Origin: Candidatus Vecturithrix granuli
GTDB lineage: Bacteria > Moduliflexota > Moduliflexia > Moduliflexales > Moduliflexaceae
Reading direction: 5' to 3'
Length of the DNA stretch: 53,803 bases
Assembly (NCBI GenBank): GCA_000739535.1
Contig: DF820465.1
Coordinates: forward strand, 63,307-117,109
In this document: piece after piece, positions 1-53,803 of the stretch
Numbering within the stretch: the first letter of the stretch is position 1
Layout: the number at the start of each line of letters is the position of its first letter
The notes under the pieces: generated by a model
The model's database searches: none
The model's input: the letters and a program-made list of their open reading frames with translations, nothing else
What the model was told of the DNA's origin: nothing
Made by a program: the position numbers and the translations under genes

Positions 1-327
1 GCCGCAGCCGACGCCCGCAACATCTTCCAGGAGATCGAATACTACCGCCTCGGCGAAGCCATCCTCTGGGAAGCCAAAAGCCACCTCGCCCTGCGCCATT
101 TCCCCGAAACCCGCGCCAGCCTCGCCGCCGCTAACGCCATCTTCACGCGCCAGCAGCAACCCCATCACGCCGCCGAAGCCAAACTCGTCGCAGGCCAACT
201 CCTATTAGCCGAAACCGGCGACACCGCGCAGGCGTTGATATTATTCAACGAAGCAAAGGCCACCTTTGCCGAATCAGGCTTAAAACGCTTAGAAAAAGAG
301 GCGGAACGTCTCATTACCCCGCCCTGA
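1..327 (+). CDS. C-terminal part of a TPR-like helical repeat protein (5' end outside window)
   Basis: The reading frame is open from base 1 to a TGA at 325-327 and has no start, so only the last 108 residues are present. The sequence is Ala/Leu/Glu-rich and helical, with paired helices spaced like tetratricopeptide repeats (AEAKLVAGQLLLAETGD, then AQALILFNEAKATFAESG). The domain probably mediates protein contacts, but no specific role can be read. Its last ~50 residues are clearly paralogous to the fragment at 1145-1300. The stop codon lies inside the first palindrome of the repeat array that follows, so that repeat may have trimmed or replaced the native C-terminus. Confidence 0.6.
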   Translation, partial: AAADARNIFQEIEYYRLGEAILWEAKSHLALRHFPETRASLAAANAIFTRQQQPHHAAEAKLVAGQLLLAETGDTAQALILFNEAKATFAESGLKRLEKEAERLITPP

Positions 328-660
328 AAGGGCGAAAAACCTGCCGCGAAGCGGCAACGGGATACAGCCAGATGTTTTAACATCTGGAAACATGAATTGT
401 GATATTTTCGCCCTGAAAGGGCGATGGATTATAGCCAGATGTTTTAACATCTGGAAATGAACACGAATCGTCATTTTCCGCCCTGAAAGGGCGGCGGGTT
501 ATAGCCAGATGTTTTAACATCTGGAAATGGAATCACATTGTATTTTCCGCCCTGAAAGGGCGGTGGGTTCGTTCCGCCGCCCTTTCAGGGCGGGATGATG
601 TTGTGTGTCCGGCGTCCAGAGGTTGAAACCTCTGGCTGTATCCCATCGCCCTTTCAGGGC
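321..660. repeat. REP-like palindrome array
   Basis: Six copies of the 13-base palindrome gccctgaaagggc or its complement start at 321, 410, 480, 549, 579 and 648. The last two are inverted relative to the first four. Between them sit copies of a second palindrome, ccagatgttttaacatctgg, at 368-387, 435-454 and 505-524, and a variant at 616-635 (ccagaggttgaaacctctgg). Unit spacing is about 70 bases. The array ends right before a Y1-type transposase gene, the arrangement expected for REP/BIME sequences with their RAYT enzyme. Confidence 0.8.
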
Positions 661-678
661 GGAATCAGGAGAAAATTT

Positions 679-1131
679 ATGGGCAGTTCGTTAACCAATT
701 TGCTCTATCACATCGTCTTTTCGACCAAAATGCGGCAGGACTCGATTACGCCAAATTTAGCGCAAGATTTGTATCCCTATATCGGCGGCATTATTCGGGA
801 TGAAAAAGGCGTGTTACTGAAAATCGGCGGCATGCCGAATCACCTGCACCTGTTGACGAAATTCCATCCATCCATTTCCGTTTCCACCATGTTGCAACAC
901 ATCAAAGGCAGTTCATCAAAGTGGATCAATGAAGGTCGCCGCACTCTGGGGCAGTTCGCCTGGCAAACCGGTTACGCCGCATTTTCAGTCAGCGAATCAG
1001 CGGCGAACGCGGTCACGCGCTATATCGAAACGCAGACGGAACATCATCAACGCCAGACCTATCAAGAAGAACTGCTTGCGCTCCTGCAAAAACACCGAAT
1101 TCCCTACGATGATCGCTATATCTGGGAGTAA
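679..1131 (+). CDS. REP-associated tyrosine transposase (IS200/Y1-like family)
   Basis: A 150-residue protein of the IS200-like Y1 transposase superfamily, single-strand DNA endonucleases that cut and rejoin via a catalytic tyrosine. The start MGSSLTNLLYHIVFSTK is typical of the family, and GMPNHLHLL (residues 53-61) is the metal-binding HUH-type motif. The conserved tyrosine is expected in the C-terminal third, for example in the TGYAAFSVSES segment. ATG 679 is preceded by aggaga at a normal distance; the upstream in-frame extension is repeat sequence and is rejected. Its length and lone position with a flanking palindrome array favour a domesticated RAYT over an active IS200. Confidence 0.8.
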   Translation: MGSSLTNLLYHIVFSTKMRQDSITPNLAQDLYPYIGGIIRDEKGVLLKIGGMPNHLHLLTKFHPSISVSTMLQHIKGSSSKWINEGRRTLGQFAWQTGYAAFSVSESAANAVTRYIETQTEHHQRQTYQEELLALLQKHRIPYDDRYIWE

Positions 1132-1144
1132 ACGAAAGGAACAT

Positions 1145-1300
1145 GCAGAAATTTTGACTGGCAATGAGAAATTGCAAACCGGCGACAGAGCGCAGGCGTT
1201 GACGTTATTTAACCAGGCAAACACCACATTGGATGAGTTAGGACTAAAACGACTTGCAAACGAGGCCAATCACTTGATCAAGACATGGGGGCAGCAATGA
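1145..1300 (+). pseudogene. Remnant of a TPR-like protein C-terminus
   Basis: This 51-residue stretch (AEILTGNEK to KTWGQQ, stop TGA 1298-1300) aligns without gaps to the end of the protein ending at 327. Both show the patterns TGD.AQAL.LFN.A and GLKRL..EA..LI. No start codon or ribosome-binding site belongs to it. The transposase and palindrome array lie between the two paralogous tails, so the remnant is probably a leftover of a duplicated TPR gene disrupted by the repeat element. Confidence 0.5.
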
Positions 1301-1483
1301 GAATCAAAGTCAGTCAAAGGGGGTCTTCATCCCCAAAGACCTGTTCCTTGAAAACGTGGATGAGATAGAGATTCAGAGAGACCTGGATATGTTAGTATTT
1401 GGTTATGCGCGAATTCGACATTCCATTGGCGTTTACATTGCGATCATCATTTTCGCCAGGCCGGATTTTTGACTGAACCGTAA
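1297..1483 (+). pseudogene. Collapsed VapBC-like toxin-antitoxin remnant
   Basis: ATG 1297 overlaps the preceding TGA and opens MRIKVSQ. After a one-base frame change the text continues VFIPKDLFLENVDEIEIQRDLDML, the usual N-terminus of AbrB/VapB-type antitoxins. In a third frame the segment ending at TAA 1481-1483 reads CDHHFRQAGFLTEP, which resembles the extreme C-terminus of PIN-domain VapC toxins. The toxin body is missing, so this looks like an internal deletion joining antitoxin head to toxin tail. The evidence is short motifs only. Confidence 0.45.
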
Positions 1484-1495
1484 GCGGACGCCAAA

Positions 1496-1820
1496 CTTGT
1501 CGAAAGAAAACTTTCCATTCATGTCCTATGCCGATTCAAAGAAAATGGACATTTTATCATGATCATGGTCTGCGTTATGAGGTGATCTTATGATTTGTGA
1601 ATTTTGCGGGGGCCGCACAACACAACGTCGAATTCGTAAACATCATTGGTGAAAGAAACACCTGTATATGATTGATGACGTGCCGGCTGAGGTCTGTATG
1701 GAGTGCGGCGAACGCTATTATCATGCGCAGGTGTTGGATGCCATTGACCGGCTTTTAGCCCAGGAGAATGAAATCAAAGCCCTGTTACAAGTCGAAGTTG
1801 TCACATTACAGATCGCTTGA
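1496..1820 (+). pseudogene. Decayed DUF4258-like toxin tail and YgiT/MqsA-type zinc-finger antitoxin
   Basis: From ATG 1590 to TGA 1818-1820 the frame encodes a YgiT-type zinc finger protein: CEFCGG, then a basic stretch, then VPAEVCMECGERYYHAQV, giving two CXXC pairs. Codon 21 (1650-1652) is TGA where family members have a second Trp (HHWW), so a single TGG-to-TGA change is the simplest reading. Selenocysteine is unlikely there. The 30 codons before it (1496-1585, LVERKLSIHVLCRFKENG) weakly resemble the end of a DUF4258 toxin, the usual partner. The module is inactive unless the UGA is suppressed. Confidence 0.5.
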
Positions 1821-2040
1821 CATTGTTGATGATGGCATGCGCGTCTCTTGAAATCGTTAGCCAACACCGACCTCACATGGTTTTATTTGATTTACAATGC
1901 ATAAAAAAACCACTGTTATACTCTGGATACCTGCTGTTTTCGCGGTACAGAAATTCCGAGTGCTGTGTATTGACGGCTCGGCGTGAGGATGCTGCAAGAC
2001 TCAAATCGCTGCACGGTAAAGAAATCGAATTGCATAGCCT

Positions 2041-2205
2041 ATGCCAGAACGAAAAAAAAGAAAATATGGCGATTTCCAAACCCCCGAGGCGTTAGCCCTT
2101 CAGATAGTAAACCTCATTCCCGAAACAACTTTCACGAGGGCGTTTCGGAAAAATTTTGAACATCGAGTGATAGAGAATTTATTTTTGCTTGACCATGTCA
2201 GATAG
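2041..2205 (+). pseudogene. N-terminal stub of an N6-adenine DNA methylase-like protein
   Basis: A 54-codon frame opens MPERKKRKYGDFQTPEALALQIVNLI. The KYGDFQTP.ALA..IV..I pattern is the standard beginning of N-6 DNA methylases of restriction systems. The S-adenosylmethionine motif that should follow is absent, and the frame ends at TAG 2203-2205 after unrelated-looking residues. It is best seen as a truncated restriction-modification remnant. The rest of 1821-2270 contains nothing else convincing. Confidence 0.4.
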
Positions 2206-2273
2206 GCATGGAAAATGCTTTTTTGACATTGTAATCAATAATCAAACCCGAAGTTCTCCTAATAGTTTTTTGG

Positions 2274-2448
2274 TAGTGGTTAAATAGTAAGTGATGACTC
2301 ATGCTTCACGATGCGGTCAGGAGTGGTCGTCGCAACGGCATCAGCGATGCCGCGCCTGTCAGGGCGTTGCCCTGATGCGATGACCTCATCGCACTCCTTA
2401 GGTGCTGAGCAGTGTTCCGGGCACTCATCACTTACAATTTAACCACTA
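2274..2448. mobile_element. MITE-like element with 24-base terminal inverted repeats
   Basis: The ends at 2274-2297 and 2425-2448 are inverted repeats (tagtggttaaatagtaagtg at the left, continuing tga) with one mismatch. The ~125-base interior is rich in small hairpins, for example gcatcagcgatgc, tcagggcgttgccctga and gcgatgacctcatcgc. No coding capacity belongs to it. Its right end lies within the first codons of the NACHT remnant that follows, so insertion or an associated deletion probably removed that gene's upstream part. Confidence 0.7.
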
Positions 2449-3637
2449 TCTATTATTGACCATGATTGCCAATGTCCACAACTATCGCGGCGCCTTGCCG
2501 GAGAAACGCGTAGATTTGTACGCGGAAATCTGCGACGTGCTGTTGGGGCACTGGCAGCGTGGGAAAGGGTTGGGAGAACGTCTGACAGCCGCGCAGCGGC
2601 GCGTGGCCCTGCAACCGCTGGCGGACGCGATGATGAGACGGAACCTGCGTGAAATCAGGACCCAGGATGCGCTGGCGGTCATGCGTGAGCACCTGTTGCG
2701 GATTGGTATAAGCGAAGAGGAGATTCCGGCCTTTCTCCCTGATCTTCAGGCTAACTGCGGCGTATTGGTGGAAAAAGAAGTGGATGTGTGGGCATTTGCG
2801 CATCTGACCTTTCAGGAATACCTGTGCGCCGCCCATTGGAAAGCCAGCGGCAAAGCCCTGCAATGGGAATTCCCGCAATGGCAGAGCCTGATTGCGGAAA
2901 GCTGGTGGCATGAAACCCTGTTGTTGTATGCCGCGCAGCAGGATGCCACGCCATTGGTGAACGCCTGTTTACAGATTAACTCGCCTTCCGCCTTACGTCT
3001 GGCTGCGAATATGAGCCGGGAGGCCTTGCAGCTTGAGAGTTCCCTGCGTGAAACCATCGCTGTCTCCCTGAAAACGCTGATCATTCAGCTTCGCCGCGAA
3101 CCGAAAGCGGTGTCTGAGGAAGAATTCATAGAAGTTTTTCAGCTTGATGATCAATGGCGGCCGCTGGCGTATATCCAGAATGAATATGAGGATCAGGGCG
3201 AAGTGATCATCGATCATGCCACCGGCTTGATGTGGCAGAAATCAGGATCGGATGAGGAGTTGACCTATCAGGCAGCCCCAAATTATATTATCCAACTCAA
3301 TCAGCAGCGTTTTGCCGGCCATAGCGACTGGCGTCTGCCGACTATACCGGAACTGATGTCCTTGTTAGAGCCGGAAAAGCAGGCAAACGATTTGTACATC
3401 AATCCTCGATTTGATGCACGGCAGCGGTGGTGTTGGAGCGCTGACAGAATATTAGAATCTTCTGAACAGAGTGCTTCAAGACAGGGAGGGCTTCTGGCCT
3501 GGTTTCAAAGGCTGAGAGGGAGAGGCCGGCGAGGTTCGTCGGGGTCGGCGTGGGACGTCCTTTTCCTCAACGGCAGCGTGCACTGGGACTACTTCCCCTA
3601 CGCCAGCTACGTTCGCGCGGTTCGTTCCAGACAATGA
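2402..3637 (+). CDS. Truncated NACHT-family protein with C-terminal DUF1566 (lectin-like) domain
   Basis: The frame encodes 411 residues, but the first ~15 come from the MITE. Native sequence begins around YLLLTMIANVHNYRGALPEKR, the segment that follows the NTPase core in NACHT/STAND proteins, so Walker A and B are missing. HLTFQEYLCAAHW (residues ~139-151) is a typical NACHT-associated signature. Residues ~275-411 form a DUF1566/Lcl-type domain (ATGLMWQKSG, DWRLPTIPEL, then W....F..G and YVRAVRS at the end). The last variable segment (codons 3554-3610) is almost entirely NNC codons, as in diversity-generating-retroelement targets. The full-length gene would be a conflict or defence sensor; this copy is probably non-functional unless expressed from the new start. 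Confidence 0.65.
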   Translation: MLSSVPGTHHLQFNHYLLLTMIANVHNYRGALPEKRVDLYAEICDVLLGHWQRGKGLGERLTAAQRRVALQPLADAMMRRNLREIRTQDALAVMREHLLRIGISEEEIPAFLPDLQANCGVLVEKEVDVWAFAHLTFQEYLCAAHWKASGKALQWEFPQWQSLIAESWWHETLLLYAAQQDATPLVNACLQINSPSALRLAANMSREALQLESSLRETIAVSLKTLIIQLRREPKAVSEEEFIEVFQLDDQWRPLAYIQNEYEDQGEVIIDHATGLMWQKSGSDEELTYQAAPNYIIQLNQQRFAGHSDWRLPTIPELMSLLEPEKQANDLYINPRFDARQRWCWSADRILESSEQSASRQGGLLAWFQRLRGRGRRGSSGSAWDVLFLNGSVHWDYFPYASYVRAVRSRQ

Positions 3638-3686
3638 TGGGTTATTTGGTGATTTAAATCATTTGATTCTTTTGGTTTTGGGGGGT

Positions 3687-3706
3687 ACAGGGGGCTTGCC
3701 CCCTGT
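3687..3706 (+). terminator. Hairpin, probable terminator after the NACHT remnant
   Basis: acagggggcttgccccctgt forms an 8-bp GC-rich stem with a cttg loop and is followed within a few bases by cgaaaaattttt. It fits a rho-independent terminator. A hairpin just downstream of a diversity-generating-retroelement variable region is the alternative reading. Confidence 0.55.
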
Positions 3707-3889
3707 CGAAAAATTTTTGCTTGCACGTTGAAAATCCACGGCTTGCCAAGCGCGAGAATTTTCTTGACATCTTTCTAACCTTTCCTGAAGACTATTTGAG
3801 AAAAATTCAGGCGGAGAAGAGCGGGAGAGTTTTCACAAAAGGTGTGGCTTGTTTTCACTTCGTTGCTGTGTTTTTTATAGGGGGGATGC

Positions 3890-5020
3890 ATGAAGATCCA
3901 CGAATATCAAGCGAAGGAATTTTTTGCACGTTACCAGATTCCGATCCCGGAAGAGCGGCTGTGTACCAGCGTTGAGGCGGTCAAAGATGCGTTTCAGCAG
4001 ATGCAGCGGCCGGTTGCAGTAAAAGCCCAGGTGCTTGTCGGCGGGCGCGGCAAGGCGGGCGGCATCAAGCTTGCCAAATCGTTACAGGAAGCCGAAGCAG
4101 CGGCAACCCGGATTTTAGGCATGACGATTAAAGACTTACCGGTCAAAAAAGTGCTGGTCTCGGAAGCGGTGGAGATTCTGAGTGAAGCCTACATTGGCAT
4201 TATCGCGGACCGGAATTCGAAAAATCTGGTGATGATGGTCAGTTCTGAAGGGGGCGTTGAGATCGAAGAGGTCGCCAAAGCGACGCCGGAAAAAATTTGT
4301 AAATTAGAGGTGAATCCGGAAGTCGGTTTATTCGACTTTCAGGCCCGAAGATTGGCGTTTCACTTGTTTGATGACGTCAAACAGGCGACGCGCGCGGCTG
4401 GCATCATGAAAAAGCTGTATGCCTGCTATATGGAAAGCGACGCTTCACTGGCAGAAATCAATCCCTTCGTGGTTACGGGCGATGGCCGGATGCTGGCTTT
4501 AGATGCGAAGATAATTCTTGACGATAACGCCTTATATCGCCATCCGGAGTATGAAACGCTGCGCGATCTGACGGAAGATGAGCAAAAAGAGCTTGACGCC
4601 AAACAGAAAGGCTTAACGTACATTAAATTAGATGGTCAGATCGGCTGCATGGTGAATGGCGCGGGTCTGGCAATGGCAACGATGGATGTCATCAAGCTCT
4701 ATGGCGGCAGTCCGGCCAATTTTCTCGATATTGGCGGCAGTTCCAACCCGCAGAAAGTAGTAGATGCCATGAATATTCTCCTGAGCGACCGCAATGTCAA
4801 AGTGGTGATGATTAATATTTTTGGCGGCATTACCCGTTGCGATGACGTCGCCAAAGGTCTGTTAACTGCACTGGAACAGATTGACGTCAAACTTCCGATT
4901 GTGGCGCGTCTCTCTGGCACGAATGCGCAGGAAGGGTTAGAATTGCTGCAACATACGGCGCTGCACGTTGTGTCATCAATGCGTGAAGCGGCTCAAAAAG
5001 CGATTGCGCTGATCCAATAG
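3890..5020 (+). CDS. sucC: Succinate-CoA ligase (ADP-forming), beta subunit
   Basis: This protein forms the TCA-cycle succinyl-CoA synthetase with SucD, coupling succinyl-CoA cleavage to nucleotide triphosphate formation. The 376 residues are close to the usual ~388. The N-terminal ATP-grasp part shows MKIHEYQAKEFFARY and VKAQVLVGGRGKAGG; acidic metal-site residues lie in SLAEINPFVV. The CoA-ligase C-terminal part has GGSSNPQKV and INIFGGITRCDDVAKG. ATG 3890 follows a run of G (ggggggatgc). sucD begins 59 bases downstream, so both are probably one transcript. No convincing sigma-70 promoter was found in the ~180-base leader. Confidence 0.97.
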   Translation: MKIHEYQAKEFFARYQIPIPEERLCTSVEAVKDAFQQMQRPVAVKAQVLVGGRGKAGGIKLAKSLQEAEAAATRILGMTIKDLPVKKVLVSEAVEILSEAYIGIIADRNSKNLVMMVSSEGGVEIEEVAKATPEKICKLEVNPEVGLFDFQARRLAFHLFDDVKQATRAAGIMKKLYACYMESDASLAEINPFVVTGDGRMLALDAKIILDDNALYRHPEYETLRDLTEDEQKELDAKQKGLTYIKLDGQIGCMVNGAGLAMATMDVIKLYGGSPANFLDIGGSSNPQKVVDAMNILLSDRNVKVVMINIFGGITRCDDVAKGLLTALEQIDVKLPIVARLSGTNAQEGLELLQHTALHVVSSMREAAQKAIALIQ

Positions 5021-5079
5021 ACTATGCTCAATTCCCCTCCTGGGAAGGGCAAGGAGTGAGTTGAAAGCGAGAGAAGACC

Positions 5080-5952
5080 ATGAGTATTTTAATTGATGAA
5101 AGCACCCGTGTCATCGTACAGGGCATCACCGGCCGGGATGGGAGTTTTCACGCGCAGAAAATGCAAGAATATGGCACGCATGTTGTAGCCGGGACAACCC
5201 CTGGCAAAGAAGGGCAAAGGATTGCAGGGATTCCGGTGTTTCACTCGGTCGAAAAAGCGGTGCGGGAAACCGGGGCTGACGCCTCGGTGATTTTTGTGCC
5301 GCCGGCTTTTGCGATTGATGCGATCTGTGAAGCTTCGGATGCGGGCGTCAAATTGGTCGTGGCGATTACCGAAGGCATTCCGACGCTGGATGTGATGAAA
5401 GCGGTCAAGTTTCTTGAACGGAACGGCACGCTGCTGATTGGTCCCAATTGTCCCGGTCTGATCTCACCCGGCAAGTGCAAAATCGGCATCCTGCCAGCGA
5501 ATATTTTCAAAAAAGGCTATATCGGTTTAATTTCCCGCAGCGGCACTTTAACGTATGAGGTCGTGAATGCGTTGACTCTGGGCGGATATGGGCAATCAAC
5601 CTGTATTGGTATGGGCGGTGACCCGATTATTGGTTTAGGCTTTATCGAACTGTTACAGCGTTTCGAAGCAGACCCCCAAACTCAGGCGGTCGCGCTGATT
5701 GGGGAAATCGGCGGTAATGCGGAAGAGCAGGCGGCGGAATTTATTGCGAGCCAGATGACTAAACCGGTGGTCGCCTTTATTGCCGGACAAACGGCTCCGC
5801 CGGGCAAACGCATGGGACATGCCGGGGCGATCATTTCCGGCGGTTCAGGAACCGCCTCAGAGAAAATTGCTGCCTTTGAAAAAATCGGCGTCCCGGTCGC
5901 CAAAGAACCGGCGGATTTTCCGGAATTGATGAAGAAAGCTTTGCATACATAA
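5080..5952 (+). CDS. sucD: Succinate-CoA ligase, alpha subunit
   Basis: The 290-residue alpha subunit carries the CoA-binding Rossmann domain ([24 protein letters not shown]) and the catalytic phospho-histidine. That residue is His247 in [14 protein letters not shown], corresponding to His246 of E. coli SucD. Length matches the family (~289). It directly follows sucC and precedes a malic enzyme after a repeat-filled gap. Start ATG 5080 is supported by alignment of [15 protein letters not shown]; the ribosome-binding site is weak (gagagaag). Confidence 0.97.
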
Positions 5953-5976
5953 GTAGCTATGAATAATTTATTTTAC

Positions 5977-6226
5977 ACAGGACTTACGTAGTATCCCCCC
6001 CCTCAATCCCTCCGTAAACGGGGGGAAGTTCACAGAAAAGCGCCACGTCTCATCCCCCCGCTTGCGAGGGGATGAAGGGGGGTGTGTGTAAGAAGCTGTT
6101 TTAAAAGTTTGCAGGTGAGGAGTGCGAAAGCTCTGCTTTCGCTGTCAAAGCAGAGCTTTGACACTCCTGTTCACCTCTCTTGAAATGCCCGTTGCATGGA
6201 CTTTTAAAACAGCTTCTAAGTCCTGT
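5977..6226. mobile_element. MITE (acaggacttacg family), interrupted by a second element
   Basis: The left end acaggacttac (5977-5987) and right end taagtcctgt (6217-6226) are complementary. The interior has two strong C/G hairpins around cccccgtaaacgggggg-like and ccccccgcttgcgagggg-like cores. An uninterrupted copy of the same family lies in inverse orientation at 34728-34846, which shows where the insertion at 6093-6216 split this one. No protein is encoded. Confidence 0.75.
6093..6216. mobile_element. Nested MITE with TAAG flanks
   Basis: The ends aagctgttttaaaagt (6093-6108) and acttttaaaacagctt (6200-6215) are perfect inverted repeats. TAAG occurs immediately outside both ends (6089-6092 and 6217-6220), consistent with a 4-base target duplication inside the older element. 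The interior is dominated by two cruciform-forming palindromes (cgaaagctctgctttcg and caaagcagagctttg). Confidence 0.7.
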
Positions 6227-6236
6227 TGTTTATTCA

Positions 6237-6299
6237 TGTAGCGCGAAACTCCAGTTTCGCGCATCTTTGACAGCCGCGAAACTGGAGTTTCGCACTACA
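6237..6299. repeat. Hairpin repeat of the gcgaaactggagtttcgc family
   Basis: Two arms of 25 bases (6237-6261 and 6275-6299) are inverted copies with one mismatch, and each arm is itself a palindrome (cgcgaaactccagtttcgcg). The short centre is gcatctttgacagc. Equivalent ~65-base units occur at 53478-53542 and 53728-53792, with looser copies near 8893 and 48157-48229. It ends 22 bases before the malic enzyme start and may sit in its leader. Confidence 0.75.
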
Positions 6300-6321
6300 T
6301 TTTCATAGGAGGAATATTTCA

Positions 6322-7779
6322 ATGGCAAAAGTGAATTGGACCTTAGATAATTTAAATGAAATTTTTGTTGAGGCGTCCCTGACGCAAGAACAGATTGCAA
6401 AAGCTAAAACCTTGTTTCTCAAACGTTTAGCAGAACAGGCGCATCGTTTTTACGGCGGCAAAATGCAAACCGTCCCTAAAGCCGGAGTATTTGGCTTTAA
6501 CTGGTTTAACGTCTGGTACACCCCGGGCGTATCAAAGATTTCGACGACGATTCGTGACGATAATGAAACGTCCTACGAACTCTCTAACCGCGGCAATTAC
6601 GTGGCGGTCGTCAGCGATTCTACGCGCGTGTTAGGCGACGGTGATTGCACTCCTCCGGGCGGACTGGGCGTGATGGAAGGCAAATCCTTCCTGATGAAAT
6701 ATCTTGGGGGCATTGATGCGACCGCCTTGTGTATTGACAGCCGTAATGAAAAAGGGGAACATGACCCGGATAAAATTATTGAGTTTGTCAAAATGGTGCA
6801 GCCGAGTTTCGGCGCAATCAATTTAGAAGATATTTCGCAGCCGAACTGCTACAAGGTGCTGGATACCTTACGCGAAGTGTGCGATATTCCGGTCTGGCAC
6901 GACGACGCCCAGGGTACGGCTTGCGTTACCCTGGCGGGATTGTTGAACGCGCTCAAAATTGTTGATAAACCGTTATCGGATGTGAAAATCGTGTTCTTAG
7001 GGGCCGGCGCCTCCAATGCGACCATTGCCCGAATTATCCTCGCGGCCGGCGGCAATCCAGAAAAAATGATCATGTTCGATTCCAGAGGCGGACTCCATAA
7101 AGATCGCCAGGATATTAAAGCGGATACCCGTTTTTATCGCAAGTGGGAACTCTGCGAACAGACTAACCCTGCCAAAATCAACACATTCGACGAAGGTATG
7201 AAAGACGCAGATGTGCTGATTGCCCTTTCAACCCCGGGACCAAATACCGTTAAACCGCAGTCAATCAGCCTGATGGCTGAAAAATCTATTGTCTTTACTT
7301 GCGCCAATCCGGTGCCCGAAATTTATCCGTATGCCGCCAAAGAAGCGGGGGCCTATATTGTGGCGACCGGGCGCGGCGATTTCCCGAATCAGGTGAATAA
7401 CTCGGTCGGATTTCCTGGGATTTTGAAAGGCGCGCTGTTAGTGCGGGCGCGTCAAATTTCAGACGGTATGGCGATTGCGGCTGCGGAATCGTTAGCGAAA
7501 TATGCCGAAAATCGGGGGATCGGTCCGGAAAATATTATCGCCACGATGGATGAAGCCGGCGTGTTTGCGTATGAGGCCGCCGACGTGGCCATGCAGGCGA
7601 TTAAAGAAGGCCTGGCACGAATCACAATGACCAGAGAAGAAGCCTATAATAAAGCAGACGCTGACATTAAACATGCGCGTGAACTCACTCATAAATTGAT
7701 CGAACACGGCATGATTAAACGTCCGCCGGAAACCATGCTGCAAGAAGCCCTGGATTGGGCGATCAAACAGGTTGCGTAA
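6322..7779 (+). CDS. Malic enzyme (malate to pyruvate, NAD(P)-dependent)
   Basis: The 485-residue protein belongs to the malic enzyme family, which oxidatively decarboxylates malate to pyruvate. WYTPGVSKIS (the malic N-terminal domain signature), VVSDSTRVLGDGD, INLEDISQPNCYKVLD and VWHDDAQGTA provide the substrate, metal and catalytic residues. VFLGAGASNATIARIILAAGG is the NAD(P) Rossmann loop, and NPVPEIYPYAAKEAGA and NQVNNSVGFPGI are family-typical. A C-terminal extension of ~80 residues follows. ATG 6322 has a strong taggaggaat site. With sucCD upstream it makes a C4-acid metabolism group. Cofactor preference is not readable with confidence. Confidence 0.93.
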   Translation: MAKVNWTLDNLNEIFVEASLTQEQIAKAKTLFLKRLAEQAHRFYGGKMQTVPKAGVFGFNWFNVWYTPGVSKISTTIRDDNETSYELSNRGNYVAVVSDSTRVLGDGDCTPPGGLGVMEGKSFLMKYLGGIDATALCIDSRNEKGEHDPDKIIEFVKMVQPSFGAINLEDISQPNCYKVLDTLREVCDIPVWHDDAQGTACVTLAGLLNALKIVDKPLSDVKIVFLGAGASNATIARIILAAGGNPEKMIMFDSRGGLHKDRQDIKADTRFYRKWELCEQTNPAKINTFDEGMKDADVLIALSTPGPNTVKPQSISLMAEKSIVFTCANPVPEIYPYAAKEAGAYIVATGRGDFPNQVNNSVGFPGILKGALLVRARQISDGMAIAAAESLAKYAENRGIGPENIIATMDEAGVFAYEAADVAMQAIKEGLARITMTREEAYNKADADIKHARELTHKLIEHGMIKRPPETMLQEALDWAIKQVA

Positions 7780-8403
7780 TTCTACACGGAAGAACCAATC
7801 TATTTAATCTTCATCAGTTTGGTATTGGTCATCGTGTCGGTTATAATCACTACAACGGATTTTAGAATTCAACGGATAATAAACCGTAGAAGCCGTTCCA
7901 TTCTCTAATGCGATGGAGTTTTGGCCGAAACGATGACCAACGCCATCAGTTTCGACGTACACGCGAGAAAAATCAAAAAAGCTGCACCCGTTGGATTGGC
8001 ACATCCAAAGGGAAAACGGTCTGGTTGGCCAAAATACACGCCTCAATTTTGGGGAAACGTCCCCCTGCCGCGCCGGATTGCCGTTTTCACAATTCCACTC
8101 GCGCCGACCACAAATGCCTGCCGCTCTATTCAACCTTCTACAAAGCCCGCCCTGATTGCAGCTTGACGATTGGCAAGTCGCCCAATCAATTTTTCACAGA
8201 TGTCTTGAACGCAAAGCAATCTCTCTGAAACCACATTTTCCAAAAAGAACACTTGACAACACATAAGCTTTCATAGAAGGTATGATGTTTTGACTGACAT
8301 AGAATTTGTCAATCTACCCAAAAAGGAGTCATGATGTGCCCGGTGCCTAGGCACACACACAAGATGAAAAAGTGCCGAGCACATTTACATGGGAGATGTT
8401 GTT
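7780..8403. other. Gene-poor stretch with no supported gene
   Basis: No frame on either strand here resembles a known family. The two longest frames (+ strand 7921-8166 and - strand 7804-8133) lack ribosome-binding sites and look like mutual shadows. The segment 7845-7890 (cactacaacgg, then ttcaacggataat) resembles the repeat at 28618-28694 in a decayed state, so much of this stretch is probably old repeat debris. Leader sequence of the decayed toxin-antitoxin pair follows. Confidence 0.5.
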
Positions 8404-8722
8404 ATGACACAAGTCATCGTACAACCGGCAACAGCCGTCAATATCAAACAGCTTTTACAGATAGCGATTGCCCACGAACTCCGATTACTACAAATCGGAA
8501 TTGAACGTACCCGGGAATAATTGCGCCGGTTCGAGCATGAGTTCCAGAAAGATACCCCAAATGGGCCGGGGAATATGAAACCTTACAGCAGCTACAGCAG
8601 GATTATCACGAATTGTATGGATGGCTCGATGCTGCACTTTGATGTGGTGACCTTTCCCCATCATAAGCACATTACATCATCCCCATACGCTCTGGAATCA
8701 ATTGCTCCCGCCTTGCAAGATG
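8404..8722 (+). pseudogene. Collapsed two-gene toxin-antitoxin remnant (DUF6516-like partner)
   Basis: ATG 8404 opens a small protein (MTQVIVQPATAVNIKQLL, then LRLLQIGIERTRE) with a good site (gggagatgttgtt). It stops at TAA 8518-8520 where the family would continue LRRFEHEFQKDTP. After a frame change the tail WAGEYETLQQLQQDYHELYG appears, ending at TGA 8642-8644. Almost at once VVTFPHHKHITSSPYALES follows, which resembles the end of DUF6516-type partner proteins. The pattern is nonsense mutation, frameshift and an internal deletion that removed most of the second gene. Family assignment is by recalled motifs. Confidence 0.45.
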
Positions 8723-8724
8723 TG

Positions 8725-8835
8725 CTAGTACTTTGTCAACATTTGAGTGACTGGTTCGTAGTAAACGCTTTAGCGTTTAAACGCCGCTTAAGCGGCTACT
8801 ACGAACCCGTCGGTCAAACCTTGACAAAACACTAG
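8725..8835. mobile_element. MITE-like element with nested palindromes
   Basis: Outer ends ctagtactttgtcaa (8725-8739) and ttgacaaaacactag (8821-8835) are imperfect inverted repeats. Inside is a second inverted pair (ggttcgtagta and tactacgaacc) enclosing two perfect palindromes, aaacgctttagcgttt and gccgcttaagcggc. It interrupts the tail of the preceding toxin-antitoxin remnant. A half-copy of the gcgaaactggagtttcgc repeat follows at about 8895-8914. Confidence 0.65.
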
Positions 8836-8939
8836 ATGAAATAGAGAGGTAGATTGCGCAATAGATTCAAAAGAACACGGCATGAACGTCAGGCGCGAAA
8901 CTGGAGTTTCGCGGTACATTATTCGTAGGAGGAAATTTG

Positions 8940-10112
8940 ATGCCAAAAACGATTGCTGAGATTAATGCGAAAATCCGTAAGGGCCAGGCAGTAGTGGTGA
9001 ATGCGGAGGAAATTATTGATATTGTCGAAGAAGAGGGCGCGCAGAAAGCGGCGGAAAAAGTTGATGTGGTGACAACTGGCACGTTCGGCCCCATGTGCTC
9101 ATCGGGAGTGTTTCTCAATATCCCGCACACCAAACCCAAAATAAAAATCCAAAAAGCCTGGCTTAATAATGTCAGTGCATATTGCGGGGTCGCGGCGGTT
9201 GATTTTTATCTCGGAGCGACGGAAATCCCGGAAAACGACCCTGCCAATCAGGTGTTTCCGGGTGAGTTTCGCTACGGCGGCGGTCATATCATTGAAGACC
9301 TGGCCGCCGGAGAAGATGTCCATCTGCGGGCGATCTCTTATGGAACCGATTGTTATCCACGTAAAGAATTTGAAACCTGGATCAACATCAAAACCTTACG
9401 TTCAGCAACCTTGCTGAATCCACGTAACTGTTATCAGAATTATAATGTCGCCATCAACCGCGATGCTAAACGTACAATTTATACCTATTTGGGCGTACTG
9501 CGCCCGGATATGGGGAATGCCAATTATTCCAGCGCAGGGCAGCTCAGCCCCTTATTAAACGATCCCTATTTCAAAACTATCGGCATTGGTACGCGCATTT
9601 TTCTCGGCGGCGCGCCAGGGTATGTATGCTGGGAAGGTACGCAGCACGATCCGGATCCACTGCGCAGCGATAACGGCGTGCCCTCACGCGGCGCCGGGAC
9701 TCTGGCAGTCGTAGGCGATCTGAAGCAGATGTCCCCCGAATGGCTGCGAGGCGCATCAATCACAGGTTATGGCGTCAGTTTGATGGTGGGGATCGGGATT
9801 CCGATTCCGATTTTGAATGAAGAGATTGTGCGCTATACGGCTGTGAAAGACAGCGAGATTTACGCACCAGTGGTGGATTATTCCTCTGATTATCCGAATG
9901 CGGTGGATCGGGTGATTGCAGAAGTGACTTACGCAGAACTCAAAAGCGGCCAGATTGTCATTCAGGGAAAAGAGATCCCCACGGCCGCCATGTCCAGCTA
10001 TAAAAAAGCCAAAGAAATCGCCGACATCCTGAAAACCTGGATTCAAGAGGGAAGTTTCGAATTATCCGAGCCGGTACGCCCGTTGCGGAGTTCCGAGAAA
10101 TTGTCAGGATGA
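8940..10112 (+). CDS. DUF39 homocysteine biosynthesis protein (aspartate-semialdehyde sulfurtransferase type)
   Basis: The 390-residue protein matches the DUF39 family, implicated in anaerobes in making homocysteine from aspartate semialdehyde and sulfide. VVTTGTFGPMCSSGVFLN and the Cys in NNVSAYCGVAAVDFYLGATE are conserved landmarks; GGGHIIEDLAAGEDVHLRA and GIGTRIFLGGAPGYVCWEGTQH follow. The usual partner, an NIL-domain ferredoxin, is not next to it. ATG 8940 has aggagg seven bases upstream and is preferred over TTG 8937. The stop overlaps the next start (ATGA). It implies sulfide-dependent, anaerobic sulfur assimilation. Confidence 0.85.
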   Translation: MPKTIAEINAKIRKGQAVVVNAEEIIDIVEEEGAQKAAEKVDVVTTGTFGPMCSSGVFLNIPHTKPKIKIQKAWLNNVSAYCGVAAVDFYLGATEIPENDPANQVFPGEFRYGGGHIIEDLAAGEDVHLRAISYGTDCYPRKEFETWINIKTLRSATLLNPRNCYQNYNVAINRDAKRTIYTYLGVLRPDMGNANYSSAGQLSPLLNDPYFKTIGIGTRIFLGGAPGYVCWEGTQHDPDPLRSDNGVPSRGAGTLAVVGDLKQMSPEWLRGASITGYGVSLMVGIGIPIPILNEEIVRYTAVKDSEIYAPVVDYSSDYPNAVDRVIAEVTYAELKSGQIVIQGKEIPTAAMSSYKKAKEIADILKTWIQEGSFELSEPVRPLRSSEKLSG

Positions 10113-11446
10113 TGTTTTTTCAGCTTATCAAAAAACGGTTTGCCCTGACTTCTCTGTTTGTCCCTGAAACCTGGATGCAGAAACAGATTGTGGAATACCT
10201 GCGTACCCTGGTATTCAGCGTGCGGGGATTTGAAGAAGACCAGTGTGCCTTGCGCGCTTCAGCCTTAACGCTCTATACGCTGCTCTCAGTCGTTCCGGTC
10301 GCGGCCATGGCCTTTGGGATCGCCAAAGGCTTTGGATTTGAAAAAATGCTGGAACAGCAACTGTTAGAAAACATTCCCGGGCAGGAAGAGGGGATTCTGT
10401 ATATTATTGATTTTGCCCGCAAACTGCTGGAAAATACGCAAGGCGGCTTAGTGGCCGGAATTGGAGTGATTATGCTGTTCTGGTCTGTGATGAAAGTGTT
10501 AGGGAACATCGAAAGCTCTTTTAATCATATCTGGAAGGTGCGGGAGAGTCGGAATTTTATTCGAAAATTCAGCGATTACCTCTCGATCATGCTTATCGCC
10601 CCGGTTCTGGTCATTTCCGCCAGCAGCGTGTCGGTCTTTATTTCAGTCAGAGTCAGAGATATTACTGAAAACACTGAATTATTAGAGGTTTTCAGCCCCT
10701 TTATTCTCTCAACTCTCAAGCTCTCGCCTTATGTGATTATCTGGATTCTCTTCTCGTTCATCTACATTTTTATGCCCAACACCAGGGTGACATTCTGGTC
10801 GGGCGCGTTTGCCGGTGTGCTGGCCGGAACAATTTATCAGCTTGTTCAGGCGGGATATATCTATTTTCAGGTCAAAATCTCCAATTATAACGCCATTTAT
10901 GGGAGTTTTGCCGCCTTGCCGTTTTTTGTGATGTGGCTGCAATTGAGTTGGTTTGTCGTCTTGTTCGGCGCAGAGCTTTCGTTTTTTCACCAGCATCGCA
11001 AAACCTGGCACTCTTACCAGTACTATGAGCGACTATCGCCGTATTTACGTAAGCTTCTGGCGTTGCACATTGCCCATATACTGATCAAAAATTTTGCGCA
11101 GGGCCATCCGCCGCTGAGCACCGAACAGTTGACGCGCCAGACTCAACTTTCCTTTGCGCTCATCCAAAAGAGTTTGGATTTGTTGCTCGAAAGTGGAATT
11201 ATCTTAAAAACGCCTGTTCAAGGGGAACGCGACATGGCCTATCAACCGGCAAAACCCCCTGAGTTGCTCTCAATCCAAAATGTGCTGACATCCCTGGAAC
11301 GGCGAGGGAACGAAGACCCTCAGATATTACAAACATACCATATTGACCAAATTGTCAAACTGTTGGAACAATTTGATGCCGCTCTTGAGCAGCATCCTGC
11401 CAATGTGCTTTTGAAAGACGTGCCTCTAAACGAATTATCGCTTTAG
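10109..11446 (+). CDS. YihY/BrkB family inner-membrane protein
   Basis: A 445-residue YihY/virulence factor BrkB family protein (once misnamed RNase BN) of unclear function. About six transmembrane segments are visible, including ASALTLYTLLSVVPVAAMAFG, GVIMLFWSVMKVLGNIESSFN, LPFFVMWLQLSWFVVLFGAEL and the family hallmark YAIYGSFAALP-type segment. A cytoplasmic C-terminal tail of ~130 residues (TRQTQLSFALIQKSLDLLL) resembles a winged-helix region seen in longer members. It overlaps the DUF39 stop by four bases and is probably translationally coupled. ATG 10109 and 10112 are both possible. Confidence 0.88.
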   Translation: MMFFQLIKKRFALTSLFVPETWMQKQIVEYLRTLVFSVRGFEEDQCALRASALTLYTLLSVVPVAAMAFGIAKGFGFEKMLEQQLLENIPGQEEGILYIIDFARKLLENTQGGLVAGIGVIMLFWSVMKVLGNIESSFNHIWKVRESRNFIRKFSDYLSIMLIAPVLVISASSVSVFISVRVRDITENTELLEVFSPFILSTLKLSPYVIIWILFSFIYIFMPNTRVTFWSGAFAGVLAGTIYQLVQAGYIYFQVKISNYNAIYGSFAALPFFVMWLQLSWFVVLFGAELSFFHQHRKTWHSYQYYERLSPYLRKLLALHIAHILIKNFAQGHPPLSTEQLTRQTQLSFALIQKSLDLLLESGIILKTPVQGERDMAYQPAKPPELLSIQNVLTSLERRGNEDPQILQTYHIDQIVKLLEQFDAALEQHPANVLLKDVPLNELSL

Positions 11447-11499
11447 TGCCTCATTGCTGGGATTCTCATCATCAAAATTTTAAAAAATAATTATTTTTC

Positions 11500-11555
11500 T
11501 TGACAGCTTTTAATGAACATTTTACACGTGTAGCTACACGTGTAAAATGTTCATT
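11500..11555 (+). promoter_or_regulatory. Promoter overlapped by a 44-base perfect palindrome (candidate sugar-locus operator)
   Basis: A TTGACA box at 11500-11505 is followed by a perfect palindrome at 11512-11555 whose core (11524-11543) is acacgtgtagctacacgtgt. A -10 hexamer would fall in or next to that core, near 11523. A closely similar core lies upstream of the dehydrogenase gene at 17775-17794. Both flank genes of the same catabolic locus, which also encodes a LacI regulator, so this is the best operator candidate. Confidence 0.6.
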
Positions 11556-11620
11556 TCGCAGTTTGAAGTAAGGAATAGGTGCTATGGTGAAATTGGTTGA
11601 AAAATAAACCGGGAAACGAC

Positions 11621-12727
11621 ATGAGCTATCGGGAACTTTTTCATGCAATTATGAACTATGAGGATTTCGACAGGATGCCAGTCATTCATTGGGCTGAATG
11701 GCCGGAGACGCGGAAACGTTGGCTCCAGGAAGGGTTACCTCCCGATTGTCAAATCCATGAGTTTTTTGACGCCGTTCCTTTTTGGATTACCCTCATCAAC
11801 GACGACAGTTGGTTAAGTATCGGCTCAATAAAAGATACGATTAATCTCGGCTTATTTCCTGTTTTTGAAGAGGAAGTGCTGGAAGAAACTGAGGAATACC
11901 GAATCTACCAGGGTGGTGATGGCGTGATTTGTAAGGAATGGAAACATCAGAGCGGGATTCCTCATTATATCGCCTTTACCCTGAAGGATGCAAAAAGCTG
12001 GGATGAATATAAAAAACGTCTTCAACCCGATCCTGCTCGAATTTCAGGCAACCTCGATGATCGTCTCAAAAAAATGGAGGCATCAGGATTGCCGATTTGT
12101 TTTCCGGCCGCTTCGCTTATGGGCTGGATCCGCAACTGGATGGGGGTGGAGAACATGTCATATCTGATGTATGACGATCGCGATGTTTATGCCGATATGG
12201 TGATGACTATCTCCGACCTGGTCTGTTGGGGGATGGATCAGATTCTGTCGAAGCTGAAAGTGGATTTAGCCCATAGCTGGGAGGATATCTCCGGTCGTTC
12301 AGGGCCTTTGGTCAGTCCGAAAATCTTTGATGAATGCGTTGCTCCCGGGTATCGAAAGATTCGAAATAAGCTGGAAGAATATGGAGTGAATTTTTACAGT
12401 ATAGATTCGGATGGAGATATTACCGATCTTGTCGGCCATTGGCTTAATGCCGGTGTAAACATCATGTTTCCCCTTGAAGTAGGACCCTTCGGTGGGGATG
12501 CACTGAAGTTGCGAAAGAAATACGGGAAAGAACTTCGACTCATGGGCAATTTTGACAAATTGACTCTCGAAAAAGGACGTGGGGCAGTTGAGGCTGAGAT
12601 AAACCGGTTGATGCCTCTGATGAAGGATGGGGGATATATTATAATGCCCGATCATCATATTACTCCTGGGGTCTCTCTTGAAGATTACCAGTGGTATCTG
12701 AATCAGATTCGGGGCTTGAGGTTTTAA
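11621..12727 (+). CDS. Uroporphyrinogen decarboxylase (URO-D) superfamily protein
   Basis: The 368-residue protein has the URO-D/methyltransferase-type TIM-barrel pattern: HWAEWPETRKRW near the N-terminus, FPAASLMGWIRNWMGVENM, DLAHSWEDISGRSGPLVSP, INIMFPLEVGPFGGD-like (NIMFPLEVGPFGGD) and a C-terminal GGYIIMPDHHITPGVSLEDY. Homologues outside haem synthesis include corrinoid methyltransferases and many uncharacterised enzymes in sugar loci. ATG 11621 (MSYRELFHAIMNYEDFDRMP) fits homologues; TTG 11597 is the alternative. A leader frame at 11584 (MVKLVEK) overlaps the region. As first gene of the locus behind the palindromic promoter it is probably co-regulated with the transporter. Confidence 0.75.
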   Translation: MSYRELFHAIMNYEDFDRMPVIHWAEWPETRKRWLQEGLPPDCQIHEFFDAVPFWITLINDDSWLSIGSIKDTINLGLFPVFEEEVLEETEEYRIYQGGDGVICKEWKHQSGIPHYIAFTLKDAKSWDEYKKRLQPDPARISGNLDDRLKKMEASGLPICFPAASLMGWIRNWMGVENMSYLMYDDRDVYADMVMTISDLVCWGMDQILSKLKVDLAHSWEDISGRSGPLVSPKIFDECVAPGYRKIRNKLEEYGVNFYSIDSDGDITDLVGHWLNAGVNIMFPLEVGPFGGDALKLRKKYGKELRLMGNFDKLTLEKGRGAVEAEINRLMPLMKDGGYIIMPDHHITPGVSLEDYQWYLNQIRGLRF

Positions 12728-12837
12728 CTGATAGCTGTTGAAAGGGGGTGATAGTTTTTATATACTGTTGATAGAATGTGATGTAATTCAGGTGAAGGAG
12801 TTTAAACGAACATCAATGTTTATTAGGAGGCACTCTT

Positions 12838-14184
12838 ATGAAAAAAAGCGTTGTATTTTGGGTGGTTATTGTAAGCATCAGTCTTTTGCTTCCTTGCTTT
12901 CCGGGTAATGCAAAAGCGGAAGGTTGGGGTAATATTGATTGGCAGCAGTTTAAGGGCACGGAGTTGAACGTCCTGGCAACTGCCATGCCGGTCTCAGAGG
13001 TCTACAAGAAAAGAATCGAGAAGTTTGAGGAATTAACAGGAATCAAGGTCAATTTTGAACTGCTGAATGATGTCGATCGGAGAAAAAAGCAGCTTGTGGA
13101 TTTTTCCTCCGGGATGGGCGAATATGATCTGGGCAATATCGGCTTTTCGAATCGCGAAGAGTTCGCTCAGCCAGGCTACCTTGAACCGCTTGAGCAGTAT
13201 TTGGAGGATCCGAAATTAACTGATAAGGCCTGGTACAATTTTGCTGATTACCCCAAAGATGTGATCGCTTCCGGCTATTCTAAAGATAAACTTGTATTTG
13301 TCCCCTTTACCGCTGAATACTTCTTACTCTGGTATCGAAAAGATATTTTCAATGACCTGGGGTTGTCAGTACCGAAAAATTTTGAGGAACTTCGCGCCAC
13401 TTCCGAAAAATTAGATGAAGCCAGAAAAGCCGGGAAGATCAAAGAATACGCCTGGATTGAACGTCAGATGCCCGGCGCCAGCGAAGCGGGCTGGAATCTC
13501 TTCTGCACTGCAAATCGCTTTGGCGGCTTTGATTTTATTAATTTTGGCGAAATGGTTTCGTATGTCAATACGCCAAAGGGTCATGAGGTGTTGGACTATT
13601 ACACCTCGATGGTCAAGCAGTTTGCTCCTCCGGGATCAGGCAATTGGACCTGGGGCGAAATTGCCGTGGCTTTTAAAACCGAACAGGTTGCCATGACCAC
13701 CGGCGGCAATGCCTCGTATGCCTATCTTGAGAATCCAAAGGAATCAAAAGTGGCCGGACGTGTCGGCTATGCGCCCCCGCCAATGGCAGAAGGTGGAAAG
13801 GATCCGTTGTGGGTTTGGGGTTGGGGTATGAACAAAGACTCCAAGCATAAAGGCGCGGCCTGGCTCTTCATCCAATGGGCGACCTCACCGACATTGATGC
13901 AGGAAATTGCGCCTGAATACGGCTGTCCGGCCCGGCAGTCCTCGTACGCAAATCCGGCTTATGTTCAGGCAATGCCCAGCCAGGAGTTCATTGACGCACA
14001 ACTTTACATGATGACCCAGGGGGTGAATCCGTATCCGCAGTTGATTCACGCCAAATATGCAGAAGGCGCAGATATTGTCTCCAAAGAGATGAGCAATATT
14101 ATTGCCGGAATCAAAGATGTTAAACAGGCGGCTGCAGATGCTGATCAGGCCCTGATAAAACTCGGGTACAAACCCGCTGAATAA
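12838..14184 (+). CDS. ABC transporter sugar-binding protein (family 1 extracellular)
   Basis: A 448-residue periplasmic binding protein for a carbohydrate ABC transporter. Residues 1-27 form a signal peptide (MKKSVVFWVVIVSISLLL, cleavage likely after NAKA). The mature part starts GTELNVLATAMPVSEVYKKRI and has the binding-protein features FVPFTAEYFLLWYRKDIFNDLGL and the C-terminal LFIQWATSP. ATG 12838 has a clear aggaggcact site. Two permease genes follow after a hairpin and a repeat. Ligand cannot be deduced; kinase and dehydrogenases downstream suggest a sugar alcohol or pentose. Confidence 0.92.
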   Translation: MKKSVVFWVVIVSISLLLPCFPGNAKAEGWGNIDWQQFKGTELNVLATAMPVSEVYKKRIEKFEELTGIKVNFELLNDVDRRKKQLVDFSSGMGEYDLGNIGFSNREEFAQPGYLEPLEQYLEDPKLTDKAWYNFADYPKDVIASGYSKDKLVFVPFTAEYFLLWYRKDIFNDLGLSVPKNFEELRATSEKLDEARKAGKIKEYAWIERQMPGASEAGWNLFCTANRFGGFDFINFGEMVSYVNTPKGHEVLDYYTSMVKQFAPPGSGNWTWGEIAVAFKTEQVAMTTGGNASYAYLENPKESKVAGRVGYAPPPMAEGGKDPLWVWGWGMNKDSKHKGAAWLFIQWATSPTLMQEIAPEYGCPARQSSYANPAYVQAMPSQEFIDAQLYMMTQGVNPYPQLIHAKYAEGADIVSKEMSNIIAGIKDVKQAAADADQALIKLGYKPAE

Positions 14185-14207
14185 TCCGGCAATTTCCAAA
14201 ACAATCC

Positions 14208-14232
14208 GACAGGGGGGATTTTCCCCCCTGTC
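14208..14232 (+). terminator. Strong hairpin between binding-protein and permease genes
   Basis: gacagggggg and its complement cccccctgtc form a 10-bp stem with a 5-base loop 24 bases after the binding-protein stop. A short T run (gtttttc) follows some bases later. Such hairpins often allow partial termination or mRNA stabilisation, giving more binding protein than permease. Confidence 0.55.
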
Positions 14233-14236
14233 AATC

Positions 14237-14339
14237 TATAGTTTTTCAGAAAAATAATTGCACTTGTCTCGACTCCGCTCGACAACCGCCATACACTGAG
14301 CGAAGTCGAAGTGTGCAAATTAATATCTGAAAAACTATA
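14237..14339. repeat. MITE-like inverted-repeat element
   Basis: tatagtttttcaga (14237-14250) and tctgaaaaactata (14326-14339) are perfect inverted ends about 100 bases apart. The interior holds a second imperfect inverted pair (gcacttgtctcgactccgct and agcgaagtcgaagtgtgc). There is no coding potential. It separates the binding-protein hairpin from the first permease gene. Confidence 0.6.
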
Positions 14340-14363
14340 TGCTCAGTTTCCACTTGCAAGAGA

Positions 14364-15260
14364 ATGACAATGGAAAAAACTACTGCGTGGTCGAAACAAG
14401 AACGGCTTTTTCCCTATATCGCCATTTTTCCTACAGTTGTGCTGATTGTCCTTGTCGGTGTGGTGCCTTGCATTTATACCTTTATTCTTTCGCTGCAAGA
14501 ATATGAATTGATCAAACCCCCGGCCACATTCGTAGGATTTGCAAATTATGCGGATTTACTCTTCCATAATTCGCGCTATCTGCGTGCTTTAGCCTTTACG
14601 GTGATCTTTGCCCTGGTTGCCACGACGCTGGAATTGTTTATCGGGTTTTTCATTGCGTATCTGCTCGCTGATAAAGAAGTGTCGGAACGCTATTCCGCTG
14701 TGATACGCACTTTGATGATGGTACCCTTTGTTGTGGCGCCGGTGGTAGTGTCATATACATTCAAAACCCTTATTTACGATCAAACATTTGGGTATTTGAA
14801 TTATTTTTTACGCATATTGCATCTCCCTGGTTTTGATATCTTTCGAGGCGCGCTGAACGCGCCGATCGGCATTCTGGTTATGGAAGTGATCCTGAGAACG
14901 CCCTTTATCGCTATCATTCTTTATGCAGGCATCTCCTCGATTGATCCGTCGATTCTTGATGCTGCGTCAATTGATGGGGCAACCTGGTTGAAACGATTAA
15001 CCAGCGTTGTGATTCCAACCATACGGCCGATTATTGTTGTCGGGTTTGTGCTCCGTTTCATTGACGCTCTCAAGATGTTTGATGAAATCTATGTCGTGAC
15101 TGGCGGCGGACCGGGATATGTCACCGAAAACGTCTCCGTATTTACCGTAAAACAAGCCTTTGAATTTTTTCACATGGGCTATGCCGCCGCCGCCGCATTC
15201 ATTTTTTTGATTGTGGTCATGATCCTCGTATCCCTGTTGATGCGAACAGCCAGATTTTAA
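14364..15260 (+). CDS. Sugar ABC transporter permease (MalF/UgpA type)
   Basis: A 298-residue permease with six predicted membrane helices. The cytoplasmic EAA loop, which docks the ATPase, is seen as DAASIDGATWLKRLTSVVIPTIRPI. Helix 1 is PYIAIFPTVVLIVLVGVVPCIYTF. It would pair with the next permease and the binding protein at 12838. ATG 14364 is chosen; ATG 14370 is also possible. No ATP-binding subunit is encoded in the locus, so a shared MsmK/UgpC-like ATPase elsewhere must energise it. Confidence 0.92.
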   Translation: MTMEKTTAWSKQERLFPYIAIFPTVVLIVLVGVVPCIYTFILSLQEYELIKPPATFVGFANYADLLFHNSRYLRALAFTVIFALVATTLELFIGFFIAYLLADKEVSERYSAVIRTLMMVPFVVAPVVVSYTFKTLIYDQTFGYLNYFLRILHLPGFDIFRGALNAPIGILVMEVILRTPFIAIILYAGISSIDPSILDAASIDGATWLKRLTSVVIPTIRPIIVVGFVLRFIDALKMFDEIYVVTGGGPGYVTENVSVFTVKQAFEFFHMGYAAAAAFIFLIVVMILVSLLMRTARF

Positions 15261-15274
15261 GGAAGGGAAAGGTT

Positions 15275-16102
15275 ATGTTGAAGACAAAACATGTACGCAT
15301 TGTTCTTAAACATACTATTCTGGGGGTGATTGCATGTATCGGGCTGATTCCATTTATCCTGATCGTGCTGACATCAATCAAAATTCCGACCGAGGCGGTG
15401 ATTATGCCTCCCAAATGGATTTTTGTGCCCACGCTGGAGAATTATCGCGAGTTATTAACGAACATCGATTTTTTACACGCCATCTTCAACAGCCTGATTA
15501 TTGCGGCCGGCGCAACAGCAATTGCCGCAGTGACCGGGATTTTCGCAGGATATGCCTTTACCCGCTTTGTTTTTCGCGGGCGCACGATCATTTCGTACTT
15601 GATTCTCTTTTTACGCATCGTTCCGCCAATTACCTTTGTCATTCCATATTTCTTGATATGGCGGATGTTACGGCTCGCTGATACTTATACCTCCATGATT
15701 TTGATGTATATCACCCTTTGTCTTCCGCTATTAGTCTGGATGATGCGCAGTTTTTTTGTTGATGTGCCGATTGAAATTGAGGAGGCGGCCATGGTTGATG
15801 GGTGCTCGCGCTGGCAAACCTTGCGCTTAGTACTGATTCCGGCGGTACTGCCGGGAATTTTAGCCTCATCAACCCTGGCGTTCATCTCTTTGTGGAATGA
15901 ATTTATGTTTGCGCTGTTTAATACAGGCAGACATACCCGAACACTTCCCATCGAAATCTATAATTCGCTGGGATATTATCAATTAGATTGGGCCAAACTT
16001 TCTACATCGGCGGTTGTTGCAATTATTCCGGCGATTGTTTTTATTGCGCTGACTCAAAAATATATCGTTCGCGGTCTGACCATGGGGGCTGTGAAAGGAT
16101 AG
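15275..16102 (+). CDS. Sugar ABC transporter permease (MalG/UgpE type)
   Basis: A 275-residue second permease with helices such as HTILGVIACIGLIPFILIVL and FIALTQKYIVRGLTMGAVKG at the end, the usual MalG-type C-terminus. The EAA loop reads EEAAMVDGCSRWQTLRLVLIPAVLPG. It starts 14 bases after the first permease with ggaaggga as ribosome-binding site. The FGGY kinase follows after a 45-base spacer containing a short direct repeat (caattgctaatagt), with no terminator seen. Confidence 0.93.
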   Translation: MLKTKHVRIVLKHTILGVIACIGLIPFILIVLTSIKIPTEAVIMPPKWIFVPTLENYRELLTNIDFLHAIFNSLIIAAGATAIAAVTGIFAGYAFTRFVFRGRTIISYLILFLRIVPPITFVIPYFLIWRMLRLADTYTSMILMYITLCLPLLVWMMRSFFVDVPIEIEEAAMVDGCSRWQTLRLVLIPAVLPGILASSTLAFISLWNEFMFALFNTGRHTRTLPIEIYNSLGYYQLDWAKLSTSAVVAIIPAIVFIALTQKYIVRGLTMGAVKG

Positions 16103-16147
16103 CTAATTGACAATTGCTAATAGTCAATTGCTAATAGTCAATTTAAG

Positions 16148-17677
16148 ATGAACCAATATCTTTTAGGTATCGACATCGGAACAAGCGGTTGTAAGTGTTG
16201 TCTCCTGGATCTTGATGGTAAACTTGTAGGCAATGCTGCTCAGGAATATACTCCGCTCAGTAGCAAACCGGGATGGGTCGAACAACATCCTGACGACTGG
16301 TATCATGCTGTTCAAAAGGCTTTGCAGCTATTACAGCAGCAAATAGCACTCGATCTGCGACAGATTGTCGCCATTGGTACAGCCGGTCAGATGCGGGGTG
16401 TGACCTTTCTGCACAAATCCGGAAGGCCGGTGAGAAACTCCATTCTCTGGAATGATCTGCGCTGTGAACAGGAGGTGCATGAAGCGCAGGACAAGGCAGA
16501 GGATCTGCTGAAAAATACGACTCATAATCCGCTCAATACCATGTGTACGCTTCCGAAAGTTCTGTGGGTGATGCGCAATGAGCCTCAAACCTGGGCGGAG
16601 ACAGCGAAAATCATCTTTCCGAAAGATTATGTGAATTACAAGTTGACCGGCAAGATTCAGACGGATTTAAGCGACGCTTCTGGCTCGTCATTCTACAATC
16701 TCAAAGAGCAAGCGTGGTCAGAGGACATCCTTGATCTGTTTGGGATCGCGAAAGCAAAACTTCCTGAGATTTTCCCTTCCACAGCGATTATCGGGCAGGT
16801 CAGTCCGAAAGCTGCTGAGGAAACCGGACTCAAGCCGGGAACGCCGGTGATCGCCGGAGGAAGCGATGCCACAGTCGAACTGTTTGCGGTTGGCGTCAGC
16901 AATCCGACCCAGTGTAAACTCAGATTAGGGACCTCAGGCGCGCTTTCAACGGTGACGGATGATCTTGAACATTTTCCGCAGGGCGACTATTATTGCTGGT
17001 CTTATGTCCTGCCGAATCACTGGATGATCGATCTCAATACCCGTGCGTGCGCGCATTCAACCGTCTGGCTGCGAGATGTCTTTTTTCAGGATAAACCGGC
17101 GATCAGCGCGACGTACGCTGACATCGTCAAAGAAGCGCAAAATATCCCTATCGGGGCTGATGGATTGGTTTTTCATCCGTACTTGTTAGGAGAAGATGCG
17201 CCCTACTGGGATCCGAAGTTAAAAGGCAGTTTTTTCGGAGTGACCGCTGGCCATAGCCGTCAACATTTTGCCAGAGCAGTGTTTGAAGGGACGGCTTATG
17301 CCCTACGCGATGCCCATTCCGTCATTGCAACGATCGCGCAAAATTTTTCAGAATACCTCTTTGTTGGCGGAGGAGTCAAAAATCCGCTCTGGGTCTCCAT
17401 TGTCGCCGATGTTTTAGGAATAAACGGCAAGATTGCCACCAAAGCCGATACCTCCCTGGGCGCAGCGATGCTGGCCGGCATTGGGGCTGGCTTTTTCGCC
17501 GGAGTAGAGGAAGCGAGGGCAGCATGGAGGAATGAGGATGGAACCTCTATCAAATATAATAAACACAATCATCAAATCTACAGTGCACTTTTTGAGCAGT
17601 ATGTGAAGATGAAAAGGGTGTATGATCAGATATACAAAATCCTGGAATGCGAAAGTTCTACTTTCGCAAGTAAGTAG
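16148..17677 (+). CDS. xylB: FGGY carbohydrate kinase, xylulokinase-like
   Basis: A 509-residue FGGY kinase that phosphorylates a ketose or polyol, most like xylulokinase. The phosphate-1 loop is LLGIDIGTSGCKCCLLD; GTAGQMRGVTFL is the conserved substrate segment, with catalytic base Asp predicted after PGTPVIAGGSDATVELFAVGV. FVGGGVKNPLWVSIVADVLG and SLGAAMLAGIGAG are the ATP-domain signatures. The final residues (CESSTFASK) are encoded by a palindromic repeat at 17649-17667, so the C-terminus appears to have been extended or replaced. Substrate specificity is inferred from similarity and context only. Confidence 0.85.
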   Translation: MNQYLLGIDIGTSGCKCCLLDLDGKLVGNAAQEYTPLSSKPGWVEQHPDDWYHAVQKALQLLQQQIALDLRQIVAIGTAGQMRGVTFLHKSGRPVRNSILWNDLRCEQEVHEAQDKAEDLLKNTTHNPLNTMCTLPKVLWVMRNEPQTWAETAKIIFPKDYVNYKLTGKIQTDLSDASGSSFYNLKEQAWSEDILDLFGIAKAKLPEIFPSTAIIGQVSPKAAEETGLKPGTPVIAGGSDATVELFAVGVSNPTQCKLRLGTSGALSTVTDDLEHFPQGDYYCWSYVLPNHWMIDLNTRACAHSTVWLRDVFFQDKPAISATYADIVKEAQNIPIGADGLVFHPYLLGEDAPYWDPKLKGSFFGVTAGHSRQHFARAVFEGTAYALRDAHSVIATIAQNFSEYLFVGGGVKNPLWVSIVADVLGINGKIATKADTSLGAAMLAGIGAGFFAGVEEARAAWRNEDGTSIKYNKHNHQIYSALFEQYVKMKRVYDQIYKILECESSTFASK

Positions 17678-17714
17678 GTGCTGGAACACTAACAGGCGAA
17701 AGTAGAACTTTCGC
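17649..17714. repeat. Inverted palindrome pair overlapping the kinase 3' end
   Basis: gcgaaagttctactttcgc (17649-17667) and gcgaaagtagaactttcgc (17696-17714) are each palindromic and are inverted copies of each other. The layout is the same as the gcgaaactggagtttcgc family but the sequence differs. The first copy includes the kinase stop codon region. Confidence 0.65.
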
Positions 17715-17774
17715 ACTCCGGATGTTCTTTAAATTTGTTATATTCCAAATTCGCTGTAGTATCCATATTAATTG

Positions 17775-17794
17775 ACACGTGTAGCTTCACGTGT
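17775..17794. promoter_or_regulatory. Candidate operator upstream of the Gfo/Idh gene
   Basis: acacgtgtagcttcacgtgt differs by one base from the core of the palindrome at 11524-11543. It lies 26 bases before the start codon at 17821 and overlaps an attgac box. Recurrence within one locus supports a specific regulator site, probably for the LacI protein at 22824. Confidence 0.55.
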
Positions 17795-17820
17795 TTAATG
17801 GATCACAAGGAGGTATTGCA

Positions 17821-18828
17821 ATGAACGACAAAGAAAAATTTCGACTGGGAGTAATCGGCGCGGGAATTTTCGCAGAGGCCAACCATTATCCAAGCCTCTC
17901 AACCCATTTTTTCGATGATGTCGAACGCGTGGCTGTTTGCGATTTACAATTGGAACGGGCGGAAAGACTGGCCGGAAAGTATGGGTGGAAAAAGACCTAT
18001 ACCGATTTCAAAGCGATGCTTGCTAAGGAATCGCTGAATGCGGTGATTGTGTGTCTGGGGGGAAAATACCATCCTGATGTGGTTCCTGAAGTTCTTGAAA
18101 GAGGACTTCCGGTCTTCTTAGAGAAACCCTCTTCCATTGATGTTGCAGGGACATTAAAAATTCTTGAGGCGTCAAAAAAAACCGGACTGCCCGTCCAGGT
18201 TGGTCATCAGAAACGGCATGGCCTGGCGTATGAACGCGCCCGCGCATACATCCGTGACAAAGAAAAATTCGGCAATATCATTCAAATTGAAAGTAAAATG
18301 CACGGGTTTACGGTATTCCCGACCTTTTACACCTGTATGTTAGAATGGCAGTGCCATAACCTTGATCTGATGATCTCCTTTGGCGGACAAATTACGGAAA
18401 TAGAGGCTAAATCTTTTAGAAACAGCGACCGTACCGGAGCATTAACGGCAATGCTGCGCTTTGAAAGCGGCGCGCTCGGCATTCTGGGTTGGGGAACTTA
18501 CGGCGGCCCGGGACAATTTGCCGAGAGAATTGAGGTGCTCGGAGATAAAGGTCGCGGTGTGATTGTCACCAATGCTCGGGTCGTCACCTTTTACGATGAA
18601 GAGGTTGGCGAGACCTGGACTTCAGACTGGAATCCGATTAGTAAAAATCAGAGTTATATGTTTAACGGCTATATTCCTGAATTGAGGCATTTTATTGACT
18701 GTGTAAAAGAAGGCCGACAACCAGTCCCTTCAATTGAAGATGAAGCCAAAACCATGCAATATCTGGCGGAAATTGCCACAAAAGCAGGCATCCCGATTGA
18801 ATGGGCGCCTGTCTCAAGCGCATTATAA
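17821..18828 (+). CDS. Gfo/Idh/MocA family NAD(P)-dependent oxidoreductase
   Basis: A 335-residue dehydrogenase. The N-terminal Rossmann fold shows LGVIGAGIFAEANHYPSL, followed by VAVCDLQLERAERLAGKYG. LPVFLEKPSS contains the EKP catalytic Lys characteristic of the family, and GHQKRHGLAYERAR follows. ATG 17821 has aaggaggt eight bases upstream and is preferred to the upstream in-frame ATG 17791, which lies in the candidate operator leader. Within this locus it probably oxidises a sugar, polyol or inositol-like intermediate; the exact substrate is not readable. Confidence 0.88.
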   Translation: MNDKEKFRLGVIGAGIFAEANHYPSLSTHFFDDVERVAVCDLQLERAERLAGKYGWKKTYTDFKAMLAKESLNAVIVCLGGKYHPDVVPEVLERGLPVFLEKPSSIDVAGTLKILEASKKTGLPVQVGHQKRHGLAYERARAYIRDKEKFGNIIQIESKMHGFTVFPTFYTCMLEWQCHNLDLMISFGGQITEIEAKSFRNSDRTGALTAMLRFESGALGILGWGTYGGPGQFAERIEVLGDKGRGVIVTNARVVTFYDEEVGETWTSDWNPISKNQSYMFNGYIPELRHFIDCVKEGRQPVPSIEDEAKTMQYLAEIATKAGIPIEWAPVSSAL

Positions 18829-18837
18829 AGAAGAGGA

Positions 18838-19044
18838 TTACCACAGAGACACGGAGACGCAGAGAGAAGAAGCTAAGAAGATAACTCGACAATGTTAAAT
18901 TTCCACTTTTGTAAGGAAGTGTGCAAAAACTCTTTTGCGCTCCTAAATGTGGACATGTTTAACAAACAACATAGGAGTACAAAGGAGTTTTTGCATAATT
19001 TCTTTTCTTTTGCCTTTCCCTGTGTCTCCGTGTCTCTGTGGTTA
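18838..19044. mobile_element. MITE-like element with accacagagacacggaga ends
   Basis: The left end (from about 18839) reads taccacagagacacggaga. The right end (to 19044) is its near-exact complement. A second inverted pair (gcaaaaactc and gagtttttgc) is nested inside. It occupies the whole gap before the FAD oxidase, ending 11 bases before its ATG, so it must have displaced that gene's native leader. Confidence 0.65.
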
Positions 19045-19055
19045 CACGATCCATT

Positions 19056-20495
19056 ATGAAAACAGATTTTACCGAAGAACTCCTGAAATATGAACTGGGA
19101 TCGATTGTCGGGCCGGAAAATGTTATCACCGACCAGGCTGAAATGGACGCCCAATCGCTTGATGTGTGGTGGGTCACGCGCTTCTGGTTATTCAGCGACT
19201 TCAAATTCCCCCAGCCTTCTGCGATTGTGTTTGCTGAAAATAAGGAACAGATTGTCAAACTCGTCCAATTTTGTAATGAACATAAAATCCCACTGATTCC
19301 GAGGGGCGGCGGGGCCGGAGATTCCGGGGGAGTTGTTCCGATTAAAGGGGGGATTGTGGTCGATCTCAAAAAGATGGACAAAATCCTTGAATTGAATGAG
19401 AGATCCCTGACCGTCCGAGTTCAGCCGGGAATTCTGCAAAAACATTTGGAAGAATATTTGAATCGGCATGGCTATACGATGAACCATTTCCCGGCCTCCT
19501 TTACCACCTCTGCGCTGGGAGGCTTTATCAGCACCAATGGAACCGGCGTGCTCTCCTCGAAATATGGCAAAGTCAGCGATATGGTGCATCAACTGGAAGT
19601 TGTGCTTCCCAATGGGGAAATCTTTAAAAGCCTGCCCGTCAGACTCCATTCCACCGGTCCCGATTATTCACGTCTCTTTTTCGGCGCAGAGGGAACTTTC
19701 GGCATAATCACAGAGGCGGTCTGTAAGATTTACTATCTTCCTGAGAAACGATCCTTTCGAGGCTATCTTTTACCCAATCTGACCGAAGGAATCGAAGCCG
19801 GACGTCAAATTATGGTGAACGAGCTTCAGCCCTGCCTGATGCGCCTGTACGATGAAAAGGATACCAAACATATTTTGCAGCGGGAATTTGGCTTACAGCA
19901 AGAAGGCAGCGTGCTTTTGATCGGGTTCGATGGCCGGGAAAAAATTGTGAACGCCCAGGAAGAGATCGCGTTTGAAATTTTGAATCAGGCCGGAGGAAAA
20001 GATTTAGGCGAAGATCCGGGTAAAAACTGGTGGAATAATCGTTATCGCTCTTATTATCCGCCGAACGATTACATCTGTTATCCCTGGATGACTGCCGTGT
20101 TAGATACGGTTGCACCCTATGAAAAGATTGAAAACATTTATTGGACCATGAAAGCCGCGATAGAACAAGGCTTTCAGGAGTGGAACGCCGAGTTTCACGC
20201 CCATTTTTCTCACTGGTACAATTGGGGCACAAGTTTTTATCCCACCTTCCTGATTAAAGAATTCCCGGAAGATAAACAGGAGGCGATCAAATTGTATAAC
20301 CAGGTGTTGGAAGCTGCTGTAAGAGCTTCGCTTGAGAATGGGGGTGTGGTCAACGAACATCATGGGATTGGATTAAGATTGGGAAGATTTCTCAAAGACG
20401 CTTACGGCGAAGGGTATGAGTTAGCCCGGACAATCAAGAAGTCTTTAGACCCCAATAATATCATGAATCCAGGAAAACTTGGGTTAGGAGAGTAA
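19056..20495 (+). CDS. FAD-linked oxidase, GlcD (glycolate/lactate oxidase subunit) type
   Basis: A 480-residue FAD-binding protein of the PCMH/VAO superfamily. The FAD site is in PLIPRGGGAGDSGGVVPIKGG, with TSALGGFISTNGTGVLSSKYG and LFFGAEGTFGIITEAVCKIYY. The C-terminus VVNEHHGIGLRLGRFL, then NIMNPGKLGLG, is standard for GlcD and D-lactate dehydrogenases. The Fe-S partner at 20500 begins four bases after the stop. ATG 19056 is chosen because upstream codons belong to a MITE; no good ribosome-binding site precedes it. The substrate is probably a 2-hydroxy acid or an alkyl-glycerol-like compound from this pathway. Confidence 0.88.
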   Translation: MKTDFTEELLKYELGSIVGPENVITDQAEMDAQSLDVWWVTRFWLFSDFKFPQPSAIVFAENKEQIVKLVQFCNEHKIPLIPRGGGAGDSGGVVPIKGGIVVDLKKMDKILELNERSLTVRVQPGILQKHLEEYLNRHGYTMNHFPASFTTSALGGFISTNGTGVLSSKYGKVSDMVHQLEVVLPNGEIFKSLPVRLHSTGPDYSRLFFGAEGTFGIITEAVCKIYYLPEKRSFRGYLLPNLTEGIEAGRQIMVNELQPCLMRLYDEKDTKHILQREFGLQQEGSVLLIGFDGREKIVNAQEEIAFEILNQAGGKDLGEDPGKNWWNNRYRSYYPPNDYICYPWMTAVLDTVAPYEKIENIYWTMKAAIEQGFQEWNAEFHAHFSHWYNWGTSFYPTFLIKEFPEDKQEAIKLYNQVLEAAVRASLENGGVVNEHHGIGLRLGRFLKDAYGEGYELARTIKKSLDPNNIMNPGKLGLGE

Positions 20496-20499
20496 CATT

Positions 20500-21624
20500 A
20501 TGGGTGTACAAGACGTACAGGAGATTATCAAAAGTTGTCGTTTTTGTTTTATGTGCCGCCATGCCTGTCCGACTTTCCTGGCGACGAAGTTGGATTCGCA
20601 CACTCCACGCGGGTATGCCTTACTCCTGTCCCGAATTGCGGAAGGCTATCGCGATTGGACGCCGGAAACGATGGATCGATTTTACCAGTGCAGCCAATGC
20701 GGACTGTGCCGGGAAGATTGTGAATACCATTGGCAGGAAGATGAACTTGTCCGGCATGCACGCGAGGAAATTGTGCAACAGAACCGGACTCCTGAACGAG
20801 TTGCGCAGATTGCAACAGCCTTGATCCGGAACGGAACTCCCTATCAGGACAAGGACAAACTTAGCGACATTCCTCAAGAAATCATTGGGAAAAAACAGGC
20901 TGAAGTTCTGTATTTTGCCGGATGTTCGACCCGTCATTCGCATTCCGCACTCATTGAGGCTCTTGCGAAAATATTTCGGACTGCCGGAATCGAATGGACT
21001 ATGCTTGAAGATGAGGGCTGCTGCGGGACTTCTTTGTATGAACTCGGGTATACAGAAGCAGCCAAAGCGACCGCACATACCCTGGCCAGCAAGATCACAG
21101 AGGCAACCCCCAAAATCCTCTTGACAGGATGCCCTCACTGTTTGCGAGCATTTAAAGAATTCTATGCGCAGTGGGAATTGGGTTTCGATCCGGACATACC
21201 AATCCTTCATACGTCGCAATATCTTGCCCGGCTGCTTACTGAGGGAAGGCTGCATCTGAACGGAAAAGTAGATTTATCAGCGGTCTGTTATCATGATCCC
21301 TGTCAATTAGGGCGGAAAATGCAGGAATATGATGCGCCGCGCCAACTCATAGAAATTGTCACCGGTCAAGCGCCGCGCGAACTCTTTCATCACAAAGCCC
21401 TGGCTGAATGTTGCGGCGCCGGATCAGTCATGTTTTTGACGGATCCTGAAATTGCAAGTAAAGTCGCGGGTAAACGTCTGGAACGAATTGCTGAAACCGG
21501 AGCAGACAGAATTATCACCGCCTGTCAGAATTGCAAAACCATACTGTTGGCAGCACAAAACGGGGCTGATCAGGTTTTCTCAGTAATGGATATTGTCGAA
21601 TTGGTGGCAGCGAAAATATCATAA
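20500..21624 (+). CDS. (Fe-S)-binding oxidoreductase subunit, GlcF type
   Basis: A 374-residue electron-transfer partner of the preceding flavoprotein. Two [4Fe-4S] motifs are near the N-terminus (CRFCFMCRHACP and CSQCGLCREDC). Two CCG domains follow: LEDEGCCGTSLYELG with TGCPHC, and HDPCQLGR with AECCGAGSVMF and ACQNCKT. CCG domains bind Fe-S clusters and are typical of GlcF, LutA and HdrB. Electrons would pass to quinone or another carrier. ATG 20500 follows taggaga; the stop overlaps the next in-frame ATG at 21624. Confidence 0.9.
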   Translation: MGVQDVQEIIKSCRFCFMCRHACPTFLATKLDSHTPRGYALLLSRIAEGYRDWTPETMDRFYQCSQCGLCREDCEYHWQEDELVRHAREEIVQQNRTPERVAQIATALIRNGTPYQDKDKLSDIPQEIIGKKQAEVLYFAGCSTRHSHSALIEALAKIFRTAGIEWTMLEDEGCCGTSLYELGYTEAAKATAHTLASKITEATPKILLTGCPHCLRAFKEFYAQWELGFDPDIPILHTSQYLARLLTEGRLHLNGKVDLSAVCYHDPCQLGRKMQEYDAPRQLIEIVTGQAPRELFHHKALAECCGAGSVMFLTDPEIASKVAGKRLERIAETGADRIITACQNCKTILLAAQNGADQVFSVMDIVELVAAKIS

Positions 21625-21638
21625 TGAGGTCAAAAAAT

Positions 21639-22664
21639 ATGAAACAAGCATACATGCCCGAACCGAGAAAGATTCTTTACCGCAACATAGAAACACCTGT
21701 TCCTGAGGCACATGAAGTATTGCTGAAAATCGCCAGAATCGGAATTTGCGGCTCTGATGTGCATGTCTTTACAGGCAAGCATCCCCTGGTAAGTTTTCCG
21801 CTGGTTCAGGGGCATGAATTCAGTGGATATATTGAAGAGGTCGGCGCAGATGTGACAGGGTTCAAGACAGGAACACTTGTCACAGTTGAACCAGCCATTG
21901 GCTGTGGTTCTTGCAAAAGATGCCAGGCCGGATTGTTTGCTCAATGTGAGAAATTGCTGTTTATTGGCGGCGCGCTGACCGGAGCCGGCAGCGAATATTT
22001 TACAGTTGATGCGCGTCATGTCGTGCCCATGCCTGAAAATGTGAGTCCTGATGATGCGGCAATGACAGAGCCTTTAGCGGTTGCTGTACATTCCGTACGA
22101 AAAATCCCTGAAATCACCGGCCAGAGTGTCCTGATTTTCGGCGGCGGGACAATAGGGAACCTCACCGCCCAGGTCGCCAAAATTTATGGCGCGGGTCCAA
22201 TAATTCTTGTGGACAAAATTCCGTTCAGAAATACTCTGGCTCAACGAGTAGGTTGCCTCACGCTTGAACCATCCTCAGAGCTTGAACAACAAGTTCGAGC
22301 AATCTTGCAGGGCGGACAGCCAGCCGTTACATTCGAATGCGTCGGGAGTGCAACGCCGTTAAATACCTGCATCAGGATGGTTGAGCGCGGCGGCTATGTC
22401 ATTGTTATTGGAGTGTATGAAGATGCGCCGAAAACCGAGATGGTGCTGGTGCAGGATAAAGAATTGCAGATGATCGGCTCGTTGATGTACACCTGGGATG
22501 ATTTTCAGGAAGCGGTCACGCTTATCAAAGAAGCGAAGGTGAATCTCAAACTGCTCCAAACCCATCATTTCCCTTTTGAGCAGTGGGAAGATGCCTATAC
22601 CTTTTTGCTCGATCATCCTGAGCAGGCCGTGAAGGTGCTGATTGATGTCGATCAGGGTGGTTGA
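21639..22664 (+). CDS. Zinc-dependent medium-chain alcohol dehydrogenase (sorbitol dehydrogenase-like)
   Basis: A 341-residue MDR-family dehydrogenase. The catalytic zinc ligands are in IGICGSDVHVFTGKHP and LVQGHEFSGYIEEVG; the structural zinc site is VEPAIGCGSCKRCQAGLFAQC. The NAD-binding loop is VLIFGGGTIGNLTAQVAKIYG, followed by DKI, suggesting NAD. ATG 21639 is preferred because gagg lies nine bases upstream; ATG 21624 overlaps the previous stop. With an FGGY kinase and a sugar-phosphate epimerase in the locus it probably oxidises a polyol to a ketose. Confidence 0.9.
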   Translation: MKQAYMPEPRKILYRNIETPVPEAHEVLLKIARIGICGSDVHVFTGKHPLVSFPLVQGHEFSGYIEEVGADVTGFKTGTLVTVEPAIGCGSCKRCQAGLFAQCEKLLFIGGALTGAGSEYFTVDARHVVPMPENVSPDDAAMTEPLAVAVHSVRKIPEITGQSVLIFGGGTIGNLTAQVAKIYGAGPIILVDKIPFRNTLAQRVGCLTLEPSSELEQQVRAILQGGQPAVTFECVGSATPLNTCIRMVERGGYVIVIGVYEDAPKTEMVLVQDKELQMIGSLMYTWDDFQEAVTLIKEAKVNLKLLQTHHFPFEQWEDAYTFLLDHPEQAVKVLIDVDQGG

Positions 22665-22675
22665 ATAGCTGCCTG

Positions 22676-22699
22676 AATTCCCCTCCCAGGAGGGGAATT
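22676..22699 (+). terminator. Palindromic hairpin after the alcohol dehydrogenase gene
   Basis: aattcccctcc and ggaggggaatt form an 11-bp stem with a 2-base centre, 12 bases after the stop codon. There is no long T run, so terminator function is uncertain; it may be a repeat of the ctcccaggag type also seen at 24820-24835. Confidence 0.4.
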
Positions 22700-22823
22700 A
22701 ATAGTTTCGTCGCAAAAAACTACTCCTGAAAGAGCGGCACAGGGAATGAGTTGTTGCCATCTTTTTGAAATCTGAGAAATTTGCGAAATCTATGGTTGGT
22801 AGAAAACGAGGAGTAAAATGCTT

Positions 22824-23843
22824 ATGGCACAGAAACAGCGTACATCTATAAAGCGACCCTCAAGTAAAGATGTTGCGAAATTAGCCGGAGTATCGCGGGC
22901 AACTGTGTCAGCGTATCTAAATCGAACGCGCTATGTCTCACCGGAATTATCAGAAAAAATAGAACAAGCGATTCAGGAATTGCATTATACACCCGATCCG
23001 GTAGCGCGGGCGTTGAAATTGCAGGATACAAAAACTATCGGCTTAATCATTCCGGTGATGAGCAACTTTTACATGCCCCTGATGCAGGTGGTGAATGAGG
23101 TGGCTCACCAGAATGCATACGGATTACTGCTTTGTTCCAGCGAAGAGGACCCGGAACGCGAGCGCGAGGTTCTGGAAATCTTCTTAGCAAAACGGGTGAG
23201 CGGAATTATGATGGCGCCGTGTTCGGAAAAAAATCGCAAACTTCTCAATGATATTCAGCAGAAAGGCACACCGATTGTTCAGGTCAATCGAAAAATTGAC
23301 GGCCTTGAAGCTGATTCTGTGGTATCTCATAATTTTAAAGCCGCATATACGGCAACAGAGCACCTTATCCACAAGGGGAGAAAGAGGATCGTATTCCTGG
23401 GATATGATCCCGATTCTCTGGTCAACGCTGAGAAAAAAACCGGCTATGATGCGGCCCTGGCGGATTACAAGATCGCAGATAATCTGACGATTCTGGTCAA
23501 AGAACATCAGCGGGAACAAATTCGGACTGCCTTCAGAACTTTTTTAGAAACAGGACAGAGCTTTGATGGATTAATTTGCACTACCCAGGGCAAAACCGCT
23601 ATTGGCCTGCAACTCCTGAAAGCTTATGCCTTGCGTATTCCGCAGGATGTCGCTGTGATCGGATTTGATGATACCCCGTGGTCATCTTTGCTCTGGCCTC
23701 CTTTAACCGTCATTTCTGAAAATACCTATACAATGGGAGAAGAAGCCACAAAACTCTTACTCAAACGCATAGAGAATAAAGAAAAGATCGCTCCGCAGCA
23801 TATTGTTTTAGAAGATGAATTGATTATTCGCGAATCAACGTGA
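22824..23843 (+). CDS. LacI family transcriptional regulator
   Basis: A 339-residue regulator. The DNA-binding domain at residues ~12-60 reads SSKDVAKLAGVSRATVSAYLNRTRYVSPE, a textbook LacI helix-turn-helix followed by the hinge YTPDPVARALK. The sugar-binding core has IGLIIPVMSNFYMPLMQVV, then VAVIGFDDTPWSSLLWPPLT. ATG 22824 fits the gaggag site at nine bases; ATG 22818 is too close. It is placed between the polyol dehydrogenase and epimerase genes and overlaps the latter's upstream region. It is the natural candidate to bind the two matching palindromes at 11524-11543 and 17775-17794. Confidence 0.93.
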   Translation: MAQKQRTSIKRPSSKDVAKLAGVSRATVSAYLNRTRYVSPELSEKIEQAIQELHYTPDPVARALKLQDTKTIGLIIPVMSNFYMPLMQVVNEVAHQNAYGLLLCSSEEDPEREREVLEIFLAKRVSGIMMAPCSEKNRKLLNDIQQKGTPIVQVNRKIDGLEADSVVSHNFKAAYTATEHLIHKGRKRIVFLGYDPDSLVNAEKKTGYDAALADYKIADNLTILVKEHQREQIRTAFRTFLETGQSFDGLICTTQGKTAIGLQLLKAYALRIPQDVAVIGFDDTPWSSLLWPPLTVISENTYTMGEEATKLLLKRIENKEKIAPQHIVLEDELIIREST

Positions 23844-23863
23844 AGAAGAGTAGAGGAGAAAAT

Positions 23864-24778
23864 ATGGGAATGTCAGTAGCCTTAGGCATTAAAAGCGATC
23901 CGGTGGAATATCGCTATAGTTTTGAATGGTTATTTGATTTGATGAATGATGTTGATGTCAAATATGTGCAACTCGGCAGTTTTTTTGAAATGTATCACCT
24001 GGAAAACGGGTATTTTCATGAATTGCGCGAACTGGCGGAGCGTAAGAATGTGCGCATCAAAAGCTGTTTTACCGCGCACCGCGAGTTGGGCGGCTTTTTG
24101 ACCGGCAATCCTTATCTGGAAAAAGTGGCGCGCAAGTGTTATGAACGCTACATTCAGATCGGTGGCATTCTGGGCGTTGATTACCTCGGCTCGAATTTAG
24201 GCGCGGTGTACAGAGATAAAATGGCAACCAAAGCTGAAGGTATTGCCCGCTATATCACCCATGCCAAAGAATTGGTCATGCTGGCCAAAGAGCAGGGGAT
24301 CAAAGCCCTGACGGTGGAACCGATGTCCTGTTCGGTTGAACCTCCCTCTTTTCCCGATGAAATTCTTAGCCTCATGCAGACCTTTGAGGAATATCACGCC
24401 CAGCATCCATCTTCAACCGTGCCGCTCTATTTTTGCGGCGACATCTCGCATGGCGTGGCGGATCAGGATGGAAAGGTGCTGCACAGCAATGTGGAATTAT
24501 TTAAACTGGAAATCCCGTATATGGCGGAATTCCATTTCAAAAATACGGATCGCATCTTCAATTCGACCTTTGGATTTTCAGAAACAGAAAAAGCCCGCGG
24601 CATCGTTGATTTGCAGGAACTCAAACGGATCATAGACGACCATGCGGACGCCTGGCCGGTCAATGATCTGGTCGGATACCTCGAATTGACCCACCTGAAA
24701 TTCGGCCGCGATTATACGGATGATAAACTCGGGGGAGTTTTGACCGAGTCCATCAGAGCTATACAAGAAGTGTTTTGA
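23864..24778 (+). CDS. Sugar phosphate isomerase/epimerase (xylose isomerase-like TIM barrel)
   Basis: A 304-residue AP-endonuclease-2/xylose-isomerase-like TIM barrel enzyme. MSVALGIKSDPVEYRYSFEWLF opens the barrel; VEPMSCSVEPPSFPDEI, FCGDISHGVAD and AEFHFKNTD carry the acidic and His residues that bind a metal ion. It probably interconverts phosphorylated ketoses or tetruloses made by the kinase and dehydrogenases. ATG 23864 has agaggaga upstream and is preferred to ATG 23840, which overlaps the regulator stop. It is the last gene of the catabolic locus; a hairpin repeat follows. Confidence 0.82.
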   Translation: MGMSVALGIKSDPVEYRYSFEWLFDLMNDVDVKYVQLGSFFEMYHLENGYFHELRELAERKNVRIKSCFTAHRELGGFLTGNPYLEKVARKCYERYIQIGGILGVDYLGSNLGAVYRDKMATKAEGIARYITHAKELVMLAKEQGIKALTVEPMSCSVEPPSFPDEILSLMQTFEEYHAQHPSSTVPLYFCGDISHGVADQDGKVLHSNVELFKLEIPYMAEFHFKNTDRIFNSTFGFSETEKARGIVDLQELKRIIDDHADAWPVNDLVGYLELTHLKFGRDYTDDKLGGVLTESIRAIQEVF

Positions 24779-24802
24779 AATCGAAGGTTTGTCATCAGCA
24801 TT

Positions 24803-24878
24803 ACCCATCCCTCACCCCTCCCAGGAGGGAAATTCTTCCCCTCGCCCTTTGGGAGAGGGGCCAGGGGTGAGGGGTGGG
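24803..24878. repeat. Long inverted repeat between convergent genes
   Basis: acccatccctcacccctcc and its near complement aggggtgaggggtgggt enclose smaller C/G hairpins (ccctcccaggaggg and cctcgccctttgggagagg). It lies between the epimerase and the oppositely oriented msrB, where it could act as a bidirectional transcription stop. Confidence 0.6.
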
Positions 24879-24897
24879 TTCAATCGCTTATATCGAG

Positions 24898-25440
24898 TTA
24901 CTCCGTCTGACCCTCAAAGAGTTTCTGAAACTCGCCGTATCCCTCTTTCTCAAGGTCTTCCACCGGAATAAAGCGCAAGGCCGCGGAATTGATACAATAG
25001 CGCAAACCGGTCGGACGCGGACCATCGTCAAAAAGGTGCCCTAAGTGCGAATCCGCATTCTTGCTGCGAACTTCGATTCTCAGCATCCCGAAACTGCGAT
25101 CTTCTTCCTGGACAATATTTTCCGGGAGTAGGGGTCTCGTAAAACTCGGCCAACCTGTGCCGGAATCGAATTTATCGAGCGAGCTGAACAGCGGTTCGCC
25201 CGACACAATATCTACATAGATTCCGGGTTTTTTATTGTTCCAATACTCATTTTGAAACGGCGCTTCCGTGCCATTCTCCTGCGTTACATGATACTGTAAC
25301 GGTGTGAGTTTCTCTTTTAATTCTGCTTTACTCATCTTTTTTTCTCCTGACTTCTCTGCGCCCATTGTCTGCTGCTGGTGCACAATCAGAGCAAGAAGTC
25401 CGATAATCAGCAGCCCTGTGATCATAAATGTTTTATACAT
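24898..25440 (-). CDS. msrB: Peptide-methionine (R)-S-oxide reductase, membrane-anchored
   Basis: The only clear minus-strand gene. Its 180 residues contain an MsrB domain that reduces methionine-R-sulfoxide: [63 protein letters not shown], with the catalytic Cys in RYCINS. Residues 2-25 are a hydrophobic anchor or signal ([20 protein letters not shown]), placing it in the periplasm. The zinc-binding CXXC pairs of many MsrBs are replaced ([11 protein letters not shown]), so this is a zinc-free form. The start at 25440 has ggagg eight bases upstream. It is divergent from arsR and may share regulation. Confidence 0.92.
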
Positions 25441-25552
25441 AGATTGGTCCTCCAAACATAATGTCATTATTTAGGAATTATTCTTGTTTACTATAAGTAT
25501 CCAATACTGATGTTTGTTCGAAAAGTCAATGCAAGAAAAATAAAAATTTTAC

Positions 25553-25585
25553 TTGACAAAATTGCTTACTTGGCAATATTGCCAA
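25553..25585 (+). promoter_or_regulatory. arsR promoter with ArsR-type operator
   Basis: A perfect TTGACA at 25553-25558 is followed at 17-18 bases by the -10 region (atattg/tattgc). That region is covered by the 16-base perfect palindrome ttggcaatattgccaa at 25570-25585. A dyad over the -10 box directly before an ArsR/SmtB gene is the usual autorepression layout. Confidence 0.7.
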
Positions 25586-25613
25586 ATATGCAATTAAGAC
25601 AAAGGAGAAATGT

Positions 25614-25934
25614 ATGGATGAGCACACAAAAGCCCAATACGATCTAAGAGCAAAGATATTGAAAGCCATGGCACATCCGACGCGCTTGTTTATTATTGAT
25701 GAACTCTCACGCCAGGAACGCTGCGTTTGCGAACTGACCGAGATGATCGGGGCCGATACCTCAACCGTCTCAAAACACCTGTCAGTGTTGAAAAATGTCG
25801 GCATTGTCAAAGATGAAAAACGCGGCACAATGGTCTATTATCAATTGCGCTGCGCGTGCGTGCTGAATTTTATCATCTGCGTTGAGGAAGTGATTGAGAA
25901 AAATGTGAAAGAACAAATAGCGCTACTCGGTTGA
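25614..25934 (+). CDS. arsR: ArsR/SmtB family metalloregulator
   Basis: A 106-residue winged-helix repressor. AKILKAMAHPTRLFIIDEL starts the fold; RCVCEL carries the CXC pair that binds As(III) or a related thiophilic metal at helix alpha-3. TSTVSKHLSVLKNVGIVKDEKRG is the recognition helix and wing. A further CAC lies near the C-terminus. SD aaggaga precedes ATG 25614. It is the first gene of the arsenic island and lies under its own dyad operator; derepression by arsenite would induce the genes that follow. Confidence 0.95.
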   Translation: MDEHTKAQYDLRAKILKAMAHPTRLFIIDELSRQERCVCELTEMIGADTSTVSKHLSVLKNVGIVKDEKRGTMVYYQLRCACVLNFIICVEEVIEKNVKEQIALLG

Positions 25935-26007
25935 CGCATAACCAAAAAAGGAGTGTCAAAGGCTCGCCTTTGGCCTTCCCTTTGAAATATAACGAAAGAG
26001 AAGAATT

Positions 26008-27306
26008 ATGGAATGGAAAAAAGAATGGAAACCGTTACTGGTGATTGTAGGAATCTTTTTGGTAGCTTTTTATCTTCCAGTTGGACGCCCTCGTTTTGAT
26101 AACGCCGTGTTAGAGGCGTTCCATCTGGTGAAATGGTATGCCCAGGAGCATGTGCTGCTGTGTCTGGTGCCGGCGTTTTTTATTGCCGGAGCGATCGGGG
26201 TCTTTGTCAGCCAGGCCTCAGTCATGAAATATTTAGGCGCGCGGGCAAATAAGGTGCTGGCCTACGGCGTGGCCTCGGTCTCAGGCACGATTTTAGCAGT
26301 CTGTTCCTGTACGGTCTTGCCGCTGTTTGCCGGAATTTATCGCATGGGGGCCGGACTTGGCCCGGCAACGGCCTTTTTATATTCCGGGCCGGCCATTAAT
26401 GTGCTGGCAATTGTCCTCACTGCCCGCGTATTAGGCCCCGGGTTGGGATTCGCCCGCGCCGTCGGAGCGATTCTATTCAGTGTCATCATTGGCTTGTTGA
26501 TGCACCTGATTTTTCGGAAAGAAGAGATTGACAAAGCCAACGCCCAGATGATGATGCCAGAACCGGAAGAAGGTCGCCCCTTATGGCAGACGGCGGTCTA
26601 TTTCGCCACCATGGTGGCGATCCTGGTCTTCGCCAATTGGGGCAAACCGGCTGAAGTCAGCGGCCTCTGGTATGCGATGTACTCTGCAAAATGGATTGTA
26701 ACCGGCCTGGCCGCCATTGCGTTGGCGATTGAATTAATAGTCTGGTTTCGCCTGCTCTGGTGGAAAGTGGTGTTGGCCTCGCTGCCAGCCGCGATTCTGG
26801 TGCTGCTGTTCCCGCACGAACCGATGATTCCCTTCGCGGCGGCGGTGATCGGACTTTCGACGATTACCAGTATTGATACCGGTGAAAGCGGCGAATGGTT
26901 TTCGACCTCCTGGGGGTTTGCCAAACAGATTCTGCCGCTCTTGTTGTTTGGCGTCCTGGTGGCCGGAGCGTTACTTGGCCGGGTCGGACATGAGGGGTTG
27001 ATCCCATCAACCTGGGTCAGCGCTCTGGTTGGCGGCAACTCGCTCTGGTCGAATCTCTTTGCCTCGGTTGTCGGCGCGTTTATGTACTTTGCGACCCTGA
27101 CGGAAGTGCCGATTTTGCAAGGTTTAATCGGGAACGGCATGGGTCAGGGACCGGCGCTGGCCTTATTATTAGCCGGACCTGCGCTCTCGCTGCCCAATAT
27201 GCTGGTGATTCGCAGTATCATGGGCACAAAAAAGACGGTGGTGTTTGTCAGTTTAGTTATTTTCATGGCAACCATCACAGGCATGCTCTACGGAGCAATT
27301 GTTTAA
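26008..27306 (+). CDS. UPF0718/ArsP-like membrane permease
   Basis: A 432-residue polytopic permease of the UPF0718 (YraQ/ArsP) family, with about ten hydrophobic segments. The signature AVCSCTVLPLFAGIYRMGAGLGPATAFLYSGPAINVLAI has the paired Cys typical of ArsP, which exports trivalent organoarsenicals. A second copy of the motif region (ATLTEVPILQGLIGNGMGQGPALALLLAGPALSLPN) shows the internal two-fold repeat. It directly follows arsR, so efflux of an arsenical or other thiophilic compound is likely. ATG 26008 has gaaagagaag upstream. A split homologue is at 45485-46518. Confidence 0.85.
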   Translation: MEWKKEWKPLLVIVGIFLVAFYLPVGRPRFDNAVLEAFHLVKWYAQEHVLLCLVPAFFIAGAIGVFVSQASVMKYLGARANKVLAYGVASVSGTILAVCSCTVLPLFAGIYRMGAGLGPATAFLYSGPAINVLAIVLTARVLGPGLGFARAVGAILFSVIIGLLMHLIFRKEEIDKANAQMMMPEPEEGRPLWQTAVYFATMVAILVFANWGKPAEVSGLWYAMYSAKWIVTGLAAIALAIELIVWFRLLWWKVVLASLPAAILVLLFPHEPMIPFAAAVIGLSTITSIDTGESGEWFSTSWGFAKQILPLLLFGVLVAGALLGRVGHEGLIPSTWVSALVGGNSLWSNLFASVVGAFMYFATLTEVPILQGLIGNGMGQGPALALLLAGPALSLPNMLVIRSIMGTKKTVVFVSLVIFMATITGMLYGAIV

Positions 27307-27372
27307 AACAACATTGTGGCGATACATGGATGGGTTATAAGTAGGATAACGGGTAGGTCAAATAAAAATTTT

Positions 27373-27436
27373 TCACGCAAAGGCGCGAAGACGCCAGGTT
27401 CTTTTATCTCTTTGCGAACTTTGCGCCTTTGCGTGA
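27373..27436. repeat. Inverted repeat tcacgcaaaggcgc
   Basis: tcacgcaaaggcgc (27373-27386) and gcgcctttgcgtga (27423-27436) are perfect inverted arms around a 36-base centre. It lies between the permease and the ProC-like gene and could partly separate their transcription. Confidence 0.65.
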
Positions 27437-27490
27437 GCTAAAAAACTCCTATCCTTCGTAAACATCATCCTTGTGATTGCCCATTTTATA

Positions 27491-28270
27491 ATGATAAACA
27501 AATCTGTTGGGTTTATTGGCAGCGGCCGCGTGACGCGGATTCTGCTCGGTGGCTGGAAACGGGCCGGCAAACTGCCGCAGAGGATTGTAGTGAGCGACCC
27601 GAATATTGACGTGCTGCATACGTTGAAGCAGCAATTTCCGGAAATTACGATGACCCCTAACGATAACGCTCAACCGGCGGCTTGCGATCTGGTGTTTGCA
27701 GCCTTACATCCGCCGGTGTTAAAGGATGCACTCGCGCCATTAGCCGGGGCGTTGAAACCGGAGGCGATCGTGATTTCGTTAACCCCGAAAATCCCGATTG
27801 CTGCGCTGACGACGATCCTGGGCGGATTTCAGCGGATTGTGCGTATGAACCCGAACGCGCCTTCCATTGTCAATAAAGGGTTTAATCCGGTGATCTTTTC
27901 GCCCGCCATTCCCGCTGCGGAAAAGGCGGAATTATTGGAATTCTTCGAAATTCTGGGGCAATGTCCGGAAATTCAAGAAGAGCAGTTGGAAGCCTATGCG
28001 ATGATCACCGCGATGGGGCCGACCTATCTCTGGTTCCAACTGTATGAATTGTTGGAACTGGCGCAGTCCTTCGGATTATCCGCGCAAGATGCGCAAACCG
28101 GGATTGCGGCGATGGTCAACGGCGCGGTCGCAGCCATGTTCGAAGCCGGCTTGACGCCCGCGCAAGTCATGGACTTGATCCCGGTCAAGCCATTGGGCGA
28201 GGATGAAACTACTATCAAAGACATGTATCAGACGAAACTGAACGCATTGTTTAAAAAACTCAAAAGCTAA
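27491..28270 (+). CDS. Pyrroline-5-carboxylate reductase-like NAD(P)-binding protein
   Basis: A 259-residue member of the ProC/F420-dependent NADP reductase-like superfamily. The Rossmann loop SVGFIGSGRVTRILLGGW starts it, followed by DLVFAALHPPVLKDAL, IVRMNPNAPSIVNKG and the helical dimerisation domain (ITAMGPTYLWFQLYELLELAQSFGL). It lacks the full ProC signature around the end (MNGAVAAMFEAGLTPAQVMDLIPVKPLGEDE), so proline synthesis is not assured. Its position between an ArsP-like permease and a CXXC thioredoxin/arsC suggests a redox role in the arsenic operon. ATG 27491 is chosen over GTG 27473. Confidence 0.75.
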   Translation: MINKSVGFIGSGRVTRILLGGWKRAGKLPQRIVVSDPNIDVLHTLKQQFPEITMTPNDNAQPAACDLVFAALHPPVLKDALAPLAGALKPEAIVISLTPKIPIAALTTILGGFQRIVRMNPNAPSIVNKGFNPVIFSPAIPAAEKAELLEFFEILGQCPEIQEEQLEAYAMITAMGPTYLWFQLYELLELAQSFGLSAQDAQTGIAAMVNGAVAAMFEAGLTPAQVMDLIPVKPLGEDETTIKDMYQTKLNALFKKLKS

Positions 28271-28352
28271 AGGAGCAGACACCGCGAAGATGCCAAGACG
28301 CGAAGAATCTCTGTTCTTTACGTCGCTGCGTCTCTGCGGTAAAAAAATCACG

Positions 28353-28586
28353 ATGAAAACATTACAGATTTTAGGAACTGGTTGTCCGAAATGCAAAAAA
28401 TTAGCCGAGCAGACTGAAGCTGCGGCCAAAGCGTTGGGAATTGAATACGAATTGGAAAAAGTGACCGACATTAACCGCATCATGAGTTTTGGCGTCGCCA
28501 TGACCCCGGCCCTGGCCGTTGACGGTGAAGTGAAAGTGGCCGGGAAAATCCCCAGTATTGACGACCTGAAAACGATGATCGCGTAA
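28353..28586 (+). CDS. Small thioredoxin-fold CXXC protein (redox-active disulfide protein 2 type)
   Basis: A 77-residue cytoplasmic thioredoxin/glutaredoxin-like protein. MKTLQILGTGCPKCKKLAEQTE has the active site CPKC (Cys11, Cys14). The cis-Pro loop is GVAMTPALAVDGEVKVAGKIPS. Members of this family often sit next to arsP-like permeases or arsC and may supply electrons or bind the metalloid. ATG 28353 starts the conserved domain; upstream codons lie in repeat-like sequence with no ribosome-binding site. Confidence 0.88.
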   Translation: MKTLQILGTGCPKCKKLAEQTEAAAKALGIEYELEKVTDINRIMSFGVAMTPALAVDGEVKVAGKIPSIDDLKTMIA

Positions 28587-28617
28587 TAATTCCAGGGACT
28601 TCACATAAGCAGGGATG

Positions 28618-28694
28618 AACACTACAACAGATTAAAGAATGTAACGGATTAGACGTTTGATTATCCGTTGTATTCTCAAATGCGTTGTAGTGTT
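28618..28694. repeat. MITE-like repeat with aacactacaac ends
   Basis: aacactacaac (28618-28628) and gttgtagtgtt (28684-28694) are inverted ends. Within, acggattagacg and gattatccgt give partial pairing. A decayed relative is seen around 7845-7890. It lies between the thioredoxin and arsC genes. Confidence 0.55.
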
Positions 28695-28749
28695 CTCTAC
28701 GAACTACGAACAATCCTTGCTCATGAGAAATCCCTGTAGTTCCCATAAA

Positions 28750-29178
28750 ATGAAACACACGATTCTCTTCATCTGCACCCACAATTCCGCCCGTTCGCAA
28801 ATGGCGGAAGGTTTGGTCAATCATTATTTTGGAGATCGGTGGGAAGCCAAAAGCGCGGGCACAGAAAAAACCGTTGTCAAACCTTTCGCGATTCAAGCGA
28901 TGGCGGAGGCCGGGATTGACATTTCGCACCATACCTCAAAAACCATTGAGGCGTTCAAGGGGCAGCAATTCGATGTGGTGGTGACGGTCTGCGACAGCGC
29001 GAAAGAGAGCTGCCCGTTTTTTCCTGGTAAGAAAGTGGTGCATCAGAGTTTTGTCGATCCTTCGAACGTCGTGGGGACGGACGAAGAAAAGCTTGCAGCG
29101 TTTTGCCGAACTCGCGATGAAATCAAAGCCTGGCTGGATAAACAACTCCCCGTATTGGCAAAGGAATTTGAGGTGTAA
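28750..29178 (+). CDS. arsC: Arsenate reductase, low-molecular-weight phosphatase (thioredoxin-dependent) type
   Basis: A 142-residue ArsC that reduces arsenate to arsenite. FICTHNSARSQMAEG is the CX5R phosphate/arsenate-binding loop with the nucleophilic Cys. VTVCDSAKESCPFFPG supplies the second and third Cys of the thioredoxin-linked triple-Cys relay. WGxxDPS-type residues are replaced by HQSFVDPSNVVGTDEEK. ATG 28750 begins the conserved MKHTILFICTHNSARSQ. It is followed at two bases by the BFD-like gene and then ACR3, so arsenite made here is exported by the neighbour. Confidence 0.95.
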   Translation: MKHTILFICTHNSARSQMAEGLVNHYFGDRWEAKSAGTEKTVVKPFAIQAMAEAGIDISHHTSKTIEAFKGQQFDVVVTVCDSAKESCPFFPGKKVVHQSFVDPSNVVGTDEEKLAAFCRTRDEIKAWLDKQLPVLAKEFEV

Positions 29179-29180
29179 CA

Positions 29181-29381
29181 ATGGTGAACAATGACGAGAT
29201 GATCTGTTATTGCTTTCACTACACCGCTGGCGATATCCGCCGTGATGCAATTGAACACGGGGAGTCAACAATTTTACAACGGATTCTAAACGCAAAACGA
29301 AGCGGCGGATGTCAGTGCGTCGAAAAACATCCGAAGGGGACCTGATGCATTGCCGATGTTCGCCGTGTGCTGAACGAGTAA
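29181..29381 (+). CDS. BFD-like [2Fe-2S] small protein with in-frame UGA (probable selenocysteine)
   Basis: Reading through one TGA (29343-29345, codon 55) gives a 66-residue protein. MICYCFHYTAGDIRRDAIEHG, then GGCQCVEKHPKGT-U-CIADVRRVLNE, matches BFD-like/CopZ-N domains with the pattern CYCF...C.C...NP.G.CCL.DV. The UGA falls exactly on the first Cys of the conserved CC pair, and homology continues on both sides. These domains bind a [2Fe-2S] cluster or a metal and pass electrons or metal ions. It starts two bases after arsC and ends 12 before ACR3. No strong SECIS hairpin was found after the UGA, only weak pairing, so Sec here rests mainly on alignment and on the two stronger cases at 51826 and 52165. 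Confidence 0.7.
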
Positions 29382-29393
29382 AAGGAGGCTGTT

Positions 29394-30467
29394 ATGGCAA
29401 AAGAAAAGAAACTTTCAATTTTTGAAAAATATCTGACGTTATGGGTCTTTTTGTGTATTGTCGGTGGGATTATATTGGGGAGAGTTGCCCCCGACGTCGC
29501 CGTTACATTGGATAACATGTCCATCTATCAGGTCTCGATTCCAATCGCGATCTGTTTGTTTTTCATGATGTATCCCATCATGGTGAAAATTGATTTTGCT
29601 GAAGTGATCAAAGCCGGGAAAACGCCGAAACCAGTATTATTGACTCTGTTTGTCAACTGGGCGATCAAGCCTTTTACGATGTATGCGATTGCCTCGTTTT
29701 TTTTAGGGTATGTGTTTAAAGGGCTTATTCCCGGAACAGAGATCGTTAAAACCGGCGCGACAGTCGAGCTCTGGCGTAGTTACATTTCCGGTACGATTCT
29801 GCTCGGCATAGCGCCCTGTACGGCAATGGTGCTGATGTGGGGGTATCTGGCACGTGGAAACGATGGACTAACGCTGGTGATGGTCGCGATCAATTCTTTA
29901 ACCATGCTCGTGTTGTACGCGCCGCTCGGCGGCTTCTTGCTCGGCGTGAACGCCATGCCGATCCCCTGGCAGACGATTTTATTGTCGGTCGGCATTTACG
30001 TGGCCTTACCCTTAATTGCCGGCTATTTTTCGCGCAAATGGATTATTCAGCACAAAGGGCTAACCTGGTTTGAAACCGAATTCTTGCACGTGTTGACTCC
30101 GATCTCCATCGCAGCCTTGCTGATGACGTTAGTCCTGTTATTCTCGTTTAAAGGCGAGATTATCATGACGCAGCCGCAAGCGATTCTCCTGATAGCGATC
30201 CCGCTGTTTATCCAAACCTGTTTGATTTTTATTCTGGGATATGGATTAGCCAGGGTGTTAAAGTTGACCTATCAGGATGCCGCGCCGGCCGCCATGATCG
30301 GCGCAAGCAACCACTTTGAAGTCGCGATTGCTACCTCGACCATGCTGTTCGGCCTATCCTCAGGCGCGTCGCTGGCAACCGTCGTTGGCGTCTTAATCGA
30401 GGTGCCAGTTATGTTGATGTTGGTGAAATTTTGTCTCAAAACACAACACTGGTTTCAGAAAGCCTAA
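29394..30467 (+). CDS. acr3: ACR3 family arsenite efflux transporter
   Basis: A 357-residue arsenite exporter with ten predicted membrane helices. [24 protein letters not shown] is helix 1; [21 protein letters not shown] holds the essential Cys; [41 protein letters not shown] carries the conserved Glu. ATG 29394 is preceded by aaaggagg. It follows arsC and the BFD-like protein and is followed at 12 bases by a UspA gene. It uses the proton gradient, and no ATPase is required; ArsA at 40768 lies elsewhere in the island. Confidence 0.96.
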
Positions 30468-30479
30468 GGAGGAGATATT

Positions 30480-31334
30480 ATGTATTCAAAAATTTTATTT
30501 GCAACAGATTTATCGGAAGTCTCTGAGCGCATCATCGAGCATTTACCGAATCTGCTTCATGTCGGCCTCCGGGAGGTCATATTAGTGCATGTCGTTAACA
30601 TCAGAGATACCGGCGATTTGGCCTGGAAGCTTCAGGCCCATGATCAAGCCATCCTCGACAACCAAAAAGCAACGTTAGCCCAACACGGCATCAATGTCAA
30701 AGTAGAAGTGCCGATTGGTCTTCCTTCTATGGAAATCAATGAGATCGCTGAAAAAGAACATGTTTCGCTGATTATGGTTGGCTCGCATGGCAGAAGTTTG
30801 GTGCGTAAAATCTTATTGGGCCGGACGACCGAACAGATTATCCGCGACGCTCGCAAACCGGTGTTCATCATGAAATTGACGCCGGAAGATCAGCCCGGCT
30901 GTCATCTCTATTGCGATAACATTTTTCATGCCATCCTGTATCCGACGGATTTCTCCGATGACGCGGAAAAAGTGCTGCCCTATATCAAACAGGGCATCAA
31001 TGGCGGCTGCGAAAAGATTGTATTGCTGCATGTGCAGGAAGAGCATCGCATCAAGCCCTATCTGGCCGATCGGTTAGAAGAATTCAACCAGATTGATCAG
31101 GATCGGCTTGACCGCCTTAAAAAGGAATTGCTGGAGGCCGGCGCAAAGAACGTTACAACCCGGATTGAACTGGGGAAAGCGGTGCCGACGATTTTGCACG
31201 TTGCTGAAGAAGAAGACTGCTGCCTGATTGCGCTTGGCGCACGAGGTCGGTCTTTATTCGGAGAAATCTTTATCGGCAGCACGGCCAATAACGTGGCGCG
31301 CTATGCCAAATGTCCGGTATTGTTTGTGACGTGA
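30480..31334 (+). CDS. Tandem universal stress protein (UspA x2)
   Basis: The 284 residues contain two Usp domains. The first starts YSKILFATDLSEVSERI, with ATP-binding loop MVGSHGRSLVRKILLGRTTEQIIRDARKPVFI (GXXG-9X-G-S/T type). The second starts FHAILYPTDFSDDAEKVL, with ALGARGRSLFGEIFIGSTANNVARYAKCPVLFV. Tandem Usp proteins bind ATP and act in stress adaptation. ATG 30480 has a strong aaggaggagat site. It is the next gene after ACR3 and probably belongs to the same stress operon. Confidence 0.93.
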   Translation: MYSKILFATDLSEVSERIIEHLPNLLHVGLREVILVHVVNIRDTGDLAWKLQAHDQAILDNQKATLAQHGINVKVEVPIGLPSMEINEIAEKEHVSLIMVGSHGRSLVRKILLGRTTEQIIRDARKPVFIMKLTPEDQPGCHLYCDNIFHAILYPTDFSDDAEKVLPYIKQGINGGCEKIVLLHVQEEHRIKPYLADRLEEFNQIDQDRLDRLKKELLEAGAKNVTTRIELGKAVPTILHVAEEEDCCLIALGARGRSLFGEIFIGSTANNVARYAKCPVLFVT

Positions 31335-31372
31335 TCCGTTGAAGTCGTTTGATGAAGGGATGGGATCGAACC

Positions 31373-31879
31373 ATGGAAGATTTACGAAGTTACGGACATG
31401 TCATTTCGACCGTGTACCGTAAAGCCGTGGTGCAAATGCAGCGTATGGGGGCGTGTTCCGGGAAACATGCGGATTGTCCCTGGAACGCCCTCATCGAAAA
31501 TCTGCCGGTCGAAGATTTTGTAATCACGGCGGATAATCAGATCGATGCTCAACCCGGCGATCTGGTCGAGGTCGCAATACAGGCCAGCAGTTTCCATCAC
31601 GCCGTGCTGCTTGGCTACATCTTGCCGTTAGCGGGATTAGTGATCGGGGCAATTGGAGGAGTGCTCTTTGCTTCATGGGTTGGTATTCCGGCCTATCGTG
31701 ATCTCTGCGGCGGGATGGCGGCGGGATGCGGACTGGCTGTCGCGCTGCTCCTTATCAGGTCGGCCGGAAAACGATACCATCCCCGCTACATGATTGTACG
31801 GCACGTGACTGCTAATCTTTCCGGCTGTCTGAGTCAGGGCTGTAGAGGAGCGGCAGACATCTTGAAAGAGGAGGGATAA
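31373..31879 (+). CDS. RseC/SoxR-reducing system family membrane protein
   Basis: A 169-residue RseC-like protein. The N-terminus SYGHVISTVYRKAVVQMQRMGACSGKHADCPWNAL shows the Cys-rich head with C..K..DC in place of the usual C..C..C set. Two transmembrane helices follow (AVLLGYILPLAGLVIGAIGGVLFA and LCGGMAAGCGLAVALLLIR), and a Cys-containing tail (LSGCLSQGC). RseC proteins act in electron delivery to redox regulators or in Rnf-linked assembly. ATG 31373 fits the homologous start; ATG 31352 is an alternative. The function in this arsenic context is inferred to be redox homeostasis. Confidence 0.7.
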   Translation: MEDLRSYGHVISTVYRKAVVQMQRMGACSGKHADCPWNALIENLPVEDFVITADNQIDAQPGDLVEVAIQASSFHHAVLLGYILPLAGLVIGAIGGVLFASWVGIPAYRDLCGGMAAGCGLAVALLLIRSAGKRYHPRYMIVRHVTANLSGCLSQGCRGAADILKEEG

Positions 31880-32025
31880 GTGATGAGCGCTATACGAAGA
31901 GTTACAGATCTTCTTGTCAGAAACAAATTTATAGGGGGGTTCGGTATGTAACGACGTTGTGGTGCGGTAGGAAAATTGCGTAATATCACGATTGCGTTGC
32001 ACTCCTGAAACACGTAAAGCAAAGA

Positions 32026-32442
32026 ATGGTTATGGAACCAAAGCAGACTCAAAACAGTTGTTGCGACAGTTACATACAAACCTTTTCATGCCCGTGCGGC
32101 AGCGCGCCAGCCTTGCTGTTTCCCTGCTCCGGCGGTTGCGACGTCGGAGCGTTAACGGATCTGGCGTGCCGGCACCTCACCGCGATCAGGTTTGCGAAAA
32201 TGTATTGTCTGGCAGGCATCAGCGGCCGTGTCAGCGAAATTCTGACGTTGACCAGAGCGGCAGAACGGATTGTCGTCATTGACGGCTGTGCATTGAATTG
32301 CGCCAAAGCCACGTTCGAACAGGCCGGCTTTACGAATTTTTTCTATCTGAACCTGGCCGAAATGGGGATGCTCAAAGATCAATCGCCTGTCACAAACGAA
32401 CGAATTCTCCAAATTGTGAATGAAGTAAAAAATTTGCCGTAG
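32026..32442 (+). CDS. DGC-domain putative zinc-binding protein
   Basis: A 138-residue Cys-rich protein. The DGC signature VVIDGCALNCAKATFEQAGF is clear, and the N-terminal half has FSCPCGSAPALLFPCSGGCDVGALTDLACRHL, giving several potential metal-binding Cys. The family is cytoplasmic, of unknown function, and recurrent in arsenic and redox islands. ATG 32026 lacks a clean ribosome-binding site (aagcaaagaatgg). The 11-base spacing to the next gene (taggagatgtgtt) indicates co-transcription with the thioredoxin-DsbD fusion. Confidence 0.8.
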   Translation: MVMEPKQTQNSCCDSYIQTFSCPCGSAPALLFPCSGGCDVGALTDLACRHLTAIRFAKMYCLAGISGRVSEILTLTRAAERIVVIDGCALNCAKATFEQAGFTNFFYLNLAEMGMLKDQSPVTNERILQIVNEVKNLP

Positions 32443-32452
32443 GAGATGTGTT

Positions 32453-33883
32453 ATGTTAAGAAAGGGGTTTCAGAGTTGGTTCACGCCAATACGGTGTGGC
32501 GTCATTTTAGGGATACTAACCGTGTCCATCACGTTGTTTGCGTTTCAGGCGGCAGCCGATGAACATCCGATTTTGTATCTATTTTGGGGCAATGGCTGCC
32601 CGCATTGCGCGGAGGAAAAAGAATTTTTAGCGATGCTGCGCGAGCAGTATCCTGAACTGGAAATGCGCTTTTTTGAGGTCTGGGATCACCCGCAATTTGC
32701 CACATTAGGTGAGGCTCTGGCGCAAGCCTACCAAATCCAGGCTACCAGCGTGCCACTGACCTTTCTGGGCGATTATGTCGTTGTCGGCTTTCGATCCTGG
32801 GAGGAAACCGGCATGGAAATTGATGCTCAGGTGCAGCACTGCCTGCAACAGGGCTGTCCCGATGCGCTGGATAAAGTGGCGTCGCTGGAGATTACAGCCC
32901 GCATCCGTGCCGAAGTCGCTGAACAGTCCCCGACCGACTGGCAGTTATTTGCGCCGGTATTAGCGGCCGCTCCGCCTACAGCGGAAACGACTCCGGAACC
33001 GGCGGTCACACCGAAGCCGTTTCGATTCGAATCTGAGGTTGAAGCCGCGTCAGAACAGGCGGTTGCGCCCAGGCAGTTTCAACTTCCGCCCATGCCTGAT
33101 CCAGTTGCGCCGCCCCGGGTTGCGCAGCCTGACCCGAACGCCATTACCGTGCCGCTGATTGGCACGATCACGGTCTCGCAGATTGGACTGCCGCTGTTTA
33201 CCATCTTCATCGGCGGTCTGGACGGCTTCAACCCTTGCGCGATGTGGGTCTTGTGCTTTTTGCTGAGTCTCGTGATTTATGCCAAATCCCGGGCTAAAAT
33301 TTTGATGATCGGCGGCATTTTCGTCATCGCCTCTGGCGTCATCTATTTTTTGTTCATGGCGGCCTGGCTGAATCTGTTTCTGTTTGTGGGCTATGTCAAA
33401 GCGCTGCGGATCGCGGTCGGCGTCGTCGCGGTCGTCATGGGGTTGATTAACTGTAAGGACTTCTTTTTCTTTAAAAAAGGGGTGTCGCTGACCATTCCTG
33501 AATCCGCGCAGCCCAAACTGTTTAAGAAAATGCGCGACGTGGTGCATACGGCCGCGCTGCCGGGCATGATCGCCGGCACCATCGCGCTGGCCGTTACCGC
33601 GAATCTGATCGAACTGCTCTGCACCGCCGGATTTCCGGCGATCTATACCCGGATTCTGACCTTGCAGAATCTTTCGGCCGCACACTATTATCTCTATCTG
33701 GTGTTTTACAATGTAGTCTATGTGATTCCGTTAGCTGTGATCGTCGGCGTGTTCGCCTGGAAAATGGGGGGACGTAAATTGTCGGAAAAAGAAGGTCGCA
33801 TCCTGAAACTCATCGGCGGCGTCTTGATGCTGGTTTTAGGGTTGATCCTGCTTATCAAGCCGCAGTTGTTGATGTTCGGGTAA
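32453..33883 (+). CDS. Thioredoxin domain fused to a DsbD/CcdA-like membrane domain
   Basis: The 476 residues begin with a signal anchor (residues ~15-34). A thioredoxin domain follows, with active site CPHC (Cys49, Cys52) and cis-Pro loop SVPLTFLGDYVVVGF. A Pro/Ala-rich linker (~170-240) leads to a membrane domain with six or more helices. That domain opens GGLDGFNPCAMWVLCFLLSLV and has LIELLCTAGFPAIYTRIL, the paired Cys of CcdA/DsbD transporters that move reducing equivalents across the membrane. It is thus a probable self-contained electron conduit from cytoplasm to a periplasmic thioredoxin. Its thioredoxin domain is closely related to those at 48255 and 49807. Confidence 0.88.
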   Translation: MLRKGFQSWFTPIRCGVILGILTVSITLFAFQAAADEHPILYLFWGNGCPHCAEEKEFLAMLREQYPELEMRFFEVWDHPQFATLGEALAQAYQIQATSVPLTFLGDYVVVGFRSWEETGMEIDAQVQHCLQQGCPDALDKVASLEITARIRAEVAEQSPTDWQLFAPVLAAAPPTAETTPEPAVTPKPFRFESEVEAASEQAVAPRQFQLPPMPDPVAPPRVAQPDPNAITVPLIGTITVSQIGLPLFTIFIGGLDGFNPCAMWVLCFLLSLVIYAKSRAKILMIGGIFVIASGVIYFLFMAAWLNLFLFVGYVKALRIAVGVVAVVMGLINCKDFFFFKKGVSLTIPESAQPKLFKKMRDVVHTAALPGMIAGTIALAVTANLIELLCTAGFPAIYTRILTLQNLSAAHYYLYLVFYNVVYVIPLAVIVGVFAWKMGGRKLSEKEGRILKLIGGVLMLVLGLILLIKPQLLMFG

Positions 33884-33897
33884 GGAGATGATACAGC

Positions 33898-34215
33898 ATG
33901 GATGCTCAGACACGAGATCGCTTTGCGTTACGCGCTAATATCCTCAAGGCGATGGCGCATCCGACGCGCCTGTTTATTGTGGATGCTCTCTCGCATCATG
34001 AACAATGCGTGTTTAAATTGGCTGAACTGATCGAGGCAGACATGTCCACCGTCTCGCGCCATCTGAAAATTTTGAAAGAGGCCGGGGTCATTAAAGATGA
34101 AAAACAGGGAACCCTGGTCTATTATCATCTCAACGTGCCCTGCGTGAAATTTTTGGACTGCCTCGAAATGATTGTACGCAAGACTGTCAACAACACATTA
34201 ACCTTGATGCAATAG
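33898..34215 (+). CDS. ArsR/SmtB family regulator, second copy
   Basis: A 105-residue winged-helix protein very similar to the one at 25614 (ANILKAMAHPTRLFIVDALSHHEQCVFKLAELIEADMSTVSRHLKILKEAGVIKDEKQG). The metal-binding CVCEL is changed to CVFKL, so only one Cys of the alpha-3 pair remains; further Cys at VPCVKFLDC could complete a different site. It follows the thioredoxin-DsbD fusion at 14 bases with aaggagat as ribosome-binding site. It probably regulates this part of the island with altered inducer specificity. Confidence 0.92.
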   Translation: MDAQTRDRFALRANILKAMAHPTRLFIVDALSHHEQCVFKLAELIEADMSTVSRHLKILKEAGVIKDEKQGTLVYYHLNVPCVKFLDCLEMIVRKTVNNTLTLMQ

Positions 34216-34243
34216 GGATGGAGAGAATATTTTTTGTTAATAT

Positions 34244-34272
34244 TTGACGATTTTACCAAATAGCCATATATT
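34244..34272 (+). promoter_or_regulatory. Sigma-70-type promoter
   Basis: TTGACG (34244-34249) and TATATT (34267-34272) are separated by 17 bases. It lies 71 bases before the start at 34344 in an AT-rich gap and after the second arsR, so it marks a new transcription unit. Confidence 0.6.
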
Positions 34273-34343
34273 ATATTCACTCAACGCAAACAGTGATTGA
34301 GATGGGAGCAACCTCTTATTTCAAGCAACAGGAGGATAAGCGT

Positions 34344-34604
34344 ATGAAAATCGTGATTGTCGGGCAGGAATGTCCACTACAAAAAAAGCTTGTTCAAAAT
34401 GTATTGGATGCGTTGCACGAATTACAGCTTGAATGTCAAATAGATGTCGTGCATGAGATGAAAGACATTCTAGAAATTGAAGCCCATCAATTGCTCTTGA
34501 CGCCCGCGCTGATTGTGGACAAGCATATTTTGTGCGAAGGCCATATCTGGGAAAAAGAACATATCAAGCACTTTTTGGCGCATGCATGTTCGAAAAACGC
34601 CTGA
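34344..34604 (+). CDS. Thioredoxin-fold protein with a single active-site cysteine
   Basis: An 86-residue protein beginning MKIVIVGQECPLQKKLVQNVLDAL, the layout of small CXXC thioredoxins such as the one at 28353 but with CPLQ in place of CXXC. The second half ends in LLTPALIVDKHILCEGHIW, with a cis-Pro-like TPAL and an extra Cys. It may bind a metal or act by a monothiol mechanism. ATG 34344 follows aggaggataagcgt; the upstream in-frame ATG 34293 is less well placed. Confidence 0.7.
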   Translation: MKIVIVGQECPLQKKLVQNVLDALHELQLECQIDVVHEMKDILEIEAHQLLLTPALIVDKHILCEGHIWEKEHIKHFLAHACSKNA

Positions 34605-34727
34605 AGAATTAAGATGATAAGGAGATGATCGCGGATGAAGGACAAACAACACCGCCTGTGTCATTGCTGGTGGCGTGGATGGTAATAGCTTAGAGAAACG
34701 TAGTACAAGCGTGGGAAGATTACTATA

Positions 34728-34846
34728 ACAGGACTTACGCACACCCCCCTTTATCCCCCCGCAAGCGGGGGGAAGATGGGTGACGCTCTTCTGTGAGCTT
34801 CCCCTCGTTTACGGGGGGAATGAGGGGGGTATTGCGTAAGTCCTGT
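34728..34846. mobile_element. MITE (acaggacttacg family), intact copy
   Basis: acaggacttacgc at 34728-34740 and gcgtaagtcctgt at 34834-34846 are perfect ends of a 119-base element with two G/C hairpins inside. ATA flanks both sides, perhaps a short target duplication. The copy at 5977-6226 is in the opposite orientation and carries an insertion. Confidence 0.8.
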
Positions 34847-34880
34847 ATAAGATAAATCAGATACTATGGAGGATACTCTT

Positions 34881-35240
34881 ATGAAAAAAGTGATTTTAAT
34901 GTGTACCTGTAGTTTTGCCTGTCCCAGCATGAAAGATTTGAGTTTTCCGGAACTCGCCGAACGCCTGCGCATGGAACTGCCCCATGAATACATGGTGCTG
35001 CATCCGCGCTTATGCGAAGCCAACGGCGAGAATTTAATGGAAGATATCGTCAAAGAGGGCGTGTATTACATCACCCCGGCGTGTAAAGAAGAGAAGCAGC
35101 AAAAACTCTTGCGCGATGGCTTCCAACGGGCCAATGTGCCCATGGAAAAAGGGAAGAATTGGAAGCCAATTTCTGTCTCCTTTAAGAATACGGACCAGGC
35201 ATTTAACGAGATTAAACAGGCGTTAGAGGAGGTTGAGTAA
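34881..35240 (+). CDS. Small HdrA-N-like cysteine protein
   Basis: A 119-residue stand-alone protein. MKKVILMCTCSFACPSMKDLSFPELAERLR and HPRLCEANGENLMEDIVKEGVYYITPACKEE follow the arrangement of the N-terminal Cys domain of HdrA (C.C..., H..LC...G, then ..AC), which binds an Fe-S cluster in heterodisulfide reductases. The flavin domain of HdrA is absent. The two-cluster ferredoxin gene starts two bases after its stop, so the two probably form an electron-transfer pair. ATG 34881 has ggagg nine bases upstream; ATG 34866 would include the ribosome-binding site. Confidence 0.65.
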   Translation: MKKVILMCTCSFACPSMKDLSFPELAERLRMELPHEYMVLHPRLCEANGENLMEDIVKEGVYYITPACKEEKQQKLLRDGFQRANVPMEKGKNWKPISVSFKNTDQAFNEIKQALEEVE

Positions 35241-35241
35241 T

Positions 35242-35517
35242 ATGGCGGGACGAGATTACATGGGCATTGCCAGGGAAAAAATCCCCTGGTTTCCCACCAT
35301 TCAAGAAGACTTATGCACCGGGTGCGGCAGTTGCCTGGAATTTTGCAGCAACAACGTGTTTGCATTAGGCGATGATGGCGTCATGAAAGTTATCAATCCC
35401 TATAACTGTGTGGTAGGCTGTGCATCTTGTGTCAGGGTATGTCCGGTGGAGGCCATTACATTTCCTGATCAACAAGAATTGGTAACCCTCCTTAAAAAAC
35501 TCCGTACAGAACGATAA
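35242..35517 (+). CDS. Two-cluster [4Fe-4S] ferredoxin
   Basis: A 91-residue ferredoxin. Cluster motifs are CTGCGSCLEFC (residues ~26-36) and CVVGCASCVRVCP (~57-69), each a full four-Cys set across the fold, ending EAITFPDQQ. The start IPWFPTIQEDLC is shared with the ferredoxin at 46823 (VEWFPTVDSEKC), so the two are paralogues. It overlaps the transcript of the Hdr-like protein. ATG 35242 follows gaggaggttgagta. A strong hairpin at 35531-35580 closes the unit. Confidence 0.92.
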   Translation: MAGRDYMGIAREKIPWFPTIQEDLCTGCGSCLEFCSNNVFALGDDGVMKVINPYNCVVGCASCVRVCPVEAITFPDQQELVTLLKKLRTER

Positions 35518-35530
35518 GTCAGGGAAATCC

Positions 35531-35580
35531 AGACAGAGGAAATTTGCATTTTCAGTGGTGGGGGCAGGTTTCCTCTGTCT
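35531..35580 (+). terminator. Hairpin after the ferredoxin gene
   Basis: agacagaggaaa (35531-35542) and tttcctctgtct (35569-35580) form a perfect 12-bp stem beginning 14 bases after the ferredoxin stop. No T run follows, so termination is probable but not certain. The AT-rich promoter of the next unit comes ~75 bases later. Confidence 0.5.
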
Positions 35581-35653
35581 TCAAGGGATGTTAGGGAGCG
35601 AAACTATCAGGTGAGCGAAAAACCAGGAATGAAAAAATTTTTTGAAAAAAGAC

Positions 35654-35682
35654 TTGACAAAATAAGATCGAGATATATTATA
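35654..35682 (+). promoter_or_regulatory. Promoter of the CMD-FmdB-YlbF unit, with a flanking dyad
   Basis: TTGACA at 35654-35659 is followed at 16 bases by TATTAT (35676-35681), within agatatattatatgc. An imperfect dyad (tatatgct and gcacatata around caaaa) covers the start-site region at about 35679-35700 and could be an ArsR-type operator. The leader to ATG 35758 ends with gaaggaga. Confidence 0.55.
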
Positions 35683-35757
35683 TGCTCAAAAGCACATATA
35701 AGAATATAATAAATCATCACCCAGGAAATCGAGTTTTTCCGAAGGAGAGTCCACAGC

Positions 35758-35997
35758 ATGCGAGAGATTTTAGATCTGAAAACCAAAGAATTTATTGGGA
35801 TTGCCGCTGCAGTGGCAGGGCACTGTCAGCCCTGTTTTGATTATCATCTGGCCGCAGCCAATAAGGTTGGCATCACCTTAGAAGAGGTTAAGGCAACGAT
35901 TAAATTGGCTCAAGCCGTCAGGCAAGCGGGCAATCAAAATATGGATGTCTATATCCGGAATATCGTGGGAGGAAACGATATGATCGCAGAAGACTGA
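35758..35997 (+). CDS. Carboxymuconolactone decarboxylase (AhpD-like) family protein
   Basis: A 79-residue CMD-domain protein. LKTKEFIGIAAAVAGHCQPCFDYHLAAANKVGITLEEV has the AhpD-type CXXC (CQPC) and following His used in disulfide/peroxidase chemistry. It is shorter than AhpD and matches the single-domain CMD group. It heads a transcript with FmdB, two YlbF proteins and a flavoprotein. Function probably concerns redox of small thiols. Confidence 0.88.
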   Translation: MREILDLKTKEFIGIAAAVAGHCQPCFDYHLAAANKVGITLEEVKATIKLAQAVRQAGNQNMDVYIRNIVGGNDMIAED

Positions 35998-36037
35998 GCA
36001 TTCTCCATCTTCCAACGAAATAACGCGAGGTAAGCCT

Positions 36038-36262
36038 ATGCCAACGTATGAATATGTATGCACGCAATGTCAGACGAAGTTTGACGTCTATGCCACTCTG
36101 GCTGAAAAAGAACAGGGCTTACGGCCTGAATGTCCGAAATGCCAGAGCCAGGAAACACGACAGGTTTTTGCGAGTTTTGCAATGATCGGGGGTTCAAAGG
36201 GAGGGACTGATTTCACCATGATGCCGGGCTGCGGACCAGCCGCCGGCCCAGGGTGTTGTTGA
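36038..36262 (+). CDS. FmdB-type zinc ribbon protein with Cys-rich tail
   Basis: A 74-residue protein. MPTYEYVCTQCQTKFDVYATLAEKEQGLRPECPKCQSQETRQVF is the FmdB/CxxC_CxxC_SSSS zinc ribbon (two CXXC pairs). The tail MMPGCGPAAGPGCC adds three Cys. The two YlbF proteins that follow also end in Cys (GGCC and GSC), suggesting a shared metal- or sulfur-handling role. It starts 41 bases after the CMD gene and is followed by the YlbF genes without a gap. Confidence 0.88.
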   Translation: MPTYEYVCTQCQTKFDVYATLAEKEQGLRPECPKCQSQETRQVFASFAMIGGSKGGTDFTMMPGCGPAAGPGCC

Positions 36263-36282
36263 CCAACAGAGGAGGACCACCT

Positions 36283-36663
36283 ATGCAGGAGTATACCAGA
36301 AAGGACGTTATGCAGGCCGCCAAGACCTTTGGTAAGGCGTTAGCCGAAAGTGAGGCGTCTATCGCTCTCACGGCGGCGCAGCACGCCTTGAAAAAGGATC
36401 GGCAGGCGCAAAATTTATTATCCGAATATCAAACTCTTCAACAGGCCGTGCAGACGGCGTTTATGTGGAAGCAGATTCCGCACGCGCAGGATATGGATGC
36501 GCTGCAACGCCTGGAGATCGAAATCAATACGCATCCGACGCTTCGAGCCCTATTTGATGCGCAACAGCAACTCAAAACCACTGTCGAGACCCTGAACACT
36601 GAAATTTCAGATCTGTTAGGCATTGATTTCGCCTCAAATTCCAGGGTGGGCGGGTGTTGTTAA
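36283..36663 (+). CDS. YlbF/YmcA family protein, copy 1, with C-terminal GGCC
   Basis: A 126-residue helical protein of the YlbF/YmcA (Com_YlbF) family: VMQAAKTFGKALAESEASIALTAAQHALKKDRQAQNLLSEYQ and long amphipathic helices. In Bacillus these proteins form an Fe-S-carrying Y-complex acting on RNA processing. The C-terminus RVGGCC provides paired Cys for a cluster or metal. ATG 36283 follows agaggaggaccacct; the upstream in-frame start lies within FmdB. It is the first of a tandem pair with the gene at 36678. Confidence 0.82.
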   Translation: MQEYTRKDVMQAAKTFGKALAESEASIALTAAQHALKKDRQAQNLLSEYQTLQQAVQTAFMWKQIPHAQDMDALQRLEIEINTHPTLRALFDAQQQLKTTVETLNTEISDLLGIDFASNSRVGGCC

Positions 36664-36677
36664 GCAAGGAGGAATGT

Positions 36678-37058
36678 ATGGAACAGTTCAATCAGGAAGC
36701 GATGATTGCACAGGCTAAAACGTTTGCGAAAATCTTAGCCTCCTCTCAGGACTTCCAGAAGTTTTATGCGGCGCAGGAGCGCTTTCATCAGGATCAGGAA
36801 GCCCGCGCATTGGTGGGAACTTTTCAGGAGAAACAGCGCAAATTTCAAGAAGCGCGGATGAGAGGGACAACGCTTCATGATGATGACCTGGACGAACTTC
36901 GACGCTTGCAGCAAGACGTGCAACGGAATCAAACGATTATGGCCTGGGCCAAAGCACAGCAAGAGGTTATTCGTCTGATTCAAAGCGCAAATCAAACCAT
37001 TTCGGCCGCAGCCGGGTTTGATTTTGGGCAGACGTTATCTGGCAATGGAAGTTGTTAA
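36678..37058 (+). CDS. YlbF/YmcA family protein, copy 2, with C-terminal Cys
   Basis: A 126-residue paralogue of the preceding protein, the same length (EAMIAQAKTFAKILASSQDFQKFYAAQERFHQDQEARALVGTFQEKQ). It ends FGQTLSGNGSC. The equal length and neighbour position suggest a heterodimer or a duplicated pair. ATG 36678 has aaggaggaatgt upstream. The CoaC-like flavoprotein begins 26 bases after its stop. Confidence 0.82.
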   Translation: MEQFNQEAMIAQAKTFAKILASSQDFQKFYAAQERFHQDQEARALVGTFQEKQRKFQEARMRGTTLHDDDLDELRRLQQDVQRNQTIMAWAKAQQEVIRLIQSANQTISAAAGFDFGQTLSGNGSC

Positions 37059-37084
37059 GACCGGCTGAGGAAAGAGAGAACGAT

Positions 37085-37651
37085 ATGCTGCTTGGCAAAA
37101 CAGTTGTCCTGGGCGTGAGCGGAGGGATTGCGGCCTGGCAGACGCCAGAAATTATCGGTCAATTGCAAACGATCATGGTTAATGTCTATTGTATTATGAC
37201 AAAGGCCGCCGCCGAGTTTATTACCCCATTAACGTTGCAAGTGGCCTCGCAAAACCCGGTAGCCGTGGATCAATTTGAACGCCGAAAAGAATGGAATATC
37301 GCGCATATTGCGCTGGCAGATGTCGCCGACCTGTTGTTGATTGCGCCTGCGACGGCCAATATTATCGCCAAAATTGCTCACGGCATCGCGGATGATTTGC
37401 TTTCGACGACAGTCTTAGCAACAACTGCACCTGTGGTGATCGCTCCGGCGATGAATCCCAAAATGTATGCCAATCCAGCGACGCAGGCAAACCTTGCCCG
37501 GGTACGCGAGTTCGGCTATCATATTGTCGAGCCGGAATATGGCAAAACCGCATGCGGCACCGAAGGCGTGGGTCGGTTGGCTAGAATCCCGGTGATTATC
37601 AATGCGGTGACCGAATTGTTAAGCGTTCAACGACCGATCATTATGCAGTAG
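37085..37651 (+). CDS. HFCD-family flavoprotein (CoaC/phosphopantothenoylcysteine decarboxylase-like)
   Basis: A 188-residue FMN-binding HFCD protein. VVLGVSGGIAAWQTPEII is the flavin loop; the active-site His is in WNIAHIALADVADLLLIAPATANIIAKIAHGIADDLLS; and VVIAPAMNPKMYANPATQANL is the PXMNXXM motif. TACGTEGVGRL is the substrate-clamp region. These enzymes oxidatively decarboxylate a C-terminal or peptidyl-type Cys. CoaB is not fused to it, so it may act on another thiol, possibly the Cys-ending YlbF or FmdB neighbours, which is speculative. ATG 37085 begins the domain. Confidence 0.85.
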   Translation: MLLGKTVVLGVSGGIAAWQTPEIIGQLQTIMVNVYCIMTKAAAEFITPLTLQVASQNPVAVDQFERRKEWNIAHIALADVADLLLIAPATANIIAKIAHGIADDLLSTTVLATTAPVVIAPAMNPKMYANPATQANLARVREFGYHIVEPEYGKTACGTEGVGRLARIPVIINAVTELLSVQRPIIMQ

Positions 37652-37673
37652 AAGTCTGGAGAAGGAGGCAACG

Positions 37674-37739
37674 ATGGAACCCTATCCACTTTTTCGCAAG
37701 GAAAATATCCCTGCCTATGTTGTTGTTATGAGCGCATAG
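37674..37739 (+). CDS. Short ORF with a perfect ribosome-binding site, unknown
   Basis: A 21-codon frame (MEPYPLFRKENIPAYVVVMSA) is preceded by gaaggaggcaacg, one of the best ribosome-binding sites in the window. It ends with TAG 37737-37739. It may be a truncated gene, a leader or a micro-protein. No family is recognised. It lies between the flavoprotein and moeA. Confidence 0.35.
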   Translation: MEPYPLFRKENIPAYVVVMSA

Positions 37740-37805
37740 AGCGTTGTGTCTGTGCGACAAGGGGTTCAGTAATGTATCAACCGATGATGGAGGTCTGGGA
37801 AATTT

Positions 37806-39089
37806 ATGATTGCTGTTCAGGAAGCCCTGGAAAGGATTCTGACACATACTCATAGACTGTCTGTAGAAGAACAATGTCTTGGCGACTGTCTGTATCAGGC
37901 ATTGGCAGAGGATATTATTGCCGAAAGAGATATCCCGCCTGTCAGTAATTCTGCGGTAGATGGTTATGGACTTCGTGCAGAAGATACTCTGATCGTGGAT
38001 TCTTCCGACCATATCGTTGCGTTGAAAGTCGTGGATATGGTACCGGCAGGCGCAATATCACAGACAGTGATCGAGCCGGGCCAGGCCGTACAGATTATGA
38101 CCGGCGCCTCGATTCCACAAGGTGTCAATGCCGTGGTGATGGTAGAAGATACGGAACGATCGGCGGACATGGTATTCGTGACAAAGCGGCTCAATCAAGG
38201 AGAAAATATCCGCGCTGCCGGCGAAGATGTGCGACAAGGAGAAGTGATTCTCAAGGAGGGAACTCTCCTGAAACCGGCCTGTATCGGGATGTTAGCAGCC
38301 TTAGGAAAAAGTGCGGTAAACGTGGTGAGAAGAGCAAACGTCGGAATTGTTTCGACTGGCGATGAATTAATTGAATTAGGAGAACCCGTGACAGATGGCC
38401 GCATTTATGATTACAATGCCTATTCATTAGCGGCATTGATCCGAAAATATTACGGAATTCCTGTGTCGTATGGCATTGCGAGAGATGACCGGCAAGACTT
38501 AGCCGCGAAGATTTCTACGGCCTTGATGCAATCTGATATTGTGATGATATCAGGCGGAGTATCTATGGGAGACCGGGATTATGTGAAAGAGGTGTTGGTG
38601 GAGTTAGGCGCTCACATCCATTTTTGGCGAGTCGCCTGTAAGCCGGGCAGACCTTTAGTGTTTGCGACGTGGAACAATCGCCTGATTTTTGGCTTGCCGG
38701 GCAATCCTGTCTCCGTCATGGTTGCGTTCGAAGAGTTTGTCCGTCCCGCTATGTTGAAGGCCATGGGCTATTCCTCTTTACAGAAGATAGCGATCTGGGC
38801 GGAGTTGAAAGAAGATATTCATAAAAAACCGGGAAGAACCCATTTTATGCGCGGGAAATTGAAGCGTCAAGGCGAACGATTCTTTGTATCGTTTACGGGT
38901 GAACAAGGATCGGGAATTCTTTCATCAATGGTCCGGGGCAATTGTCTTATCCACGTTCCGCAACACGTGAGTTCCTTATCCAAAGGGAACAAGGTGTTAG
39001 TCCAGATATTGGATGTTGAAGAGGTGCCTCAGGAAGACGATCAGAGCCTGCAAGAAGAGAACATAAAGTTGATGCCAGGAGGGACATAA
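37806..39089 (+). CDS. moeA: Molybdopterin molybdenumtransferase
   Basis: A 427-residue MoeA that inserts molybdate (or tungstate) into adenylylated molybdopterin. PPVSNSAVDGYGLRAEDT is the conserved N-terminal signature; QIMTGASIPQGVNAVVMVEDT, then VGIVSTGDELIELGEPVTDGRIYDYNAY and SGGVSMGDRDYVKEVL form the MPT-binding region. GLPGNPVSVMVAFEEFVRPAML and a domain IV tail follow. Length is typical (~410). It implies that molybdenum or tungsten enzymes are present. The start at 37806 follows ggaggtctgggaattt. It sits with the flavoprotein and MIP18 genes. Confidence 0.95.
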   Translation: MIAVQEALERILTHTHRLSVEEQCLGDCLYQALAEDIIAERDIPPVSNSAVDGYGLRAEDTLIVDSSDHIVALKVVDMVPAGAISQTVIEPGQAVQIMTGASIPQGVNAVVMVEDTERSADMVFVTKRLNQGENIRAAGEDVRQGEVILKEGTLLKPACIGMLAALGKSAVNVVRRANVGIVSTGDELIELGEPVTDGRIYDYNAYSLAALIRKYYGIPVSYGIARDDRQDLAAKISTALMQSDIVMISGGVSMGDRDYVKEVLVELGAHIHFWRVACKPGRPLVFATWNNRLIFGLPGNPVSVMVAFEEFVRPAMLKAMGYSSLQKIAIWAELKEDIHKKPGRTHFMRGKLKRQGERFFVSFTGEQGSGILSSMVRGNCLIHVPQHVSSLSKGNKVLVQILDVEEVPQEDDQSLQEENIKLMPGGT

Positions 39090-39136
39090 TGACTCCCGTA
39101 ATGGGCATGGACGAATAAACTCTGGGAGAGACAAAA

Positions 39137-39376
39137 ATGGTAACGAAAGATCAGGTCATGCAAGCTTTAAACGAGGTGATTGACCCTGAGATAGGTGTAA
39201 GCCTCGTGGAGATGAATCTTATAAAAGACGTGACACTCGAAGGTGATATGGTGAAGGTCAAGATGACCTTAACCACCCCTGGCTGCCCGCTTGCTAATAT
39301 GCTTGTCGGCGAGGTAAAGAGCAAAGTTGAAAGTTTAGCAGGTGTGAAAGAGGCAGAAGTAGAGTTGGTTTTTTGA
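39137..39376 (+). CDS. MIP18 family (DUF59) Fe-S assembly protein
   Basis: A 79-residue MIP18/PaaD/SufT-like protein (VMQALNEVIDPEIGVSLVEMNLIKDVTLEGDMVKVKMTLTTPGCPLANM). The Cys in TTPGCPLANM is the reactive residue of the family, which helps load Fe-S clusters on target proteins. ATG 39137 follows gagagac. It lies 47 bases after moeA and before a small methionine-rich protein. With the SufC-SufB pair 4.4 kb downstream it contributes to Fe-S cluster supply. Confidence 0.92.
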   Translation: MVTKDQVMQALNEVIDPEIGVSLVEMNLIKDVTLEGDMVKVKMTLTTPGCPLANMLVGEVKSKVESLAGVKEAEVELVF

Positions 39377-39462
39377 GAGAAAGCAATTTACACATCTGGG
39401 GTGAGATTAACCTGGGTGAAACCTTAAAAGGGCTAGAAATATAAACGAGAGCGGAGGTCAAT

Positions 39463-39684
39463 ATGAGCACAACATTTCAGGTAAAAGATCTGCTCACAGC
39501 ATTTGATAGCTTCACGCCAGAGCAGCAACAGGAAGCAATCAAAGCATTCGCGCCAAAGTTCTGCGAGATCATCATGAACGACAAAGCCCTGATGCAGGAC
39601 ATGATGCAAACGATGATGCCTAAATGCATGGACATGATGGCGACGATGAATTTTCCGATGCGCGGCATGATGGGCGCGCTCTGA
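39463..39684 (+). CDS. Small methionine-rich protein of unknown function
   Basis: A 73-residue protein (MSTTFQVKDLLTAFDSFTPEQQQEAIKAFAPKFC). The second half is remarkable: 12 Met in about 36 residues, with two Cys (ending MPKCMDMMATMNFPMRGMMGAL). Methionine- and Cys-rich tails can bind soft metals such as Cu(I) or As(III). It directly precedes the third arsR, with good ribosome-binding sequence (cggaggtcaat). No family is recognised; the role is inferred only from context. Confidence 0.7.
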   Translation: MSTTFQVKDLLTAFDSFTPEQQQEAIKAFAPKFCEIIMNDKALMQDMMQTMMPKCMDMMATMNFPMRGMMGAL

Positions 39685-39724
39685 TGGCGCGGGACCCCCA
39701 TGTGCAAAACCGGGAGGGCATTAC

Positions 39725-40162
39725 ATGGAGAAATCGGTCAATATATTCAAAGCCTTATCAGATAATACCCGGCTCAGAATCGTTTGGCTGCTGAAACGAG
39801 CCGGAACAGCCTTGTGTGTCTGCGAAATCATGGACGCACTGCATGAAAGTCAGTACAATATCTCCCGGCATTTGAAAGAATTGAGGATCGCCGGGGTCGT
39901 CCAGGATCAGAAGCAGGGCCGCTGGAATTTTTACACCCTGGCAGATTCATCCAGCCAGTTTGAACAATTGGTTTTGCAAGCCGTCGCCGCCCTGACAAGC
40001 GACGCGCTTGAGTTGGATTATGCGCGCTTACAACGGCGTTTAGCGCTCAGAGAACACGATACCTGCGTTATCGGCGTTGATAGTGATCTCTGGCGGACCA
40101 TTATTACCGAGCAATTCACCCCTGACGAAAGCGAAAAGCAGGGAACGCTCAATGGGCGGTAA
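39725..40162 (+). CDS. arsR: ArsR family regulator, third copy
   Basis: A 145-residue ArsR-type repressor. NIFKALSDNTRLRIVWLLKRAGTALCVCEIMDALHESQYNISRHLKELRIAGVVQDQKQGRW is the fold, and LCVCEI holds the canonical As(III)-binding Cys pair. A longer C-terminal tail follows than in the copies at 25614 and 33898. It is directly upstream of arsD and arsA, so it is the expected regulator of that unit. ATG 39725 follows gggagggcatt. Confidence 0.94.
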   Translation: MEKSVNIFKALSDNTRLRIVWLLKRAGTALCVCEIMDALHESQYNISRHLKELRIAGVVQDQKQGRWNFYTLADSSSQFEQLVLQAVAALTSDALELDYARLQRRLALREHDTCVIGVDSDLWRTIITEQFTPDESEKQGTLNGR

Positions 40163-40176
40163 TTATGATACCGCCA

Positions 40177-40286
40177 GGAACAAGAAGGAGAGACAAACAT
40201 GAATACATCACCCCCATTGTTCGCCATAATAGGCATAGAGGTCTCCGAGGGGAACAAGAAGGAGAGACAAACATGAATACATCACC
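40177..40286 (+). repeat. 36-base direct repeat duplicating the arsD start region
   Basis: ggaacaagaaggagagacaa, continuing acatgaatacatcacc, occurs at 40177-40212 and again at 40251-40286, offset by 74 bases. Each copy contains the same ribosome-binding site and start codon. The first copy opens a 25-codon frame and the second is the true start of arsD. Confidence 0.9.
40199..40276 (+). CDS. Mini-ORF upstream of and coupled to arsD
   Basis: A 25-codon frame (MNTSPPLFAIIGIEVSEGNK, then KERQT) uses the first copy of the duplicated start region. Its TGA overlaps the arsD ATG (ATGA at 40273-40276), so ribosomes finishing here could start arsD. The peptide has no recognised family. It is likely a by-product of the 74-base tandem duplication or a coupling leader. 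Confidence 0.4.
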   Translation: MNTSPPLFAIIGIEVSEGNKKERQT

Positions 40287-40599
40287 TACGACGATTGAAA
40301 TTTATGATCCACCCATGTGCTGCCCCGGAGGAATGTGCGGGCCAACGATTGATCCCGCGCTGCTTGCCGTTGATGACGCGATCTTGCGGATCAAAAAAAC
40401 GCAGAACGGCAACGTGACAATTGTCCGGTATTCGTTAACCCAGCAGAGCGGTAAATTTATGCAACACCCGGGGGTGTTCGAATTATTAAAAACCCAGGGG
40501 GTGGCCGCGCTGCCGGTGACGACGGTGAATGGAAAAATTGTCAAGCAACAGGAATATCCTTCGTACGAACAACTCAGTAACTGGAGTCAAGGAGTATAA
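40273..40599 (+). CDS. arsD: ArsD arsenite metallochaperone
   Basis: A 108-residue ArsD. IEIYDPPMCCPGGMCGP gives the Cys pair plus third Cys (Cys16, Cys17, Cys22 by count) matching Cys12/13/18 of the E. coli plasmid protein that hands As(III) to ArsA. VVALP-type cis-Pro is seen as GVAALPVTTVNGK in the thioredoxin-like fold. It starts 110 bases after arsR and ends 168 before arsA. ATG 40273 is supported by the SD and the conserved start. Confidence 0.93.
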   Translation: MNTSPTTIEIYDPPMCCPGGMCGPTIDPALLAVDDAILRIKKTQNGNVTIVRYSLTQQSGKFMQHPGVFELLKTQGVAALPVTTVNGKIVKQQEYPSYEQLSNWSQGV

Positions 40600-40767
40600 C
40601 TGACCACGCTGACCCAGATTCTCCAGAAATAAGTTGTAATCTGTCATTGCGAGGCTTTACGAAACAATCTCGAGGGGATGGCTTTGTCGTAGACTCCTTG
40701 CTATGACAACAGTGTTGAAACTCTATCTAATCTGTGAAATCCGGGTAAGTTGTGGCTGATAAATAAG

Positions 40768-42645
40768 ATGAATACAATGAATGCCACTCAGACGCAATAT
40801 TTGTTTTTTTCCGGCAAGGGCGGCGTGGGCAAAACCACCATGGCCTGCGCCACCGCGGTGCACCATGCAGAACAGGGCCTCAATACCCTGATTATCACTA
40901 CCGATCCAGCCTCCAATCTGGCCGATGTGTTTGAAACAGAGATCGGCCATAAGATCACGCCCCTGGGCATTCCGCGCCTGTGGGGCATGGAAATTGATCC
41001 GGACAAAGCCACCGAAGAATATCGCGAGCGCGTGCTGGGACCAATGCGGGTCGTGATGCCGGACGACATTATTAAGGTATTGGAAGAACAATTCCGATCT
41101 CCCTGCACCACTGAGATCGCCTCTTTCGATCGGTTTGTGGATTTTATGGTGGCGGAGCAATCGGGGGCAGGCATGGCGTATGATGTCGTCATTTTTGATA
41201 CCGCGCCGACCGGACACACTATTCGTCTGCTGGAGTTGCCGGTGGATTGGAGCAAACATATTGAAGAGAGCGCCAAAGGCAGCGGCAATACCTGTCTTGG
41301 CCCGGTGGCCTCCATTCAGGATCATAAACACAAATATGACGAAGCCACCCGCCTGCTCGGCGATCCGACGCGTACAACGTTCCTGTTCGTGTTGCAGCCC
41401 GACGGGACATCGCTCTATGAAACTAAACGGTCGTCGCAAGAGTTGCAGACCATCGGCGTCAAAAACATCGAATTGATCGTCAATGGGGTGTTGCCGCAGG
41501 ATGTCTGTGAGCATCCGTTCTTTGCGACGCGGTATGCGATGCAACAGCAATATCTCGCCCGGATTAAAACTGTGTTCCCGGTACCGCAGCGCACCATGTT
41601 CTTGCGCGATGGTGAGATTAAAGGTATCCCGGCACTCCAGCATATTGCCCGTGATTTATTTAGTTCCAATGGCAATACGCCATCATATCAATTGTCGAAC
41701 GCCTTCGAGGTCTCCGAACATGAGGCCGAAGTCCCGGTCGCAGAACCAATTCTGGAATTGCTGCACCCCGATGGGCAGACGAAAACGATCTTTTTTACCG
41801 GTAAAGGCGGCGTGGGCAAAACCACGATTTCGTGCGCTGCGGCTTTTCAGCTTGCTGCGCGCGGCTACAAAACCCTGTTGCTGACGACCGATCCTGCATC
41901 GCACATCGGGGAAGTGCTCGGACAAGCGGTTGGAGATCAGATTCAGCCAGTTGCAGGCATCCCCAACCTGTTTGCCACAATTATTGACCAGGAACAAGCT
42001 GTCAAAGAATACAAGCGACGCATCCTGGCGGACGCGCAGGCCAAATACTCGGAAGATATGCTCATCGCAATTCGCGAAGAGTTGGAATCGCCTTGCACTG
42101 AAGAAATGGCCGCATTCGACAAATTCATGCACTATGTCGAAAGTGAGGCCTTTGAGGTGGTCGTGTTCGATACCGCCCCGACCGGGCATACACTGCGCCT
42201 GTTGGAACTGCCGTTCGATTACGGCGATCAGGTCAGCCTGATGGTTACAACCACGGAAGAAAGCCGCGCGGCGAAATCCGAAACCCAACAACGGTTTGAC
42301 CGGATTATTACGCGCCTGAAAGATCCGCGGCGCTCGGTTTTTGCGTTTGTCGTGTACCCCGAATCCACCCCGGTTGTTGAAGCCTATCGCGCCATGCTCG
42401 ATCTCAAAGATGCCGGTATTCCCACACAACTGGTGATTGCGAATCAGGTGCTGGCGCCGGAGTATTGCGTAAATGCTTACTTTACCAAGCGGCGCACGAT
42501 GCAGGCAAAATACTTGCGCGAGATCAAACAGCGCTTTCAGATGCCAATGGCGATTATGCCGCTATTGGATACCGAAATCAGAGGGCTGGACATGGTGAAA
42601 CAGGCCGCGGCCCAGTTGTTCCGGTCGGAGGCCATGCCAAATTGA
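40768..42645 (+). CDS. arsA: ArsA arsenite-stimulated ATPase (two-domain)
   Basis: The 625-residue protein is a tandem duplicate of the ArsA/GET3 ATPase. Both halves carry a deviant Walker A (FSGKGGVGKTTMACA near residue 15 and FTGKGGVGKTTISCA near 347), the metal-binding DTAPTGHT signature (DTAPTGHTIRLLELP, DTAPTGHTLRLLELP) and Cys-containing PCTTEIASFD / PCTEEMAAFD. It takes As(III) from ArsD and energises an ArsB/ACR3-type efflux channel; the nearest exporters are the ACR3 at 29394 and the split permease at 45485. Start 40768 is chosen; no strong ribosome-binding site is seen. Confidence 0.95.
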   Translation: MNTMNATQTQYLFFSGKGGVGKTTMACATAVHHAEQGLNTLIITTDPASNLADVFETEIGHKITPLGIPRLWGMEIDPDKATEEYRERVLGPMRVVMPDDIIKVLEEQFRSPCTTEIASFDRFVDFMVAEQSGAGMAYDVVIFDTAPTGHTIRLLELPVDWSKHIEESAKGSGNTCLGPVASIQDHKHKYDEATRLLGDPTRTTFLFVLQPDGTSLYETKRSSQELQTIGVKNIELIVNGVLPQDVCEHPFFATRYAMQQQYLARIKTVFPVPQRTMFLRDGEIKGIPALQHIARDLFSSNGNTPSYQLSNAFEVSEHEAEVPVAEPILELLHPDGQTKTIFFTGKGGVGKTTISCAAAFQLAARGYKTLLLTTDPASHIGEVLGQAVGDQIQPVAGIPNLFATIIDQEQAVKEYKRRILADAQAKYSEDMLIAIREELESPCTEEMAAFDKFMHYVESEAFEVVVFDTAPTGHTLRLLELPFDYGDQVSLMVTTTEESRAAKSETQQRFDRIITRLKDPRRSVFAFVVYPESTPVVEAYRAMLDLKDAGIPTQLVIANQVLAPEYCVNAYFTKRRTMQAKYLREIKQRFQMPMAIMPLLDTEIRGLDMVKQAAAQLFRSEAMPN

Positions 42646-42661
42646 AAACTAAGGTGAACAG

Positions 42662-43009
42662 ATGAAACACAAGGTCATTGTGCGGATTTTCGCGCTGCCA
42701 ATGGTCGCTTGTGATCCGGGGAAAACCTGGAAAGCGGCGGCGGAGATGATGGCGCGGCGGCTGAAAGACCGTTACGGTGATGCTGTTCAGGTCGAGTTTG
42801 TCGAAATTTTTGCGCCAGAATCGTTTCAGTATCCAGAGATTCTGGCGCTCTTGCAAAACGACCAGGCGCCGCCCTTCGTCACATTGAACGGCAAGCTGAT
42901 CCAAAGCGGCGGCAAGCTGTCTGAACGGGCCATTCGAACCGTAATTGAGGAATTGTTGACATGTACCAATGGAGCAAAGTCAGCATTGGAAACTGTTTCC
43001 CTCTCCTGA
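42662..43009 (+). CDS. Small thioredoxin-fold protein of unknown family
   Basis: A 115-residue protein (VIVRIFALPMVACDPGKTWKAAAEMMARRLKDRYGDAVQVEFVEIFAPESFQYPEI). ALLQNDQAPPFVTLNGKLIQSGGKLSERAI shows a cis-Pro-like APPFVTLNG loop and G..S.... tail as in thioredoxin-like chaperones such as ArsD. A lone Cys sits near the start of the fold. It follows arsA at 16 bases, so it is likely in the operon. The pattern is distantly similar to the proteins at 51387 and 52867. Confidence 0.7.
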   Translation: MKHKVIVRIFALPMVACDPGKTWKAAAEMMARRLKDRYGDAVQVEFVEIFAPESFQYPEILALLQNDQAPPFVTLNGKLIQSGGKLSERAIRTVIEELLTCTNGAKSALETVSLS

Positions 43010-43045
43010 GAGATAGTTTTCTAATGTCTCGCAAAGCGTGTTATT

Positions 43046-43795
43046 ATGCAGGCCCTTGTTGAATTTCCGATCAAGAGATCGTATCATGATGCCCCGGTGT
43101 TAGTGGCGGTGTTCGCGCATCCGGATGATGAAACGTTTTCAGCCGGGGGCGTCCTGGCAGGCCACGCGCTTGCCGGGTGGTCTGTCAAGCTGGTCTGCGC
43201 CACTGCCGGAGAACGGGCGACCAATGGCCGAGGCGCTCTGAGTGATCATGAGTTCAAAACGCTTCGCCTTCACGAGTTGACCATGGCGATTGAGGCGTTG
43301 GGGGTTGATGCGCTCTTTCTGTTAGACTGGGGCGACGGTGACATACCACAGCGCAATGATCAGGAATCTGTGGCTGAACTGCTGAAGATTATGAAACAGA
43401 CTGCGCCGGTTGTGGTGATCACATTTGGTCCGGACGGAATCTCCGGGCACCCTGATCATGTCGCCCTTCATCGTTTGACGACAGAGGCTTTCCGACAATA
43501 TGCCCGGAGTGCGCATCCAAACGACATATCGCCGCAGCTCTATTACGTTACCGCATCGGCGGCGATTCCATTGTGCTGCAAGGACAGAGAGAACACCCCG
43601 GCCTCGCTCCCGCCAACCGTTCGGATGGATATTCAGGCGGGCTGGGAGCGTAAAAGGGCTGCAATGGAAGCGTACGTCAGTCAGCAGCATATATTACAAT
43701 CACTGCAAAACAATCCTCCTGGCTGGCAAAGCAGGGAAGAACTGTTCCACCGGGCATATCCGCCGGTAATTGAGGAGAACAAGAAGAATGCTTGA
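43046..43795 (+). CDS. PIG-L/LmbE family deacetylase
   Basis: A 249-residue zinc-dependent de-N-acetylase. VLVAVFAHPDDETFSAGGVLAGHALAG carries the HPDDE zinc site, and GHPDHVALHRLTTEAF holds the second zinc His. Members remove acetyl groups from GlcNAc-linked compounds, including in bacillithiol and mycothiol synthesis (BshB/MshB). Given the arsenic-thiol context, a role in making a low-molecular-weight thiol is plausible. The stop overlaps the sufC start by eight bases, implying translational coupling. Confidence 0.88.
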   Translation: MQALVEFPIKRSYHDAPVLVAVFAHPDDETFSAGGVLAGHALAGWSVKLVCATAGERATNGRGALSDHEFKTLRLHELTMAIEALGVDALFLLDWGDGDIPQRNDQESVAELLKIMKQTAPVVVITFGPDGISGHPDHVALHRLTTEAFRQYARSAHPNDISPQLYYVTASAAIPLCCKDRENTPASLPPTVRMDIQAGWERKRAAMEAYVSQQHILQSLQNNPPGWQSREELFHRAYPPVIEENKKNA

Positions 43796-44525
43796 ATTAC
43801 AACATATCGCTGTGCAAAAAAATGGCACGCCGATCTTAATGCAAGTGGATCTCCGTATTGCGGCGCAGGAAATTCACAGCATCCTGGGCCGCAACGGCAC
43901 CGGTAAAACCACGCTGGCCTACAGCTTGATGGGTTTGCCGGATTATGCGCTCAACGCTGGCGACATCCTTTGGGAAGGTCGTTCGATCACCAACCTTTCA
44001 GTGGCGGAGCGTGCCAAATTGGGCATCACGCTGGCCTGGCAGGAACCGGCCCGCTTCGAAGGACTGAGCGTGGCTGAATATCTGCATTTAGGACAACAGG
44101 GGAAAAAAGCCGCGTTTTCACCGGCGCAATGTCTGGACCAGGTGGGCTTAGACCCAACTGCTTATCTCGCCAGAACGGTAGATGCAACCTTAAGCGGCGG
44201 CGAACGCAAACGGATTGAACTGGCGGCCGTGCTGGCCATGCAGCCGCGCCTGGCGATTCTGGACGAACCGGATTCCGGGATTGACGCCCTGTCGCTGGAC
44301 TTTATCAAAGGAGTCATCCGTACCTTAGTGCGCGAAGGCGCGTCTATTCTGCTGATTACGCATCACGAAGAGGTCGCAGCTATGGCCGATCGCGCATCCG
44401 TCTTATGCGCCGGCCGCATTTTAAAAACCGGTCTGCCGGAAGAAGCCACCCGGTTGTTTCGGAATCATTGCCAGCCTTGCCGACATGTCAATGAACCCGA
44501 GGAGGAATTGATCCACTATGTTTGA
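43788..44525 (+). CDS. sufC: SufC-type Fe-S assembly ATPase
   Basis: A 245-residue ABC ATPase of the SufC type. Walker A is ILGRNGTGKTTLAYSLMG; the ABC signature is DATLSGGERKRIELAA; Walker B is RLAILDEPDSGIDALS with the family's ITHHEE. It starts MLELQHIAVQK, overlapping the LmbE stop. The SufB-like gene overlaps its end by eight bases. Only SufC and one SufB-like protein are present, with no SufD, SufS or SufU, so this is the minimal Sms/Suf type. It builds Fe-S clusters together with SufB. Confidence 0.92.
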   Translation: MLELQHIAVQKNGTPILMQVDLRIAAQEIHSILGRNGTGKTTLAYSLMGLPDYALNAGDILWEGRSITNLSVAERAKLGITLAWQEPARFEGLSVAEYLHLGQQGKKAAFSPAQCLDQVGLDPTAYLARTVDATLSGGERKRIELAAVLAMQPRLAILDEPDSGIDALSLDFIKGVIRTLVREGASILLITHHEEVAAMADRASVLCAGRILKTGLPEEATRLFRNHCQPCRHVNEPEEELIHYV

Positions 44526-45468
44526 TTATGCCCAGGAATTCGAACTCTTAGCCCGCGCGTACGAACAAAGCGGCGGCAATCCGCAGGAATTGCAGAACCA
44601 GCAACAAGGTTTGCTGGTGGTGAGCGGCAACCACATCCTGGGGAAACAAGACATTCCCGGGCTGGTGATCGAGGGGGAGAGTCTGTCCGATGGCGCGCAG
44701 GCCAAAATTCTCGTCAAAGCTCATACGCACATCGCGCAGCCGGTGCATCTCTGTTTTGGCGTGCTGCCGGTCGAAGGCGTCCAGCGCATTGTCGCAGATT
44801 TTATCCTTGAAGAAGACGCTCGCGCCACATTCCTCGCGCACTGCATGTTTCCGAATGCGGTCAAGGTGCAACATATCATGACCGGAACGATCAACATCGG
44901 CTCGCAGGCACGCATGGAATATAGCGAAACACACTATCACGGCGAACTTGGCGGCGTTGAGGTGCTGCCCACGATCTCCGCGAATATCGGTCCTGGCGGC
45001 GTCTATATCAGCACATTTAAGCTTATTGACGGGGCGGCCGGCAAAGTGCGACTGGATTACGACGCTGCGGTGCAGGAACGCGGCGTGGTGGAACTGTACG
45101 CCAAAATTTACGGCAAACACCTGGATGATATTACGGTGCGGGAATCCATTGCGCTGAACGGCGACAACGCACGCGGACTGGCGAAGAGCCGGATTGTTTT
45201 GCGCGAATGCGCTAAAGCCGAGGTCTTAGGGGAAGTGGTCGGCAACGGTCCGCACACGCGCGGACATGTGGATTGCATGGAAATTGTGCAGGGCAAACAT
45301 GCCAAAGCTTCGGCCCTGCCCTGTTTGAAGGTGGTGGATGACACCGCTAAACTCACCCATGAAGCCGCGATCGGCAGCGTGGATAAACGACAGGTCGAAA
45401 CCCTGATGGCGCGTGGGCTGTCAGAACAAGAAGCCGTTGATGTGATTGTGAAAGGAATTTTGAAATAA
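44518..45468 (+). CDS. sufB: SufB/SufD-type Fe-S scaffold (minimal Suf)
   Basis: A 316-residue SufB/SufD-fold protein of beta-helix repeats (HLCFGVLPVEGVQRIVADFILEEDARATFLAHCMFP, and HYHGELGGVEVLPTISANIGPGGVYIS). It is shorter than SufB (~480) and matches the small archaeal/anaerobic SmsB. Conserved Cys lie in CMFP, KGxxx-type RECAKAEV, and VDCMEIV. The final segment TLMARGLSEQEAVDVIVKGIL is the family C-terminus. It overlaps sufC and, through the LmbE overlap, forms a three-gene coupled unit. Confidence 0.9.
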   Translation: MFDYAQEFELLARAYEQSGGNPQELQNQQQGLLVVSGNHILGKQDIPGLVIEGESLSDGAQAKILVKAHTHIAQPVHLCFGVLPVEGVQRIVADFILEEDARATFLAHCMFPNAVKVQHIMTGTINIGSQARMEYSETHYHGELGGVEVLPTISANIGPGGVYISTFKLIDGAAGKVRLDYDAAVQERGVVELYAKIYGKHLDDITVRESIALNGDNARGLAKSRIVLRECAKAEVLGEVVGNGPHTRGHVDCMEIVQGKHAKASALPCLKVVDDTAKLTHEAAIGSVDKRQVETLMARGLSEQEAVDVIVKGILK

Positions 45469-45484
45469 ACGGAGGGTGTCATTC

Positions 45485-45970
45485 ATGCAAATTGATGTAG
45501 GAATCATTTATTTGTTGGTTGCCGGAATCCTGCTGGCGATTTCGGCCGTCAAAGACCGGCAGAAGACCAAAAAGGCGCTGATGGTGAGTCTGCGCATGGG
45601 GCTGATGGTGTTTCCGGTGTTGTTTTTGGTGTTTACCCTGATGGGGCTGATGGGCGCGTTAGTGCCCAGAGAAGTCATTGCCACCTGGCTCGGTTCCGGG
45701 TCAGGGCTGCTTTCAATTCTGCTGGGCGAGATGATTGGCGCGGTGGCGTTGATCCTGCCGGCCGCCGTGTTCCCGTTTTCCGGGTTTCTGCGCGATCAGG
45801 GCGCGAATTATGGGGCCTTGGTCGGATTTATTATGACTGCCATTCTGATCGGCGTGTCGTCGCTGCCATTGGAAATCAAGGTGTTTGGACTGCGGTTCAC
45901 GGTGGTCAGAAATGTGTTGACATTTCTTCTGGTCTTTGCGATAGGGGTTATTTTTGGGGAGGTGTTCTGA
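45485..45970 (+). CDS. UPF0718-like permease, N-terminal half (split gene)
   Basis: A 161-residue membrane protein with about four helices (MQIDVGIIYLLVAGILLAISAV, MGLMVFPVLFLVFTLMGLMGALVP). GEMIGAVALILPAAVFPFSGFLRDQGANYGALVGF is one of the two internal repeats of UPF0718 permeases, but the CSC pair is absent. ATG 45485 has ggagg nine bases upstream. Its TGA overlaps the next ATG by one base, so it pairs with the second half as a two-subunit carrier of the same type as 26008. Confidence 0.82.
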   Translation: MQIDVGIIYLLVAGILLAISAVKDRQKTKKALMVSLRMGLMVFPVLFLVFTLMGLMGALVPREVIATWLGSGSGLLSILLGEMIGAVALILPAAVFPFSGFLRDQGANYGALVGFIMTAILIGVSSLPLEIKVFGLRFTVVRNVLTFLLVFAIGVIFGEVF

Positions 45971-46518
45971 TGCAATCGAATCAACCACAAAAACCTCATC
46001 AACCTCCGGGTTGGGGGAAATTAGGCCGAGACGCGCTGATCTATGTCGTGGTCGCGCTGGCACTGTGGGGCATGATCGGCGTGATGGACGGTGGGAAAAT
46101 GGCCATTGCCGGCGGCATTGCGTATAACGCGATTCTGAAAGCCTGGAAGATTATCATTGCCGTGTTTATTGTGATCGGCCTGATTCAGGTCTGGATTCCG
46201 CCGGATAAGCTCTCGAAAGTGTTGGGCAAAGAAGCCGGTTGGAAAGGGTTGGCCCTGGCTTCCACGATTCCGATGCTGATCGGCGGCTCGCCGCTGACGA
46301 TTTTTCCGCTGCTGAAAACGTTACGCGAGAAAGGCGCGTCCATTGCGGCGGTCATGGCTTTTATCGCGGCCTGGAGCGGCAAAGCGCCCTTGCTGCCATT
46401 AGAGATTAAATTTCTGGGCTGGCATTTTGCGATCCTGCGCTTGGTTCTGATTATTCCCTTTGCTGTCACTTTAGGCTTAACAAGCGAGTGGATCCTGGAA
46501 CGGATCGGGGAGGAGTAA
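45970..46518 (+). CDS. UPF0718-like permease, C-terminal half (split gene)
   Basis: A 182-residue membrane protein starting MQSNQPQKPHQPPGWGKLGRDALIYVVVALALWGMIGVMDGG. STIPMLIGGSPLTIFPLLKTLREKGASIAAVMAFIAAWSGKAPLLPLEIKFLGWHFAILRL matches the conserved motif region. It overlaps the first half at a single base, so expression of the two is coupled. The transported compound is probably a thiophilic metalloid or its organo-form. The Trx-like protein at 46530 follows. Confidence 0.82.
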   Translation: MQSNQPQKPHQPPGWGKLGRDALIYVVVALALWGMIGVMDGGKMAIAGGIAYNAILKAWKIIIAVFIVIGLIQVWIPPDKLSKVLGKEAGWKGLALASTIPMLIGGSPLTIFPLLKTLREKGASIAAVMAFIAAWSGKAPLLPLEIKFLGWHFAILRLVLIIPFAVTLGLTSEWILERIGEE

Positions 46519-46529
46519 GCAAACGCATC

Positions 46530-46772
46530 ATGATTACTATTGAAATATTTAGCGGCGATTGTTCGCTGTGTGAGCAGCTTGCGGAGAACAGCAGAACAGC
46601 TTTGGAAGAACTTAAACTTCACGGAGATGTTCGCGTGGTGGCAGATCAAGATGAGATCAGAGAACGCGGCATCACTGCTACCCCCGCGCTGGTCATTAAT
46701 GATGAGGTGGAATGTCTGGGAAGAATCCCAGAGCCGGTAGAAATTATGGCCTGGCTCCAGGAAATTGTCTGA
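46530..46772 (+). CDS. Small CXXC thioredoxin/glutaredoxin-like protein
   Basis: An 80-residue protein (MITIEIFSGDCSLCEQLAENSRTALEEL) with active site CSLC (Cys11, Cys14) and a cis-Pro in GITATPALVINDEVECLGRIP, where an extra Cys sits. It closely resembles the CPKC protein at 28353 next to the other permease, showing that each UPF0718 carrier has its own small thioredoxin. ATG 46530 is chosen because the domain begins there. Confidence 0.88.
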   Translation: MITIEIFSGDCSLCEQLAENSRTALEELKLHGDVRVVADQDEIRERGITATPALVINDEVECLGRIPEPVEIMAWLQEIV

Positions 46773-46822
46773 ATAATCCGATGCCACGTCAGATGATGGG
46801 GCGTCATAGGAGGTAAAATTGT

Positions 46823-47125
46823 ATGGCTTGGTTAACAGGATATCCAAGAGAGAACGTGGAATGGTTCCCGACGGTTGACTCAGAAAAATGCGTCAAGTGC
46901 GGGATGTGTATGAACTGCGGCAAAGCCGTGTATGAGTGGACAGACAAAGGCTCTGTGGTCGCGCGTCCGTATGCCTGTGTTGTCGGGTGTACGACCTGCG
47001 GAAACCTTTGCCTGGGAGAAGCGATTACCTTTCCTGAGCGCGCCTACATCCGCGACCTGTACAAGCGGGAAGGAATCTGGGGGAAAGTCAAAAAACAACT
47101 TCAGGATGAGGGGAAACTGAACTGA
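46823..47125 (+). CDS. Ferredoxin-like Fe-S protein
   Basis: A 100-residue paralogue of the ferredoxin at 35242. WFPTVDSEKCVKCGMCMNCGKAVYEW is the first cluster motif, with the fourth Cys moved (C..C..C..C, Pro lost). CVVGCTTCGNLCLGEAITFPERAYIRDLY is the second motif, where the expected CP is CL. It probably still binds one or two [4Fe-4S] clusters. ATG 46823 follows aggaggtaaaattgt. It closes the permease-thioredoxin transcript. Confidence 0.85.
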   Translation: MAWLTGYPRENVEWFPTVDSEKCVKCGMCMNCGKAVYEWTDKGSVVARPYACVVGCTTCGNLCLGEAITFPERAYIRDLYKREGIWGKVKKQLQDEGKLN

Positions 47126-47183
47126 GCTTATGGACAGCGCAAATACCTGTTTGCGCCGCCCGCTCTAGATTGAGAAAAATATC

Positions 47184-48095
47184 ATGGCGCATACACATAC
47201 ACATACGGAGTCAACAACCTCAGCAACACGGCTGTTTTTGACCGTCTTGCTGAATCTGTTGATTACAGTGGTCGAGATTATCGGTGGGATATTGTCCGGC
47301 AGTTTGTCGCTGATTTCCGATGCACTGCACAATTTGAGCGACGCGGTGGCGATTGTGATCAGTTACATTGCCATCAAACTGAGCGTTCGCCCCAATACCG
47401 AACGTTATACCTTTGGATTGAAACGGGCGGAGATTCTGGCCGCCATCCTGAATTCAGGTGCGTTGATCGGCATTGGCGTATTTCTGTTTAAAGAAGCCTA
47501 TCACCGCTTTGTCGCGCCGCAGCCGATTGCCGGCGGCCTGATGCTTGGCGTAGCCGTTGTGGGCCTGACTGCGAATGTGATTGGGACGCTGTTGCTGCGA
47601 CAGGGGGCCAAAGGGAATATGAACATTCGTTCGGCCTATCTGCACCTGTTTTCTGATGCGATTTCCAGTGTGGCCGTTATTCTGGGCGGCGTGGCTATTT
47701 ATTATTTAAACATCGCCTGGATTGATCCGCTGCTGACCGTATTGATCGCCGCCTATATTATCTACGAAAGCCTTGAAATTGTGAAAGAGGCGGTTAACGT
47801 GCTGCTGATGGGCGCGCCGGAAACCGTATCGTTACAGCGCGTCCAACAAGAACTCGAAGCCCTGCCGGGCGTGCAGAACATCCATCACGTGCACGTCTGG
47901 CGTATGAATGAGCAGGATATTCATTTCGAGGCGCATGTGGATGTGGAGGACATGCCGGTCAGCGCATGTCAGCAGATCAGCAGACAGATTGAAGACAAAT
48001 TGCACGAGTTGTATGAGATTACCCATGTCACCCTGCAATTCGAATGTAATCGCTGCGAATTGAAAGGGTTGGTGTATAACCATCAACATAAGTGA
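47184..48095 (+). CDS. Cation diffusion facilitator (CDF) metal exporter
   Basis: A 303-residue CDF transporter for Zn(II)/Cd(II)/Co(II)-type cations. The N-terminus is HTHTHTE, six membrane helices follow (LFLTVLLNLLITVVEIIGGILSGSLSLISDALHNLSDAVAIVISYI with the metal-site HNLSD, and SAYLHLFSDAISSVAVILGG with HLFSDA). The cytoplasmic C-terminal domain has VHHVHVW-like INIHHVHVWRMNEQDIHFEAHVDVEDM. ATG 47184 has no clear SD. It separates the earlier Fe-S genes from the ArsF-ArsG array and is probably a separate metal-resistance gene. Confidence 0.93.
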   Translation: MAHTHTHTESTTSATRLFLTVLLNLLITVVEIIGGILSGSLSLISDALHNLSDAVAIVISYIAIKLSVRPNTERYTFGLKRAEILAAILNSGALIGIGVFLFKEAYHRFVAPQPIAGGLMLGVAVVGLTANVIGTLLLRQGAKGNMNIRSAYLHLFSDAISSVAVILGGVAIYYLNIAWIDPLLTVLIAAYIIYESLEIVKEAVNVLLMGAPETVSLQRVQQELEALPGVQNIHHVHVWRMNEQDIHFEAHVDVEDMPVSACQQISRQIEDKLHELYEITHVTLQFECNRCELKGLVYNHQHK

Positions 48096-48156
48096 TAGTG
48101 TAAAAGGCTTATTCATGTTTACTTAGAATCACTGGATAACAGTAGGAGGAGTCAAT

Positions 48157-48229
48157 GTATGTCGAAACTCCAGTTTCGACATACGCACTGAATGAAAATC
48201 TGGTGTATGCGCGAAACTGGAGTTTCGCG
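48157..48229. repeat. Palindrome pair of the gcgaaactggagtttcgc type
   Basis: gtatgtcgaaactcc with agtttcgacatac forms a palindrome at 48157-48184. A second, gcgcgaaactggagtttcgcg, lies at 48209-48229. A strong aggagga plus ATG (48155) stands directly before the first palindrome, so the repeat may have separated a gene from its original ribosome-binding site. Confidence 0.65.
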
Positions 48230-48254
48230 TTACATGTGATTTACATAGGAGAAA

Positions 48255-49130
48255 ATGACACACAAGGATATTTTGTTCAAAGCCGGTCGAATTATGAGCA
48301 GTACATTGATTGTTGTCGTGATGGTGGGTTTGTTCATGCCTCACAATGCAGGAGCAGCGCAGCCACCGATTCTGTACCTCTTTTGGGGGGAGGGCTGTCC
48401 GCATTGTGAAAAAGAAAAGACCTTTTTGCAGGACTTTCACCAGCAGTATCCAGAAGTGGAACTCCGGCTCTTTGAAACCTGGCAGAATCGGGAATTTGCG
48501 AAATTGGCTGACGCCGTGCGTCAGACCTACCAGATCAAAGGCGCCAGCGTCCCGCTGACCGTGATGGGGGATTGGTATCTGGTCGGGTTCAGTTTATCCG
48601 GAAATTACAGCCAGCAGATTATCTCCCAGACGGAAACCTGTTTGCAGCAGGGCTGCCAGGACGTCCTGGACAAACTCGGCCCTTCGGCGATTGTGGGCCG
48701 CATCCGTTCAGAGGCTGCTGCCAATGCGCCCAACGGGTGGGAACGCTATCCGGCGGTGAGTGCTCCATCCGCGACAGGCGATGCGCACAAGAAAATCGTC
48801 GTGTTCTATTTTCACGGCGTGGAAGACTGCCCTGTCTGTTTCCAGATCGAAGAATTGACCCATCAGGCTTTGGAAGCCGGATTTCACGGTGAATTGGAAC
48901 AGGGGCGCGTGGAATTTCAGCGTATTAATGCCGAACTTCCGGAAAACCGACAGTTGGTCGAAAAATATCAGTTGACCGCCCGCGCGGTTATCGTGTCAGA
49001 AAGAGCGCAGGGGCAGGAAATTCGCTGGAAATCGCTGGAAAAAATCTGGGAATTTCTCAACAACGAACCGGCGTTTATACAGTATGTGCAAACCGAAATT
49101 ACGAATTATTTAACTGACAGCGGAGAATGA
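48255..49130 (+). CDS. arsF: Exported two-domain thioredoxin/ArsF-like protein, copy 1
   Basis: A 291-residue exported protein. A signal peptide (residues ~15-34) is followed by a thioredoxin domain with CPHC (Cys48, Cys51) and cis-Pro loop ASVPLTVMGDWYLVGF. A second thioredoxin-like domain (~170-291) has KKIVVFYFHGVEDCPVCFQIEELTHQAL (Cys192, Cys195) and ends EIRWKSLEKIWEFL. The second domain matches the ArsF family linked with nitro-arsenical reduction and ArsG efflux. ATG 48255 follows aggagaaa. It probably reduces or shuttles electrons to an arsenical or thiol in the periplasm. Confidence 0.82.
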   Translation: MTHKDILFKAGRIMSSTLIVVVMVGLFMPHNAGAAQPPILYLFWGEGCPHCEKEKTFLQDFHQQYPEVELRLFETWQNREFAKLADAVRQTYQIKGASVPLTVMGDWYLVGFSLSGNYSQQIISQTETCLQQGCQDVLDKLGPSAIVGRIRSEAAANAPNGWERYPAVSAPSATGDAHKKIVVFYFHGVEDCPVCFQIEELTHQALEAGFHGELEQGRVEFQRINAELPENRQLVEKYQLTARAVIVSERAQGQEIRWKSLEKIWEFLNNEPAFIQYVQTEITNYLTDSGE

Positions 49131-49134
49131 GTGT

Positions 49135-49710
49135 ATGTCCAAAAAAAAGAAACGCATGAAGACGCCAGCAGCGCCGCCGCAGCCCACACCACAATCCGAT
49201 CCGGCTGCGTCCGTGAACGCAAAACGCCGGACGATCATCATCGCCGTTCTCCTGATCGGGCTGCTTGGGCTTATGAGCGCAGGAGTGATCGTCAAGTTGT
49301 CGCAGAATACAGTGGTATCTGCTCTACAGCCTGATGCGCCGCAGGCATTTGCAATGCCCGAGAATCAACCGCACTCTCCCACAAAGAAGATTGTGGTCTA
49401 TTATTTTCATGGAACTGCGCGCTGCTCTTCCTGTCAGACCATTGAAGAACTCACCCATTTTGCGGTAGCTGATGGCTTTCAATCGGAACTCAAAGAGGGC
49501 TCCCTTGAATTTCATGCTATTAACGCTGAAACTCCTGAAAATCGGCATTTTATTCAAGAGTACCGGCTCTATACGAAATCGGTCATTGTGTCGGCTGTTG
49601 TGAACGGCAAAGAGATGCGCTGGAAAAACCTGGAGAAAATCTGGGAACTGTACTATGACCAAAAAGCCTTTGTGGATTATATCCAGCAAGAAATCCGGGC
49701 GTATTTGTAA
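49135..49710 (+). CDS. arsF: Membrane-anchored ArsF-like protein, copy 2 (single domain)
   Basis: A 191-residue protein: basic Pro-rich N-terminus (MSKKKKRMKTPAAPPQPT), one transmembrane helix (RRTIIIAVLLIGLLGLMSAG), then the ArsF-type domain KKIVVYYFHGTARCSSCQTIEELTHFAVADGFQSEL (Cys97, Cys100) ending GKEMRWKNLEKIWEL. It has the second domain of copies 1 and 3 but no first thioredoxin domain. It starts four bases after copy 1. The anchored single-domain form may be the terminal acceptor or partner of the two-domain proteins. Confidence 0.82.
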   Translation: MSKKKKRMKTPAAPPQPTPQSDPAASVNAKRRTIIIAVLLIGLLGLMSAGVIVKLSQNTVVSALQPDAPQAFAMPENQPHSPTKKIVVYYFHGTARCSSCQTIEELTHFAVADGFQSELKEGSLEFHAINAETPENRHFIQEYRLYTKSVIVSAVVNGKEMRWKNLEKIWELYYDQKAFVDYIQQEIRAYL

Positions 49711-49723
49711 GGAGGCGCGCTTA

Positions 49724-49810
49724 ATGAATGTGGATTTGTTGTGGGAGCCGAACAACACAGAGTTTCCGCAGCAACCTTCAACATCGAGGAAAAGGAAAAA
49801 AAGTCTATGA
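49724..49810 (+). CDS. Short coupled ORF between ArsF-like copies 2 and 3
   Basis: A 28-codon frame (MNVDLLWEPNNTEFPQQPST, then SRKRKKSL) has a strong aaggaggcgcgctta ribosome-binding site. Its TGA overlaps the ATG of copy 3 (ATGA at 49807-49810). It may be a coupling leader or the cut-off N-terminus of a copy-2-like protein, since both have a Pro/Lys-rich start. No family is recognised. Confidence 0.35.
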   Translation: MNVDLLWEPNNTEFPQQPSTSRKRKKSL

Positions 49811-50688
49811 CGTATTTACAGGAAAACAAGAGGAAGATGAGCACGTGTCTGTTGATTGTGATGATTGGAATTTTCGGCAGTATCCTGGTTCAACCGGTCG
49901 CCGCCGCTGACTCTCCGATTGTGTATCTGTTTTGGAGCGCAAATTGTCCGGCCTGTGAAGAGGAAAAAGAATTTTTACACGAACTTCAGCAAAACTATCC
50001 GCAAATAGAGATGCGCTGGTTTGACGTGGGTGCGCGTCCTGAATTTGTTGACCTTGCCATGCTGCTGTGCGAGCGCCAGAAAATCAACGCTCCGAGCATT
50101 CCCCTGACATTTCTGGGAAACTGGAGTCTTGTTGGTTTTCAGCAACGCGAGACCGGCGGCGCGCAGATCGAGGAACAAGTCAGGCTCTGCCTACAGCAGG
50201 GATGTCAGGATGCCCTGTTAGCGTTAGGGCCGCGCCAAAGTGTGCTCAACATCCGTAATGAAGCCAATTTACATATTCCCGCCGGGTGGGAGCATTATCC
50301 CGCTGTCGCGCCTCAGCAGTCCGGCTCACAGACGGCTCAACGCACAGACAAGATCATCGTCTATTATCTGCATGGCAAAGCACGCTGCGCTTCCTGTGAA
50401 ACGATCGAAGCCTATACCCGTGAAACCGTGCGCGACGCTTTTGCCGATGAGTTAAAAACCGGACAGCTTGAATTGAAGGTCCTGAATGTCGAGACGCCTG
50501 AAAATAAGCACTTCATCAAGGAGTATCAATTATACAGCCAATCCGTGGTGCTGTCGGATGTGCATGGGGAACAAGAAGTCCGGTGGAAAAATTTGCCCAG
50601 GATTTGGGAACTCCTTTACGATAAAACGGCGTTTAAGCAGTATCTTCAATCGGAAATAACCGCCTATTTGCAGGAGGGACGCTCATGA
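49807..50688 (+). CDS. arsF: Exported two-domain thioredoxin/ArsF-like protein, copy 3
   Basis: A 293-residue exported protein with the same layout as copy 1: signal peptide (MSTCLLIVMIGIFGSILVQPVAAA), first domain with CPAC (Cys47, Cys50) and cis-Pro loop PSIPLTFLGNWSLVGF, second domain KIIVYYLHGKARCASCETIEAYTRE (Cys194, Cys197) ending EVRWKNLPRIWEL. ATG 49807 overlaps the preceding short frame's stop and is preferred over the upstream in-frame ATG at 49741. Its stop overlaps the ArsG-type permease start, so the two are coupled. Confidence 0.82.
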   Translation: MTYLQENKRKMSTCLLIVMIGIFGSILVQPVAAADSPIVYLFWSANCPACEEEKEFLHELQQNYPQIEMRWFDVGARPEFVDLAMLLCERQKINAPSIPLTFLGNWSLVGFQQRETGGAQIEEQVRLCLQQGCQDALLALGPRQSVLNIRNEANLHIPAGWEHYPAVAPQQSGSQTAQRTDKIIVYYLHGKARCASCETIEAYTRETVRDAFADELKTGQLELKVLNVETPENKHFIKEYQLYSQSVVLSDVHGEQEVRWKNLPRIWELLYDKTAFKQYLQSEITAYLQEGRS

Positions 50689-51374
50689 ATACCTTTGGGA
50701 TTGACCTGGGCATGGCGCTCTGGTTTGGAATTTTGACGTCCATCAGTCCATGCCCACTGGCGACGAATATTACGGCGATTTCGTTCATTGGCCGGAAAGT
50801 CGATCAGGCCGGCTATGTGTTTTCGGCCGGATTGTTCTATATGTTAGGCCGCATGTTGACCTATACGGTATTAGGCGCGATTTTAGTATCCAGTACGCAG
50901 TTGATTTCGCCGATCGCCAATTTTCTGCAAACCTATATGATCTACCTGGTTGGCCCGGGACTGATTGTGCTTGGCGTCCTGCTGTTGGATGTGATCAAGC
51001 TCAATCTCGGCGGCAGCCTTATGAGCGACCGTCTGCAAGCCCGAATTGAACGCGCGGGCCTCTGGGGCGCGGGCTTGATGGGCGTCATCTTTGCGTTGTC
51101 CTTCTGTCCGATTTCCGCCGGATTGTTTTTCGGCAGCTTGTTTGGTATGGCTATGCGACACGGTTCGCGGCTGCTGATTCCCTCGCTGTATGGCGTGGGC
51201 ACGGCCATCCCGGTGCTGGTGTTTGCGTTTGTCCTGGCGTTTTCGGCGAATCTGATTGGAAAAGCCTTTCACAAACTCAGCGTGTTCGAATTGTGGGCGC
51301 GGCGTGTGACCGGATTTGTCGCAATCCTGGCCGGACTCTATTTGTGTGTGACCCAAATTTTTTACCTCTTTTGA
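50685..51374 (+). CDS. arsG: ArsG-type efflux permease (CcdA/DsbD-like fold)
   Basis: A 229-residue, six-helix membrane protein. LTSISPCPLATNITAISFIGRKVDQAG (Cys23) and ALSFCPISAGLFFGSLFGMAMRHGSRLLIPSLYGVGTAIP are the two conserved Cys-Pro segments of the CcdA-related family to which ArsG belongs. ArsG is known from an arsEFG operon exporting aromatic arsenicals. It overlaps the ArsF-like copy 3 by four bases. It may export arsenicals reduced by the ArsF proteins or pass electrons across the membrane as CcdA does; homology alone does not decide. Confidence 0.8.
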   Translation: MNTFGIDLGMALWFGILTSISPCPLATNITAISFIGRKVDQAGYVFSAGLFYMLGRMLTYTVLGAILVSSTQLISPIANFLQTYMIYLVGPGLIVLGVLLLDVIKLNLGGSLMSDRLQARIERAGLWGAGLMGVIFALSFCPISAGLFFGSLFGMAMRHGSRLLIPSLYGVGTAIPVLVFAFVLAFSANLIGKAFHKLSVFELWARRVTGFVAILAGLYLCVTQIFYLF

Positions 51375-51386
51375 GGGAGGACGATT

Positions 51387-51716
51387 ATGGAAAATATCGC
51401 CTGGACTATCAAAATGTTTATCCTGAAGCGGCAGCCTGGTCCGGGAGGTTATACTTGCTGCGGGCCAATCGGCCAGACAAGCGAGCAAATTCAGGACTTG
51501 CAGGCCGCGATCGAAAGCGCGACAGGCTGCCAGGTTGAGGTGTATAATGTCGGCAGGTTTGGAGCCGAGCAGCCTCCTCGCATGGTTGTTGATCTGATGA
51601 GTACATTGGGCATAAAAGCGCTGCCGATTGTCATCATGAATGATGAGGCTGTCTCGATCGGCAAGGTGACTCCGGAACCTATTATTGCCGCGATCAAGGC
51701 GAAACTTGCAGCTTGA
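51387..51716 (+). CDS. Small thioredoxin-fold Cys-Cys protein
   Basis: A 109-residue protein. YTCCGPIGQTSEQIQDLQAAIESATGCQVEVYNVG has adjacent Cys (Cys24, Cys25), and GIKALPIVIMNDEAVSIGKVTPEPIIAAIKAKLAA shows the cis-Pro strand of a thioredoxin-like fold. The ArsD-like arrangement suggests a metalloid chaperone or electron carrier for the ArsF-ArsG system. ATG 51387 follows gagggaggacg, 12 bases after ArsG. A frameshifted paralogue lies at 52867-53201, and the DNA after both stops is also similar. Confidence 0.75.
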   Translation: MENIAWTIKMFILKRQPGPGGYTCCGPIGQTSEQIQDLQAAIESATGCQVEVYNVGRFGAEQPPRMVVDLMSTLGIKALPIVIMNDEAVSIGKVTPEPIIAAIKAKLAA

Positions 51717-51825
51717 ACACTAAGTAACTACACGAATTTCATATAAGAAAGAATAGATCCTGCCACGCCTGACATCAAATTCTTTCCTATATGCGATTCT
51801 CGTAGGTTCATGGGAGGACATATCT

Positions 51826-52122
51826 ATGTTACCACACATTGTATTATCTGAAAAACTCAAAACCTATATTCGTTCAAAACAAGGGGTACTGACTATCGGA
51901 AACTTTTATGTGATCAAAGGCTGATGAAACGCCGTCAAATTACCGTCCGGTCGGATGGTATCGCCTGAAGAGATGTTCCCGAAAGTGAACAGCGACGATT
52001 TTTATGAATTTTCCCTTGATGGCCTGCGAGTCTTCATTCAAAAGAGTTTTGTTGACACGCAGGCTGACATTGAATTTCTGATCCCGTATTTTGGGAAAGA
52101 GAAGATTTTCATCCAGCGTTAA
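51826..52122 (+). CDS. CC/Se-motif small protein with two consecutive UGA codons (probable Sec-Sec)
   Basis: Reading through TGA TGA at 51922-51927 (codons 33-34) gives a 98-residue protein: MLPHIVLSEKLKTYIRSKQG, VLTIGNFYVIKG-U-U-NAVKLPSG, RMVSPEEMFPKVNSDDFYEF, then DGLRVFIQKSFVD and a normal TAA. The frame is coherent on both sides. Small proteins with Cys-Cys, Cys-Sec or Sec-Sec at this position are known (CC/Se-motif family), and the pattern fits by memory. Downstream of the second UGA, after 13 bases, lies a strong hairpin with a GGUC loop. The ribosome-binding site is ggagg nine bases upstream. It is placed after the ArsF-ArsG array, and its role is unknown; a selenol pair would be a potent redox or soft-metal centre. 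Confidence 0.85.
51941..51960 (+). promoter_or_regulatory. SECIS-like hairpin for the UGA-UGA gene
   Basis: taccgtccggtcggatggta folds into an 8-bp stem (one G-U pair) closed by a ggtc loop. It starts 13 bases after the second UGA, close to the 11-base spacing in E. coli fdhF. The exposed GU in the loop matches the feature recognised by SelB in that model. Confidence 0.8.
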
Positions 52123-52164
52123 TTTCTGGCATGTGCCTGAAAATGACGCCTGGCGCGAATCCGA

Positions 52165-52860
52165 ATGAAAGTTATACATTTTTGCAAGTATCTTCTGATT
52201 GTCGTGTTGAGCGTGGGCGGAGGTCTTACGACCCATGCTGCGCCGCAGATCACCTTTGAAGAAACGACCTTTGATTACGGCGACGTCCAGGCTGACAGCA
52301 CGATCACGCACATCTTTGTTTTCAGAAATACAGGGGATGAACCGTTAATCATTGAAAGCCTGCAAAGTCTGTGAGGGTGCAGCGCGTCGCTGGCTTCCCG
52401 CGACGCCATCCCTCCGGGCAGTGAGGGAACGATTACGGTCAAGGTGGAGGTGGGGTCGCGGCGGCGGGAACTCCGGGAACCGGTGAGGATCCAAACCAAT
52501 GATCCTGAACAGCCCGTTACTCAAATCTTTGTGATGGCCAATGTGCTGGCTGATATTGAGGTCACGCCCCCATTACTGCGCTTTGGCGATCACCAATCTC
52601 TGGCGCAGGTTACGGTGAAAAGTTATGTGGATGCGCCTGTGGAACTGCGCGAGATTCGCGCTGACCGCCATCTCGAGGCGACGGTCTCGGCCATGACGAT
52701 TCCGGTGCACGGCGAAGTCGTGGTGAGTGCGGAACTGATCAAAGAGAAGATTCCGGAATTTGTGAAAGGGCATGTGGGCGGCTTGGTGGAGATTACAACC
52801 AACCTTGAATCCATGCCGACAATTCGTATTCCCATCTGGGCCAAAAAACCTGTAAAATAA
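52165..52860 (+). CDS. Exported DUF1573 protein with in-frame UGA (probable selenoprotein)
   Basis: Reading through TGA at 52372-52374 (codon 70) gives 231 residues. Residues 1-27 form a signal peptide (MKVIHFCKYLLIVVLSVGGG, cleavage near THA). The DUF1573 domain follows: FEETTFDYGDVQADSTITHIFVFRNTGDEPLIIESLQSL-U-GCSASLASRDAIPPGSEGTITVKVEV. The family motif is SCGCT, and the UGA sits at the first Cys, giving U-G-C. A second Ig-like domain (~120-231) continues to TAA 52858-52860. A 7-bp hairpin follows the UGA by nine bases. ATG 52165 has a weak ribosome-binding site. It is probably periplasmic and redox-active, placed 42 bases after the UGA-UGA gene. Confidence 0.82.
52384..52406 (+). promoter_or_regulatory. 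SECIS-like hairpin in the DUF1573 gene
   Basis: gcgtcgc (52384-52390) and gcgacgc (52400-52406) form a perfect 7-bp stem with loop tggcttccc, nine bases after the UGA. Position and size fit a bacterial SECIS. The loop lacks the clear ggtc of the other gene, so this one is less certain. Confidence 0.6.
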
Positions 52861-52866
52861 GCGAGT

Positions 52867-53201
52867 ATGACACTGATTAAAATTTTTATGTTGTCTCAAT
52901 ACGGCGATCCGGGAACTTGTGCATGCGGCGGTTCTTTCGGACAATCAGAAGAGCAGATTCAGGCGTTGCATTATGCTCTTGAAGAGGCGTTCGATTGTCA
53001 AGTCGATTCGATTGTCAAGTCGAGGTGTATGATATCAGCCGACGAGGTGACATGCAAAGGGATCGCATAGTTTTTGATTCGATGAGTACGTCCGGCGTAA
53101 AAGCGTTGCCGATTGTCGTCGTGAATGATGAAGTCATCTCGACTGGCAAGGTGACTCCGGAACCTGTTATTGCCGCGCTCAAGGCGAAACTTGCAGCTTG
53201 A
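52867..53201 (+). pseudogene. Frameshifted paralogue of the small thioredoxin-fold protein
   Basis: The first frame from 52867 reads MTLIKIFMLSQYGDPGTCAC, GGSFGQSEEQIQALHYALEEAFDCQVD and then leaves the family, ending at TAG 53068-53070. The remainder of the family sequence (VEVYDISRRGDMQRDRIVFD to IAALKAKLAA) continues in another frame to TGA 53199-53201. The cause is a 17-base tandem duplication (ttcgattgtcaagtcga at 52990-53006 and 53007-53023). Removing one copy restores one 106-residue protein paralogous to 51387. Cys18 and Cys20 replace the adjacent Cys pair. It is a recent lesion or a phase-variable state. Confidence 0.88.
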
Positions 53202-53477
53202 ACATTAAGTAAATCCAGGAATTTCATAGAAGAAAGCAGAGATTTCTGCCATACCTGAAATCACATTCTTGCTTATTCTTCATTCCTGTAGTTTCATAGA
53301 AGTTGTCATGAGTGGGCGCTCACCCGGTATGATGAAACTCCAAGAACAGCGATACGCAAGAATATGCTTGAGACACGGTTCTTGCTTATCTTCGTTCCTG
53401 TAGTTTCATAGGAGTTATTCATGTGTTGTGGCAAACACACCACAACGCATGAAAATTCTCTGTTCAGGGGAGATGGG

Positions 53478-53542
53478 ATGTCGCGCGAAACTCCAGTTTC
53501 GCGGTTGTCAACGATGCGCGAAACTGGAGTTTCGCGCGACAT
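53478..53542. repeat. Hairpin repeat of the gcgaaactggagtttcgc family
   Basis: Arms of ~26 bases (53478-53503 and 53517-53542) are inverted copies, and the centre gttgtcaacgatg matches the family centre seen, in the opposite orientation, at 6237-6299. It lies inside the tandem array. Confidence 0.75.
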
Positions 53543-53576
53543 TTTCAGGGAGCTTGTGCTCACCCGCCGCAATGAA

Positions 53577-53677
53577 ACTACAAGGATGTTGTGTAGGAAG
53601 GATTTCTACCGGTGAATTGGTCGGCGCGACGCCAAATCCTGCCTCCGAGAATCCTTCCTACACGACATCCTTGTAGT
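53577..53677. mobile_element. MITE-like element with 28-base inverted ends
   Basis: actacaaggatgttgtgtag, continuing gaaggatt (53577-53604), and its complement at 53650-53677 differ by one base. The ~45-base centre is unique. The right arm ends in the gtagtttcacaggag leader of the third array unit. Confidence 0.7.
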
Positions 53678-53727
53678 TTCACAGGAGTTGTCATGAGCGG
53701 GCACTCACCCGGCATCATGAAAATCAG

Positions 53728-53792
53728 ATGTACCGCGAAACTCCAGTTTTGCGGCTGTCAACGATGCGCGAAACTGGAGTTTCGCGCTACAT
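53728..53792. repeat. Hairpin repeat of the gcgaaactggagtttcgc family, terminal copy
   Basis: Same layout as 53478-53542 with centre ggctgtcaacgatg; the left arm has a single change (agttttgcgg). It runs almost to the window end, and the sequence after it (ttttcagggga) is also repeated after the copy at 53542. Confidence 0.75.
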
Positions 53793-53803
53793 TTTCAGGG
53801 GAG

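Follow-up and report, generated by a model that had tools for sequence, protein, structure and literature searches.

Diversity-generating retroelements (DGRs) are bacterial systems in which chosen protein tips are rewritten through error-prone copying of a template at every A. In a stretch of 53,803 nucleotides from Candidatus Vecturithrix granuli (hereafter the window), a gene with a DUF1566 domain carries a dense run of C-ending codons near its 3′ end, which a reading of the sequence alone had attributed to such rewriting. This raises the question of whether the gene is a DGR target and, if so, where the template and the reverse transcriptase (RT) that acted on it are to be found. We addressed this question in the whole genome, which comprises 8.4 Mb in 21 contigs and has the window on contig C19, and in G001, which represents a sister genus.

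Results

Codon composition of the variable region

The candidate variable region (VR) and its framework span positions 3533–3637 of the window on the forward strand (GGTTCGTCGGGGTCGGCGTGG ... TACGTTCGCGCGGTTCGTTCCAGACAATGA), and this framework is common to eight VRs of the same genome. Based on the sequence comparisons described below, we consider it very probable that this segment is the DGR variable region of a target gene.

The 19 codons at 3554–3610 read GAC GTC CTT TTC CTC AAC GGC AGC GTG CAC TGG GAC TAC TTC CCC TAC GCC AGC TAC. A recount confirmed that exactly 16 of them end in C, compared with 23% in the remainder of the open reading frame (ORF), which corresponds to a binomial P of 2.8e-8 for a single 19-codon window and of ~1e-5 over the whole ORF. 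Among the 16,645 windows of 19 codons in frames that extend over at least 150 codons from stop to stop, 15 or more C-ending codons were present in five, and all five overlap 3554–3610, which is the richest place in the long frames of this stretch. The genome contains 15 genes with an Lcl_C (DUF1566) domain. C-ending codons account for 9–16 of 19 in the eight VR-like genes and for 4–11 of 19 in the other seven, so the bias belongs to the VR-like subset, with overlapping ranges.

The hypervariable codons themselves (3554–3607, forward strand) correspond to AAC or AAT in a homologous template. Not all 16 C-ending codons are diversified: about 12 codons vary among the paralogs, whereas GTC, TTC, GGC and the final TAC belong to the fixed framework.

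A truncated NACHT–DUF1566 gene

The VR belongs to an ORF of 411 aa (2402–3637, forward strand), a 5′-truncated NACHT–DUF1566 target gene in which the first ~16 codons are inserted repeat. The DUF1566 domain sits at the 3′ end of this gene. An Lcl_C match (PF07603, E 8.6e-21) covers 3203–3625 on the forward strand, placed at C19:66509–66931 by the genome search, and the VR is found at the end of the domain. Directly before the VR, at 3465–3540, the window gene has ~22 additional residues that are absent from six aligned VR-bearing relatives. For the C-type-lectin fold, structure prediction from the lone sequence gave a pLDDT of 34.7, and the best PDB profile match was weak (8q4e, E 0.047). The window protein had no match in PADLOC.

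The NACHT remnant to which the domain was said to be fused is also real. The segment 2450–3064 (forward strand) is the remnant of a region C-terminal to the NACHT NTPase, as identified by tblastn with the TIR-NACHT-FGE target of contig C14 (E 2.8e-13), and ORF residues 2–409 align at 50% identity with residues 383–759 of an intact G001 protein. The latter comprises 759 residues, with the NACHT domain (PF05729) at 194–352 and Lcl_C at 644–758. The first 382 residues of this relative are missing from the window gene, which has no NTPase domain or P-loop; the domain is intact in G001. A MITE-like element of 175 bp (2274–2448), with 24-nt terminal inverted repeats that are 96% complementary, lies exactly at the truncation point. 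Because the ORF begins at this element, the NTPase and the N-terminus have been lost, which makes the window copy most probably a relic, or at most a target that still works in part. Given this truncation and a template that was not seen, current DGR activity at the window copy is doubtful.

Repeat words of the MITE-like element also extend across the start of a TPR gene on C19 that is otherwise unrelated. Elsewhere in the window, palindromic repeats of the GCCCTGAAAGGGC type occur five times at 300–700, together with inverted arms of 50 nt. A Y1 transposase gene (595–1131, PF01797) lies beside these repeats and probably supplies the transposase of this REP-like array.

Variable columns among paralogous VRs

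The column tests covered the eight of the 15 Lcl_C genes that have the VR framework; the other seven were excluded here and retained in the codon comparison above. Among the VRs of the window, contig C15 and contig C21 (C21a), which share one framework, 22 columns vary, and at 21 of these the template of contig C10 has an A (Fisher P 1e-12); this template serves here as a homologous reference and not as their cognate template. In pairwise comparisons these three VRs differ at 1–2 of 71 non-A columns versus 15–18 of 25 A columns, and the window VR matches the C15 and C21 VRs at 70 of the 71 non-A columns each. The three genes have unrelated N-termini. The C15 gene encodes a trypsin–TPR–DUF1566 protein, and C21a is a DUF1566 gene with an internal stop. 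Upstream of the VR, the window gene is merely 66–70% identical to the C15 and C21a genes. The downstream 100 nt are more alike (77–87% identity between loci, and 77–85% for the window gene with the other two), and the shared module is therefore larger than the VR.

G001 carries two VRs with a framework similar to that of the window; they show 15 differences, 14 of them at template A. When single VRs were compared with the C10 template, P was ≤0.0094 in seven of nine. C15 was not significant (P 0.069), and C10a showed no A preference (12 of 29 A versus 28 of 58 non-A columns, P 0.65) in an ungapped comparison that ignores the 3-nt insertion carried by this VR. The paralogous VRs thus differ almost solely at template adenines, which supports the DGR assignment: the window VR has been diversified at some time.

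Templates

The C10 template (SAQSAWNVNFNNGNVNWNNLNNDNYVRCVRSGK) is an orphan DUF1566-type repeat on the minus strand (C10:171131–171235), 0.4 kb downstream of the gene that carries its VR. It differs from this neighbouring VR at 13 of 87 columns, 12 of them among the 29 A columns (Fisher P 3e-6), and the sole non-A difference is a change of GTC to CTC. The genes upstream of the template encode vWA, MoxR-type AAA and TIR proteins; no RT was found near it. The window VR and the C10 template disagree at 12 of the 71 non-A columns, and a second template must consequently exist or have existed.

We failed to identify a template with the window-type framework in the gapped assembly by pattern search, BLASTN or sequence model. 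The sequence model returned nine matches in the genome, the C10 template in addition to the eight VRs. One weak, unrelated locus came from a scan of genome contigs. AAC density was further scanned in eleven 20-kb loci and the window; all these template searches together detected just the C10 template and an FGE-type template on C19, the partner VR of which was not found in the assembly. Viral contigs (exact 21-base pattern) and plasmids (blastn) contained no copy. Stretches of N are located at the DGR loci, so the absence of a template from the assembly does not prove its absence from the organism.

The sequence-only reading had expected a near-identical template next to an RT somewhere in the genome, and had named the lack of any template or DGR-type RT as the finding that would count against it. 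That outcome did not occur, as the genome holds two DGR-type RTs and, on a contig other than that of the window, the DUF1566-type C10 template; a near-identical template for the window VR was not found.

Reverse transcriptases and accessory genes

A Pfam RVT_1 search of the genome gave six matches, of which two are DGR-type RTs. The RT at C19:593901–594833 is directly followed by the AAC-rich FGE-type template, and the RT at C14:235252–236373 lies behind a TIR-NACHT-FGE gene that is interrupted by a run of N. No RT is encoded near the window gene; the nearest on the contig is the one at C19:593901, ~0.5 Mb from C19:66509. The two RTs are 91% identical over 311 residues, and both contain GLPIGNLTSQ, which we take to be a mark of DGR RTs. 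The C14 RT aligns with brt of Bordetella phage BPP-1 at 36% identity (72% of the query covered), and its match to phrog_1423 (E 6e-113) extends over almost the full length. The best NCBIfam match was a group II intron RT model at 148.6 bits, far below the 300-bit cut-off of that model. Judged by the motif, the homology to brt and the phrog_1423 match, both proteins are assigned to the DGR type. The RTs on C3, C16 and C20 were set aside as candidate machinery because inspection of their sequences led us to read these ORFs as group II intron or retron-like.

Avd-like C-termini precede both RTs and run into N stretches. The bAvd search gave no match in this genome, in which the likely avd genes run into such stretches. 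The G001 contig C41 encodes an FGE target, bAvd and a DGR RT in this order, with the RT split over two frames, and no template was seen on this 6-kb contig. At C19:593901–596650, the RT is followed by the FGE-type template and two small ORFs that by eye resemble a nucleotidyltransferase/HEPN pair. A homologue of the final part of the C14 RT sits 1.7 kb further along the C19 locus, which indicates that a deletion, insertion or fusion near codon 311 distinguishes the C19 locus from the C14 locus.

A hairpin downstream of the VR

A GC-rich hairpin is located at 3688–3705, 50 nt past the stop codon of the window gene, and could represent a DGR target hairpin or a terminator. Its sequence, CAGGGGGCTTGCCCCCTG, has three exact copies in the 8.4-Mb genome, each just downstream of a VR, and the single copy with one mismatch follows a gene without a VR. 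A stem-loop follows seven of ten VRs, with differing stems, and is absent from three; in C21a, C20b and both G001 VRs it is found at the equivalent place with other stem sequences. The C10 template has no stem-loop at the corresponding place.

Other VR-bearing genes

In the other VR-bearing genes, the same tip is preceded by trypsin-TPR, TIR, nSTAND1 or weak NACHT/nSTAND regions, the last of these below the Pfam cut-off. The VR-bearing DUF1566 genes at C20:198962 and C21:600115 are interrupted by an in-frame stop immediately ahead of the VR, and several targets of this genome therefore look decayed. Neighbouring DUF1566 domains at C21:770950–771923 belong to a different subtype and are without the VR framework.

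Discussion

Based on these results, we propose that reverse transcription of a template with a framework like that of the three window-type VRs introduced random bases at adenines, and that the resulting cDNA replaced the 3′ end of the NACHT–DUF1566 gene by mutagenic retrohoming. This event would have taken place in this lineage through one of the two DGR-type RTs on C19 (0.5 Mb off) and C14, probably acting in trans. About 12 DUF1566 codons would have been rewritten in a tip expected to be C-type-lectin-like and to bind a ligand, and the C-ending codons would have avoided stops during rewriting. The NACHT protein may have functioned as a defence sensor. The window copy later lost its N-terminal 382 residues adjoining the MITE-like element.

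The codon signature and the column pattern have to be weighed against other origins. One gene by itself gives just a codon statistic, so a chance codon bias of no biological meaning was considered; this explanation has a negligible probability, since the bias reaches ~1e-5 over the ORF, is unique among 16,645 windows and is joined by the paralog and template evidence. We also regard it as very unlikely that the genes form an ordinary family of old DUF1566 duplicates, with diversifying selection on surface codons and C-endings from local base composition. DUF1566 is a large family with 15 copies in this genome, and two of those placed outside the VR class have as many as 11 C-ending codons in 19. 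However, amino-acid selection does not restrict change to those first and second bases at which an independent template has A while synonymous sites stay identical, and the column test, which places 21 of 22 variable columns at A with 1–2 differences at 71 non-A columns, refutes this reading in practical terms.

A stronger competitor accepts the DGR and moves it elsewhere: the retroelement would have acted in an ancestor or a different host, and the DUF1566 tip would afterwards have spread, together with its 3′ flank, through recombination or transposition, without any DGR of the present genome ever acting on it. The missing cognate template, the MITE-like element at the window locus and a downstream 100 nt that is more alike (77–87%) than the upstream gene (66–70%) are all in line with such spread. 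On the other side, the same-framework group occupies three contigs and differs in its VR letters, a similar framework exists in the sister genus, and the genome holds DGR-type RTs and a DUF1566-type template. We accordingly consider spread from elsewhere possible but the less probable account, and return to diversification within this lineage.

The locus illustrates that a DGR target is recognisable from the codon composition of one raw sequence, with paralogs then confirming it, and that recognition worked despite a distant template and RT and a decaying gene. The lineage adds eight DUF1566 VRs across different defence-type effectors, with one visible orphan template, and offers a system in which to test whether a single RT works in trans on several templates and target families. 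Tentatively, one DUF1566 sensor module may be mounted on at least five kinds of conflict protein (NACHT, nSTAND1, TIR, trypsin-TPR and the vWA/MoxR/TIR cluster) and a small number of solitary templates may direct the rewriting of its tips in trans, through RTs whose neighbouring targets belong to another C-lectin family (FGE), as a shared genome-wide diversification service for unrelated effectors, a scheme that we consider rather unlikely.

Comparison with known systems

The hairpin can be compared with that of BPP-1, which requires such a structure; published examples lie 4–34 bp from the VR and have GRNA loops (PMC3240598). A GC-rich hairpin follows the VR in both systems, but that of the window is ~50 nt past the stop codon, has no GRNA tetraloop and is followed by poly-T tracts, as a terminator would be; it is possibly one. 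The BPP-1 DGR (brt, mtd) further shares with the present system a homologous RT (36% identity) and adenine-directed change.

In the human microbiome, DUF1566 was reported as the commonest DGR target domain, with 47 proteins (PMC4159848), and the VR likewise occupies the C-terminal end of the domain. These are metagenome proteins, and the passages that describe them do not mention a NACHT fusion (PMC4159848).

The report on the DGRs of Thiohalocapsa sp. PB-PSB1 and further multicellular bacteria describes a parallel, with several DGR targets per genome and activity in trans (PMC10907252). According to that account, diversified C-type-lectin tips are carried by NACHT, STAND, TIR and vWA/MoxR conflict proteins with modular N-termini, activity in trans explains remote targets, and MITE-like elements erode incomplete loci, all of which resembles the situation described here. 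It also presents a ternary layout of vWA, MoxR-type AAA and TIR like that upstream of the C10 template, and an RT adjoining the target is not universal in such DGRs, as a result of activity in trans (PMC10907252). In contrast, the remote VRs of two Thiohalocapsa loci match a template elsewhere in the genome at all non-A sites, whereas the window VR matches none in the assembly in this way, and the truncation of the window gene is a further difference from the Thiohalocapsa targets; the main text of that paper does not contain the term DUF1566 (PMC10907252).

The viral contig IMGVR_UViG_3300010397_000059 (L146) carries DUF1566 VRs with the same framework words, a template with the same AWNVNFNNGN words and an RT that is 37% identical to the C14 RT. 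It differs in being a complete locus in cis, with targets, an Avd-like ORF, the template repeat and the RT together. Between this repeat and three VRs there are 11, 14 and 15 differences, all at A and none at non-A positions. Viewed alongside these systems, the window gene is a further case of the known DGR targets in NACHT/TIR/STAND/MoxR conflict systems.

Follow-up and report, generated by a model that had tools for sequence, protein, structure and literature searches.

C-terminal cysteine decarboxylation is known from RiPP peptides and from the CoA pathway. In the first case, the HFCD enzymes EpiD, MrsD, TvaF and CypD act on RiPP precursor peptides and are encoded next to their Cys-ending substrates; in the second, the reaction is carried out by CoaC/CoaBC of the same HFCD fold family. 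Cys ends also occur in the YlbF family. In the Ric complex of B. subtilis, C-terminal Cys of the two paralogues RicA and RicF (YmcA and YlbF) ligate a [4Fe-4S] cluster at the subunit interface, the ligands being C141 of RicA and C134/C146 of RicF (PMC6751060). In haloarchaea, HcsL and HcsS (Halo-CC-star; NF041416, NF041415), one long and one short, are CC-ending YlbF-family proteins encoded with arsD-arsA, and we find the order arsD-arsA then hcsL-hcsS on 4 of 4 plasmids examined; an FmdB relative was searched for on the plasmids and none was found. The HcsL model also has a match in Haloferax volcanii. Among the papers listed by our literature searches there was no description of halo-CC-star, of YlbF with arsenic, or of CoaC/FmdB with ars operons.

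We focus here on a stretch of 53,803 nucleotides from Candidatus Vecturithrix granuli (contig DF820465.1; the window), in which an FmdB protein, two YlbF proteins and a CoaC-like flavoprotein are encoded in one block that is part of an arsenic-resistance island and not an isolated cofactor cluster. We tentatively read the block as an accessory thiol module of this island, whose Cys tails bind a ligand and whose flavoprotein decarboxylates the tails, a reading that as a whole falls somewhat short of an even chance. Its parts differ in strength: the link of the thiol module to arsenic is near certain, the tails are likely to bind a ligand, either As(III) or an Fe-S/metal centre, and that the flavoprotein acts on them is a guess with somewhat under even to even odds.

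Gene organization and genomic context

The initial annotation listed FmdB, two YlbF proteins, a CoaC-like flavoprotein, MoeA and MIP18 in this order, and all six are confirmed as consecutive genes on one strand (Table 1). The FmdB protein scores 50 bits against TIGR02605 (cut-off 31.3) and has the CxxC...CxxC zinc ribbon. From FmdB to CoaC the genes are tightly packed, with intergenic gaps of 20, 14 and 26 nt and Shine-Dalgarno-like sequences (GGAGGA, AAGGAGG and GAGGAAAG) preceding the starts, and a 154-nt gap separates MoeA from the CoaC-like gene. MoeA and MIP18 had been counted as module members, an assignment we reject, as neither was found beside the block in three related clusters (L065, L107 and L056), which places them outside the conserved core; around L065, molybdoenzyme large subunits, a NifU/IscU scaffold and SufBC are found in their place. 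The arrangement of an HFCD enzyme beside Cys-ending polypeptides is that of a peptidyl-cysteine decarboxylase neighbourhood. A RiPP cluster was considered and rejected, since what ends in Cys here are complete zinc-ribbon and YlbF domain proteins, not precursor peptides.

Table 1. Genes of the block and of the surrounding arsenic island, in window positions
Feature	Positions	Strand	Matches and remarks
Arsenate reductase and Acr3 arsenite efflux protein	28711..30467	+	TIGR02691, TIGR00832
Upstream island genes: ArsR, ArsE-like thioredoxin, Cys-containing unknown, ferredoxin, AhpD/CMD-like protein	33898..35997	+	
FmdB-type zinc ribbon protein	36038..36262	+	PF09723 E 1e-11, TIGR02605; ends CGPAAGPGCC
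YlbF-a	36283..36663	+	PF06133 E 4e-17; NF041416 HcsL E 2.8e-18, under curated cut-off; ends GGCC
YlbF-b	36678..37058	+	PF06133 E 1e-19; NF041416 HcsL E 2.7e-21, under curated cut-off; ends NGSC
Standalone CoaC-like HFCD flavoprotein	37085..37651	+	PF02441 E 4e-33; TIGR00521 210 bits; residue comparison; tree
MoeA-like molybdopterin molybdotransferase	37806..39089	+	neighbour, outside conserved core
MIP18/SufT-type Fe-S assembly domain protein (FeS_assembly_P)	39137..39376	+	PF01883 E 1e-24; neighbour
ArsR/SmtB regulator	39725..40162	+	NF033788
ArsD arsenite metallochaperone	40270..40599	+	NF033727, above cut-off
Two-domain ArsA ATPase	40768..42645	+	NF041417 665 bits (cut-off 800), TIGR04291 502 bits (cut-off 650)
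PIG-L/BshB-like deacetylase	43046..43795	+	PF02585 E 2e-31; TIGR04000
sufC and short sufB-like pair	43770..45468	+	TIGR01978, NF052511

The arsR-arsD-arsA genes lie directly downstream of the block, with arsD-arsA about 3 kb past the YlbF genes, and the best model for the window ArsA is that of haloarchaeal ArsA, at a score under its cut-off. A sufC/sufB-like pair resembling that of the window is also present in L065 and, in L057, immediately 5' of YlbF-a/b.

A conserved YlbF/HFCD neighbourhood, proposed as a check by the initial annotation, was indeed found. A genome scan returned FmdB-YlbFa-YlbFb-CoaC in another lineage (L065, CoaC identity 78%) and FmdB-CoaC in an Omnitrophota MAG (L107, 71%), and a Chloroflexota MAG carries arsRDA-YlbFa-YlbFb-CoaC (L056, 53%). 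The order arsD-arsA-YlbFa-YlbFb is seen in the Chloroflexota genomes G204, G386 and G639, a truncated YlbF lies 3' of arsA in G596, and YlbF is close to ArsP/ArsR in G410, G630 and G617. Among 297 genomes in the phylum of G782, the only YlbF matches are G782's own pair, and the island thus looks horizontally moved in that genome.

Cysteine-ending tails and the YlbF pair

Read exactly from the DNA, the tails end in GPGCC (FmdB), GGCC (YlbF-a) and GSC (YlbF-b), as initially annotated; the accompanying term Cys-rich was loose, these being short tails with Cys at the end. Three adjacent tails of this kind are beyond chance. In a background of 950 longest non-overlapping ORFs (at least 150 aa) drawn from 80 loci, a terminal Cys is seen in 1.3% and a terminal CC in none, and in the island these three are the only Cys-ending genes among 30. 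The terminal Cys is conserved in the related clusters, where 3/3 FmdB proteins have it as against 0/28 other FmdB proteins, and the FmdB tail CGP[TA]AGPGCC is shared with L065 and L107. All nine tails adjoining CoaCs of the window type end in Cys, compared with three of ten bacterial YlbF tails that have no adjacent CoaC (Fisher p 0.003, with sequences that are not independent; p 0.06 when the haloarchaeal HcsL/HcsS, which have CC ends and no adjoining CoaC, are included). In G204 and G639, Cys tails are present and the single PF02441 gene of each genome is its CoaBC. The tails are thus not dependent on the enzyme, since both haloarchaea and Chloroflexota have them without an adjacent CoaC.

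Sequence places the Cys-tailed YlbF pair within the YlbF/YmcA (RicF/RicA) family, in a branch that is linked to ars genes. The two proteins score 66.4 and 76.1 bits against the HcsL model NF041416, whose curated cut-off of 140 is not reached; YlbF-a shows the HcsL-type combination of a CC terminus and an arsDA neighbourhood, and YlbF-b ends in SC. Neither membership of an arsenic island nor kinship with the arsDA-adjacent haloarchaeal HcsL had been anticipated in the initial annotation. We propose that YlbF-a and YlbF-b would pair like RicA/RicF, bringing two thiolates and one thiolate together. The tails could then form a three-thiolate As(III) site from which arsenite is handed to the ArsD/ArsA pump or, alternatively, the thiolates could form an Fe-S/metal centre.

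The family resemblance also allows for another role, in which the pair forms a Ric-like complex with RicT, acting as an Fe-S protein in RNA processing under arsenic stress, and FmdB and CoaC are incidental. The YlbF profile matches the solved structures 2pih, 6prh and 6prk (RicA, YmcA and RicF), the window YlbFs carry terminal Cys, C-terminal Cys of RicA/RicF ligate a cluster, SufBC and MIP18 are near, and G000, G782, G386 and G204 each have a gene for a PSP1/RicT homologue containing the complete CX4CCX~30CX4CC motif. However, RicT is also encoded in G001, where no YlbF was found, whereas a search of G639, which has the YlbF pair, found none; the consistent position after arsD-arsA favours arsenic, and the tails are shorter than that of RicF. 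We consider this role unlikely and continue with the arsenic-linked thiol module.

A CoaC-like flavoprotein of a separate clade

The flavoprotein is much closer in sequence to CoaC than to EpiD/CypD, scoring 210 bits for the CoaC model and 30 bits for that of the peptide decarboxylase CypD. It keeps the His, the PXMN..M motif and the redox Cys of CoaC as H74, N124, M127 and C157, which correspond to H90, N142, M145 and C175 of AtHal3a (PMC9604783). All four are kept in the L065 copy, and also in that of L107 in its readable frame. The L056 member is missing the Asn and Cys of two motifs; a change of chemistry was considered for it and rejected, as the CoaBC of M. smegmatis likewise has PAMH and no Cys at the equivalent sites.

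In the tree, the standalone CoaCs form one clade (support 100/97) apart from housekeeping CoaBC. Lys19 of the motif G-[GS]-[IV]-A-[AC]-x-K is lost in 4/4 clade members (Q/Q/L/Y, Gln in the window), which are all that are known, one being frameshifted in its assembly and one lying on a 7-kb contig. In housekeeping CoaC this position is Lys in 107 of 108 proteins and Arg in the remaining one; the solved PPC (phosphopantothenoylcysteine) decarboxylases have the Lys, and TvaF (7cfu), 6jls, MrsD and EpiD are without it. Its equivalent in AtHal3a is Lys34, with a putative role in phosphate binding. By sequence, the flavoprotein is a member of a standalone clade of its own, which split from CoaC and occurs alongside Cys-tailed FmdB and/or YlbF genes. 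The initial annotation had named non-conserved tails, or linkage of the flavoprotein to CoaB in relatives, as grounds for abandoning its proposal; neither applies, since the tails are conserved and the flavoprotein is not CoaB-linked in relatives.

A peptide-Cys modification at this locus, as then proposed, may be envisaged as follows. The flavoprotein would oxidatively decarboxylate the terminal Cys of at least one tail (FmdB, YlbF-a or YlbF-b), and removal of the carboxylate would leave a cysteamine-like or enethiol end with altered metal(loid) binding. AtHal3a works in two steps, and if the window enzyme, in which the redox Cys equivalent is retained, did likewise, it would reduce the intermediate to the thiol. 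In its most specific form, the proposal is that a flavoenzyme derived from CoaC works as a protein-tail cysteine decarboxylase outside RiPP pathways and strips the C-terminal carboxylate from Cys-ending FmdB/YlbF carriers; the resulting dithiol/enethiol tail would serve arsenic resistance by binding As(III) or by seeding a metal-sulfur centre. This form we regard as doubtful.

The enzyme may instead be an ordinary 4'-phosphopantothenoylcysteine decarboxylase for CoA synthesis, located in the island by happenstance. TIGR00521/CoaC is its best model, the four catalytic residues are all present, and a CoA role is conceivable for the window copy because the host genome shows no CoaBC and no other PF02441 gene. 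Yet CoaB (PF04127) was found neither in the host genome, which is 93.8% complete, nor in G001, so that the substrate would be missing, and there is none in L065, L107 or L056. Furthermore, two genomes that hold relatives of the gene have a complete CoaBC at another locus (413 aa in G782 and 415 aa in G386), and the separate clade and the loss of Lys19 also speak against this role, which is quite improbable. Similarly improbable is a small Cys-capped thiol as the substrate, bacillithiol-like and made with a PIG-L/BshB-like deacetylase, yielding a low-molecular-weight thiol against arsenic. A PIG-L/BshB-like gene does lie just 3' of arsA in the window, L062 has a PIG-L match between its arsR and arsD, and a substrate without phosphate would agree with the loss of the basic residue; however, L065, L107 and L056 have no PIG-L match (the latter two being short contigs), and the Cys-ending proteins adjoining the gene would be left unaccounted for. 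Finally, a catalytically idle flavoprotein, serving the tails as flavin redox or scaffolding partner like the moonlighting yeast Hal3, could be suggested by the L056 member but is very improbable, given the residues kept in the other copies and given that the M. smegmatis CoaBC shows the L056 changes not to indicate inactivity.

If the tail-decarboxylating thiol module is correct, C-terminal cysteine decarboxylation would extend to protein carriers, and it would be clear why arsenic-island YlbF and FmdB proteins have Cys ends; the locus hints at an undescribed route to arsenic- or metal-binding protein tails. Even without this chemistry, the unexplained haloarchaeal 'CC-star' proteins are seen to have relatives in bacteria, likewise in an arsDA setting, and their connection with the Fe-S-ligating tails of the Ric complex becomes open to testing.

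Comparison with known systems

The locus shares features with four described systems. First of all, like HcsL/HcsS, it pairs CC-ending YlbF-family proteins with arsD-arsA, and its ArsA fits the haloarchaeal model best; the window, on the other hand, is bacterial, encodes two full-length YlbFs and adds FmdB and CoaC. Second, it shares with B. subtilis RicA/RicF two YlbF-family paralogues with C-terminal Cys, whereas the window YlbFs lie in an ars island, have very short CC/C tails and are encoded in a cluster without a RicT gene. Third, the flavoprotein shares the fold family and the His, Asn, Met, Cys catalytic set with CoaC/CoaBC but differs in being standalone, in its own clade, without CoaB and with Lys19 replaced, and a clade member is an extra copy in genomes that have CoaBC. 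Finally, like EpiD, MrsD, TvaF and CypD, it is an HFCD enzyme encoded next to a candidate Cys-ending substrate and, like those compared in structures, is without the PPC-type Lys; it has low sequence similarity to them and keeps the CoaC-type Cys157, and its candidate substrates, in place of RiPP precursor peptides, are folded Zn-ribbon and helical proteins.

Gene block and genomic context

The initial annotation had placed six genes side by side, encoding FmdB, two YlbF proteins, a CoaC-like flavoprotein, MoeA and MIP18; all six are confirmed at their positions, as are the claimed C-terminal tails, GPGCC (FmdB), GGCC (YlbF-a) and GSC (YlbF-b). The first four genes, preceded by Shine-Dalgarno-like sites, are separated by 20, 14 and 26 nt; MoeA starts 154 nt past the flavoprotein gene and MIP18 47 nt past MoeA. 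Among 950 ORFs from 80 loci (longest non-overlapping, at least 150 aa), a terminal Cys occurs in 1.3% and a terminal CC in none. Only 3 of the 30 island genes end in Cys, namely the neighbours FmdB, YlbF-a and YlbF-b.

The FmdB-YlbF-YlbF-CoaC block sits within an arsenic island, whose ArsA scores 665 bits with the haloarchaeal model versus 502 with the general one, each under the curated cut-off. Bin contamination was rejected as the source of the island, since the contig spans 930 kb and its RicT homologue is similar to the one in G001, a member of the family.

Features of the window and of loci from other genomes
Feature	Locus	Position	Context
FmdB, YlbF-a, YlbF-b, flavoprotein	window	36038-37651 (+)	the block
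Arsenate reductase, Acr3	window	28711-30467	upstream of block
ArsR, ArsE-like thioredoxin, ferredoxin, AhpD-like protein	window		upstream of block
ArsR, ArsD, two-domain ArsA	window		directly downstream
PIG-L/BshB-like deacetylase	window	43046-43795	adjoins arsA, 3'
PIG-L/BshB-like deacetylase	L062	10056-10391	arsenic cluster, between arsR and arsD
sufC, short sufB-like gene	window	43770-45468	follows deacetylase
sufC, short sufB-like gene	L065	11099-12785	
sufC, short sufB-like gene	L057	8885-10701	
Three consecutive thioredoxin-like proteins	window	48255-50688	first matches ArsF family model NF040494
Thioredoxin-like protein, CGPxxxCCGPIGQ	L065	5530-5865	immediately 5' of FmdB
Thioredoxin-like protein, CGPxxxCCGPIGQ	L107	1209-1532	immediately 5' of FmdB
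Xanthine dehydrogenase-type molybdenum subunits	L065	7528-9777, 13126-15426	arsenic island, beside block

The genes for Cys-tailed YlbF proteins are ars genes. Both window YlbFs match the NCBIfam model of HcsL, known as the 'CC-star' protein of haloarchaea, with scores far under cut-off. In haloarchaea, four plasmids have hcsL and hcsS (tails GGGCC and CC) immediately 3' of arsD-arsA. Within Chloroflexota (a label assigned, for G204 and its phylum, from gene neighbours and tree), the order is arsD-arsA-YlbFa-YlbFb in G204 (GGGCCG, NSCC) and G639 (AGCCG, QSC), and arsR-arsD-arsA-YlbFa-YlbFb-CoaC in G386 (GPGCC, GPGSC). Genome G596 carries a YlbF fragment 3' of arsA, in G410, G630 and G617 a YlbF pair or single YlbF adjoins ArsP/ArsR/ArsE-type genes, and G486 has sufC-sufB-YlbFa-YlbFb. 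HcsL-type YlbF is uncommon, since only 16 of 385 genomes sampled across bacteria match the model (E 1e-8). A single YlbF with a CSGCSGCGM-like Cys tail, not near ars genes, occurs at loci L030, L031 and L032 of G300, G161 and G013, which are small genomes belonging to the same family. The sufC/short sufB-like pair (the latter 316-337 aa) recurs with YlbF pairs, immediately 5' in one of three loci.

A distinct CoaC clade

When the window CoaC was used to scan ~85,000 genomes, two close relatives emerged, in L065 (78% identity) and in the Omnitrophota MAG locus L107 (71%). L065 reads ArsR-ArsP-Usp-thioredoxin-like-FmdB-YlbFa-YlbFb-CoaC, with tails CGPTAGPGCC, SGCC and RGPC. After this CoaC come two xanthine dehydrogenase-type molybdoenzyme subunits flanking a NifU/IscU scaffold, SufC and SufB, and then, as a candidate picked by eye from its sequence, an arsenite-methyltransferase-like gene. 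L107, in a frameshifted assembly, reads ArsP-thioredoxin-like-FmdB(CGPTAGPGCC)-CoaC. The thioredoxin-like protein is a further vicinal-Cys cluster protein. No small Fe-S or FAD partner was recognised for the L065 molybdenum subunits, whose place MoeA holds in the window.

The other matches were mostly full-length CoaBC; four shorter CoaC ORFs (L116, L122, L123, L126) have a separate CoaB close by, and for four (L098, L101, L125, L138) none was found on the fetched stretch. The CoaCs of the window, L065, L107 and L056 form a single clade (support 100/97) of four members, of which one comes from a 7-kb contig and another is frameshifted. The same tree places the CoaBC of G386 and G782 elsewhere, so these genomes have a separate CoaBC. 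Neither CoaB (PF04127) nor any CoaC beyond the window copy was found in the whole genomes of the host (G000) and G001; their relatives G002/G003 have a normal CoaBC.

In AtHal3a, oxidation and decarboxylation require His90, Asn142 and Met145, and intermediate reduction Cys175 (PMC9604783); the window equivalents are H74, N124, M127 and C157. Position 19 (GGIAAxK) is Lys in 79 of 80 comparison rows (Arg in one), in 28/28 additional housekeeping CoaCs, standalone copies beside CoaB included, and in the solved PPC decarboxylases 6tgv, 1qzu, 1e20/1mvl and 6eoa. This Lys19 is presumably a phosphate contact. The peptide decarboxylases 7cfu, 6jls, 1p3y, 3qjg and 1g63 have Ala, Gly, Asn or Ile there (the EpiD column coming from a short alignment), and the four clade members Gln, Gln, Leu and Tyr. 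In the clade, Leu155 is also replaced by Thr/Ser, and position 80, often basic, by a hydrophobic residue. Judged by these residues, the flavoprotein has lost the CoA-substrate mark and is predicted to retain decarboxylation chemistry.

Proposed mechanism

Gene content, conservation, clade and residue loss are established steps. FmdB/YlbF proteins encoded beside a clade CoaC end exactly in Cys in 9/9 cases, versus 3/10 bacterial YlbFs without adjacent CoaC (p 0.003); with haloarchaea included the association has p 0.06, both values being only indicative for related sequences. Since the chemistry is probably kept, the CoA-substrate mark lost and the adjacent tails so uniformly Cys-ended, we propose that the flavoprotein would modify the FmdB/YlbF tails. 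We infer YlbF pairing, ligand, flavoprotein substrate and product. Joined YlbF tails would form a three-thiolate site suiting As(III), or else contribute to a metal site, Fe-S or other. Proximity to arsDA speaks for arsenic, and SufBC and MIP18 close by leave Fe-S open. FmdB, whose tail CGPxAGPGCC is strictly conserved, would be a third carrier. The YlbF-family paralogues RicA and RicF ligate a [4Fe-4S] cluster through C-terminal Cys at the interface with RicT (PMC6751060); by analogy, the YlbF-a/b pair would unite one CC and one C tail.

Follow-up and report, generated by a model that had tools for sequence, protein, structure and literature searches.

The window, a 53,803-nucleotide stretch of the Candidatus Vecturithrix granuli genome, contains a small gene that very probably encodes a real selenoprotein with two adjacent selenocysteines (Sec-Sec, or UU). 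This was the central claim of the initial annotation, and it is strongly supported by conservation of the UGA pair and by the genome's own tRNA-Sec, SelA and SelD, the last with a UGA inside its frame. Taken as a whole, the explanation we favor is also highly likely: the gene would encode a Sec-Sec selenoprotein, one hairpin would direct insertion at both UGAs, and the protein would have a role in an arsenic island.

A small gene with two adjacent in-frame UGA codons

The Sec-Sec gene has a good ribosome-binding site, with 7 nt between GGGAGGA and the ATG (Table 1). Rereading the sequence confirmed what had been described at the outset, namely that the frame is broken by TGATGA only, that 64 in-frame codons follow before the TAA, and that an 8-bp hairpin with a GGTC loop lies downstream of the pair. 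The residue context of the two UGAs is Gly-Sec-Sec-Asn. TGATGA hexamers occur 68 times on the two strands of the window, and this is the only one with at least 32 open codons before it and at least 60 after it in frame. The site stands above chance because all 14 homologues carry TGATGA at the same place.

Table 1. Features of the Sec-Sec gene and its arsenic island, in window coordinates
Feature	Position	Strand	Remarks
ArsC arsenate reductase	28657-29178	+	TIGR02691, E 1.5e-37
ACR3 arsenite pump	29394-30467	+	TIGR00832, 399 bits; same island as ArsC
ArsD	40165-40599	+	NF033727, 101 bits
ArsA	40750-42645	+	TIGR00345, 483 bits
ArsE-family thioredoxin-like protein	46488-46772	+	TIGR00412, 62.8 bits, over cut-off
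Three ArsF-family thioredoxin-fold proteins	48255-49130, 49135-49710, 49741-50688	+	NF040494, all three over cut-off
ArsG-family (CcdA-like) membrane protein	50685-51374	+	NF040495, 263 bits, over cut-off
Small thioredoxin/ArsD-like protein with CC motif, directly upstream of the Sec-Sec gene	51387-51716	+	Weak ArsD and thioredoxin matches only
Likely ribosome-binding site, GGGAGGA	51812-51818	+	From reading the sequence
Probable Sec-Sec protein gene	51826-52122	+	98 residues, U33 and U34, stop TAA 52120-52122
TGA TGA, adjacent in-frame codons, probably read as Sec-Sec	51922-51927	+	Kept in 15/15 sequences
SECIS-type hairpin, 8 bp (51941-51948 with 51953-51960)	51941-51960	+	Loop GGTC, 51949-51952
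DUF1573/OS_HP2-type selenoprotein	52165-52860	+	TGA 52372-52374 in S-L-U-G-C-S

The UGA pair is conserved across phyla and is never replaced by cysteine

The window protein used alone as a query returned nothing from genome contigs, viral contigs or plasmids, and only chance-level matches from Pfam (Ral, E 0.007) and from a sequence search of solved structures. A scan of 97 relatives gave one match, from another phylum, that contained two TGAs. Searching 13 Delongbacteria/UBP11 genomes yielded five homologues, each with two TGAs, and an alignment-based scan across named genomes gained two from Cloacimonadota. The search of that phylum found a homologue in 8 of 125 genomes, and a wide genome sample added one divergent homologue (G326); an alignment-based search of viral contigs for the Sec-Sec protein found nothing. 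The final set of 14 homologues (five from Delongbacteria, eight from Cloacimonadota and the more distant G326) makes 15 sequences with the window copy and spans at least three phyla.

When each homologue was read individually, both UGAs were adjacent and in frame in 14 of 14. Gly, Sec and Sec are the only three invariant columns of the 15-sequence alignment, in which the window copy shares 35-42% identity with members from other phyla. The initial annotation had proposed that the UGAs replace a Cys-Cys pair found in family members. That did not hold, as no Cys occurs at either position in the 15-sequence alignment, where every member is UU, and the related proteins of family NF041239 are also without a CC pair. 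Selenoprotein families usually count Cys homologues among their members, so the UU family stands out, and the alignment points to apparent selection for the Sec-Sec pair in preference to any form with Cys.

The genome also holds a C-terminal fragment of the Sec-Sec protein about 14.7 kb downstream (G000:C19:129879-130037, locus L021), which has neither the UU motif nor the hairpin and is probably a broken duplicate of the gene.

The Sec-Sec gene lies at the end of an arsenic island

An arsenic island occupies about 25.6 to 52.9 kb of the window, with the Sec-Sec gene at its end. It encodes ArsR-like regulators, an ArsP/SO_0444-like permease, ArsC, ACR3, ArsD, ArsA, ArsE, three ArsF proteins and ArsG. 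The next gene, starting 43 bp downstream of the Sec-Sec gene, encodes the DUF1573 selenoprotein (PF07610, E 9e-21; NF041425, E 1e-23, 83 of 100 bits), and a strong hairpin follows its in-frame TGA (z -2.7).

Several other elements were seen in and around this region. A second copy of the upstream thioredoxin-like gene follows both selenoprotein genes (52867-53201); a short direct duplication breaks its frame around 53000-53020. Both this island (46823-47125) and the arsenic island of a Cloacimonadota genome (L041, 2892-3203) encode a small ferredoxin-like protein (MAWLTGYPRE...) with weak similarity to HgcB-type ferredoxins. Repeats of about 35 bp (cgcgaaactggagtttcgcgc...) lie at 53340-53803, just before an assembly gap, with an N run downstream (L034, 3110-4198).

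The same neighborhood recurs with the homologues. Arsenic genes (ACR3, ArsC, ArsR, ArsP-like, ArsE, ArsG/CcdA-like, ArsM) lie near the Sec-Sec gene in 11 of the 15 loci. It sits between or beside arsC and acr3 in two (L041, L042), and its neighbors in L035-L039, L097, L099 and L101 are CcdA-like, thioredoxin-like, CDF, permease, ArsR, ArsM, ACR3 or ArsC genes; ArsR, CDF, CcdA-like and yedE labels that lacked a family match were assigned by reading translations. No arsenic genes were seen near the gene in the other four loci (G326, L092, L094, which is at a contig end, and L096).

This setting suggests that the UU protein probably has a role in arsenic handling. The vicinal Sec pair would most likely be its working site, kept reduced via the neighboring thioredoxin/CcdA relay of the ArsE-ArsF-ArsG type. 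The diselenol could then bind or reduce arsenic species, As(III) would be handed on to efflux or methylation proteins, and the site would be left as a diselenide for renewed reduction. General chemistry favors a diselenol/diselenide arsenic site: vicinal dithiols are binders of As(III), and selenols, besides being softer, have greater acidity and cycle more readily. We offer this particular mechanism tentatively, as one that may well prove wrong.

The main competitor concerns this functional part of the explanation and leaves the Sec-Sec part untouched: a Sec-Sec protein with a general selenium or iron-sulfur role, for example as an A-type/HesB-like carrier, instead of one in arsenic handling. 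AlphaFold models of UU proteins (pLDDT 71 and 74) match IscA, SufA and AQ_1857 best among known structures, all of the A-type HesB/IscA fold, at Z values of 2.5-4.4 that fall below the tool's stated background level, so that an A-type Fe-S carrier fold is a lead and not a result. The most divergent UU gene, in G326, is also found about 5 kb from selD, along with DUF3343-like, cysteine desulfurase and yedE genes (G326:C43, locus L052, 1849-8400), a context in which a second role of the UU protein in selenium metabolism is possible. Against these points stand the weak structural scores and the arsenic genes beside most family members, and we judge a general role to be unlikely, though it is the alternative that deserves the most attention.

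If the arsenic link holds, the UU protein would give anaerobic bacteria an arsenic-handling site based on selenium and would be a clear, small target for biochemistry; the obligate Sec-Sec pair, if true, would be a sign of unusual selenium-arsenic chemistry.

One SECIS-type hairpin follows both UGA codons

The bacterial SECIS model places the hairpin 16-37 nt from the UGA (PMC13188914). In the window hairpin the loop begins 24 nt after the first UGA and 21 nt after the second, so both distances fit the published model. The 44-nt segment folds at -15.2 kcal/mol (z = -2.2). Among the 2,127 TGAs on both strands of the window, only three have a GGTC-loop hairpin of at least 7 bp at 16-37 nt, and these three overlap or neighbor one another at this site.

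A first count of base pairs, made with nine sequences, was blurred because the G326 hairpin sits 4 nt nearer, and a second count left G326 out. In the resulting 14 aligned sequences the distance from hairpin to UGA is identical and three inner pairs are never broken. Compensated changes run from G-U to A-U, from C-G to U-G, and from A-U to G-U or G-C, and the closing C-G pair is A-U once. This covariation is modest, its score being reached in 16 of 500 shuffles. The loop reads GGUC in the window copy, in G326 and in seven of the eight Cloacimonadota sequences, whereas Delongbacteria have GGGC. Taken alone, some of the homologous hairpins fold weakly (L036, at -6.4 kcal/mol) or adopt other folds (L039 and L050).

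Part of the sequence conservation in the hairpin arises because the coding motif PSGxMV is itself conserved. Synonymous sites in the hairpin are constrained within Delongbacteria (84% vs 56%, p 7e-5) and not significantly so across phyla (51% vs 42%, p 0.2), and for this reason the synonymous-site test is not our main evidence. Conservation of the hairpin together with both UGAs in at least three phyla gives strong support to the initial reading of a Sec-Sec protein with a SECIS-type element and an fdhF-like SelB-binding loop.

Both consecutive UGAs would then be read as Sec, with the single hairpin serving them in two successive rounds of decoding. In bacteria the spacing between a SECIS and its UGA has to be suitable, and a conserved UGA pair with one hairpin offers a test of how strict this spacing is and of SelB's ability to act at two codons in succession.

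The genome encodes selenium machinery and an unusual tRNA

The initial annotation had pointed to the selenium genes as a check on its reading. Most of them are present in the window's genome: a tRNA-Sec with a UCA anticodon (69.7 bits), SelA (630 bits) and SelD with an internal TGA (382 bits). Neither TIGR00475 nor PF09107 detected SelB in this assembly, so that an absence which the initial annotation had listed as refuting does hold here; the best match among the candidates is EF-Tu, and the others that were read are CysN/C, TypA and LepA. Of 16 genomes searched, 14 have SelB, the family relative G001 among them. The window's assembly is 93.8% complete with 10.75% contamination, is scaffolded, and contains a run of N. 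Because almost all other carriers and G001 have selB, an assembly gap is the likelier, if unproven, reason for its absence here.

The same genome encodes a tRNA-Sec-like tRNA with the Cys anticodon GCA (G000:C16:163011-163105, minus strand; locus L002, 1501-1595). It scores 58 bits, over the Rfam cut-off, has a U before CCA, and is flanked by yedF and a cysteine desulfurase gene, adjoining the UGA-containing selD and yedE. It resembles the selC* tRNA-Cys, whose listed carriers are Firmicutes, Thermodesulfobacteria, Nitrospirae and Proteobacteria (PMC7609411).

Such a tRNA suggests a reading in which one UGA is decoded as Sec and the other by a selC-like tRNA-Cys or a near-cognate tRNA, giving a Cys-Sec or Sec-Cys product. 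A single hairpin cannot hold one fixed distance to both codons, and the single Cys/Sec of distant relatives aligns with the second UGA, both of which would agree with such a product. However, a GCA anticodon cannot read UGA, both spacings lie within the 16-37 nt of the bacterial model (PMC13188914), and no homologue has a Cys codon in place of either UGA, as would be expected if Cys were wanted. We consider this mixed product improbable and retain Sec at both positions.

Codons after the UGA pair are probably translated in frame

Slightly less room is left for a double stop, with termination regulated or translation re-initiated, in which a 32-residue peptide would end at the UGAs and the rest would be made from a downstream ATG (51955 or 51973) or as a separate small protein. 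Two adjacent stops would indeed be tight, and Met44 and Met50 are widely conserved and could be starts. However, the stretch from the UGAs to the following Met has a conserved N-A-x-K-x-P-S-G, which indicates that this region is translated. Asn35, Ala36, Lys38, Pro40, Ser41 and Gly42, invariant in an eight-sequence alignment, precede the first possible downstream in-frame start, which is a strong argument against simple stop and re-initiation. All 15 sequences keep the frame without a shift, similarity to the selenoproteins of NF041239 extends across the UGA site, and the overlapping ATG at 51924 yields only 14 codons. A double stop is thus very unlikely.

It is scarcely credible that UGA is a sense codon here (Trp or Gly) or that the site marks a pseudogene or a sequencing error, for although adjacent UGAs are rare and the assembly is partly contaminated, neighboring genes stop at TGA (e.g. 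ArsG at 51374) and UGA is therefore not a general sense codon, a tRNA-Sec is present, the known selenoproteins SelD and DUF1573 carry in-frame UGAs, and the error that the initial annotation had itself raised is contradicted by the same TGATGA in 14 independent genomes.

Comparison with known families and systems

The closest known family is NF041239, the 'CC/Se motif family', with a CxxU motif and one Sec (PMC13188914). The window protein scores 23.5 bits against its model and the homologues 18.9-30.6, all under the cut-off of 40, with individual E values of 3e-7 to 1e-3 for UU proteins. A profile-profile comparison with the UU family gives a probability of 95% and E 3e-8, with the second UGA aligned to the Cys/Sec site of NF041239. 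Size, the N-terminal strand-helix pattern and the overall order of elements are the same in UU proteins and NF041239 (Moorella-type) proteins. In contrast to the UU family, the NF041239 members that were fetched carry C or CxxU, with a Cys three residues before Sec in the UGA-bearing ones, and never UU. Judged by these comparisons, the UU proteins are distant relatives of NF041239 that fall outside its membership threshold.

Adjacent Sec residues have a precedent in the algal protein PDI_e, whose GUGUU motif led its authors to call it the first selenoprotein with two consecutive Sec (PMC7539508). PDI_e shares the consecutive pair with the UU family but is a eukaryotic PDI/thioredoxin-fold protein with three Sec (PMC7539508). 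No UU motif is listed for any of the 119 families in a 2026 inventory of prokaryotic selenoproteins, where motifs such as CU, UxxU and UxxxxU do occur (PMC13188914). NCBIfam names of the form 'ArsM...UU' were considered as possible adjacent pairs and rejected, since the two Sec are read as lying in separate domains (UxxG and CxxU; PMC13188914). We found no bacterial adjacent Sec-Sec in the open-access literature, where the algal protein is the sole precedent, and the UU family is apparently the first adjacent Sec pair in bacteria. It may even be the first bacterial family with an obligate vicinal di-Sec, a Cys-irreplaceable arsenic center, and one SECIS driving two insertions at two spacings, although we advance this fuller claim with less confidence than doubt.

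The UU gene has its genomic setting in common with ArsEFG and the classical ars systems (ArsC, ACR3, ArsD, ArsA, ArsM), but none of the named ars families contains the UU protein. Some ars proteins have vicinal Cys pairs that bind As(III). The DUF1573/OS_HP2 selenoproteins, although neighbors in the window, are unrelated in sequence and have a UGC motif with one Sec.

In eukaryotes the SECIS element is located in the 3' UTR, which lets one element serve several UGAs; the hairpin of the UU gene differs in lying within the coding sequence, immediately after the codons. This placement is that of E. coli fdhF, whose SECIS is a coding-region hairpin just 3' of the UGA with an apical GGUC. In fdhF one hairpin serves one UGA, whereas in the UU gene two UGAs lie at different distances from the same loop, and what would be new here is this use of one coding-region SECIS for two codons together with an obligate adjacent Sec pair.
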